DNA of 39,665 bases, from positions 1-39,665 of the forward strand of contig JAQVGD010000007.1 in the NCBI GenBank assembly GCA_028696945.1, in the 5' to 3' direction. Shown one piece after another: positions 1-39,665 of this stretch. The first letter of the stretch is position 1; every line of letters starts with the position of its first letter. This DNA comes from Lutibacter sp. (GTDB lineage Bacteria > Bacteroidota > Bacteroidia > Flavobacteriales > Flavobacteriaceae). The notes under the pieces were generated by a model. The model saw only the letters and a program-made list of their open reading frames with translations. It was not told the DNA's origin and searched no databases. The position numbers and the translations under genes are program-made.

Positions 1-21
1 CAGAAAAACAAAAAAGGGTTC

Positions 22-29
22 TATATTTG
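22..29 (+). promoter_or_regulatory. -7 promoter element of tRNA-Ser
   Basis: TATATTTG matches the Bacteroidota -7 consensus TANNTTTG and lies 11 bases before the mature tRNA, the expected place for a tRNA promoter. The -33 TTTG element would fall outside the window. Consensus is established knowledge; the assignment is inference. Confidence 0.55.
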
Positions 30-40
30 CCCTCGCTAAA

Positions 41-125
41 GGAGAAATGGCAGAGTGGTCGATTGCGGCAGTCTTGAAAACTGTTGAGGGTCACACCTCC
101 GGGGGTTCGAATCCCTCTTTCTCCG
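41..125 (+). tRNA. tRNA-Ser(UGA)
   Basis: The acceptor stem GGAGAAA pairs with TTTCTCC, followed by discriminator G. The anticodon loop CTTGAAA presents TGA, read as serine UCN codons. A long variable arm (GAGG...CCTC) typical of class II tRNAs is followed by a T-arm with GGTTCGAATCC. CCA is not encoded, as usual in this phylum. I looked for a second copy of the tRNA 3' end that would mark an integrated island and found none. Confidence 0.95.
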
Positions 126-136
126 CTAAAAACCAG

Positions 137-175
137 CCCTAACGATTGATACTCAATTAGTTAGGGTTTTTTATT
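137..175 (+). terminator. Rho-independent terminator after tRNA-Ser
   Basis: CCCTAAC and GTTAGGG form a perfect 7-bp stem, with the loop between them weakly self-paired, followed by a run of T. It lies directly downstream of the tRNA and should end its transcript. Confidence 0.8.
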
Positions 176-219
176 TTTTATTTAGTCCACACCTAGCCCA
201 CAAAATAAAAATCACTTCA

Positions 220-711
220 TTAAAAATTATCTACAATCTTATAAAGTCCTTTTGATGCTTTTTTAGCACTTAAATTCCATTTTTGATATAATGGTAGATT
301 TTCGCAAAATACATCAGCATAGGGCTTTGCGTAGCCTTTTTTAATCATTATTTCGTTTAATGAGCTTCCATTACTTAACATTAAATACCCTAATGATCTT
401 CCGTATTTATCGAAATGATTATTCTCTTCCTGAATTAAAGTACATTTTTCACCTATTGTAATATTGCTTTTCAAAAATTCAAAAGATAGATAACCCAGTT
501 TTATTAATAAAGCTGCCGGCATATGAAGTTCTCTTTCATCTTTTTTTAATTTGTCACAATATTTCATTTCAGGCGCATCAATTCCGTATAGTCTAACTTC
601 AAATTCTTTTTTTGTGGTAAAATCCTCGGCAATAATGCCATCACCATCAACGATTTTTTTGATTTTAAGAATAATATTTCCTCTCATAGGTTTATAAGCA
701 TTAAAATGCAT
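220..711 (-). CDS. Thermonuclease (SNase-like) family protein
   Basis: A 163-residue staphylococcal-nuclease-fold protein. It shows the N-terminal metal motif VDGDG, the catalytic block VRLYGIDAPE (Arg, Asp and Glu matching R35, D40 and E43 of the S. aureus enzyme) and the second catalytic arginine in DKYGRSLGYL. The family hydrolyses DNA and RNA with Ca2+ to 3'-phosphates. No signal peptide or membrane segment is visible, so it may be cytosolic, unlike the secreted prototype. The first Met is used in the track; a second Met at residue 9 (MRGNII) would also leave the whole domain. It converges on the tRNA terminator and stands alone on its strand. The fold call is secure; the biological role is open. 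Confidence 0.85.
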   Translation of the reverse strand: MHFNAYKPMRGNIILKIKKIVDGDGIIAEDFTTKKEFEVRLYGIDAPEMKYCDKLKKDERELHMPAALLIKLGYLSFEFLKSNITIGEKCTLIQEENNHFDKYGRSLGYLMLSNGSSLNEIMIKKGYAKPYADVFCENLPLYQKWNLSAKKASKGLYKIVDNF

Positions 712-801
712 CGATTTGCGTTATATAAGTTGCTCATATATAGATATTTATATTGTAAATTTAATGAATAAATTTAACATTTTAACTTTTAAAAAATTTT
801 T

Positions 802-1605
802 ATGGCAAGACAGAAAGGACATATTAAATATGTCGGAACATTAGGAGAAGTAAGACACTTCAAAATTAGAGGTAATCAAGGTTACTTTGCAGGATTAAAA
901 GGTGGACCAACTGGCGAACAAGTAAAAACTGCCCCAAGTTTTATTCGTACAAGAGAAAATATGGCTGAGTTTGCAGCTTGTGCGAATGCAGGAAAGGCTC
1001 TTAGAACTGGTTTATCAGCTTTGATGAAACAAATGTCAGACAGTCAACTTACCGGGCGACTAACTGCAATTATGAAAAAAATAAATATTGAAGATGGTTC
1101 AGAAGCCAGAGGCCAAAGAGCCGTTTTGGTTTCCCAACAACCTCAATATTTAAAAGGTTTGGATTTTAACCGGAATATTTCTTTTTATGGTGTTTTCAAT
1201 GCTCCTTTTACTTTATCAGCTACAGTTGGAAGAAATGAAAGTACATTAAGTATTCCTGCTTTCAATCCTTTGAATTATTTAAACATTCCTTCAGGAGCAA
1301 CACATTTTAGAATTATCAATGCTCTTTCTGTAGTTTCTGATTTTGTTTACAATCCTACTACTGGATCTTATGAGCCTGCTGATACTCTTTTGAATGAAAT
1401 GTCAAATATTGCTTATTCGGATTATACCCCTGTTGATGCTGCAACCACTTTGCTTGCTGTAACAGCAACCTTACCGGGTGCGCCAACAATTACTGCTGAT
1501 GTTGCAGTTTTAGGGAGCATCGGAATTGAATTTTATCAAATGGTAGGATCCAATTACTACTTATTTAATGCCGGTAACGCTTTAAAAATTCAAGAGGTTT
1601 TCTAA
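802..1605 (+). CDS. Conserved Bacteroidota protein of unknown function
   Basis: A 267-residue protein starting MARQKGHIKYVGTLGEVRHF. I recognise the general type: flavobacterial proteins with a basic, glycine-rich N-terminus (about 1-45), a helical SxLTGRLT segment (about 65-95) and a beta-rich C-terminal half ending GIEFYQ...LFNAGNAL. I know no function for it. There is no signal peptide, membrane segment or catalytic motif. It is a single gene: the start follows an AT-rich stretch, and a hairpin with a T-run lies about 45 bp past the stop. The mix of basic N-terminus and beta-rich C-terminus could suit a DNA-associated or virion-type structural protein, but that is a guess. Confidence 0.75.
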   Translation: MARQKGHIKYVGTLGEVRHFKIRGNQGYFAGLKGGPTGEQVKTAPSFIRTRENMAEFAACANAGKALRTGLSALMKQMSDSQLTGRLTAIMKKINIEDGSEARGQRAVLVSQQPQYLKGLDFNRNISFYGVFNAPFTLSATVGRNESTLSIPAFNPLNYLNIPSGATHFRIINALSVVSDFVYNPTTGSYEPADTLLNEMSNIAYSDYTPVDAATTLLAVTATLPGAPTITADVAVLGSIGIEFYQMVGSNYYLFNAGNALKIQEVF

Positions 1606-1647
1606 AAAAATGAACGTTTTTTAGAAGTTAAAAACTTCAAATACAAA

Positions 1648-1674
1648 CCCTTTCTTTTGAGAGGGATTTTTCTT
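1648..1674 (+). terminator. Terminator after the 802-1605 gene
   Basis: CCCTTTC pairs with GAGAGGG (one G-T pair) around a TTTT loop and is followed by ATTTTTCTTTT. It is placed right after the stop codon. Confidence 0.7.
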
Positions 1675-1796
1675 TTGCGCTATTTTATCTATAATGGGGA
1701 GTTATGTTTGGGTTATGGTGCAAATAAATACGGAATAAAGGTTAGTCAATCCTTGTATAGTCAAACGTTGTGGATTTTAAGGATTTGTTTCTGTTG

Positions 1797-1831
1797 AGTT
1801 TTAAAAATATGCTTGAAAGTAAGCTAAAACT
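1797..1831. repeat. Small bulged inverted repeat
   Basis: AGTTTTA and TAAAACT enclose a second inner pair GCTT/AAGC, with a one-sided bulge. Just upstream, AATCCTT (1748) and AAGGATT (1779) form another simple inverted repeat. Both lie at the left end of the palindrome cluster that follows. Confidence 0.5.
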
Positions 1832-1873
1832 TAAAGGATTATTACCGATTCTTTTAGATTGCTTTTAACTGTT

Positions 1874-1940
1874 AGCCTTTTAAATCCGAAGATTTAGTCG
1901 GTGGGTGAAGCGGTTGGAAATCTTCGGATTTTAAGAGGCT
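1874..1940. repeat. Long imperfect palindrome P1
   Basis: The left arm (AGCCTTTTAAATCCGAAGAT...) matches the reverse complement of the right arm (...ATCTTCGGATTTTAAGAGG) over about 21 bp with one or two differences. The arms surround a G-rich loop of about 24 nt. There is no T-run afterwards, so it is not a simple terminator. Confidence 0.8.
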
Positions 1941-2012
1941 TAGCTCAATATGGCGATTGAATATTAAGAAACAAGGGTGTGTTTTTTTATTTGTTTTTAT
2001 CGAATTATCTGA

Positions 2013-2122
2013 TTGGTTTTAAGTGTAGGCTTGATGCTAAATTGTTGTTCTGGAAAATGAGTTTAATTTTTAGAGAAATATTCCTTTGGAATTGGCATAG
2101 CATCAAGACTGCTTAAAAGCAA
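2013..2122. repeat. Long imperfect palindrome P2
   Basis: A perfect inner inverted repeat CTTGATGCTA (2030-2039) / TAGCATCAAG (2098-2107) is extended outward by TTGNTTTTAAG pairing across a short asymmetric bulge. The loop is about 58 nt. Confidence 0.75.
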
Positions 2123-2171
2123 TTTACTTATTATTTCTGACAAATAAAAAAACATACGCTTGTGAGCAATT

Positions 2172-2263
2172 TTGGTTTTGTGGGTGCTTAAAGCTTCTGT
2201 TTAAATGGTTATTTTATTTTTGCAATAATGTTCTGTTTGGTTGGTAAAGCACTCACAAAAGCA
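2172..2263. repeat. Long imperfect palindrome P3
   Basis: TTTTGTGGGTGCTT (2176-2189) pairs with AAGCACTCACAAAA (2247-2260) with one mismatch, and extends outward through TTG/CAA. The loop is about 57 nt. Confidence 0.7.
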
Positions 2264-2320
2264 ATGTAAAATGTACCTAGTGCGCTGGCAGAAGCGTTGA
2301 ATTTGAGCGTTGGCAAAGCG

Positions 2321-2404
2321 GCTATTTAACATAATTGCTGTTATAACTACGGCTTTGGCGTGGCTGATGTCGGCAGTATTATAACACCAATTATGTTACT
2401 TAGC
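2321..2404. repeat. Long imperfect palindrome P4
   Basis: Nested pairs are GCTA/TAGC, TAACATAATTG/CAATTATGTTA and TGTTATAA/TTATAACA, separated only by one small internal loop and one mismatch, around a GC-richer core of about 25 nt. The paired arms reach nearly 25 bp. The 14-mer TTGAGCGTTGGCAA occurs on both sides (2303-2316 and 2435-2448) as a direct repeat bracketing this palindrome. Confidence 0.85.
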
Positions 2405-2454
2405 TTGGGGTTGTTTTTTTGGCGGATTATTTGTTTGAGCGTTGGCAATAGCTT

Positions 2455-2532
2455 ATTGTTTTTTTTAGGTACGACAAAAATTAATGTGCTATTAGAGGAT
2501 GGCTACAAATAATGTGACCTAAAAACAACAAT
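2455..2532. repeat. Long imperfect palindrome P5
   Basis: The left arm ATTGTT...TTTTTAGGT pairs with ACCTAAAAACAACAAT, giving about 16 bp allowing for the length of the T-run. Part of the 46-nt interior is weakly complementary as well. Confidence 0.65.
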
Positions 2533-2547
2533 GCGGCTGGGTGCGGA

Positions 2548-2602
2548 ACAACACAAAAGACAGAGACTTGTTGCGATAGCAATAAACTGGATTTTGTGTT
2601 GT
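2548..2602. repeat. Inverted repeat P6
   Basis: ACAACACAAAA and TTTTGTGTTGT are perfect 11-bp arms around a 33-nt loop. Confidence 0.7.
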
Positions 2603-2660
2603 GGGGCATTTATTACACCTAAACATTCTGTTTTGTTGAGAATATTCTGATGGAAACGGA

Positions 2661-2762
2661 TTAAAAGAGGGCAAAGGCAAAAAATAAGTGCTTTTTTAAA
2701 GCTCTTATTGTGCGGAATTGGAAGCTGTATTTGGTGAAGTGAAACGGAATGGAATACTGCTG
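2661..2762 (+). repeat. Dispersed repeat, copy A
   Basis: About 102 bp, roughly 90% identical by eye to copy B, running from TTAAAA through GGCAAAAAATAA and TGCGGAATTGGAAGCTGTAT to GGAATACTGCTG. It lies in the same orientation as B and C and immediately precedes the SDH/HEPN cassette. Confidence 0.85.
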
Positions 2763-2954
2763 GAGATAGAGAAATTTTTATACTGTCAAATAAAATAGTT
2801 TAAATAAATAGTACAATATTAACGGTTTTGTATTATAATTTGTGCGACGAAAAAAAACAGATATTTTATCTAGGTAGCAATATTTTTACTGAATGTTTGG
2901 CTGTTTATATTTAGTTAAAATGAAAGCATAAATTATATGCAGCGCTGTACAAAG

Positions 2955-3137
2955 TCAGTTTGAAATCCCTTCTAAACTATTTTCTTCTAAGATCTCGTAT
3001 GCCGATGAAATTTCATCTGATAATTGATATTTAATCATAAATGGAATCTCGAAAAGGTCGTTTTTACCAGTTGATTTTTTGATGTCATCAACAAAATTTG
3101 ATAAATCGTTTATTTCCCTTTTTTTATTATTATCCAT
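2955..3137 (-). CDS. Small hypothetical protein downstream of the SDH protease
   Basis: Sixty residues, charged and probably helical, with no recognised domain. The start codon lies three bases past the stop of the SDH-type protease gene on the same strand, so it is almost certainly translated from the same mRNA. It could be a partner or substrate of the protease; that is inference from position only. The hydrophobic patch FEIPFMIKYQL is too short to span a membrane. Confidence 0.55.
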   Translation of the reverse strand: MDNNKKREINDLSNFVDDIKKSTGKNDLFEIPFMIKYQLSDEISSAYEILEENSLEGISN

Positions 3138-3140
3138 AGC

Positions 3141-4331
3141 TTAATTGTTTAATATTTTAACCTTTCTGTTAAGTTGTAATTCAAGCTGATTCCTTACAGG
3201 GTTTAAATTTACATTAAATCCACAACTATCACAAACTAAATCTTCTATATCATTTAGTTTTAATTCAGATTCTGAAAGTTGGTCGACAGGAATAGCTTTT
3301 AATGTGTGAATTTTTGAGCATTTTGGACATTTTTGTTCAATTTTAGCCTCAATTTTTTGATTTTTTATATTATTTCCAATTGGAAAAGGTATTGATGTTC
3401 CTCCTTGGACAACTTGATTTCTGAAAATTTTTTGTGTATCAGTGAAGAATAATTTATAAGTTGATGATGAAGCATAAATCAATCTAATAACTGTTTTTAT
3501 TTTATAAACGATTTCTGCTAAATCTTTATTGTCATCTATCCTGTCAATTTTCAACCATTCCCTCAAATCTTCAATTTTTAAAGACCTACCGTGTGTTCTT
3601 AGTTTTGATTGATTTGTTAATTCCTCTGCAACTTTCTTTGCTCTTTTCAGTTTGTATTCTGTGTCAACTGTTATACCATTTGTTTCAGTAATGGTCCAAT
3701 CCTTAAATTTATATTTAACTAACCAATCTGAAACTAAATCTTTTGCAAATTCTAATGAGTTTATTATTCTCTTAATTTCTCCAGGAGATACTTGCGAAAT
3801 TATTACAGCGTCAACAGGATTTAGCCCTCTGTTTTTAGCTGCTTCAATTTTCTTTTCTTTTATCCATTCATAGTAATCATATGCAGAAACTACAGACCTG
3901 CCAATTCTTACTTGTGCATCGATAGGTCCAAGACTACCAGAATCAGTCATTGAAATATTATGACCAGAGAGAGCTAAAATTGTTCCAGCACTTTTTGCTT
4001 CACTTGCGATTATAAAATTGACTTCACTAAATTTGTTATGTAGAAATTTGGCAATTTCTTCTGCACTTTCTCCACTTCCTCCGGGACTTTCAATATAAAA
4101 ATCAATTTTTTTACAAGTATAGTTTCTTAATAAATCTTGAATTATGTAGAAATCATCTTGTGTCAGAGATATATTCCCATCTTTTGAATTTCCTTTGTCG
4201 AAATCAGCAGAATAGACAAATAAGAAACGACCTGTAGAAGTTTCATAATCTTCTATTAATTGATGGAGTTCCTTGTGTAAATCTGTGATACTTAATCTTT
4301 TGTCAATGTATTCTTGTAATAAACTTTTCAT
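3141..4331 (-). CDS. SDH-family ClpP-fold serine protease with zinc ribbon
   Basis: A 396-residue protein. Residues about 35-200 carry the ClpP/crotonase-type fold of the serine dehydrogenase proteinase (SDH) family: FYIESPGG forms the oxyanion strand, SEAKSAGT supplies the nucleophile Ser114, and SLGPIDAQ is the family signature after it. A helical middle follows. The C-terminus holds CPKC and CDSC (about 335-372), a four-cysteine zinc ribbon. SDH proteins resemble the membrane protease SppA, but no membrane helix is seen here. The 60-aa gene follows within three bases, and a HEPN-like gene lies upstream on the same strand across a 147-bp gap. Such proteases turn up in defence and mobile islands; a role in cleaving a partner or activating a toxin is inference. 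Confidence 0.8.
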   Translation of the reverse strand: MKSLLQEYIDKRLSITDLHKELHQLIEDYETSTGRFLFVYSADFDKGNSKDGNISLTQDDFYIIQDLLRNYTCKKIDFYIESPGGSGESAEEIAKFLHNKFSEVNFIIASEAKSAGTILALSGHNISMTDSGSLGPIDAQVRIGRSVVSAYDYYEWIKEKKIEAAKNRGLNPVDAVIISQVSPGEIKRIINSLEFAKDLVSDWLVKYKFKDWTITETNGITVDTEYKLKRAKKVAEELTNQSKLRTHGRSLKIEDLREWLKIDRIDDNKDLAEIVYKIKTVIRLIYASSSTYKLFFTDTQKIFRNQVVQGGTSIPFPIGNNIKNQKIEAKIEQKCPKCSKIHTLKAIPVDQLSESELKLNDIEDLVCDSCGFNVNLNPVRNQLELQLNRKVKILNN

Positions 4332-4478
4332 AGGTATATTCTTTAATTTTGTACAACGAGTTATAAGACTTGTGTGACTGGAAAATCAGAGATTCTACGG
4401 AAGTAGCAAATCGTTTGTTGAATGTTTATCGGTTTGTTATATGGTTTAAACGGGAACATAAATTTTGTGGGTTATTAG

Positions 4479-5462
4479 CTACAGTGTGTATATTTGACCT
4501 TGAATGTTATTAATCCGTTGGTTTAGAAGTTTTATTTTATATTCTAAATGATGACTTAAAATAAAAGGGAAATCTTGCTCATTTTCTTTTTCAGATCCAT
4601 TAAACCAAGATAATCTTATGTTTTCACATTCATTCTCCATATAGGAATTAAATTGATTTATATTCTTTTTAAAATTTTTTAATTTTTCTTTAGAATCAAA
4701 GGATTCTTTTAACTCATTATAGAGGCTTGTCAGTTTATTCTCTTTTCCGTCAATTATAAGTTGAAAATAATTTTTTCTTTCTAAATCATCAATAGGAATT
4801 AATTTTTCATAAATTTTCTCCGAACAAAGGAAGAAAAACGCAAATTGTAATAAAATGTTATCTAGTAAATATTGAGAAATTTTTTCATAACTCAATTCGA
4901 GTTTATGAGTAGTTGAAAGAAAATCGTGACAAATAACATTACGTATTTCATAAACTTCTTTTAAGTTTTTTAATATTTTTCCAATACCTGAAATACTTTT
5001 AGTTGGAATTACATCTTCCAAATCAACTTGTTCGATTACATCTATTAAAAAATCTTGATTTAACTCTTTGTAAATATCAATTTTGGTTATTTCTATGAAT
5101 TGAGAAAAAATATTTTCAATTGAAGAATATTTTAAAGAATATGATATTAAATCACCAATAGAAAAAGATGATTTTGTTATTTGAAAAACATCTTCAATTT
5201 CAATCTTTGTTCTTTTTATTAAACTTTTTGAACTAGTTAAATACATTTCATCCGAATTAATTATAGATGAAAAACTTTCTTTAAAAAAACTTTCGTTTGA
5301 GGCAACAATATGAATTGGAATGGTTAAAAGAAATGATTTATCATTTCTCTTTTGCTCTAATTGTTCATACAGTTTAACTAACTCACTAGGTGTGTGAATA
5401 TAATGGGTTTCTTTAATGTTTTCTTTTGATTTTTTTATTCTATCATTTAATATCATTTTCAA
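4479..5462 (-). CDS. HEPN-like protein of unknown function
   Basis: A 327-residue, lysine- and glutamate-rich helical protein with no close family I can name. Residues 170-182 read VYEIRNVICHDFL, which contains R174-N-x-x-x-H179, the RX4-6H active-site pattern of HEPN ribonucleases, inside a helix preceded by KNLKEVYEIRN as in true HEPN domains. The region around it (about 60-230) is predicted all-helical. HEPN proteins often act as RNA-cleaving toxins or effectors in defence systems. It is co-oriented with the SDH protease in the same repeat-bounded cassette. The upstream region is AT-rich with no clear promoter. The HEPN call rests on one motif and on context. Confidence 0.55.
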   Translation of the reverse strand: MKMILNDRIKKSKENIKETHYIHTPSELVKLYEQLEQKRNDKSFLLTIPIHIVASNESFFKESFSSIINSDEMYLTSSKSLIKRTKIEIEDVFQITKSSFSIGDLISYSLKYSSIENIFSQFIEITKIDIYKELNQDFLIDVIEQVDLEDVIPTKSISGIGKILKNLKEVYEIRNVICHDFLSTTHKLELSYEKISQYLLDNILLQFAFFFLCSEKIYEKLIPIDDLERKNYFQLIIDGKENKLTSLYNELKESFDSKEKLKNFKKNINQFNSYMENECENIRLSWFNGSEKENEQDFPFILSHHLEYKIKLLNQRINNIQGQIYTL

Positions 5463-5949
5463 ATTTTAATATTGTAGCTAACTTGTCTTGCCCCAATAAA
5501 AATTGATTATTATCATTAATATTTCACTGATAATATAATATTGTATTCCTATTTATTTGAATTAGCAATAATTTTTATGGATGACTAAAATAAGCAAAAT
5601 AAATTTAAGTTTCAATAAAGTACAACAATTTAAAATGTTTATTGAATTATATAATCTTGTTTTAATTACATCCCCCTACTCTGGCTCAGAATGATTGTGT
5701 GAAATTATAAACTTCTTCTTTATACAAATTTGTTTTATTAAATAAGGAAATGAATTTAAAAAAGCGCAAAGGCAAAAAATAAAGGCTTTTTTTAAAGCTT
5801 TTATTGTGCGGAATTGGAAGCTGTATGCAGTGAAGTGAAACGGAACGGAATACTGCTGTAAATGTGGGTATTCTTGTTATTTTGAAAATGCTGTTAATTT
5901 AATTCTAAATGACTTAGATTTTAACTTAGTTCTGCTTAAAATTGTTACT
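5463..5949. other. Intergenic spacer containing repeat copy B
   Basis: An AT-rich spacer between a minus-strand and a plus-strand gene. The only structure I can support is repeat copy B in its right half. Both flanking genes should start from promoters here, but no good TTTG/TANNTTTG pair is visible. Confidence 0.6.
5756..5858 (+). repeat. Dispersed repeat, copy B
   Basis: Second copy of the roughly 100-bp repeat. Within it, GCTTT and AAAGC can form a small hairpin, and GCAGT near the middle pairs with ACTGC at the end. The latter pair is lost in copy A. It separates the SDH/HEPN cassette from the ankyrin-like gene. Confidence 0.85.
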
Positions 5950-6657
5950 ATGAAAAAGAAATCGTTAAGGATATATAAATCACTATTCAATTTGAATTTA
6001 GATTCATTGAAAACTTTAATAGAGGATGAAAGTGATTTGTATTTGGCTTTTCCAATACCTGATGATTTTGATTATTCGGAATCCTATGTGAAATTTACAG
6101 CTTTTGATATTTTAAGAATGAAAGTTGATATATGGTCGCGCATTACGCATAATGAAGATTTAAAAGAAATCAGTGATTTTTTGCCTGAAAACATTTATAA
6201 GAAAGCTTTAGAATGTAAGGCGTATTTAGAAGCTAAATTTCCTAATTTTCATTCTAAATTTGAGTATGTTAGGTATCAAGATTTGATGTTGGATTTTTAT
6301 GGCAATAAAAATTACATTGACGAAGAATCATTTAATGACTATTTAATCCAAGGTTTTCAAAGTATAGACATAGAATTGGTAAATGCTGCAATATCAAGAA
6401 ATGAAAAATTGGTTATTGATTTATTAAAAAACGGAGCAAAACCAACTATTAATTTAGCCAGTAGCATTGCAATAATTGATCTAATGTATTATTTGATTAA
6501 TGAAGAAGCTACTTGTTTTATGGACTATAATATACTTTTAATGGGCGATTTCAACAATAACGATTACGATGATGTATTTTATAGCTTGGTTGATTTATAC
6601 ACCGCCGCCAGCACTTCTAAAATGTTACTCCTGATTGATATTTATAATGTTAGTTGA
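5950..6657 (+). CDS. Ankyrin-like hypothetical protein
   Basis: A 235-residue acidic protein. Two stretches look like degenerate ankyrin helices: LNLDSLKTLIEDESDL near the N-terminus and IDIELVNAAISRNEKLVIDLLKNGAKP at about 130-157, the latter with the typical A-x-x-x-x-x-VxxLLxxGAxP pattern. No enzyme motif is visible. Proteins of this size and type often serve as immunity or protein-binding factors, but nothing here proves that. It lies alone on the plus strand between repeat copies B and C, so it looks like a one-gene cassette. The start is the first ATG after an AT-rich leader. Confidence 0.55.
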   Translation: MKKKSLRIYKSLFNLNLDSLKTLIEDESDLYLAFPIPDDFDYSESYVKFTAFDILRMKVDIWSRITHNEDLKEISDFLPENIYKKALECKAYLEAKFPNFHSKFEYVRYQDLMLDFYGNKNYIDEESFNDYLIQGFQSIDIELVNAAISRNEKLVIDLLKNGAKPTINLASSIAIIDLMYYLINEEATCFMDYNILLMGDFNNNDYDDVFYSLVDLYTAASTSKMLLLIDIYNVS

Positions 6658-6712
6658 TAAATTAAAATATATTGATTAAAAAAAGGAATATTCTTTCATT
6701 ATTTAGGTTAAC

Positions 6713-6732
6713 CGGAACGGAATACTGCTGTA
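6713..6732 (+). repeat. Dispersed repeat, partial copy C
   Basis: CGGAACGGAATACTGCTGTA is identical over 20 bases to the 3' end of copy B. Only the tail is present; a GATTAAAAAAAGG further upstream vaguely recalls the repeat head, suggesting an internal deletion. It lies between the ankyrin-like gene and the restriction-modification locus. Confidence 0.75.
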
Positions 6733-6763
6733 GATATTGAGTTTTTATTTTTTATTGGAAATA

Positions 6764-7669
6764 TTATTTAATCACTTGCTTAATTAAGCTCATAATGTAT
6801 TCTAAATCATTATCATTTTCTATCTGTATTTGGTAATCTCCATTGCCTCGATGTCCAATATTTGAAACATCTTTTACCAAACCTTTTGGGTCGTTTAAAG
6901 AACCTTTTTTAGCATTTATGAATATTTTCAGTCCCTTTTTTTGAATTTCAATATCCGAAATATTGCTTCCTTTTTTAAAGGCTATATAAAATTTTTGAGG
7001 AATAATTTCAATATTATCTGAAAGGTTTAATATTGAGGTTTTAAATTTTTCATATAATTCAATGGTAAAATCAGAACCATTTTTAAAATGGTCCTCTTCT
7101 GTATAAACCTTAATATGTTCTTTTACTTCTTTTAGTTTTTCACTATTTTCTAAAAGTGGTTTAATACTTTGTGCCGAACTGCTTTTTTTAATACTATTTA
7201 TACTTATAAAATTATTTTCAAACTGTTTAATTTCCCATAATTCGATGCCAAAATCTTTAAAATCACTTGCTGATATTTGGTTTTCCGTAAAACTTGGAGA
7301 AACAAAAGCTACTCTTGATTGTGACCAATCTATATTTTTACTATGTAAAGTATCTTTTAATGTTTCGTTATAGGTTAAAATAAATTCAGCCCTGTTTTGT
7401 AGCATTAAGTTTAAATAGGTTAAACCCTGATCAACTACACTGTAATTTTTATCACGCTTATACTCTATGATAATAAATGCTTGGGATTGCTTGTCAAATG
7501 CAAGTGTATCAATACGTTTATTTTTTATGGCAAATTCAGACTTCACTAATTCTAAACCCATTATTGCCTGAAGATTCTTTTCAAATATTAGTTGAATTTC
7601 TCTTTCTAATTTGAAAGGCTTTTCATTTACTTGTTTAAGGATTGCGTTGCTGTTGTTGTATAAAATCAT
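6764..7669 (-). CDS. DUF5655 protein with PD-(D/E)XK-like N-terminus
   Basis: A 301-residue protein. The N-terminal half has an endonuclease-like pattern, RIDTLAFD followed by FIIIEYKRD, which fits the D...(D/E)-x-K core of the PD-(D/E)XK fold. The C-terminal 110 residues (from about FTIELYEKFK to LKIFINAKKG and DYQIQIEN) resemble the DUF5655 domain, which is often paired with such nuclease-like domains. It is the last gene of the hsd operon, 26 bp after the hsdR reading frame, which suggests an accessory role in restriction or DNA sensing. No active nuclease has been shown for this family to my knowledge; catalysis is inference. Confidence 0.7.
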   Translation of the reverse strand: MILYNNSNAILKQVNEKPFKLEREIQLIFEKNLQAIMGLELVKSEFAIKNKRIDTLAFDKQSQAFIIIEYKRDKNYSVVDQGLTYLNLMLQNRAEFILTYNETLKDTLHSKNIDWSQSRVAFVSPSFTENQISASDFKDFGIELWEIKQFENNFISINSIKKSSSAQSIKPLLENSEKLKEVKEHIKVYTEEDHFKNGSDFTIELYEKFKTSILNLSDNIEIIPQKFYIAFKKGSNISDIEIQKKGLKIFINAKKGSLNDPKGLVKDVSNIGHRGNGDYQIQIENDNDLEYIMSLIKQVIK

Positions 7670-7695
7670 AAAGCAATTTTATTTATATTAACCTA

Positions 7696-9339
7696 TTAAT
7701 TTCCTGTTATCCCATTGATAAAAGTTTCCACAAAACCGACTATTTTTTTTGTGATGCTATCCCCTAATTTTTTGCGAATTAATACTGAAGGCTTATCCCC
7801 TTCTATTAAATCAAGGACTTCATCCCTTAATGGATCTCTTTCGGCAAATAGATAGTTTTCTATCAATTTATGGGTTTTTTCTGGTGATAAGTTTTCTTCT
7901 TTTACTAACTGGTTGAATGCTTTTTGCTGTTCTGAGTTCCAGTACTTGTCAAATTCTTCTGGAATGGTATCTGTATCTTCAATTACCGGCAAGTTTTCTA
8001 AAATAAACTTTTCAATTAATTCACGTTTACTTCTTAAATTGGCTTCTCCAGTCAATAAATCGACTATTTCTTTGTGTTTCTTTTCTTTTTCTGCTTTTGT
8101 GGTGTCTTTAAGTCCAGCCAACAATTTAAGGATATAGGTAACATTTACTTCATCACGGTGAATTAATTCCAATTCAAAATCTACATCTTCAAGAATTGAC
8201 ACTTTTTCTACTTGATGTTCGTCTTTTACTTTATCGTATAAATCGAGGTATTTGCTTTTATAATCTTCAAAGAGTTGCTCGTTCATCGCCAGATCATCCC
8301 AAACAAAATCGGCAAAAGTTGACATTGAATTTTTGATTCGCATTAATTCCCTGAACGCTTTTACAAACGCCAGTTCATCTTCTTCACTTACCAAATTGTT
8401 AACACTGTTCACCGTTGGCACTATTTTTAATAAAGCTATAAAAGCATCGTTAAATTTTGTTACATAATCCTCGTAAGGTTTCATTATGATTTCTTCAATG
8501 GCTTCCTTGTTACTGAATAAGGTTATGGCTTCGTCTGTTGCCTTTTTAAGGTTTCTGAACACAATAATGTTCCCCTGTGATTTCTGTTCGTTTAAGATGC
8601 GATTTGTTCTTGAATAGGCTTGTATCAAGCCGTGATACCTTAGGTTTTTATCTACATAAAGCGTATTTAACGGCGGACTGTCAAACCCTGTTAAATACAT
8701 ATTGACCACCAATAAAATATCTATTTTACGCTCTTTTACTTTCTTTGAAATATCGTTGTAATAGTTATAAAATGATTGGCTGTCTTTTGTTGAGAAATTA
8801 GAACCAAACATTTCATTATAATGTGTTATGTAATCGTCTAATTTTTCCCTGCTATGTTTGTGTAAACCGTAAAGAACCGGAGATTCTTCAACTACAGAAA
8901 CTTCTTCCGGAATAAACCCGTTGGCATCGGCATCATCTTCATTGGCGACATAACTAAATATTGTTGCAATTTTTAAATTGTGCAGGCCTTCTTCTTTTTT
9001 GCGTTGTAAAATATCGTAATATTTTATAAGCGTATTGATACCACTAACACAAAACATTCCCGTAAATTCTTTGTTGTATGTTTTTTTATTGTGATTTGCA
9101 ATGATATAATCGGCAATTTTTTCCAGACGTTTTGGGGATTCCATCAACTCTTTTGTATCAATGTCTTCCACATCAATATCTATTTCTGTTGCGGGCGCAT
9201 CGCGATACGCCCCTACACGCTTGTAGCGACCAACATATTCAATTGAAAACTTTAATACATTTTCATCTTTTATGGCATCTGTAATTACATATTTGTGCAA
9301 ACATTCTCCGAATAATTCTTTGGTTGTTCGTTTTCCCAA
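7696..9339 (-). CDS. HsdR C-terminal fragment (helicase domain 2 and C-terminal domain)
   Basis: 547 residues. It contains the second RecA-like domain with LLVVNMYLTGFDSPPLNTLYVDK and LIQAYSRTNRILNEQK (motifs V and VI region), then a long helical C-terminal region expected to bind the methylase core. The fragment lacks the nuclease and ATP-binding domains. If translated separately it would need the TTG at 9337-9339, so it is best read as the 3' half of the broken hsdR. Confidence 0.75.
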   Translation of the reverse strand: MGKRTTKELFGECLHKYVITDAIKDENVLKFSIEYVGRYKRVGAYRDAPATEIDIDVEDIDTKELMESPKRLEKIADYIIANHNKKTYNKEFTGMFCVSGINTLIKYYDILQRKKEEGLHNLKIATIFSYVANEDDADANGFIPEEVSVVEESPVLYGLHKHSREKLDDYITHYNEMFGSNFSTKDSQSFYNYYNDISKKVKERKIDILLVVNMYLTGFDSPPLNTLYVDKNLRYHGLIQAYSRTNRILNEQKSQGNIIVFRNLKKATDEAITLFSNKEAIEEIIMKPYEDYVTKFNDAFIALLKIVPTVNSVNNLVSEEDELAFVKAFRELMRIKNSMSTFADFVWDDLAMNEQLFEDYKSKYLDLYDKVKDEHQVEKVSILEDVDFELELIHRDEVNVTYILKLLAGLKDTTKAEKEKKHKEIVDLLTGEANLRSKRELIEKFILENLPVIEDTDTIPEEFDKYWNSEQQKAFNQLVKEENLSPEKTHKLIENYLFAERDPLRDEVLDLIEGDKPSVLIRKKLGDSITKKIVGFVETFINGITGN

Positions 9340-9393
9340 TTCATTTTTTACTGCGTTATCGGCAAAAATTGGCGTTCCTGTAAATCCAAATAG

Positions 9394-10566
9394 TTAAATA
9401 TTCTTGAAGAATGCTTTTATCCGATTGTGGGTATCGCCAAACTGACTTCTGTGGCATTCATCAAAAATAAATACAACGCGTTCATTTTGGAGTTTTTCCA
9501 TTTTAGCCAAATACTGCTTTTTACTGATGGCGGTATTTAGTTTTTGAATGGTGGTAACAATGAGCTTTGTATCGTTTGAAAATTGTTTTACCAATGCTTT
9601 TGTATTGTCAGTTCCGTCAATACTTCCTTTGCTAAAACTATTAAATTCTTTGGTTGTTTGGTAATCTAAATCTTTCCTGTCCACCACAAACACCACTTTT
9701 TTCACTTGTGGCATTTGCATTATTATTTGACTGGCTTTAAAAGATGTTAGTGTTTTTCCCGATCCGGTTGTATGCCAAATATAACCGTTTTGATTGCTGT
9801 TTTTTACTTTATCTATTAAGGCTTCAACGGCATAATATTGATATGGGCGAAGCACCATTAAAATCTTATTGGCTTCATTTAAAACCACATACTTACAAAT
9901 CATTTTAGAAATATGGCAAGGTTCTAAAAACTCACTTGTAAAGCCGTTTAAAATATTGGTTAAACGCTTATTTTCTTTATCTGTCCAATAAAATGTTTGT
10001 TTGAATGATTGGTATTTGTTGTTAGCATAATACTTTGTGTTTACTCCATTACTAATAATGAAAATTTGAATGTATTGAAACAATGCAGCACCAGCACCAA
10101 AAGAATGGCGTTGGTAACGATTGGTTTGGTTGAATGCTTCTTTAAGTTCTAATCCCCTTCGTTTCAACTCTATTTGCACCAACGGCAAACCGTTTATAAG
10201 CAGCGTAACATCGTAGCGATTTTTATAGGTGCCTTCCATTGTAACCTGTTGGGTTACTTGAAATTGATTTTGGCACCAATGGTTGGTATTGATAAACTCA
10301 AAATAAAGGTTGTCGCCGTTGTCTTTTAAAATATGTTGTTTTTCCCGCAGTGTTTTGGCTTTTTCAAATACCGACCCTTTGCTGAGAATATTTAAGACCT
10401 TGTCGAACTCTTTATCAGAAAAAACAATATTGTTGTGCTTTTCCAGTTGGTTTTTAAGATTGGAAAGCAATGCTCTTTCATCATTAATTACAACATTTGC
10501 ATACCCCAAAATTTGTAGTTGTGCGACTAGTTGTTCTTCTAATATTAATTCCGGTTGTTTAGCCAT
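9394..10566 (-). CDS. HsdR N-terminal fragment (nuclease and helicase domain 1)
   Basis: About 390 residues from MAKQPELILEEQL; the track's start seven codons earlier (MFYINLI) is less like family members. It holds the PD-(D/E)XK nuclease (NRYDVTLLING...LVQIELKRRG), the Walker A site HTTGSGKT and the Walker B-type DECHRSQFG. It ends four to five residues after RIKAF at the in-frame TAA. On its own it could still bind ATP and perhaps DNA but lacks half of the motor. Confidence 0.75.
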   Translation of the reverse strand: MAKQPELILEEQLVAQLQILGYANVVINDERALLSNLKNQLEKHNNIVFSDKEFDKVLNILSKGSVFEKAKTLREKQHILKDNGDNLYFEFINTNHWCQNQFQVTQQVTMEGTYKNRYDVTLLINGLPLVQIELKRRGLELKEAFNQTNRYQRHSFGAGAALFQYIQIFIISNGVNTKYYANNKYQSFKQTFYWTDKENKRLTNILNGFTSEFLEPCHISKMICKYVVLNEANKILMVLRPYQYYAVEALIDKVKNSNQNGYIWHTTGSGKTLTSFKASQIIMQMPQVKKVVFVVDRKDLDYQTTKEFNSFSKGSIDGTDNTKALVKQFSNDTKLIVTTIQKLNTAISKKQYLAKMEKLQNERVVFIFDECHRSQFGDTHNRIKAFFKNI

Positions 10567-10627
10567 AATTAAATTGATATAAAACAAAGATTTGGTTTAT
10601 ATAGTTGCTTAGGTTGAAAATAAAATG

Positions 10628-11719
10628 CTAGTATAATTTTTTGTCAATTGAGGTTTTTATTGCATAAAACTTAGATTCATAATTTATTCTACCGAGAATA
10701 ATAGCAGGATGTATATTATATTTACCTGCATAATCAATTATCGCTCGTTCTGTAATGTTTTTCTCAGTTTTAAATTGTAACCAAATATGCCGTGGTATTA
10801 AATTTTCTGTAGCAAATTTATCAGCTTCCTCCTCAATTACTTCTAAATGAGGACTTTTTATTTTTAAGTCAAAAAATTGCTGCTCTTTATCATCTTTTAA
10901 GTGCAGTTCAATATGTCCAATTTCGTGCATAATCGTAAAAGCAAAATTATCTATCCTTTGATGTCTTATAGTTAATGCTATAACAGGATTATTACCAGAC
11001 CAAAAGGTATAGCCATCAATAGGCGTTTGTTCTAATTTAGGAACCAAAATAAATTTAATACCATATTTTTTTAATGCTTTTTCAACTTGATTGACTGCAT
11101 CGCTATTTTGAAAAAAAATAGTTTTAAGCTCTTCAACTAAATTAGGTATTTTTTCGGGATAGAACTTATTAACGATTTGTTGGTTTGCTTTATATTTTGC
11201 AAGAACATTCCAAGCCAAAATATTCTTTTCACTAATTTTTAATTTGTCTGATTTTCTAAAAAATGAAAATTTTTGTTTTGCAGATAAAACAATTAAATCA
11301 TCAACATTATTGATATTATATACTTCTTTTATTTTAGCAATATCAACGTTTAAATCATCAACTAAATATCCTAATTTTCTAAAATAATTTACTGGCACAT
11401 ATTCCTTAATGATTTTCCAAATATCAATATTGAATAGTTTTTGTATGTTCCTTTCTTTTATTCTTGAAATATCAATATCATATTGTGACTGAAAACGTAA
11501 CCAATAGTCCGCTGAAATACCTAATGATCGTTCAAGTAAAATGGCCAAATCAGCTGTAATTGGTCGTTTTCCGTTTATTATTTCACTAAGCATTGTATGT
11601 TGCATACCAATCTCAACGGCAAATTCTTTTTGTTTAATTCCACCAGCCACTAATTCGTCTTTTAACAATGTTCCTGGGTGTGTAGCTGAAAATGGAATAT
11701 TTTTTTCTAAGGTTTTCAT
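10628..11719 (-). CDS. higA: HigA-type antitoxin fused to ImmA/IrrE metallopeptidase
   Basis: 363 residues. The N-terminus (about 8-75) is an XRE helix-turn-helix of the HigA type: HPGTLLKDELVAGGIKQKEFA, then MLSEIINGKRPITADLAILLERSLG. A helical linker follows. The C-terminal part is an ImmA/IrrE peptidase domain with MHEIGHIELHL (HEXXH) and a downstream EEEADKFATENLIP that supplies the third zinc ligand region. It follows the toxin gene with one base between them, the toxin-first order typical of higBA. HigA-like proteins bind their own operator; the palindrome before the toxin gene fits. The peptidase may remove the antitoxin under stress (inference). The module sits between hsdS and hsdR. 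Confidence 0.85.
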   Translation of the reverse strand: MKTLEKNIPFSATHPGTLLKDELVAGGIKQKEFAVEIGMQHTMLSEIINGKRPITADLAILLERSLGISADYWLRFQSQYDIDISRIKERNIQKLFNIDIWKIIKEYVPVNYFRKLGYLVDDLNVDIAKIKEVYNINNVDDLIVLSAKQKFSFFRKSDKLKISEKNILAWNVLAKYKANQQIVNKFYPEKIPNLVEELKTIFFQNSDAVNQVEKALKKYGIKFILVPKLEQTPIDGYTFWSGNNPVIALTIRHQRIDNFAFTIMHEIGHIELHLKDDKEQQFFDLKIKSPHLEVIEEEADKFATENLIPRHIWLQFKTEKNITERAIIDYAGKYNIHPAIILGRINYESKFYAIKTSIDKKLY

Positions 11720-11720
11720 A

Positions 11721-12047
11721 CTATTTTTTTTTGTAGTGGTTACTTAATTCAATTATGGAGCAAATAGTGATGGTATTCGGTTCTTTACCTGCTATTGCTG
11801 TTCTAAATTCAATACGGTACTGGTCATTAACTTTAACAGCTTCAAGACCTTTTTTATTACCTGATAATTTTTCATAATTCAAACTTTTAATAGGAAATAG
11901 ATCTTCTATTCGTTGTGCAGGTCTTAATTTGTCGATTGCTTGTTTATATTGTCTTATAACTTGGGGTTGAAATCTATATTTTTTATTTTTACACTTTCCT
12001 TCAGTATAAAGTTGTTCTAGATATTCTTTTTCAAATTCGATTACCAT
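11721..12047 (-). CDS. higB: HigB-type toxin (RelE/ParE superfamily)
   Basis: About 108 residues from MVIEFEKEYLEQLY. The track begins 11 codons earlier, but that would run through the operator palindrome at 12061-12078, so the internal Met is preferred. The fold is RelE-like, with the typical HigB ending VNDQYRIEFR...ITICSIIELSNHYKK, where the Arg in YRIEFR and the C-terminal His are in places used for RNA cleavage in family members. HigB toxins cut mRNA on the ribosome. The antitoxin gene follows after one base. Within the hsd operon it may act as an addiction module that stabilises the locus; that is inference. Confidence 0.85.
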   Translation of the reverse strand: MVIEFEKEYLEQLYTEGKCKNKKYRFQPQVIRQYKQAIDKLRPAQRIEDLFPIKSLNYEKLSGNKKGLEAVKVNDQYRIEFRTAIAGKEPNTITICSIIELSNHYKKK

Positions 12048-12060
12048 AAGCTGGTTTTTC

Positions 12061-12078
12061 GTTGTACAAATGTACAAC
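12061..12078. promoter_or_regulatory. Palindromic operator of higBA
   Basis: GTTGTACA-AA-TGTACAAC has perfect 8-bp arms, 13 bases upstream of the preferred higB start codon. This is the expected place for autorepression by the toxin-antitoxin complex. The binding is inferred. Confidence 0.65.
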
Positions 12079-12093
12079 AATTAATTATTAATA

Positions 12094-12110
12094 TTCACTA
12101 AATAAGTGAA
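12094..12110. repeat. Short inverted repeat after hsdS
   Basis: TTCACT and AGTGAA enclose five bases, just after the hsdS stop codon in its direction of transcription. It may weaken read-through or form a second operator half; no T-run follows, so it is not a strong terminator. Confidence 0.4.
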
Positions 12111-12122
12111 CTATTTTGTATT

Positions 12123-13352
12123 TTATATAAACAGTTGCTGCAACAAACCCTTTTTCCAAACTTCTGTATTGGTTATTTGCGCTTGGCAATGGTTAATTTT
12201 TTCATCAATAGCCGATAAAAAATTGGCTATTTTGGTTTGTTCGTGGCGGGTAGGAATTGAGATTTCCATTTTAACTAAACTAACATAACTTAATGTATTT
12301 CTTACGCTCCCCTCAAATGAATTATTCATTTTCATTAAAAATTGCTCAGATGAAAACCAATTTAAAAGAAAATCATCTTTTAGAAATTTATCTTTTGCTC
12401 TAAAAGAAATGTACAATGGACTTATAACAGATATTTCATCATCAAATTTATATGCCAATGAACCTACATCTATACGTGAGGGGTTGTATGCAAAATGTCC
12501 TTTTTCAATTACATAATAATTTGAAGTATCTTTACTAGCAACCCGTCTATCCTCAAACATTTCATCTTGGTTGATAAAACCGAACTTATTGCTAACACTT
12601 TGAACTAATAAATATTTCTGCCTTTTATTTTTATTAGAATTTTTACTCAAAACCTCTCCCAACTTCTTCTCCTCCCAATCCGGAAAATCATTTCCATTAT
12701 CATCTTTAAATCTTAATTCCTGGGAGAATATTTGTTGCATCACGCCTTTTTTGTACTGCTCTAAAAGGTTTTTCTTTTGTTTTAAGGCTTGTAGTTTTTC
12801 ATCAACTGCCGTTAGGAATGTGGCGATTTTTTGTTGTTCTGGGAGGGTTGGGAAATTTAAATGAATAGATGATAAAGTTTCTTGCCCTACATTAAATCGT
12901 GTACTTCCTCCAGATCTAGACGTAATTTCATCTCTAGCTATATCTGTTTTTAATAATTTATTTAAAAAAACAGGATCGTATTCTCCAATTTTTCTTCCTC
13001 GAATTACAAATCCACCAAAAGTTGCAGTATTGTATTTATCAAGATATACGCAAGCAGTCCCGACTTCTTCTCTAGTTTCTGAACTTCTTTGGAAAAGAAT
13101 ATCACCATAGCTAACAGGGAATTTAGCAACCATTTCTTTATTAACATTAACGCTTCCAATAATGCTGTCGTGAGTTATAAAATCATTATTTAGAATATCC
13201 AAAACATTAATAAATTTATAACCGCTTCCATATAGTTCTTTTGAAGCATTAATGCCATTCTTGAACTCTAATAAATTACTTAATTTATTAGTTCCCCATT
13301 CGCCATTAAATTCAGGAAAGCGCAAAGCTGGTATGTTCTTTACTTTTTCCAT
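12123..13352 (-). CDS. hsdS: Type I restriction-modification specificity subunit HsdS
   Basis: About 409 residues from MEKVKNIPALRFPEF; this Met lies one base after the hsdM stop, while the track's earlier start would overlap hsdM. Two target-recognition domains are visible, each followed by a conserved helical repeat: LPEQQKIATFLTAVDEKLQALKQK...LLEQYKKGVMQQIF at about 180-215, and HEQTKIANFLSAIDEKINHCQAQI...WKKGLLQQLF at the C-terminus. The helices space two half-sites of a bipartite DNA target and dock to HsdM. The target sequence cannot be read from the protein. No frameshift is visible, so the methyltransferase M2S1 should be functional. Confidence 0.92.
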   Translation of the reverse strand: MEKVKNIPALRFPEFNGEWGTNKLSNLLEFKNGINASKELYGSGYKFINVLDILNNDFITHDSIIGSVNVNKEMVAKFPVSYGDILFQRSSETREEVGTACVYLDKYNTATFGGFVIRGRKIGEYDPVFLNKLLKTDIARDEITSRSGGSTRFNVGQETLSSIHLNFPTLPEQQKIATFLTAVDEKLQALKQKKNLLEQYKKGVMQQIFSQELRFKDDNGNDFPDWEEKKLGEVLSKNSNKNKRQKYLLVQSVSNKFGFINQDEMFEDRRVASKDTSNYYVIEKGHFAYNPSRIDVGSLAYKFDDEISVISPLYISFRAKDKFLKDDFLLNWFSSEQFLMKMNNSFEGSVRNTLSYVSLVKMEISIPTRHEQTKIANFLSAIDEKINHCQAQITNTEVWKKGLLQQLFI

Positions 13353-13353
13353 A

Positions 13354-14925
13354 TTAAAACGGTGTTTCAATGTTAAGTTGTTTGCAGAAATCGGTTATTG
13401 TTTTATCCGTTTCCTCAATCCGGGTATCCAAATCTTTTATTTCATTGGCAACGGCATTAATGTCTATGCTTTCTTCGGCTTCAAAGGTATCCACATAACG
13501 AGGAATGTTTAGGTTGTAATTGTTTGTCGCAATTTCTTGCAATGTAGCACGCTTGCTGTATTTGTCTTCTTCCAAACGTTGGCGGTAGGTTTCAATAATT
13601 TTGTCAATATGTTCCTCACGCAATACATTTTGGGTTTTTACCTTTTCAAAATGTTGGCTGGCATCTATAAACAACACATCTTCGGGATTTTCGCGGCATT
13701 TTTTAAATACCATAATGCACGTAGGAATGCTTGTGCCATAAAATATATTAGCCGGCAAGCCAATTACGGCATCCAAATAATTACGGTCTTCAATTAAATA
13801 TTTACGAATGTGCTGTTCGGCCCCACCTCTAAACAAAGCACCGTGCGGCAACACCAATGCCATTGTGCCATTATCGGCTAAATGGTGAATCATATGCTGC
13901 ACAAAAGCAAAATCGGCTTTACTGCCTGGTGCTAATTTACCGTATTGGCTAAAGCGATCATCACTTGTAAATAGTGGGTTTGCGCTCCAATTTGCCGAAA
14001 ATGGCGGATTGGCCACAATGGCTTCAAAAGTCATTCCCAAATGTTGCGGATGCTCTAAAGTATCTTCTTGTTTAATGTCGAATTTACGGTAATGAACGCC
14101 GTGTAAAATCATATTCATTCTGCACAAGTTATACGTAGTGCGGTTCATTTCTTGTCCGTAAAACATACTTACTTCTTTAACTTGCCGTGCAATACGCAAT
14201 AAAAGGGAGCCGCTGCCGGCCGTGGGATCATAAGCAGTTTTGAGCTTTGTCTTTCCTGTGGTCACAATTTTAGCCAATATGGTGCTTACCTCTTGCGGCG
14301 TGTAAAATTCCCCTGCTTTTTTTCCTGCACCACTGGCAAACTGCCCTATTAAATATTCGTAGGCATCACCCAAAACATCTAACTCGGTATCTTGTAATTT
14401 GAAATCAATTTTATCTAAATGAGAAAGTACTTTTGCTATAATTTCGTTACGGGCTTCGGGCGTTTTCCCCAGTTTGGTAGAATTTAAATCCATATCCTCA
14501 AACAGATTGTCGAAATCCTCTTCGCTTTCCGTACCCATTGTGCTCAACTGAATGTTGATTAGGATTTTTTGAAGGTCTTCAATAATAAAATTGCTTTGTC
14601 CTTCAACATCGCTATTGCCACGTTTTGCCACTTCACTAAAAAGTTCGTTTGGCGTTAAAAAATAGCCTAAGGTTTCTAATGCTTCTTCTCTAATAGCATC
14701 AATGTATTTAATTCCGTTTTTCGTATTTTCGTTGATGGATTTGTATTTTATGCCGTCGGATTTTAGAATGCTGTTGGCATAAATTTCCATTTTTTCGGCA
14801 AGGTATTTATAGAAAATAAAGCCTAATATGTAATCTCGAAACTCGTCGGCATTCATTTTGCCTCTTAGGGTATTGGCAATATTCCAGAGTTGTTGTTCCA
14901 GTTGTTTTTTATGGTCTTCTGACAT
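13354..14925 (-). CDS. hsdM: Type I restriction-modification DNA methyltransferase HsdM
   Basis: 523 residues, the usual length. An N-terminal helical HsdM_N domain (about 5-150; KMNADEFRDYILGFIFYKYLAEK) is followed by an N6-adenine methylase core with the AdoMet-binding DPTAGSGSLLL (motif I), the catalytic NPPFSANW (motif IV) and ALVLPHGALFRGGAEQHIRKYL. It transfers a methyl group from AdoMet to adenine in the target chosen by HsdS. It is the first gene of the minus-strand operon hsdM-hsdS-higB-higA-hsdR-DUF5655. Its promoter should lie just right of 14925, but no clear TANNTTTG is seen. Confidence 0.95.
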   Translation of the reverse strand: MSEDHKKQLEQQLWNIANTLRGKMNADEFRDYILGFIFYKYLAEKMEIYANSILKSDGIKYKSINENTKNGIKYIDAIREEALETLGYFLTPNELFSEVAKRGNSDVEGQSNFIIEDLQKILINIQLSTMGTESEEDFDNLFEDMDLNSTKLGKTPEARNEIIAKVLSHLDKIDFKLQDTELDVLGDAYEYLIGQFASGAGKKAGEFYTPQEVSTILAKIVTTGKTKLKTAYDPTAGSGSLLLRIARQVKEVSMFYGQEMNRTTYNLCRMNMILHGVHYRKFDIKQEDTLEHPQHLGMTFEAIVANPPFSANWSANPLFTSDDRFSQYGKLAPGSKADFAFVQHMIHHLADNGTMALVLPHGALFRGGAEQHIRKYLIEDRNYLDAVIGLPANIFYGTSIPTCIMVFKKCRENPEDVLFIDASQHFEKVKTQNVLREEHIDKIIETYRQRLEEDKYSKRATLQEIATNNYNLNIPRYVDTFEAEESIDINAVANEIKDLDTRIEETDKTITDFCKQLNIETPF

Positions 14926-15757
14926 TTGTAGAATTTTGATACAATTTTTGTGTGAAAATACTAAAATTTGAATTTAATAGCTATTGATTTTAAAATATTA
15001 TGGAAAAGAAAAACTTTTTAAATATTATGTGGGATTTCTTTTTTATAAAACACTATATTTGAAATCTAGGTCTTTCATAGGGCCTATACTTTTTAAGCTG
15101 CCATCCATTTTATTTTTTTATTGGTGTAGCTTGAATAAGCTTTTAGAAATTATTATTCATAGGATAATTTGTGTAAGCTTATTTCATAGCAATTTTTTTA
15201 ACCCACCTTTACAGCAATTTTAGAGGAGGGTTTTTTCTTGCCATATTATTGTTGCTGTCCGTTTTCATTAAAAAAATCTCCAAAACTATCTATTAACACC
15301 AAATCTTCAGGACAAATGTTAAATCTTTATTTATTCTCACTAAAATTTCTTTCTAATCAATTGTATCAGCAAAAATGAAACGAAGATTTTCAACCACTTC
15401 TTCATTTAAGAGGAGTTCTATAAATTAAAAATTTAGTTTTCAAGTATTTATCACTATATTGAAGCCACCAAAAAAACAGCTAAAAATATGAATAAGCAGC
15501 CAATACAAATCGATAAGAAAGAAATCATTGTTCGCTGTGTAATTTTCTGCTAAAAAATTATCGGAAATTGGTAAACCGTTAGATAAAAATCAGTAATATT
15601 ATTGATTTTTAAATGTTTAGAGAATTATTAGAGGGCAAACTTCTAAATACTGCCAAGAAAAATAATGTCGGAGCGAAGCATAAGTATCTAAAATTGAAAT
15701 CTAATAAGTTAAATTTAACTACAACAAATCAATAAAATCCAGCTTAATAAAAATCTT
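14926..15757. other. Intergenic region between hsdM and the AsmA/DUF748-like gene
   Basis: About 830 bp with no convincing gene. The 79-codon frame at 14984 ends inside a terminator stem and has no family features. A 40-codon frame at 15613-15735 (starting MFRELLEGK) and a 21-codon frame at 15488 look like chance or decayed remnants. It should hold the divergent promoters of hsdM and of the gene at 15758. Confidence 0.5.
15200..15236 (+). terminator. Terminator-like hairpin
   Basis: AACCC-A-CCT pairs with AGG-A-GGGTT around a 14-nt loop and is followed by T6. No convincing plus-strand gene precedes it, so it may protect the region from read-through or be left from a lost gene. Confidence 0.5.
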
Positions 15758-17314
15758 ATGACCAATAGAACGAATAAAAATATTAAGATTTTACTGTTTT
15801 TAGTATTCTTTTTTACGCTTGGATTTTTTTTATTGCAATGGGTGGCTAAAAATTATGTAGAGAACTTTTTAACGCAAAAAATGCCTTCACACTTTGCGCT
15901 AATGTATTCCGATTTAGATATTAACATGTTGCGTGGCAATGTTGTTTTACACAATACCTCTTTTAAAATTAAAAATAAAGACACCCTTCAAAATCATACC
16001 TACTTAAAATTAGAAACCCTTCAATTAAATGGTATTGGTTATTGGGATTTCCTGTTTAATGAAACGCTCTCAATAAAAAACATCCTATTAAAAAATCCTA
16101 AGCTTAATTATTATCCTTACAAACAGATTGCCTCAAAGAAATCGGAAACCAAAACCAATAGGAAAGGAATTAAAACCATAAAATTTAATGAATTAAATAT
16201 TACTAACGGAAATATTAATATTATGAAACAAAGTGCAGATAGCATTAAACTTTCTGTTTCATCTTATCAACTAACCGTTTTAGCAGGCGAAATAAATTTG
16301 CGTTCAGGCCAACAAACACCGCTAAATTATAATAGTTATAAACTTAAAGCAGAAAATATAATTTTAGGTAATAACGATTATGAAACCTTTAAAATAAACC
16401 GTATGAACGCCAATAAAGAAGTGATGCAAATAGAAAATTTACAAATTATACCTAAATATAATAAAAATGAACTTTCCTCACATTTAAGCAAAGAGCGCGA
16501 TTATATTAATTTAAATATTCCAAAAATTATTTTAAATAACTTCGATTTTAATTTTGTCAAAAACCGCCTCGGTATAACTGTAACCTCAGCAGAAATAGTA
16601 GCACCAAATCTAGAAATTTATAGGGACAAATTATTACCCGATGATTTAACCATTAAACCTCTATATAGCGAATTTTTAAGAAATCTAAACTTTAATTTGG
16701 CTATAGACCTAACAGAAATAAAAGATGGTTACATTTCCTATGCAGAATTGGTTGAACCAAATAATCAAGCAGGTAAGTTGTTTTTTAATAAAGTTGATGC
16801 TACTATAAACCATATTACCAACCACAAAAATGCAAAAAAAACAGAAATAAAAATCCGTTCAGAGCTTATGGGAAAAGCCCCCTTGGAACTAAATTGGAGT
16901 TTTGATGTAAATAACACATCTGATACTTTTATAGTATCAGGATCAATAAATAATTTACCAGCGGAAATTTTAAATCCATTTTTTAAATCAAATTCGAACA
17001 CACTTGTTGAGGGAACACTACAGCAAATGTATTTTACATTTTATGGAGATACAAATGAATCTCAAGGAGAAATGAAAATGAAATATGAAGATTTTAAATT
17101 TAAAATATTACGTAAAAATGGTTTTAAAATAAATAAAATTTTAACCGCAATAGGAAATATTTTTGTGAACGATGGATCTAAAACCGATGCTGAAGGATTT
17201 CGTCATGGAAATATACAGGCAGAGCGAGAGAAAACCAAATCCTTTTTTAATTACTTATGGATTAATATAAAAAGTGGCATTATTAGTACATTTACAGGAA
17301 GTGGTAAAAAATAA
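15758..17314 (+). CDS. AsmA/DUF748-like membrane-anchored protein
   Basis: 518 residues. One membrane helix at about 8-31 (ILLFLVFFFTLGFFLLQW) is followed by a long beta-rich periplasmic part. Its pattern fits the AsmA/DUF748 superfamily: an N-terminal LRGNVVLHNTSFKIKNKDTLQNHTYLKLETLQLNGIGYWD with repeated LxLxxIxIxN strands, and a late MKMKYEDFKFKILRK. Members bridge lipid transport across the envelope or affect outer-membrane integrity. The family link is by pattern only, and the specific role is unknown. It stands alone, about 350 bp before the histidine kinase gene, and shows no operator of the local regulon. Confidence 0.65.
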   Translation: MTNRTNKNIKILLFLVFFFTLGFFLLQWVAKNYVENFLTQKMPSHFALMYSDLDINMLRGNVVLHNTSFKIKNKDTLQNHTYLKLETLQLNGIGYWDFLFNETLSIKNILLKNPKLNYYPYKQIASKKSETKTNRKGIKTIKFNELNITNGNINIMKQSADSIKLSVSSYQLTVLAGEINLRSGQQTPLNYNSYKLKAENIILGNNDYETFKINRMNANKEVMQIENLQIIPKYNKNELSSHLSKERDYINLNIPKIILNNFDFNFVKNRLGITVTSAEIVAPNLEIYRDKLLPDDLTIKPLYSEFLRNLNFNLAIDLTEIKDGYISYAELVEPNNQAGKLFFNKVDATINHITNHKNAKKTEIKIRSELMGKAPLELNWSFDVNNTSDTFIVSGSINNLPAEILNPFFKSNSNTLVEGTLQQMYFTFYGDTNESQGEMKMKYEDFKFKILRKNGFKINKILTAIGNIFVNDGSKTDAEGFRHGNIQAEREKTKSFFNYLWINIKSGIISTFTGSGKK

Positions 17315-17661
17315 ATTTCAGAAAAAGCCTCCATTGTGCAACATCTTGAATATTTATTGTGATGTACTTACCCAAAAATATAAATAGCTAGCAATCAATA
17401 CACGCTATAATTTGCCTAAAATGGAACTCTTATAAGTAAGATTCTCTCCCAAATTAGATCAAGGAAGTTCTTGAAATAAAATTAGATTTTTCGACCCTAA
17501 AGTGTTAAATTTATACATGCTAAAAAAAAAATATGAAATGTCCGTTATTAAATTTCAACCAACAGAGATAAATACCTTGGGCATTCCCTGCTCGCCCAGT
17601 AGTTATTGAGCTTTTCGAAATGCAGACGAACGTCTTCTAGTTTCCTAAATATTTTATACAG
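17315..17661. other. Intergenic region before the histidine kinase gene
   Basis: No gene. The only structure seen is AGACG-AA-CGTCT (17624-17635), a 12-bp palindrome 26 bases before the kinase start codon that could be a small hairpin or operator. No TGACC/GGTCA operator is present, so the kinase-regulator operon does not appear to be autoregulated through that motif. Confidence 0.45.
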
Positions 17662-20600
17662 ATGAAAAACACAACTCACAATAAAGATTTGTTTCAAAAT
17701 ATTTTTGAAGCTTCTATTGAAGGCATTATAGCTGTTAATGAAGATGGGCGTATTTTAACTACAAATCCTGCGTGCGAACAACTATTTGGTTATGAATCTG
17801 GAGAATTGATAGGTAAAAATATTGAAATTCTTATTCCTGAAAAACTTAAGCACCAATATAAAATCTACATCAAAAAGCATATAATGCCTCCTAAAAGAGA
17901 AACTGATATTTGGGGGATTAAAAAAGATGGTAGCAAATTTAGTTTAAACATTGGTTTAAGTCCTACAGTAATTGATGGAAAAAATGCGACCATCGCTTTT
18001 TTTTGGGATGCCACCCAACAGAAAAATGATTTAAGAATCATTAAACAAACAAACGCAAAACTTATAGAAAGCAACCGAAAGTTTGATGCACTGATAAATA
18101 ACCTGAAAGGAATTGTGTACCGTTGTAAAAACAATAGGAATTACGAAATGGATTATATCAGCGAAGGCTGTTTGGAAATTACTGGCTATACTTCTGATGA
18201 TTTTATGAACCAAACCATAAACTTTGGAAACCTTATTTTGGCCGAAGAACGAGATTTTACTTGGAAAAGCACACAAAATACGTTAAAGCAGAAAAAACCA
18301 TATAGTGTTGAATATCGTATTAAATCTAAAAACGGAACCATAAAGTACGTCTGGGAAAAAGGCTCGGCAATTTACAACAATCAAGACGAAGTGGTAATGT
18401 TAGAAGGTTTTATAGCTGATATAACACCACAAAAAGAAACTGAATTGGAATTGCGCAGTAGCGAAGCAAAAATAAAAGCCTTATTGGAAGCCAATCCGGA
18501 TATAATGCTTATTCAGGATTGTAAAGGCGTGTATCTTGATTGGTATGCCAACAGTCCCGAAAAATTACCTATGCCACCAGAAAAATTTATTGGTGTGACT
18601 ATGGAAAAAATATTACATCCTGAGGTGTATCAAAAAATAAAAACGTCGCACAACAAGGTAATCGAATCTGGAAAAATGCAGATTGCAGAATATAGCGTTC
18701 AAGGTAAAAACGGTCAGGAACATTATGAAGCCCGCGTGGTTCTTATGGACGACCACAGCCTTTTAACCATTGTTCGTAACGTTACCCAAGAAAGAACTAA
18801 AGACACTTTACTTACCATACAAAACAACGCCCTAGCCTCTGCCAGTAATGGCATCGTGATTGCAGATGCACAACAACCACATAAACCTATTATTTATTGC
18901 AATGCTGCTTTTGAAAAAATGACAGGCTATTCTCAAAAAGAAGTATTGGGAAGAAACAGCCGATTTCTACAAAATGATGATCGGGATCAAAAGGAAATTG
19001 GCATCATAAAAAATGCCTTTATCAAGGGAGAAACTTGTAAAGTAACAATACGTAATTATAGAAAAGATGGCACCATGTTCTGGAACAACGTTACCATAAA
19101 CCCTGTGCATAATGAGGAAAATATACTAACGCATTTTATAGGTGTGCAAAACGATGTTACGAACAAAGTAAAGGAAGAAAAATTCAAGGATCAAACTAGA
19201 GAAATACTGGAGTTAATAGTCCAAAACAAACAATTAAAAACCATTGGCTATAAGATTGTGGAAACCCTCGAGACCCATTTTAAGGATTGTGTGGCTTCCA
19301 TTTTATTGTTGGACACTGAGCATAAAACACTTCACAAATTGGTAGCACCAAACTTACCAGAATCTTTTATCGAATATATTGAGGGCGTTACAATTGGATC
19401 AAAATTGGGTTCTTGTGGTACAGCTGCCTTTTTAAGAAAAGAAATTATTGTATCCAATATCTCAACCAATATCCTTTGGGAAGATTATAAGGAAATAGGC
19501 TTAAAAAGCGGCTTTAAAGCTTGCTGGTCATTTCCTATAATGTCATCTACCAATCAAGTGCTCGGTACAATTGCAATATATAGTATGTTAGCTAGAAAAC
19601 CTTTAGCAGAAGAAAAAAAGATCCTTCTAGATATGACCCATTTGATAAGTATTGCGATAGAAAATCACAACAATTCCATCACTATACAAGAAAATAGACT
19701 TGAACTTGAAAAGTATGCTCAAAACCTAGAAAAAAAAGTTCAAGAGCGTACACAGGAGGTAATGTCAACCGTACAAAAACTGGTAGAATCCAATTTAAAT
19801 CTCGAAGACCAAATACTCATAACCAAATTAGCAGAAGGCGAAGCTATTACTAGTAAAAGTATTGCATCAGAAATTGCCAAAAACTTCCCTAACGGTTTTG
19901 TTGCCGTAATGAACAAAGATTCAAAGATACTGTTTGCTGAAGGTGATGCTTTAACACAGTTAGGGTTAAAACAGATTTTTTATGAAGGAATAACCGTTGA
20001 TGATATTCCTCTTTTTTCTGAAACACAAAAAGCACTAATTAAGGAAAATATTACAAAAACACTTGCTGGGCAGCATCACTCTTTTGAAGTTAATTATCAA
20101 GGCAGGTACTTCGCTGTAAACACAGCCCCTTTGGTTGATGAAAATAATAAAATAAGCAATGCATTGCACGTTTATAGCGATATTTCTCAACAAAAAGAAG
20201 TTGAATTTGCTATACAGAATGCCTTAATAAAAGAACGGGAATTAAACGAACTTAAATCACGCTTTGTATCTATGGCATCGCATGAGTTTAGAACCCCTTT
20301 GAGTGCCATACTCACTTCAGCAATTTTAATTGGCAAGCAAAACGGACAGGGGAAAGAGCAAAAAAGAGAGAAATATGTAACTCAAATTGAAAAGAATGTA
20401 AATAATCTTGTTGTTATTCTTAATGACTTTCTCTCATTAAGCAAACTGGAAGAGGGAAAAGTAGTGGCAATACCAAAGCGGTTCGATTTGATTTCATTTT
20501 TTAAAATATTGGTCGAAGAAAGCAATATAGGCTTAAAAAAGAATCAAACTATAAGTATAAATAGTCCAAATGAAGAACTCTTTGTGCATTTAGATGTAAA

Positions 20601-20928
20601 ATTACTAAAGCATATAATTAACAATCTTTTGTCCAATGCATCAAAATATTCGCCAGAAGCATCGAGCATATATCTTAAAATATTGCAAAATCAAGAAAAT
20701 GTGGTCATTCAAATTACAGATCAAGGCATAGGCATTCCAGAGGAAGAACAAAAGTACTTGTTTGCTCGTTTTTTTAGGGCAAAAAATGCCGCCAATATCG
20801 AAGGCACCGGCTTGGGTTTAAATATTGTAAAACAATATACAACGTTAATGGGCGGAACTATTGAGTTTAAAAGTGGTATAAACAAAGGCACAACCTTTTC
20901 TGTTGAGCTTCCAATACATAAGGAATGA
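17662..20928 (+). CDS. Multi-PAS/GAF sensor histidine kinase with LOV-like domain
   Basis: 1088 residues, no membrane segment, so cytosolic. Rough order: PAS (9-120), PAS (140-262), PAS (268-385), LOV-like PAS (390-510), GAF (515-685), coiled coil (690-745), PAS-like (755-870), HisKA (870-940) and HATPase (985-1086). The phosphoacceptor is His874 in FVSMASHEFRTPLSA. The ATPase has the N box NNLLSNASKYSP, G1 DQGIGIP and G2 GTGLGLNIV. The LOV-like domain has GRNSRFLQ, NYRKDG, FWNN and FIGVQNDV, so the flavin-contacting Asn/Asn/Gln set is kept but the photoactive Cys is Ser433. A redox or gas signal is therefore likelier than blue light (inference). Its stop overlaps the regulator start by ATGA, so the two form a translationally coupled pair. 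Confidence 0.92.
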   Translation: MKNTTHNKDLFQNIFEASIEGIIAVNEDGRILTTNPACEQLFGYESGELIGKNIEILIPEKLKHQYKIYIKKHIMPPKRETDIWGIKKDGSKFSLNIGLSPTVIDGKNATIAFFWDATQQKNDLRIIKQTNAKLIESNRKFDALINNLKGIVYRCKNNRNYEMDYISEGCLEITGYTSDDFMNQTINFGNLILAEERDFTWKSTQNTLKQKKPYSVEYRIKSKNGTIKYVWEKGSAIYNNQDEVVMLEGFIADITPQKETELELRSSEAKIKALLEANPDIMLIQDCKGVYLDWYANSPEKLPMPPEKFIGVTMEKILHPEVYQKIKTSHNKVIESGKMQIAEYSVQGKNGQEHYEARVVLMDDHSLLTIVRNVTQERTKDTLLTIQNNALASASNGIVIADAQQPHKPIIYCNAAFEKMTGYSQKEVLGRNSRFLQNDDRDQKEIGIIKNAFIKGETCKVTIRNYRKDGTMFWNNVTINPVHNEENILTHFIGVQNDVTNKVKEEKFKDQTREILELIVQNKQLKTIGYKIVETLETHFKDCVASILLLDTEHKTLHKLVAPNLPESFIEYIEGVTIGSKLGSCGTAAFLRKEIIVSNISTNILWEDYKEIGLKSGFKACWSFPIMSSTNQVLGTIAIYSMLARKPLAEEKKILLDMTHLISIAIENHNNSITIQENRLELEKYAQNLEKKVQERTQEVMSTVQKLVESNLNLEDQILITKLAEGEAITSKSIASEIAKNFPNGFVAVMNKDSKILFAEGDALTQLGLKQIFYEGITVDDIPLFSETQKALIKENITKTLAGQHHSFEVNYQGRYFAVNTAPLVDENNKISNALHVYSDISQQKEVEFAIQNALIKERELNELKSRFVSMASHEFRTPLSAILTSAILIGKQNGQGKEQKREKYVTQIEKNVNNLVVILNDFLSLSKLEEGKVVAIPKRFDLISFFKILVEESNIGLKKNQTISINSPNEELFVHLDVKLLKHIINNLLSNASKYSPEASSIYLKILQNQENVVIQITDQGIGIPEEEQKYLFARFFRAKNAANIEGTGLGLNIVKQYTTLMGGTIEFKSGINKGTTFSVELPIHKE

Positions 20929-21995
20929 AAAAAGTACTATTAATAGAAGATAATGAAGACGTTCGCGAAAATACAGCAGATATTTTAAAACTGGCGGGTT
21001 ATAGTGTTGCCACAGCCGAAAATGGAAAAATAGGTGTTAAAATTGCAGAACAATTACTTCCAGACGTTATTGTATGTGATATTATGATGCCAGAACTAGA
21101 TGGTTTTGAAGTCCTTCGGATTTTGGACAAGAACACTAAAACAGCGAGTATTCCATTTATATTCCTGACAGCCAAAACAGAAAAAATAGATATGCGAAAA
21201 GGAATGAATTTAGGCGCAGATGATTATTTGACCAAACCCTTTAGCGAAAACGAATTGTTAGATGCAATAAACAGTCGCTTAAAAAAATACGATTTCTTAA
21301 AAAAAGAATTTTCACATACTATTGAAGGTATTTCCAAATTTATTGAAGAAGCTTCTGCATATCTGGATTTAGAGCACTTGTCAAAAAAATTTACTCCAAA
21401 AGTATATAAAAAGAAAGACTTGGTTTTTATGGAAGGTAGTACAGCAAATTCTTTATATTTTATTGAAAGTGGCGTAATAAAAACGTATAAAACCAGCGAA
21501 AAAGGTAAAGAATTTGTAACAGGCTTGTTTGGTTCGGGAGACTTTATAGGACAATTATCCTTATTAACAGACCAAAGAACCTATATTGAATCTGCTGCCA
21601 TACTTAAAGATGCAACCCTATATGAAATACCACAATTAGATTTTATAACACTTATTTACAGCAATAAAGACGTGTCTAATAAGTTTGTAAGTTTAATTTC
21701 TAATAATTTGGTTGAAGTACAAGAAAAATTAGTAAACATGGCGTATGCCTCAGTGCGCCAACGTGTAGCAAAAGCATTACTGGACTTATACAAAAAAAGA
21801 ATTTTAATAAATGAAGAAAATGATGGCATTAGCATCGCCAGAGAAGATTTTGCAGGAATTGTTGGTACTGCAACAGAAACATCTATACGTATGCTAACTG
21901 TATTTAAGGAGGAAGGTTTAATTACTATTGGATCAAGTGGAAAAATTGTAATCCAAAATAAAAAAGCGATGGAAGATATTGTAATTTTCAATTAA
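20925..21995 (+). CDS. Response regulator with receiver, cNMP-binding and CRP/FNR HTH domains
   Basis: 356 residues. Receiver domain at 1-120 with acidic pocket ED9, phosphoacceptor Asp52 (VCDIMMPELDG) and Lys in LTKPF. A helical linker (120-150) leads to a CRP-type effector fold (about 150-265; LVFMEGSTANSLYFIESGVIKTY) and a winged HTH (about 270-345) whose recognition segment is TATETSIRMLTVFKEEGLI. CRP's DNA-contacting RE..R is here TE..xR, FNR-like, which suits a TGAC half-site. No N-terminal cysteines for an FeS cluster are seen, so phosphorylation by the adjacent kinase is the likely input. It is the best candidate to bind the TGACCTWGGTCA sites in this island. The last codon borders a MITE-like insertion. 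Confidence 0.9.
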   Translation: MKKVLLIEDNEDVRENTADILKLAGYSVATAENGKIGVKIAEQLLPDVIVCDIMMPELDGFEVLRILDKNTKTASIPFIFLTAKTEKIDMRKGMNLGADDYLTKPFSENELLDAINSRLKKYDFLKKEFSHTIEGISKFIEEASAYLDLEHLSKKFTPKVYKKKDLVFMEGSTANSLYFIESGVIKTYKTSEKGKEFVTGLFGSGDFIGQLSLLTDQRTYIESAAILKDATLYEIPQLDFITLIYSNKDVSNKFVSLISNNLVEVQEKLVNMAYASVRQRVAKALLDLYKKRILINEENDGISIAREDFAGIVGTATETSIRMLTVFKEEGLITIGSSGKIVIQNKKAMEDIVIFN

Positions 21996-22001
21996 AAAAG
22001 T

Positions 22002-22240
22002 CATTGTTGTCCGATAAAAATTTATAAAAAATGATTTATCTCTATCAAAACTGGACTTTACAAACAGTTCGCCCTGCTGGGCTTGTTTTTGGAAAAAATC
22101 TAATTTTCTACAAGCAGTAAGTCCCGATGGGACTAAAATAGCTCCAGAGGAGCTACATGTTTGTAGAAACATAAAATAATTTATCAATTAAAGCCCCATC
22201 GGGGCGACCTGTTTATCAAAAATTTAATCGGACAATAATG
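22002..22240. mobile_element. MITE-like element with 9-bp target duplication
   Basis: 239 bp bounded by imperfect inverted ends: CATTGTTGTCCGATAAAAA on the left and, inverted on the right, CATTATTGTCCGATTAAAT. It is flanked by TAAAAAAGT on both sides (21993-22001 and 22241-22249), a perfect 9-bp direct repeat; the left copy includes the TAA stop of the regulator gene. It has no coding capacity. Inside are four short palindromes, including AGTCCCGATGGGACT (22120-22134), TAGCTCCAGAGGAGCTA (22139-22155) and GCCCCATCGGGGC (22193-22205). The ends match the IS start at the right edge of the window (TGTCCGATAAAAA), which points to an IS4-type transposase as its mobiliser. Confidence 0.75.
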
Positions 22241-22271
22241 TAAAAAAGTATAAATTTTTGTTTAAAATGAC

Positions 22272-22283
22272 TGACTGGCATCA
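22272..22283 (+). promoter_or_regulatory. Degenerate operator before the stress-protein gene
   Basis: TGACTGGCATCA keeps the outer parts of TGACCTWGGTCA and is followed by TTTC as in the strong sites. Its centre is 29.5 bp before TATCTTAG (22307-22314), a one-mismatch TANNTTTG; the gene starts at 22345. Sequence alone is weak; the matching geometry supports it. Confidence 0.45.
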
Positions 22284-22344
22284 TTTCCTATAATTAGTGG
22301 ACATACTATCTTAGTATTCTACAAATGTTATTATTTAAATTAAA

Positions 22345-22845
22345 ATGATTTCAGAAAATTATAATACAAAACAAAAACAAATTTGCATTAAAGCATACCA
22401 ACATTTATGGGAACTAGAGGAGACTTTGCAATTTATTGAGAATAAAAAAGAGTTGCATCTTCAAATTTCAATTCTCGGAAAAGTAAATCAATTTAATTCA
22501 GACAAAGAAAATAGCATTATAAATAAAAACAAAAATATAAAAGCACATTGGAAAAGCCTTTTTGGAGATCGTGTTAATTTTGGTAGTTTTAACAATCCTG
22601 AAATTGGAACTGTTTTTATTGTTGGATTTTTATCTTCAATATTTCTTCATAAGATAAACGGAAAACCTCTGGCAATGTTATCATCTGGTATTTATGGTAT
22701 TTTAAGAGGATTGGGTGTTAGTGAAGCACAAACTACCATCTATTTAAAAATGCTAAATTGTGGCAGTTATTTACTGGTTTTTAGAGGTTCTAAAAACGAC
22801 CTAGGTATTATCACAAAGGTTCTAGAAGAAAAAGAGAATGGATAA
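22345..22845 (+). CDS. Small stress-type protein (weakly DUF1269-like)
   Basis: 166 residues. The C-terminal half, with a glycine- and hydrophobic-rich stretch (IGTVFIVGFLSSIFLHKINGKPLAMLSSGIYG) followed by LRGLGVSEAQTTIYLKMLNCGSYLLVFRG, recalls DUF1269-type general stress proteins, where a glycine-zipper hydrophobic part precedes GIP..EA..Y...LK.G..LL.V. The similarity is by pattern and may be wrong. The N-terminus (1-80) is polar and helical. It is preceded by a degenerate operator/promoter of the local regulon, and its stop lies six bases from the stop of the convergent protease gene, so the two transcripts overlap at their 3' ends. Confidence 0.5.
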   Translation: MISENYNTKQKQICIKAYQHLWELEETLQFIENKKELHLQISILGKVNQFNSDKENSIINKNKNIKAHWKSLFGDRVNFGSFNNPEIGTVFIVGFLSSIFLHKINGKPLAMLSSGIYGILRGLGVSEAQTTIYLKMLNCGSYLLVFRGSKNDLGIITKVLEEKENG

Positions 22846-22851
22846 ACTTCT

Positions 22852-23877
22852 TTATTCCTTGATAAAATGAATAACGCTAATTTGTCCGCCTCGAAGTATC
22901 GTGATTGGCATTATATCTCCTTTTTTAAATTCCTCCTGTCTTTTCCTTAACGGCTTTTGAAAATTTGGTTGCCCAAAACTAATTCCGCCGATATTCAATA
23001 TAATATCACCACCAATTAAAAGTTCCACGCCATCTATTGTTGCTTCAATAAAACCTCCTTTAAGACCAATTTTAGCGGCTGTTCCTTTTGAAGATACAGT
23101 AAGTACCAGCAATCCAGATTCTTGGGGAACATTTAGTGCTTTTGCAGCCGCCCCTGTTAGCAATATTGAGTTCATTCCTGTCCAGATATTTGGCCGATCC
23201 ATTAACAATTTATTGTCGGTATTTGAAGAAATAGCGAATCCAACACCATTGAATCCTCCAGAAGCACTATAAATACTGCTGGTAATTCCTATCAATTCTC
23301 CTTTCATATTAAACATTGGGCTACCCGAGCTTCCTTTGTTTATAGCAGCATCGGTTTGTAAGAGTTCAATTTTTACAAAATCATTGATTAAACCTTTGGG
23401 TGTGTGCCTCCCGCTCAAAATACCCTTGGATATTGTTTGTTTAAGTCCAAATGGAGCACCTAACACGAAAATATCATCTCCTATCTTCTGCGCATCCGAA
23501 TTACCAATTTTTACAACCTTCTTGTTCTTTTTTTTGAATATGCCATTAATTTTGATCAAAGCCACATCTGCCAATGGGTTTGATGACAGGACTTCAGCTT
23601 CATACACTTCGCCATCGAAAAATTCTACTTGCACCAGTTCTGCCAATTGCACAACATGTGCCGCCGTCCAAATAAGCCCATCTTCAGAAATAAGAACTCC
23701 CGAACCTTGTTTGGCTCTGGTTACCAAAGTAAGATTATCATCCACTTTTTTGGGCTCAATATTCAAAATATTAATCACAACAACAGCTGGACTAACCTCA
23801 TCGTAAAGTTTAGAGAGATTTTGTGCAGATTGGGTAAGTGTAAATAATAGAAAAAAAGAAAAAAATAGTCTATTCAT
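22852..23877 (-). CDS. HtrA/DegP-like periplasmic serine protease with PDZ domain
   Basis: 341 residues with a signal peptide (MNRLFFSFFLLFTLTQSAQ). The chymotrypsin-fold domain (about 20-225) shows the catalytic triad: His in WTAAHVV, Asp in NPLADVALIKI and Ser in INKGSSGSPMFN. The active-site loop deviates from the usual GNSGGP to GSSGSP, but the Ser and the following Gly are kept. A single PDZ domain (about 235-335; GLLVLTVSSKGTAAKIGLKGG) should bind exposed C-termini of misfolded envelope proteins. The protein is shorter than the usual two-PDZ DegP and resembles DegS in architecture. It is a single minus-strand gene; a possible promoter (24005-24037) and the distant operator at 24366 lie upstream. 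Confidence 0.87.
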   Translation of the reverse strand: MNRLFFSFFLLFTLTQSAQNLSKLYDEVSPAVVVINILNIEPKKVDDNLTLVTRAKQGSGVLISEDGLIWTAAHVVQLAELVQVEFFDGEVYEAEVLSSNPLADVALIKINGIFKKKNKKVVKIGNSDAQKIGDDIFVLGAPFGLKQTISKGILSGRHTPKGLINDFVKIELLQTDAAINKGSSGSPMFNMKGELIGITSSIYSASGGFNGVGFAISSNTDNKLLMDRPNIWTGMNSILLTGAAAKALNVPQESGLLVLTVSSKGTAAKIGLKGGFIEATIDGVELLIGGDIILNIGGISFGQPNFQKPLRKRQEEFKKGDIMPITILRGGQISVIHFIKE

Positions 23878-24004
23878 TTTTATTTAGTTTAATGGGTTTA
23901 GAATATGTCTTAAAACAGAAACGGAAAGCCTTGGCTTCCCATTTCCTAATAAGACGATTAATTTTATTGATACATCTGTTTAATTAAATTATAAAATTCT
24001 ATTT

Positions 24005-24037
24005 CTAAAATACTATAATAAATCAAACTTTGGCAAA
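24005..24037 (-). promoter_or_regulatory. Possible promoter of the HtrA-like gene
   Basis: Read on the minus strand, TTTG, then 21 bases, then TATTTTAG (one mismatch to TANNTTTG). The spacing suits a Bacteroidota housekeeping promoter. It lies about 130 bp upstream of the start codon. Confidence 0.35.
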
Positions 24038-24365
24038 ATTAATTTTAATCGTTTCCTATTGGTTAAACACGCCTTACAGCAGATACGACCAATGCTTTAT
24101 TATATTTTTTTAAAGGAAACGGAGAGATCTAAATTTCTCGGCTTCTTTTTTAAGGTATTAAATTTATCTCATTACCACTTACTGCTATTCTGCATTGCTC
24201 TATCGCTAGGCCAATGTAAAAAAATACAAAGATTGTGAAATACTTTTTATACCTTCAAGATTTTCATTGTATTGCCACTTTGAAAATCTATATTTATTCT
24301 GTTATCAAAGAACGATCTAGTTTTTTATTGTAAACTAAATTACGTGATTTTTGAAACTTGAGGAA

Positions 24366-24377
24366 TGACCTAGGTCA
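24366..24377. promoter_or_regulatory. Operator TGACCTAGGTCA, copy (a)
   Basis: A perfect 12-bp palindrome identical to the site before the SDR gene. At 29.5 bp on the minus-strand side lies TAATTTAG (one mismatch to TANNTTTG); on the plus side lies TAGCATTT (two mismatches). It could serve the HtrA-like gene (start about 490 bp away), the CMD gene (about 400 bp away), or both. Confidence 0.6.
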
Positions 24378-24413
24378 GTCGGGTAATTTTTTTCTGAATT
24401 TAGCATTTAGTGT

Positions 24414-24449
24414 CATTGTTGTCTGATAAAAATGTATAAAAAATGATTT
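24414..24449. repeat. Remnant end of the MITE/IS family
   Basis: CATTGTTGTCTGATAAAAA followed by an AT stretch closely matches the left 36 bases of the MITE at 22002, with two or three differences. No matching right end is present nearby, so it looks like a solo end left after deletion. Confidence 0.6.
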
Positions 24450-24776
24450 TGACATAATAAATGTCTCTAATTTTGGTATATCCAACCACATCAAAGAATT
24501 TTATTCCTACTATTTCTAGCTAAACCACTATGAAGTGTCTTGTGTTTTTAAAACGGACTTAAAACCTGTTACATTATTGAAATCCAAAGTAATACGGTTA
24601 CCGAATATGCTTTTAAATGATTAATAGATTCAAATAAATTAGCGAAACCTGCCCAACGGTTTACCCGCTAAAGAAGGACAAGTGGGTTCGTGGTTAAAGT
24701 TTCTAAAAACCAAAAACGAGATGTATTAAAGTGCATAGTTTTGACTAAATTTGAGGTCAATAAAGAATAGATAAAT

Positions 24777-25430
24777 ATGAAAATAAACATCCCTGAATCA
24801 ATAAGTTCAAGAATTGAATTTAAGCGCAAGTTCAGTTTGTGGGAAATGTACCGCTCTTTTATTTTCTTTCCACGGGCAATGGCTAAGATGATTGGAAATA
24901 ACAAAAGCAAATTAGTTGACAATGATTTTATAAGGCGTTTACAATTGGCAGTAACCGAAGTAAACGGTTGCCCTGCCTGCTCCTATCAACATACAAAAAT
25001 GGCTTTGCAACAAGGAATGAGCGGTGAAGAAATCAGCAGTTTTTTAAGTGGCGGAGATCAGTATATTAAGCCCGAAGAAGCAAAAGCCATCATGTTTGCG
25101 CAACATTTTGCAGATTCAAGAGGATATCCTAAAAAATATGCTTATGATTCCATTGTAAAAGAATATAGCGAAAAGGAAGCAAACATTATACTTTCTGCTG
25201 TCCAAACAATGATTGCAGGAAATATGTATGGAATTCCATATAGCGCATTTCAATCCAGACTTAAAGGAAAGCCTTACAAAGACAGTTCCTTATTTTATGA
25301 ATTGGGAATGATGGTAACAGGTGTTCTTTTATTACCAATTGCAATTGTTCACGGACTTTTGAGGGCTTTGGCTGGACTCCCAAATAAAAGGCTTGATAAA
25401 AGTACGATGGATGAAGATGATGGACTTTAA
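24777..25430 (+). CDS. AhpD/carboxymuconolactone decarboxylase-like protein
   Basis: 217 residues with the AhpD-type redox motif NGCPACSYQHTKMA (C65-x-x-C68-xxx-H72) in an all-helical CMD domain (about 45-165). The family includes alkylhydroperoxidase D, which uses the cysteine pair to reduce peroxides or regenerate peroxiredoxin. A hydrophobic segment near the C-terminus (ELGMMVTGVLLLPIAIVHGLL, about 175-197) could attach it to the membrane, which is unusual for AhpD. The ATG is preceded by TAAATTTG and the palindrome-like TTGAC-N10-GTCAA. In this island it would fit peroxide defence; the substrate is unknown. Confidence 0.82.
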   Translation: MKINIPESISSRIEFKRKFSLWEMYRSFIFFPRAMAKMIGNNKSKLVDNDFIRRLQLAVTEVNGCPACSYQHTKMALQQGMSGEEISSFLSGGDQYIKPEEAKAIMFAQHFADSRGYPKKYAYDSIVKEYSEKEANIILSAVQTMIAGNMYGIPYSAFQSRLKGKPYKDSSLFYELGMMVTGVLLLPIAIVHGLLRALAGLPNKRLDKSTMDEDDGL

Positions 25431-25531
25431 ATTGTAACAAATTAATATAAACTTCTATATTAAAAATGACCTCGTCAATGTTTTACGGATATCCATTTTG
25501 ATAGCGAACATGTCGAGATTCCTATATTAAC

Positions 25532-25645
25532 ATGACCGATTTTGGACTGCATATCGCCAACATTATTTTTTATGTCTTTCATACGGTATTGATTTTTTTC
25601 AACCTATTTGGGTGGCTTCATCCCCGAATGCGAAAGCTCAATTAG
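25532..25645 (+). pseudogene. Truncated DUF2784-like gene fragment
   Basis: A 37-codon frame reads MTDFGLHIANIIFYVFHTVL then IFFNLFGWLHPRMRKLN and stops at TAG. This resembles the first membrane helix of DUF2784 proteins, which continue for another 80 or so residues with a conserved CPLTDW motif that is absent here. It ends about 40 bp before the convergent atpG stop, so it is probably the stump of a gene cut off when the ATPase operon arrived or the region rearranged. Confidence 0.45.
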
Positions 25646-25688
25646 TCAATTGAACAAGATTATCAAAATGCGAAAAGGCTGACCTGAC

Positions 25689-26576
25689 CTAATAGCTCTT
25701 TTTTTTCAATGCCTCAAACCCTGCAATCACATCAAAAAGTTCCTCATCAATAGTGCTTTGTCTTAAACGGTTATAAACCAGATTCAATTCATCGAGCATC
25801 TCCTCTATATTTTTTTCTGCACGCTCCATGGCTTCCAGCCTGCTTGCGTTTTCGGCGGCCAAAGATTCCGCACTGGCTTTGTACAAGGAAACAAAAAGAT
25901 ATTCCCTAATCAGCATCCGCAAAGTACTTTCAACACCTCCAATTATCTGAGGAACATTATGTGTTGGCCATTCCATTTTCTTTATGTCGCCTTCCCATTT
26001 CTCATCAGGCGGAAACAATTGTTGACTTTCTTGTCGATAATTTGCTCCCTGTGATGGTGTGTTGTGAAAAATATAAAAACTATAAAACTGGTCTCTTATT
26101 CGGTATTCTTCACTCTTAATTAAAATCTCATTTACCAAAGGAGTAATCGCAGTAACCGAATTGGGAACACTAAAACGTTTGGTAGGTGGAAAATCGCCAT
26201 CCACCAGCAGGGAATAAACTCTTTCGCCAACTGTCCAGATTTCTGCTTGTCCAGGAATCTCTTTTATTATTTTTTGGGCATAAGAGCTTATTGAATCGTT
26301 AAACCTTCCCACCAATCCTTGGTCTGAACCAAAGATAACAGCCACGGATATTGAATTTTTCCTATCGCGATTATCGGCTAAAACTGAAATATTTTCCTTT
26401 CTAAAACAGGCGTGTATCCCAAGGGAGATGGTGCGGTAATAATCTTGTAAAGAATGTACTGCCATTTCGTATTGGTTAATATTGGAAGTTGCCATAGCCT
26501 TCATGGTTTTTACCACCGATGCCATATCACCCGCACTTTGTTTCCTTCTTTGTAAATTTATCAAAGTGTCACTCAT
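25689..26576 (-). CDS. atpG: N-ATPase gamma subunit
   Basis: 295 residues, the usual gamma length. The N-terminal helix (LQRRKQSAGDMASVVKTMKAMATSNINQYE) and the C-terminal helix (ENASRLEAMERAEKNIEEMLDELNLVYNRLRQSTIDEELFDVIAGFEAL) form the coiled-coil shaft that turns in the alpha3beta3 head, with a Rossmann-like middle (SVAVIFGSDQGLVGRFND). It couples ion flow to ATP chemistry. It is the last gene of the operon and overlaps the atpA stop by eight bases. Sequence is far from canonical F-type gamma, as in other N-ATPases. Confidence 0.9.
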   Translation of the reverse strand: MSDTLINLQRRKQSAGDMASVVKTMKAMATSNINQYEMAVHSLQDYYRTISLGIHACFRKENISVLADNRDRKNSISVAVIFGSDQGLVGRFNDSISSYAQKIIKEIPGQAEIWTVGERVYSLLVDGDFPPTKRFSVPNSVTAITPLVNEILIKSEEYRIRDQFYSFYIFHNTPSQGANYRQESQQLFPPDEKWEGDIKKMEWPTHNVPQIIGGVESTLRMLIREYLFVSLYKASAESLAAENASRLEAMERAEKNIEEMLDELNLVYNRLRQSTIDEELFDVIAGFEALKKKSY

Positions 26577-28107
26577 CGCTATCGAGTTTAAGGATATTTG
26601 TAATTGCTTCTTTTGCCAACATCACAAGAATAGCTTCATCAACTTCGTTCAAAGACTCTGAGGAATAAATCCGTTGTAACACCTCATCGGGTAATTGGTA
26701 ATATTTTTTCTGAATTAAAGCTTCTGCCTTTGTTATTTTATCGAGTGGTACAGCGTCAAAAACACCATTTATAAGTGCATGTAATACCAATAGTTGCTCT
26801 GGCACTGAAACTGGCTTCATTTCTGGCTGTTTGAAAATCATGCGTATTCTTTTCCCACGCTCAATCATTTTTTTTGTATCCTGATCGAGTCTGGTACCAA
26901 ATCGCGCAAATGTTTCCAGTTCCTCAGATTGTGCATAAGCAAGTTTTAGATTTCCAGAAATTTTTCTATAAGCTCTTAATTGTGCCTTCCCTCCTACTCG
27001 AGAAACGGATTTTCCAATATCTACGGCCGGAAGTAAACCCAATTCGAACAATTTTGGCGACAGATATATTTGCCCATCGGTAATTGATATTAAGTTTGTG
27101 GGAATATATGCCGAAATATCTTGTGCTTGTGTTTCAATAATGGGCAAAGCGGTCAAGGAACCGCCACCATTCTCTTCATTTAAATGAGTCGCTCTTTCCA
27201 AAAGTCTAGAATGGATGTAAAAAATATCTCCAGGAAATGCTTCCCTGCCTGGTGGTCTGCGCAATAAAAGTGAAAGTTCCCGATAGGCGCGTGCGTGCTT
27301 GGTCAGGTCGTCATAAACAATCAACACATCGCGTCCCTGCTCCATAAAATATTCTGCGATACTTGTAGCTGCATAAGGCGTCAAATATTGAAGACCAGGG
27401 GAACTATTACCTTCCGTAACCACAACGATTGTATATTCCATAGCACCCTTTTCTGTAAGTTCGGAAATCACTTTGGCAACTGCTGCCGTACGCTGTCCGA
27501 TAGCACAGTAAACACACAGCACATTTTTATCGTGTTGATTGAGAATGGTGTCAATAGCAATAGAAGTTTTTCCTGTTTGGCGGTCACCTAATATCAATTC
27601 TCGTTGGCCTCGACCAATAGGAATGATCGCATCGATCACCTTAATCCCCGTTTGTAATGGCGCATTCACAGCCTCACGGCTCATAATAGGTGGTGCAGGC
27701 CTTTCAATAGGATTCCGTTGTTGAAACGAAATTGGACCTTTATCGTCCATTGGATTTCCGAGAGAATCAATAACCCTGCCGATGAGATTCTCGCCTACTG
27801 GAATATCAGCGACACGATGGGTTCTTAAAACGGTATCGCCAGCTTGAAGTTGATCGTTTCTACCCAAAAGAACAACGCCTATTTCATCTTTATCCAAGTT
27901 AAAAGCCATTCCGAATAAATTATTGGGAAACTCCAATAACTCTTCAAAACCTGTTCCAGGCAAACCAGTTACTGTGGCAGTACCAGCAGAAATATTTTTT
28001 ACGACTCCCATTTCGCGAAATTGAATATTGGAATCATAATTTTTCCTGCTATGGCTTATCTCAAGGAATGTATCATCTATTATTTGGGTTAAATCAGTCG
28101 ATTGCAT
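26569..28107 (-). CDS. atpA: N-ATPase alpha subunit
   Basis: About 512 residues from MQSTDLTQIIDDTFLEIS. The track's start 33 codons earlier lies inside the preceding gene and adds a non-homologous tail. The nucleotide-binding Walker A site is GDRQTGKTS. ITDGQIYLSPKLFELGLLPAVDIGKSVSRVGG is a standard alpha segment. The subunit forms the non-catalytic sites of the head. Its start overlaps the end of atpF by 14 bases, indicating translational coupling. Confidence 0.93.
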   Translation of the reverse strand: MQSTDLTQIIDDTFLEISHSRKNYDSNIQFREMGVVKNISAGTATVTGLPGTGFEELLEFPNNLFGMAFNLDKDEIGVVLLGRNDQLQAGDTVLRTHRVADIPVGENLIGRVIDSLGNPMDDKGPISFQQRNPIERPAPPIMSREAVNAPLQTGIKVIDAIIPIGRGQRELILGDRQTGKTSIAIDTILNQHDKNVLCVYCAIGQRTAAVAKVISELTEKGAMEYTIVVVTEGNSSPGLQYLTPYAATSIAEYFMEQGRDVLIVYDDLTKHARAYRELSLLLRRPPGREAFPGDIFYIHSRLLERATHLNEENGGGSLTALPIIETQAQDISAYIPTNLISITDGQIYLSPKLFELGLLPAVDIGKSVSRVGGKAQLRAYRKISGNLKLAYAQSEELETFARFGTRLDQDTKKMIERGKRIRMIFKQPEMKPVSVPEQLLVLHALINGVFDAVPLDKITKAEALIQKKYYQLPDEVLQRIYSSESLNEVDEAILVMLAKEAITNILKLDSDE

Positions 28108-28861
28108 TTTCTTTCTTTTTTGTGATACTATCCTTTTTAAATGAATCGAGATAGGATTCAATATTCCAAGACAATTGGTAGCTTGGCGTTTTAATCTCAA
28201 TTCCACTAACTAATCCAGGTTCTAGTAGGTATTGAAAATCATTCGGATTTTCGGTGATTTTCTCAATCGCTTTTTCAAGTTCTTGTTTTGAAGTCGCCGA
28301 TAATTCAAAAACACTTTTAATGCTAATAGGGACGTACTTATTATTAAGGGCAGCTATAAATTTTGATTTATCCATCTTGTCTAAATTCTTGATTTTTTCT
28401 ATAAAAACTTTTATAACCTGTTCCTCAAGATTGGCATTGGCAAGATCGGAAAGTGTTTTGCTGGCAATGGCAAAAACCGCTTCCTTTGTTTTGAGTTTAA
28501 GCGAATCCATTATTTCTAGTTCTTGCTGCTTAAATGAATCTTCAAATTTTGAGCGTAGTTCAGTCGATTCCTTTCTCACTTCTTCCAACAGACGTTGCTT
28601 TTCTGAATCGATCTGCTCATAAACTTCATTCATTTTTACCGAACGTTCCTTATCAAAAACCTCATTTTTTTGACGATACAGATCTTGATCTTTTTTAGCC
28701 TCTGCCTTAGTCATCGCAGCATCCTCAAGTTGTGAGGCAATCTTTCTTTCCCTTTCATCAATAGCCTTCAATACCGGCTTGTACAAAAACCGTTTTAAAA
28801 GCCAAACCAGAATAAGAAAGTTGACTATTTGCGCTATTACTGTAAACCAGTTGATTTCCAT
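28094..28861 (-). CDS. atpF: N-ATPase b subunit with extended C-terminus
   Basis: 255 residues. An N-terminal membrane helix (WFTVIAQIVNFLILVWLLKRFL) is followed by the conserved YKPVLKAIDERERKI and a long charged coiled coil (about 35-150). The C-terminal 100 residues continue beyond an ordinary b subunit and end EPGLVSGIEIKTPSYQLSWNIESYLDSF, resembling the delta subunit end (LIGGIVI...). N-ATPase operons lack a separate atpH, and their b subunits are extended in this way, so this protein probably serves as both stator stalk and delta-like cap. Confidence 0.88.
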   Translation of the reverse strand: MEINWFTVIAQIVNFLILVWLLKRFLYKPVLKAIDERERKIASQLEDAAMTKAEAKKDQDLYRQKNEVFDKERSVKMNEVYEQIDSEKQRLLEEVRKESTELRSKFEDSFKQQELEIMDSLKLKTKEAVFAIASKTLSDLANANLEEQVIKVFIEKIKNLDKMDKSKFIAALNNKYVPISIKSVFELSATSKQELEKAIEKITENPNDFQYLLEPGLVSGIEIKTPSYQLSWNIESYLDSFKKDSITKKKENAID

Positions 28862-28873
28862 TTTAAGAGTTTA

Positions 28874-29140
28874 TTACGCTAAAAAATGATTCCAGAACGG
28901 ATTCGCAAAAATGAGAATCATCGAAAGCACAAAGCAATAGATGGCTGTTGATTCAATCATTGCCAAGCCCACAAATAATGTTCTGGTAATGGTTGTTGCT
29001 GCATCAGGTTGTTGTGCAATAGATTCCAATGCCTTTGAAACTGCCTTTCCCTCGCCTATTGCAGGCATCATACTGCCAATACCAGTTGTAAATCCTGCAG
29101 TAATTATTGATGCTACTGCGATAATAGTTATGTTGTCCAT
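28874..29140 (-). CDS. atpE: N-ATPase c subunit, probable Na+ rotor
   Basis: 88 residues, two membrane helices joined by a polar loop (AQQPDA). Helix 1 has P26-A-I-G-E30 where Na+-type rotors have PxxxQ, and helix 2 has E63-S-T-x-x-Y68, the Na+-coordinating ESTxxY pattern. Two carboxylates (Glu30 and Glu63) per site match the two-carboxylate type described for some Na+-coupled ATPases. Na+ specificity is therefore likely but not proven. It is followed by atpF after 12 bases. Confidence 0.93.
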   Translation of the reverse strand: MDNITIIAVASIITAGFTTGIGSMMPAIGEGKAVSKALESIAQQPDAATTITRTLFVGLAMIESTAIYCFVLSMILIFANPFWNHFLA

Positions 29141-29254
29141 ATTCCTAATTTTAGATTTTAGATTTTAAATTTCAGCCTTTAAACCTTATGATTTATATTT
29201 TAAAATTCTTGTTTTTCTGTTCCTTCTTTCGGCGGGCAAACTCGGTTCTTTCGC

Positions 29255-29941
29255 CTACCGTCTTTGTTTTATTCTCTCGGTATCTTGTGTTGCGGCAGCT
29301 ATATATACAGTCGCCAAAATTGCAAAAATATATGCCTGTATCATTCCCGTAAGCAATCCCAAAGCACTCATAATCATTGGAAAGAAAAATGGAACTATAG
29401 AAATCAAAACGGTAGCAATCAATCCGCCACTCATAATATTTCCAAACAATCTAACCGCCAATGCAAGGGTTCGTGAAAGCTCACTGATAATATTAAAGGG
29501 CAACATGATGAAATTAGGTTGCAAATAAGAACGCAAATAGCCCTTAAGTCCGCCCTCGACAATTCCAAAAAAAGGCACCGCAATAAATACGGATATCGCC
29601 AAAGCCGTTGTGGTAGAAAGAGATGCTGTAGGCGCTTCATACCAAGGCACAATTGTCAATAAATTTGAAACTGCTATAAAAATGAACAGCGTCCCGATAA
29701 AGCCTATATATTTTTCTGGTTTGTTCAATCCCACTTCCTTAATTTGGTCGCGGATTGAAAGTACCAGCATCTCCAAAACATTTTGCCAACGGGAAGTCTT
29801 GATATCTGATTTTAAATTTCGCGTAATAAGCCAAGCACCAAACGCAAGCAAAATCATCAATATCCATGTGGTAACGATAGTGAGATTTATACTAATAAAC
29901 CCATACTCCCAAAAAATCATTTGATCAGGACTAATTCTCAT
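29255..29941 (-). CDS. atpB: N-ATPase a subunit
   Basis: 228 residues, short as in N-ATPases, with five or six membrane helices. The essential stator arginine lies in SRTLALAVRLFGNIMSGG, where it faces the rotor carboxylate; the final helix IQAYIFAILATVYIAAATQ is also characteristic. It forms the ion half-channels with the c ring. The gene starts 11 bases inside atpR. A 114-bp gap separates it from atpE, the only sizeable gap in the operon; it carries three near-tandem ATTTTAG/A units. Confidence 0.92.
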   Translation of the reverse strand: MRISPDQMIFWEYGFISINLTIVTTWILMILLAFGAWLITRNLKSDIKTSRWQNVLEMLVLSIRDQIKEVGLNKPEKYIGFIGTLFIFIAVSNLLTIVPWYEAPTASLSTTTALAISVFIAVPFFGIVEGGLKGYLRSYLQPNFIMLPFNIISELSRTLALAVRLFGNIMSGGLIATVLISIVPFFFPMIMSALGLLTGMIQAYIFAILATVYIAAATQDTERIKQRR

Positions 29942-30257
29942 CGCTTACTTCTTTTATGAATACGTTCTTTGCCTGCTTGTCCATTTTAGTAATTCGGGTA
30001 ATTACAATTCTCGCAATTAAAAAACCTAATAGGCAAGCAAGCATTTTTTGCCAATTGTCCCCACCAACATAATAAAATCCGATTACAACAATCGCCATTC
30101 TTATAACCAAACTCCCCATGAATATCAAAGTCGATCTTTTTGAGCCCAATCCTTTACGAACGGTAAGCCAAAGACCTCCAAAAAATATAATTCCTAATAC
30201 AATCCCGACAAATACAGCCGGTAGTAGGTTTAATACTTCATTTATTTCCATCTTCAT
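29931..30257 (-). CDS. atpR: N-ATPase accessory membrane protein AtpR
   Basis: 108 residues with three membrane helices: LLPAVFVGIVLGIIFFGGLWL, then LIFMGSLVIRMAIVVIGFYYV, then MLACLLGFLIARIVITRI. Arginines lie within the helices (SLVIRM and IARIVITR), as typical of AtpR, which is found only in N-ATPase operons and is thought to contact the c subunit. Its start overlaps atpQ; a second Met two codons in is equally possible. Confidence 0.85.
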   Translation of the reverse strand: MKMEINEVLNLLPAVFVGIVLGIIFFGGLWLTVRKGLGSKRSTLIFMGSLVIRMAIVVIGFYYVGGDNWQKMLACLLGFLIARIVITRITKMDKQAKNVFIKEVSDEN

Positions 30258-30561
30258 TCTTTTTATGAATTTCCTTATTTTCTTTTTGGATCCAGTTCCA
30301 CGCTATCAAACAACCTAGCATCAATCCTGCGACCAAGAGACTTAGCGTCCAAGAGAATTCTTCTTTATATTTTTTATCGAGCCAAACACCCAATGCCGCA
30401 CCCAATAAAGTGGGTACTGCGATAGACCAGCCTATCATCCCAAATAATCCCAATCCAGCCCACACGCTTTTTTTTTCACGTTGTGCCTGCAATTTTCTTT
30501 CTTCCTTGTCGCCGACTACTTTCTCAAAAGAGTTGTCATTATTTAGTTTTTCCTCTTTCAC
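30238..30561 (-). CDS. atpQ: N-ATPase accessory protein AtpQ (AtpI-like)
   Basis: 107 residues with a charged N-terminus (about 1-30) and two membrane helices (AGLGLFGMIGWSIAVPTLLGAALGVWLD, then WTLSLLVAGLMLGCLIAWNWI). The GxxxxxPxxxGxxxGxxLD pattern is that of the AtpI/AtpZ family, which in related ATPases helps assemble the c ring or import Mg2+. Position between atpC and atpR is diagnostic of the N-ATPase order. Confidence 0.85.
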   Translation of the reverse strand: MKEEKLNNDNSFEKVVGDKEERKLQAQREKKSVWAGLGLFGMIGWSIAVPTLLGAALGVWLDKKYKEEFSWTLSLLVAGLMLGCLIAWNWIQKENKEIHKKNEDGNK

Positions 30562-30563
30562 TA

Positions 30564-30965
30564 TTATTTTCTTAATTTTTGAAAATTGCGCAGAAAGCCT
30601 GTTTCCAACTTTGCCATAACACTACGGGCATTTATTTCCAATTCATCCAATTGCATCATTTCCTGTTCCACTACAGCGCGAAGTTTTCCAAGTGGTGCAT
30701 CCCCCATCGCATTCCGCACAGATATTAATACCTCGCTACCTGCCTTTATTATGATTCCATCGTCCAATGCAATATATTTTACACCGTCGTTTTCTGTTTC
30801 ATACTCTAAAATTCCAGGCAACAAAGCTGCTGAGCAATCGAGTCTTCGTGGTAAAATTCCATACGAGCCAGCGGTTGTTTCCACGACAATTCTTTTAACG
30901 CTCTTTATGTCCACAAAAACTTTGTAGGGCAATAAGATTTTAAGATGCATTAATGTATTTTCCAT
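30564..30965 (-). CDS. atpC: N-ATPase epsilon subunit
   Basis: 133 residues. The N-terminal beta-sandwich (MHLKILLPYKVFVDIKSVKRIVVETTAGSYGILPRRLDCSAALLPGILEY) is typical of epsilon subunits, including the GILPRH-like motif. The C-terminal helical part is short. It links gamma to the c ring and may regulate ATP hydrolysis. Three bases separate it from atpD and two from atpQ. Confidence 0.9.
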   Translation of the reverse strand: MENTLMHLKILLPYKVFVDIKSVKRIVVETTAGSYGILPRRLDCSAALLPGILEYETENDGVKYIALDDGIIIKAGSEVLISVRNAMGDAPLGKLRAVVEQEMMQLDELEINARSVMAKLETGFLRNFQKLRK

Positions 30966-30968
30966 TGT

Positions 30969-32405
<1,437 letters not shown>

Positions 32406-32488
32406 TTACTTTGCAATTTTTAAAGGCATCGCATTGCCATTTGCTTTAAAGTATCCTTTTATGTTACGCATCCATATATTACTAAACG

Positions 32489-32496
32489 TAAATATA
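32489..32496 (-). promoter_or_regulatory. -7 element for the N-ATPase operon
   Basis: On the minus strand TATATTTA (one mismatch to TANNTTTG) begins exactly 29.5 bp from the centre of the shared operator, mirroring the ftsH promoter. It would give a leader of roughly 110 bases before atpD. Confidence 0.55.
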
Positions 32497-32519
32497 TCAA
32501 GTTTTAAATACATTGTAAA

Positions 32520-32531
32520 TGACCTTGGTCA
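32520..32531. promoter_or_regulatory. Operator TGACCTTGGTCA, shared by atpD and ftsH
   Basis: A palindrome in the divergent atpD/ftsH region. Promoter elements lie at equal distance on both sides, which would centre the operator near -41.5 for each start site, the usual place for CRP/FNR-type activation from an overlapping site. The regulator is inferred to be the receiver-CRP/FNR protein encoded at 20925. Confidence 0.75.
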
Positions 32532-32554
32532 TTTCACAAAGTTGCATCAATCGG

Positions 32555-32562
32555 TAATTTTG
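32555..32562 (+). promoter_or_regulatory. -7 element for ftsH
   Basis: TAATTTTG is a perfect TANNTTTG, 29.5 bp from the operator centre. There is no clear -33 TTTG; the operator takes its place. Confidence 0.65.
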
Positions 32563-32579
32563 TCTTTATTGCCACAAAT

Positions 32580-32708
32580 ATGGGATATGTAAAAACAAGA
32601 CGTTTCGCACCGATAACAAAGGATTCCGTTGCCCTACTGGAATACGGTCTGATAGGGAGTTTAAAAACTTCCTCGTTACAAATTGGTACAAGTTTTTTAA
32701 TGGTTTAA
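32580..32708 (+). CDS. Possible 42-residue leader ORF before ftsH
   Basis: An ATG frame beginning about 13 bases after the inferred transcription start reads MGYVKTRRFAPITKDSVALL and continues EYGLIGSLKTSSLQIGTSFLMV, ending 15 bases before the ftsH GTG. It has a basic N-terminus and a hydrophobic C-terminus. The EYGLI string is seen in Flp-type pilins, but the rest does not match and it is probably chance. It may be a leader peptide or simply untranslated leader. Confidence 0.3.
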   Translation: MGYVKTRRFAPITKDSVALLEYGLIGSLKTSSLQIGTSFLMV

Positions 32709-32723
32709 TAAAAAATAGATAAA

Positions 32724-34640
32724 GTGACCGCAAACAAAAATAATACTAAAGACAAGAAGCCTAAACCGTTTAATCCTTATTGGTTATATGGATTTCTTTT
32801 ATCTCTTTTCATAATTACCTTCTTTCTCAACCCCATTTCCAATACAAAGGAAATTAGCATGTTACAATTTGAGCAGAATATGTTGAGTCAGGGTGATGTT
32901 GAAAAAATTATAGTTGTAAATAAGGAAACTGCAGAAATTTACATAAAACCCAACCGGCTTACAGACGAGAAATATAAAGATGCCGTTAAAAACATCGCGG
33001 AAACAAGTCCCCAATATATTATAAAAATTGGCTCTGTTGAAAGTTTTGAAAACAAACTGGAAAAAGCCCAGGAACATTTTGCGCCAAATGAAAAAGTTGG
33101 GGTTCAGTATGAAGATCGTTTCAATTGGATTAACAGTTTTTCATGGCTTTTGCCTTTATTGATTATCGTAATTTTCTGGCTATTTATGTTACGCAGAATG
33201 GGAACAGGCGGAATGGGCGGTTCAATGATGAATTTTGGGAAGTCAACTGCAAAACTGGCAAACATAGACACCAAAAGCAAGGTAACATTTGAGGATGTGG
33301 CTGGATTAAAAGAAGCTAAGGTTGAGATAATGGAGCTAGTGGATTTTCTGAAAAACCCTGAGGAATATACAAAACTCGGAGCAAAAATACCTAAAGGAAT
33401 ATTACTGACAGGACCACCTGGTACTGGCAAGACACTATTGGCCAAAGCAGTTGCTGGGGAGGCGCAAGTTCCATTCTATTCTATGTCGGGATCAGAATTT
33501 GTGGAAATGTTCGTTGGCGTTGGTGCTTCACGGGTCAGGGATTTATTTAAGCAAGCAAAGGCAAAAGCTCCTAGTATTATTTTTATCGATGAAATAGATG
33601 CCGTGGGGCGTAGCCGTGATCAAGCAAAATCATTTCAATCCAATGACGAAAGAGAAAACACCTTAAACCAATTGTTGGCTGAATTGGACGGCTTTGGCGT
33701 CAATACAGGTGTCATAGTACTGGCGGCAACTAACCGAGTAGATATATTGGATAAAGCTCTGTTAAGAGCAGGCAGATTCGACCGACATATATATTTGGAA
33801 TTGCCGACGAAAACAGAAAGGAAAGAAATCTTTAATGTGCACCTAAAACCCATAAAAATAGACAAAACGGTAGATGTTGAATTGTTGGCCTCCCTAACGC
33901 CTGGTTTCTCGGGAGCAGACATTGCCAATATTTGTAATGAAGCAGCATTGTTAGCTGCACGCAAAAAAAAGAAAGTTGTAAGCCAGATTGATTTTACGCA
34001 AGCTCGGGATCGTGTTGTGGGCGGCTTAGAAAGAAGTAGTAAGATTATTTCACCCAAAGAAAAAATAATTGTCGCACATCACGAAGCTGGACATGCGGTT
34101 GCGAGCTGGCATTTAGAACACGTTGATTCCTTGGTAAAAGTGTCCATCATCCCAAGAGGAAAATCATTAGGCGCAGCATGGTATCTACCTGTAGAACGTC
34201 AAATTATAACCAAATCGCAATTTATGGATCAAATATGTGCATTGTTAGGTGGTCGTGCGGCTGAAGAAATCATATTTGATGAAATATCCTCAGGAGCTCT
34301 CGACGACTTGGAAAAAGTAACCAAACAAGCCTATAATATGGTGGCTTATTACGGCATGGATGAAAATATTGGTCCTCTTAGTTTTTATGATTCCTCTGGA
34401 CAATATCAAAGCATGTTAGGAAAACCCTATAGCGAAGAAATGGGTAAACTAATTGACAAGGAAGTACATAATCTTATTACCACACAATATGAAAGAGCAA
34501 AAAATATTTTGACCAAACACAAAGATGAACTCGAAAAATTGGCACAGCTTTTACTTGATAAAGAGATAGCTGATAAAGAGGATTTAGAACATATTTTAGG
34601 GAAAAGGAAAGCAAAAAAATTATTGAAACTAGAAAAATAA
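32724..34640 (+). CDS. ftsH: FtsH-type ATP-dependent zinc metalloprotease
   Basis: 638 residues, normal length, starting at GTG. Two membrane helices (about 17-36 and 135-156) flank a periplasmic domain. The AAA+ module has Walker A GPPGTGKT, Walker [12 protein letters not shown] and the second region of homology [21 protein letters not shown]. The peptidase has zinc motif [12 protein letters not shown], with a later Asp ligand region ([15 protein letters not shown]). FtsH extracts and degrades damaged membrane proteins. Divergent from the ATPase operon and sharing its operator, it is likely a second, stress-inducible copy beside the housekeeping ftsH; that the genome has another is inference. 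The P-ATPase gene follows after 88 bp. Confidence 0.94.
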
Positions 34641-34660
34641 ACTGGTTCGAAAACTGTGAG

Positions 34661-34677
34661 GCACAAATAAATTGTGC
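34661..34677. repeat. Hairpin between ftsH and mgtA
   Basis: GCACAA-ATAAA-TTGTGC, a perfect 6-bp stem without a T-run. It could stabilise or process a common mRNA rather than end it. Confidence 0.45.
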
Positions 34678-34728
34678 GAATAGATAAAAGAAACTTACAT
34701 TAAACAGACATAGTAATCAAAGTTTACA

Positions 34729-37422
34729 ATGACCAGAACCCGTAAAAAACAAAGCAAATCACCACATCCTACCGAAATGAATACAGCGGCTGTAAGCAAG
34801 TTGCAAACTGCATCTCAAGGGGATGCTCATTCAGTATATACTTTGATGGAAAGTTCCAAAGAAGGAATTTCACAAGCCACGGCCGAGGAACGAATTACAA
34901 AATTTGGTTTAAATGAAGTGGCGCACGAGAAAGCACCTTCTTGGTTCAAACAATTAGTAAAATCGTTTGTCAATCCGTTTATATTCATCCTCTTAGCCAT
35001 TGCTATAATTTCTTTTATGATTGATGTGTGGTGGGCTACTTCTGGTGAAAAAGACTTTAAAACGGTAATCGTTGTGGGTGCAATGATTATTATTAGTGGC
35101 CTTCTCAGCTTTTTTCAGGAATACCGAAGTAATCGAGCGGCGGAACAGTTGAAGAGCATGGTAAAAAATACTGCTGCAGTACTGCGAAAAGACCTTGGTA
35201 GAAACGAAATACCCATGTCGTACATAGTTCCTGGTGATGTGGTTTATTTAGCAGCTGGCGACATGATACCAGCGGATTGTCGCATCGTGGAAAGCATCGA
35301 TTTATTTATAAGTGAATCCATGCTTACTGGTGAATCCTTGCCGGTAGAAAAAACGTCATCGGCAATTGAGGATTCAAATAACAAAAGACCTCTTGCCCTT
35401 GCCAATCTCTGCTTTATGGGCACTAATGTGATAAGCGGAGCGGCAACTGCAGTAGTAATTTCAACTGGTAACAACACCTATTTTGGCAACATCGGTAAAA
35501 GTATTGTCGGTAAAAGTCCCGAAACCAGTTTTGATATAGGAATCAATAAAGTGAGCGTACTGCTTATCCGCTTTATGTTAGTAATGGTTCCCATTATCTT
35601 TCTGATAAATGGTTTGGTAAAAGGAGATTGGATGGAAGCACTGCTCTTTTCTATTGCGGTAGCTGTGGGCCTGACACCCGAAATGTTACCAGTGATAGTT
35701 ACCGCCAACCTTGCCAAAGGTGCCATGAGCATGAGCAAGCACAAGGTAATTGTAAAACGGTTAAATGCCATTCAGAACCTCGGGGCAATGGATATGCTTT
35801 GTACTGACAAAACAGGCACGCTTACCTTGGATAAAATTGTTTTGGAACAGCACTTAAATGTTTTTGGAGCAGAAGATGATGAAGTTTTAAAATGGGCCTA
35901 TTTAAACAGCTTCCACCAAACAGGATTGGCAAACTTAATGGATAAAGCTGTTTTAGACCACGTAGAACTAAAGGATTATTTAAAAGTAGAAAAGGATTTT
36001 GAAAAGATAGATGAAATTCCATTTGATTTTCAGCGTAGAAGAATGAGCGTCATTCTAAAACAAAAGAATGGAAAACATCTGCTCATCGCCAAAGGTGCCG
36101 TAGAAGAAATGCTAGATCTCTGCACCCATAGTTTTAATCCAGGAGAAGATCGTCAATTGCATATTGAGCTAGATGAAATAGTGCGAATGGATGAAGCTAT
36201 GCGAAAAAATGTTTTAGAAACCTCTGTAGCCTTAAACGAAAAAGGATTGCGTATTCTATTGCTCGCCATTCGTGAGTTTGATGGAGATCATCCATTAAAC
36301 TATGGCGTTACAGACGAAAGCAACCTAATATTCACTGGATTTATTGGGTTTCTTGATCCTGCAAAACCATCGGCAAAACCGAGTATTGAAGCCTTGCATA
36401 AATTACATGTAGAAGTAAAGGTGTTGACAGGTGATAATGAAACGGTAACTAAAAAGATTTGCAAGGATGTTGGTATCCCCATTCAAAACATCATGTTGGG
36501 AGATGAGTTGGCTTTGATTTCGGATGAGGAACTCACTGCTCGGGTAGATGATATTTCAATATTTGCCAAAATGAGTCCTTTACAAAAAGTGAGAGTGGTA
36601 CAATCGCTAAGAGCAAAAGGACATACCGTTGGAGTTTTAGGTGATGGCATTAATGATGCTGCTGCTTTAAAAGAAGCGGATGTAGGAATTACGGTAGATA
36701 ATGCCGTGGATATTGCAAAAGAAAGTTCAGATATTATTCTTTTGGAAAAAGATTTAATGGTGCTAAAGGAAGGGGTGCTTTATGGTCGTAGAACCTTTGG
36801 AAATATCATCAAATACATAAAAATGGCCACCAGTAGTAATTTCGGGAATGTGTTCAGTATTCTTGGAGCAAGTGCGTTTTTACCCTTTCTTCCCATGTTG
36901 CCCATTCAGCTTTTGGTGCAAAACCTGTTATACGACATCTCCCAAACATCAATTCCTTGGGATAAAATGGATGAAGATTATTTGGAGACCCCAAAAAAAT
37001 GGGAACCAGAAGGCATTCGTAGGTTTATGATTTACATTGGTCCAACCAGCTCCATTTTTGATTATGCCATGTTTGCGATTATGTTCTTTGTGTTTAAAGC
37101 AAATAGTCCTGAGCATCAAAGCCTATTTCAAACAGGTTGGTTTGTGCTAGGTCTGCTTTCCCAAACATTGATCGTGCACATGATTCGTACAAAAAAAATA
37201 CCGTTTATCCAAAGCTGGGCCTCTGCGCCTGTGGTAGCACTTACCTCTTTGGTTATGGTAATCGGAATTATCATTCCCTTCACTCCTATAGCAGATATGC
37301 TATATATGGAGCCGCTGCCACTGGCTTATTTCCCTTGGTTGATTGGCATTTTGGTTGCATATAGTTTTCTCATACATTTCGTTAAAAATTGGTATATCAG
37401 AAAGTTTAGCAGTTGGTTGTAA
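34729..37422 (+). CDS. mgtA: Mg2+-transporting P-type ATPase, MgtA type
   Basis: 897 residues, the full length of P3B ATPases. The actuator has the LTGES loop (SMLTGESLPVEK), helix M4 is VGLTPEMLPVIVTANLAKGAMSM, the phosphorylated aspartate is in CTDKTGTLT, the nucleotide domain has KGAVEEML, and the hinge is VGVLGDGINDAAALKEAD. The MgtA-specific segment SSNFGNVFSILGASAFLPFLPMLPIQLLVQNLLYD is present. It imports Mg2+ driven by ATP. No operator of its own is visible, and it probably shares the ftsH transcript. Mg2+ supply would support ATPase and ribosome function under stress (inference). Confidence 0.93.
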   Translation: MTRTRKKQSKSPHPTEMNTAAVSKLQTASQGDAHSVYTLMESSKEGISQATAEERITKFGLNEVAHEKAPSWFKQLVKSFVNPFIFILLAIAIISFMIDVWWATSGEKDFKTVIVVGAMIIISGLLSFFQEYRSNRAAEQLKSMVKNTAAVLRKDLGRNEIPMSYIVPGDVVYLAAGDMIPADCRIVESIDLFISESMLTGESLPVEKTSSAIEDSNNKRPLALANLCFMGTNVISGAATAVVISTGNNTYFGNIGKSIVGKSPETSFDIGINKVSVLLIRFMLVMVPIIFLINGLVKGDWMEALLFSIAVAVGLTPEMLPVIVTANLAKGAMSMSKHKVIVKRLNAIQNLGAMDMLCTDKTGTLTLDKIVLEQHLNVFGAEDDEVLKWAYLNSFHQTGLANLMDKAVLDHVELKDYLKVEKDFEKIDEIPFDFQRRRMSVILKQKNGKHLLIAKGAVEEMLDLCTHSFNPGEDRQLHIELDEIVRMDEAMRKNVLETSVALNEKGLRILLLAIREFDGDHPLNYGVTDESNLIFTGFIGFLDPAKPSAKPSIEALHKLHVEVKVLTGDNETVTKKICKDVGIPIQNIMLGDELALISDEELTARVDDISIFAKMSPLQKVRVVQSLRAKGHTVGVLGDGINDAAALKEADVGITVDNAVDIAKESSDIILLEKDLMVLKEGVLYGRRTFGNIIKYIKMATSSNFGNVFSILGASAFLPFLPMLPIQLLVQNLLYDISQTSIPWDKMDEDYLETPKKWEPEGIRRFMIYIGPTSSIFDYAMFAIMFFVFKANSPEHQSLFQTGWFVLGLLSQTLIVHMIRTKKIPFIQSWASAPVVALTSLVMVIGIIIPFTPIADMLYMEPLPLAYFPWLIGILVAYSFLIHFVKNWYIRKFSSWL

Positions 37423-37464
37423 CCTTGTTATTGGGAGTGAATTCAGGTACTAAAAATTACAAAT

Positions 37465-37492
37465 GGAATTATAAAGAATGTTCTATAATTCC
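37465..37492. terminator. Hairpin after the P-type ATPase gene
   Basis: GGAATTATA and TATAATTCC are perfect 9-bp arms around a 10-nt loop, 43 bases after the stop codon. The following bases are only partly T-rich, so it is a weak terminator or mRNA-end structure. Confidence 0.45.
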
Positions 37493-37622
37493 TTCGAATA
37501 AGTGCTAAATCTTTTAGGAAACTTATATGTAAAATGTTATCGGCTTATCAATTATACTGCTTTATTCAATACTATTAAACTAAATACCAATTTTCAATCC
37601 TAACAAATATACTTTCACTCAT

Positions 37623-37634
37623 TGACCTAGGTCA
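37623..37634. promoter_or_regulatory. Operator TGACCTAGGTCA before the SDR gene
   Basis: A perfect palindrome, and with its flanks (TTGACCTAGGTCAT) the closest to the FNR/DNR pattern TTGAC-N4-GTCAA. Like the atpD/ftsH site it is followed by TTTCA. There is no matching element on the minus side, so it is one-directional. Confidence 0.75.
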
Positions 37635-37657
37635 TTTCATTAGACTCCTTAACCAAT

Positions 37658-37665
37658 TAACTTTG
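37658..37665 (+). promoter_or_regulatory. -7 element of the SDR gene
   Basis: TAACTTTG is a perfect TANNTTTG at exactly 29.5 bp from the operator centre, giving a leader of about 80 bases. Confidence 0.65.
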
Positions 37666-37752
37666 TTTGAAAATAGACTGTAAATCATTCTAGTTTTATC
37701 ATTTGGAATGATGGAAGTACATATAATTAATTTAACATTAAAAATTAAAATC

Positions 37753-38511
37753 ATGAAGAGAGCAGAAAACAAAGTTGTTATCGTAACAGGCGGCTCATTG
37801 GGACTCGGTCGAGAAACAAGTCTTTTGTTAGCAAAACACGGAGCAAAAGTTGCAGTAGCCGATATTCTTGACAAAGAAGGTAAGGCATTGGTTGAAGAAA
37901 TAAAAAAGTCAGGGGGAAAGGCAAAATTCTGGCATCTTGATGTGACTAACGAAAAAGAAGTCGAAAAAGTTTATGCTGAAGTCGTTAAAGAATTTGGCAG
38001 ACTTGATGCAACCGTAAACAATGCAGGAATTGCAGGTGCAGACAAACCATCACACGAGGTAACCGAAAAAGAATGGGATCTTGTTATGAATATTAATGTA
38101 AAAGGAGTTTTCTTTTGCACCAAACATGCCGTGCCATATATGAAAAAATCAGGTGGCGGAAGTATTGTAAATATTTCTTCTATCTATGGAATCATCGGCG
38201 CAGCAGATTTACCACCATATCATGCTTCCAAAGGTGCTGTTAGAGTAATGTCGAAAACCGATGCAATACAATATGCAAAAGATAAGATTAGAGTGAACTC
38301 TGTGCATCCAGGGTTTATTTGGACACCTCTAGTGGAAGAGTTAGGCAAAGGCAATCCTGGATTCCGTAAGCATCTTGATAGTCTGCATCCAATAGGACAT
38401 ATTGGTGAAGCCATAGATATTGCTTATGGAATACTTTATCTAATATCAGACGAATCTAAATTTACTACTGGAAGTGAGTTGGTTATTGATGGTGGCTATA
38501 CTGCCATCTAG
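37753..38511 (+). CDS. Short-chain dehydrogenase/reductase
   Basis: About 252 residues from MKRAENKVVIVTGG; the track's start 15 codons earlier lies in the leader. Classical SDR fold with NAD(P)-binding TGGSLGLGRE, acidic D54-type position in VAVADILD that favours NAD(H), NNAG, and the catalytic Ser-Tyr-Lys in NISSIYG...YHASK. The C-terminal IDGGYTAI is typical. Closest in pattern to glucose 1-dehydrogenase or cyclopentanol dehydrogenase-type enzymes; the substrate cannot be fixed. Preceded by the strongest operator/promoter of the local regulon, so it should be induced with the ATPase and FtsH. No further gene follows in the operon. Confidence 0.9.
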   Translation: MKRAENKVVIVTGGSLGLGRETSLLLAKHGAKVAVADILDKEGKALVEEIKKSGGKAKFWHLDVTNEKEVEKVYAEVVKEFGRLDATVNNAGIAGADKPSHEVTEKEWDLVMNINVKGVFFCTKHAVPYMKKSGGGSIVNISSIYGIIGAADLPPYHASKGAVRVMSKTDAIQYAKDKIRVNSVHPGFIWTPLVEELGKGNPGFRKHLDSLHPIGHIGEAIDIAYGILYLISDESKFTTGSELVIDGGYTAI

Positions 38512-38534
38512 GTAAATTAACAATCGTTGGTAAC

Positions 38535-38637
38535 AACCAACTAGGCAAGAATACATCCCGTACAGGGGACAAGAATTTACTGTAAATGATATAATTTATG
38601 CAGTACTTGTCCGTTTCAGCGGGATGTCGTCTTGGTT
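38535..38637. repeat. Long imperfect palindrome after the SDR gene
   Basis: Paired blocks in order: AACCAA/TTGGTT, ACATCCCG/CGGGATGT, GGACAAG/CTTGTCC, TACTG/CAGTA and TAAAT/ATTTA, separated by small asymmetric bulges. The 103-nt structure resembles P1 to P6 in style but shares no obvious sequence with them. Confidence 0.8.
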
Positions 38638-38665
38638 ATTATAGAGAACGGACTAAATAACCAGT

Positions 38666-38771
38666 TAAATCTCTAAGCAAAGGTTGTGATTTTATTCTTC
38701 TATCATTGAAAGGTCGTAATGTCAAAATAAAATCCTGATTCGGATGGTGTTTATATCACAACTTTAGATTT
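38666..38771. repeat. Second long imperfect palindrome
   Basis: AAATCT...TTGTGAT pairs with ATCACAA...AGATTT, and the inner GATTTTATT (38688-38696) is the exact inverse of AATAAAATC. The right half carries an extra insertion of about 19 nt. Confidence 0.65.
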
Positions 38772-38839
38772 TTGGAGTTTATTATTTTGTGAATTCATTA
38801 TAAATCGATTTAATTTTGTTAGTCAAAGATTTATAGTAT

Positions 38840-39526
38840 TCAAAGCGCATTATTTTTTAAAGGGATAATTGGTCTAAATTCTTGACAAGTACCAGTAAAA
38901 ATCAAATTCTTATCTAAAATCTGACCAAATTCGGTTTTTGTAGGCGATACCAAAATTTGCTCCCTGGCACTACTATCAATTATTTTTACCGTAGTAATGG
39001 TTTCTATGTCTGCAAGGTTTTCAGGATAATCTACCTTAGAAATAGTAATTAAACCAGTTGGTTTTAGGGTTATAATTTTTACTTCCCAGTGATTATCACT
39101 TATTTGATTGTTTAAAATTAAATGCCCTTTATAATATTTTAAAACGTGTTTGGGAATTTGGGTTGAAAAAATGGTATCTTTTAAGTTTATTGTTGAAAAT
39201 ACAATCCCATTTTTTTCAATGGCAGGAAAAGATTCTTTTGAGCCATTGAAAAATAATTGTCCGTTCTCAAATCTAACTTCTTTTGTAGCATCAATTTCTT
39301 GCTGGGTAAGTGCTATGTCAAACATTTTGCTTTTGTAAATAAGATTTTTATTGACATACAAACTCACACTATCTTTATCGCACCAATATATGCCTTGAAA
39401 ATGTTCGGAAATCGATGTTAATGCATCAATGCCTTTAGGCTGAGGCTCTGAAAAAACTACAGGTGGTTCGCAAGACAAAAAAAATCCAACAAATACTGCC
39501 ACTATTATGAATTTATGACACTTCAT
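38840..39526 (-). CDS. Hypothetical lipoprotein
   Basis: 228 residues with a lipoprotein signal: KCHKFIIVAVFVGFFLSC, where Cys19 in the LSC lipobox would be lipidated, followed by EPP. The mature part is beta-rich and polar with no domain I recognise. The phrases IYWCDKDSVSLYVNKNLI and VRFENGQLFFNG suggest a small beta-sandwich or barrel. It probably sits in the periplasm or at the outer membrane. It is a lone minus-strand gene next to an insertion sequence; no link to the local regulon is visible. Confidence 0.7.
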   Translation of the reverse strand: MKCHKFIIVAVFVGFFLSCEPPVVFSEPQPKGIDALTSISEHFQGIYWCDKDSVSLYVNKNLIYKSKMFDIALTQQEIDATKEVRFENGQLFFNGSKESFPAIEKNGIVFSTINLKDTIFSTQIPKHVLKYYKGHLILNNQISDNHWEVKIITLKPTGLITISKVDYPENLADIETITTVKIIDSSAREQILVSPTKTEFGQILDKNLIFTGTCQEFRPIIPLKNNAL

Positions 39527-39565
39527 TTTTATAGTTTATAATTTTTTAATTATTAGTGTCCGATA

Positions 39566-39594
39566 AAAAATCCCTCAATAATTGAGGGATTTTT
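39566..39594. terminator. Hairpin at the IS left end
   Basis: AAAAATCCCTCAAT and ATTGAGGGATTTTT are perfect 14-bp arms around one base. It works as a bidirectional terminator and probably shields the transposase gene from outside transcription. Confidence 0.75.
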
Positions 39595-39633
39595 CGTATA
39601 TAGCAGAATTAATCTATAACCAAAAATTCAGCT

Positions 39634-39665
39634 ATGGGCAAAAGTACAATTTTTTTCGGACAGCC
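39634..39665 (+). CDS. IS4-type transposase, N-terminus only
   Basis: The last 32 bases read MGKSTIFFGQ and then run off the window. This matches the start of Bacteroidota IS4-family transposases with an N-terminal DUF4372 domain (M-x-K-x-T-x-F-x-GQP). The frame begins about 40 bases after the hairpin of the IS end, a normal distance. Only ten residues are seen, so the call depends on this match and on the IS end beside it. Confidence 0.55.
   Translation, partial: MGKSTIFFGQ

Follow-up and report, generated by a model that had tools for sequence, protein, structure and literature searches.

Whether a single operator can switch on two operons that point away from each other is the question raised by a palindrome, TGACCTTGGTCA, in the gap between atpD (minus strand, probable ATG start at 32371) and ftsH (GTG start at 32724) of a Lutibacter sp. 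in the family Flavobacteriaceae. It lies on contig JAQVGD010000007.1 (assembly GCA_028696945.1), and the window referred to throughout is the whole stretch of DNA analysed, 39,665 nucleotides in length. According to the original prediction for this locus, one dimer bound at the palindrome co-activates nine ATPase genes on one side and ftsH, with mgtA, on the other, and keeps their ratio fixed.

The palindrome between atpD and ftsH

The gene names in that prediction hold, as the ATPase subunit, FtsH and MgtA models all score above cut-off. The leftward genes have the order atpDCQRBEFAG and match nine alternate F1F0 family models (TIGR03305, 03166, 02230, 03165, 03306, 03322, 03321, 03324 and 03323), which identifies the operon as an N-type ATPase; to the right, mgtA starts 88 bp after ftsH, and no separate operator was found for it. 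G+C content is 0.36-0.40 in positions 26000-38000 of the window versus 0.25-0.35 in the rest of it, and this, together with the rarity of the N-ATPase in the order, hints that the block was acquired. Elsewhere in the window, the gene for HsdR, a type I restriction subunit (7696-10587, minus strand), is apparently split into two adjacent frames, with a break inside the SWI2/SNF2 domain; either the gene is broken or the assembly is wrong there.

Features of the window discussed in the text (strand is given as a point for palindromes)
Feature	Position	Strand	Basis or remark
Histidine kinase, several PAS domains and GAF	17662..20928	+	Pfam, hydropathy
Candidate regulator: receiver - cNMP_binding - HTH_Crp_2 response regulator	20925..21995	+	Pfam
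Third operator	24366..24377	.	TAATTTAG at 29.5 bp on minus strand
N-ATPase (alternate F1F0) operon atpD-C-Q-R-B-E-F-A-G, nine genes	25689..32396	-	NCBIfam models
-7 element TATATTTA, predicted atpD promoter	32489..32496	-	Matrix score 6.9; predicted start ~32484
TTT adjoining operator, part of -33 element, atpD side	32517..32519	-	Sequence; same promoter-side T rule
Shared operator TGACCTTGGTCA, predicted Crp-type activator site	32520..32531	.	Centre 32525.5; sequence
TTT adjoining operator, part of -33 element, ftsH side	32532..32534	+	T conserved on promoter side (one-sided sites)
-7 element TAATTTTG, predicted ftsH promoter	32555..32562	+	Matrix score 13.2; predicted start ~32567
ftsH, membrane AAA+ metalloprotease	32724..34640	+	TIGR01241, 771 bits (cut-off 600)
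mgtA, magnesium P-type ATPase	34729..37422	+	TIGR01524, 1224 bits (cut-off 611)
One-sided operator of SDR gene (37708-38511)	37623..37634	.	Sequence
SDR promoter element TAACTTTG	37658-37665	+	29.5 bp from operator centre

As had been claimed, -7 elements of the type TAnnTTTG are present on both strands, each starting exactly 29.5 bp from the centre of TGACCTTGGTCA. The minus-strand element, TATATTTA, is read from 32496 down to 32489, and the span 32489-32562 thus runs from the outer end of one element to the outer end of the other. In Flavobacterium psychrophilum the sigma-A box TAnnTTTG has been mapped at -12 to -5 (PMC9723704), and because the boxes here are taken to have the same position, the palindrome centre falls at -41.5 for both promoters, overlapping the -33 region of each, with predicted start sites that are 83 bp apart. 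This is the placement of a class II activator palindrome, repeated on both sides with starts predicted from box position, and the correctly placed promoter element on either flank of one operator is what would be expected of divergent control from a single site. No Rfam element was found at the operator, and a 42-codon open frame (32580-32708, plus strand) occupies most of the predicted ftsH leader.

A fixed spacing and its two-sided cases

A pattern search of the whole genome (3.36 Mb) located five exact copies of TGACCNNGGTCA. Three lie in the window (P=1.6e-5 for such clustering), and none of the five lacks a -7-like element at 29.5 bp, on one side or both. One of them precedes the SDR gene, and the earlier statement that it lacks a partner on its other side was borne out: TAACTTTG stands at 29.5 bp on the gene side and GATTGAAA is found opposite.

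The spacing was examined further in an unselected set of sites from relatives, fetched without reference to the -7 element as a guard against the ascertainment bias of searching with the composite pattern. In this set 28 of the 35 non-coding TGACCNNGGTCA sites had an element at the 29.5-bp offset on at least one side, versus at most two of the same 35 sites at any of 41 other offsets, and 1 of 19 palindromes in coding sequence (these counts use a TAnnTTTG score of at least 5/6, a cut-off set after the first sites were inspected). Searched for in 33 genomes, the composite pattern gave 20 matches and its reversed controls 0; across 398 genomes of the order, the corresponding counts were 24 and 2. 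The spacing is a promoter rule, not a coincidence, and the possibility of a chance palindrome was ruled out by the spacing statistics and the reversed controls. The half-sites of TGACCNNGGTCA have no conserved outer TT; in 34 one-sided sites, the three positions that flank the palindrome towards the promoter are T in 29, 28 and 25 cases, and those on the other side far less often. Operators of this kind recur around regulator orthologues, and upstream of stress genes, in the marine relatives Zobellia, Winogradskyella, Lacinutrix and Maribacter.

Most operators of the family have an element on one side only, those between divergent genes included, and the flanking TTT tracks the promoter side, by which the symmetry of the palindrome was ruled out as the source of the second element, in agreement with what had been argued from the SDR site. 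Two-sided sites nevertheless exceed chance, four being seen in the unselected set where ~0.3 were expected (P=2e-4). The four highest-scoring second sides are all found between divergent genes (4/14 versus 0/25, P=0.012), a rough test in that gene distances were taken from an ORF-based gene call. Two-sided sites of the genome studied here also include one at a Usp gene (contig C218) and a degenerate one, TGATCTGGGTCA, at C232:2772-2783. A further two-sided site, between a YtxH-type operon and the gene of a protein related to the one encoded at 22345-22845 of the window, has been retained in two Zobellia-type genomes though many flanking bases differ; Zobellia uliginosa has a two-sided site at this gene pair.

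The N-ATPase itself is rare, being present in 4 of the 398 genomes of the order, plus a Gelidibacter that was found via its regulator. In Gelidibacter two separate operators are found: one belongs to the ATPase operon, has one mismatch and has TATATTGG 29.5 bp away, and the other points to the divergent gene. Two Zobellia-type genomes have two operators ~30 bp apart before atpD, of which the ATPase-side one has TACTTTTA at the correct spacing and the second adjoins a divergent PEP-synthase-like gene with only a 4/6 element; in another N-ATPase genome (G363) no operator was found. Among these N-ATPase genomes an operator shared by ftsH and atpD was found in the present genome only and, as far as the sequences compared can tell, it belongs to this genome and is not conserved with the operon.

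The candidate regulator and its predicted regulon

The likely owner of the palindrome is encoded nearby. The product of 20925-21995 combines PF00072, PF00027 and PF13545 in one protein, all above cut-off; its start overlaps the stop codon of the HisKA/HATPase kinase directly upstream, which has no strongly hydrophobic segment and is probably cytosolic. Its receiver residues E8, D9, D52, T82 and K104 are identical in the orthologue compared, and phosphotransfer from the kinase is predicted. An HcpR/FNR identity was ruled out by the receiver domain and by the TGACCNNGGTCA motif, regulators of that type having no receiver and an operator of the form TTGACnnnnGTCAA or TTGATnnnnATCAA. No description of a receiver-Crp regulator in Bacteroidota was found in the literature searched, which misses most subscription papers.

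A close orthologue of the regulator is present in 2 of 38 genomes of the genus, this one and G023 (63% identity), and composite sites occur in both of these versus 1 of the 36 genomes that lack it (P=0.004). Two of the three sites in G023 are at most 17 kb from the regulator gene, and near regulator orthologues in other genera the palindrome was found 14 times versus a mean of 1.3 for permuted half-sites, the top count of all. The link between regulator and site is imperfect because one genome (G030) has a plausible composite site yet only a 45% regulator homologue, and Gelidibacter has a 71% homologue and no exact intergenic site. That the 20925-21995 product binds the palindrome is, on this co-occurrence, a strong inference. 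A paralogous kinase/receiver-Crp pair (44%) is encoded on contig C65 (L070) of the same genome (G000), where sites of the type TGATNNNNATCA-N23-TAnnTTTA are found at the same spacing instead; also close to this pair are tandem repeats with a hairpin similar to the 3' end of the non-coding RNA described below. The 166-aa protein encoded at 22345-22845 (plus strand), which matched nothing in Pfam or NCBIfam, has its gene near that of the receiver-Crp regulator in most of the relatives examined.

The targets predicted in this genome are the N-ATPase operon, ftsH-mgtA, the SDR gene, the Usp gene (C218), a Dps-like gene (C208) and a probable non-coding RNA, and those in relatives are Hsp20, universal stress proteins, ferritin, YtxH-type proteins and a PEP-synthase-like gene (the Usp and Dps names, and the protein names in relatives other than BLAST matches to window proteins, were read from sequence by eye). 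Taken at the level of these predictions, the list is that of a general stress set. From the third operator, at 24366, a non-coding RNA of ~400 nt is probably transcribed, and the gene downstream of it (22852-23877, minus strand) encodes an HtrA-like protease. The predicted transcript (23905-24342, minus strand) ends in a terminator-like hairpin before that gene and had no Rfam match above threshold; Winogradskyella thalassocola (L081, 15000-16500, minus strand) has three tandem copies of it, each with an operator, a -7 element and a hairpin. The longest open frame is ~40 codons. This third palindrome, the nearby regulator, the TTT on both sides of the shared operator and the other two-sided sites of this genome had all been missed by the original prediction.

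Mechanism, alternatives and the closest known systems

Our preferred reading, to which we assign a probability of about 0.77, is that the palindrome is the operator of the 20925-21995 regulator and that a bound dimer would open both the N-ATPase operon and ftsH-mgtA within a stress regulon. The adjacent kinase would phosphorylate the response regulator, a dimer of which would occupy the palindrome at -41.5 of two mirror-image sigma-A promoters, overlap the -33 element of each and recruit RNA polymerase on either side, such that a single binding event could open the N-ATPase operon leftward and ftsH-mgtA rightward. The same regulon would include the SDR, a universal stress protein, Dps and the probable small RNA. 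We infer binding, the regulator's identity and the stress signal, as well as the "one bound dimer" and "activation" of the earlier claim, the last two from the Crp type of the regulator and the -41.5 position; operator, elements, spacing, recurrence and co-occurrence are read directly from the DNA. Of the readings considered, co-activation from one operator has the best support, and as a prediction it is well supported by the geometry, the excess of two-sided sites, their divergent gene pairs and the conserved Zobellia-type site. The fixed ratio is not supported: the -7 scores are 13.2 versus 6.9, the predicted starts lie close together and relatives have separate operators. It does not follow from a shared operator, because the -7 elements differ and the tight space may make the polymerases compete; those on the two sides would probably alternate or compete, so that outputs rise together without a fixed ratio.

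Were the palindrome used by the ftsH promoter only, TATATTTA would be a chance match and the ATPase operon would be driven elsewhere. The atpD-side element is the weaker one, matching 5/6 positions. The minus strand of the region has further 5/6 matches, among them one just 6 bp beyond TATATTTA, and the prevalence of one-sided operators at divergent pairs also favors this view. Yet the atpD-side element scores within the span of 5.1-13.2 that true promoter sides show when the window's own sites are left out of matrix training, and the random P of its score is ~0.001; TTT is present on the atpD side too, two-sided sites exceed chance, and the atp operons of three relatives have an operator of the same geometry pointing at atpD. 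We consider this one-promoter use of the palindrome unlikely.

It is about as doubtful, and perhaps a little more so, that the operator is bidirectional with another Crp/Fnr-type protein as its main activator. The 44% paralogue in the same genome, and a related TGACNNNNGTCA type of site found at the 29.5-bp spacing within the genus, would suit such an activator; against it, composite sites co-occur with close orthologues of the 20925-21995 regulator and cluster around its gene, and the same-geometry sites near the paralogue gene are TGATNNNNATCA. Overlap with the -33 region of both promoters would also suit a repressor or roadblock that holds both off. At CRP/FNR promoters, however, an invariant -41.5 centre is a hallmark of class II activation, and the position of repressor sites is usually variable; the reduction of the promoter-side -33 element to TTT is likewise as expected if an activator replaces it, and we regard repression as very improbable.

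Activation of both promoters by the neighbouring regulator would have several implications. The N-type ATPase, which is poorly understood, would gain a concrete regulatory setting in its predicted joint switch-on with a protease, a magnesium transporter, Usp and Dps; the promoter rule TGACCNNGGTCA-N23-TAnnTTTG lets the regulon be read from any Flavobacteriaceae genome; and the one-sided and two-sided sites form a natural set for how one dimer serves two polymerases. In general terms, we lean slightly toward the view that an apparently undescribed stress regulon of the Flavobacteriaceae is controlled by a two-component activator of the Crp type, acting at an invariant operator-N23-TAnnTTTG promoter, and that mirror-image class II promoters around a single dimer evolve in it repeatedly, letting gene pairs switch between one shared and two separate operators.

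Single-site control of divergent promoters is already known, and it is the regulator, operator and regulon that appear to be new within the literature searched. HcpR of delta-proteobacteria and cyanobacteria has TTGACnnnnGTCAA operators that resemble ours in being FNR-type palindromes with TGAC half-sites in equal register, without the two inner C/G pairs found here; HcpR, however, is not a response regulator, and it controls hcp and nitrogen-oxide genes (PMC1274295). For E. coli CRP, the passages seen of a review describe sites at which one palindrome controls promoters on both sides and make no statement of a mirrored -41.5 geometry; CRP responds to cAMP and has no receiver domain, whereas the candidate regulator has one (PMC4005916). 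Like class II CRP/FNR promoters, ours have a predicted activator centred at -41.5 and overlapping the upstream promoter element; they differ in being a Bacteroidota -33/-7 sigma-A type, with TGACCNNGGTCA as operator and two mirrored promoters. CtrA belongs to the OmpR type of regulators and not to the Crp type. In Rhodobacter sphaeroides, one CtrA site activates the divergent fliL2p and fliF2p promoters, as proven by mutagenesis and 5' RACE, and two separate sites serve a second gene pair of the regulon (PMC6180460). In the CtrA flagellar promoters a single response-regulator site serves two divergent promoters, as predicted here from sequence, and the same alternation, between one shared site and two separate ones, is found (PMC6180460).
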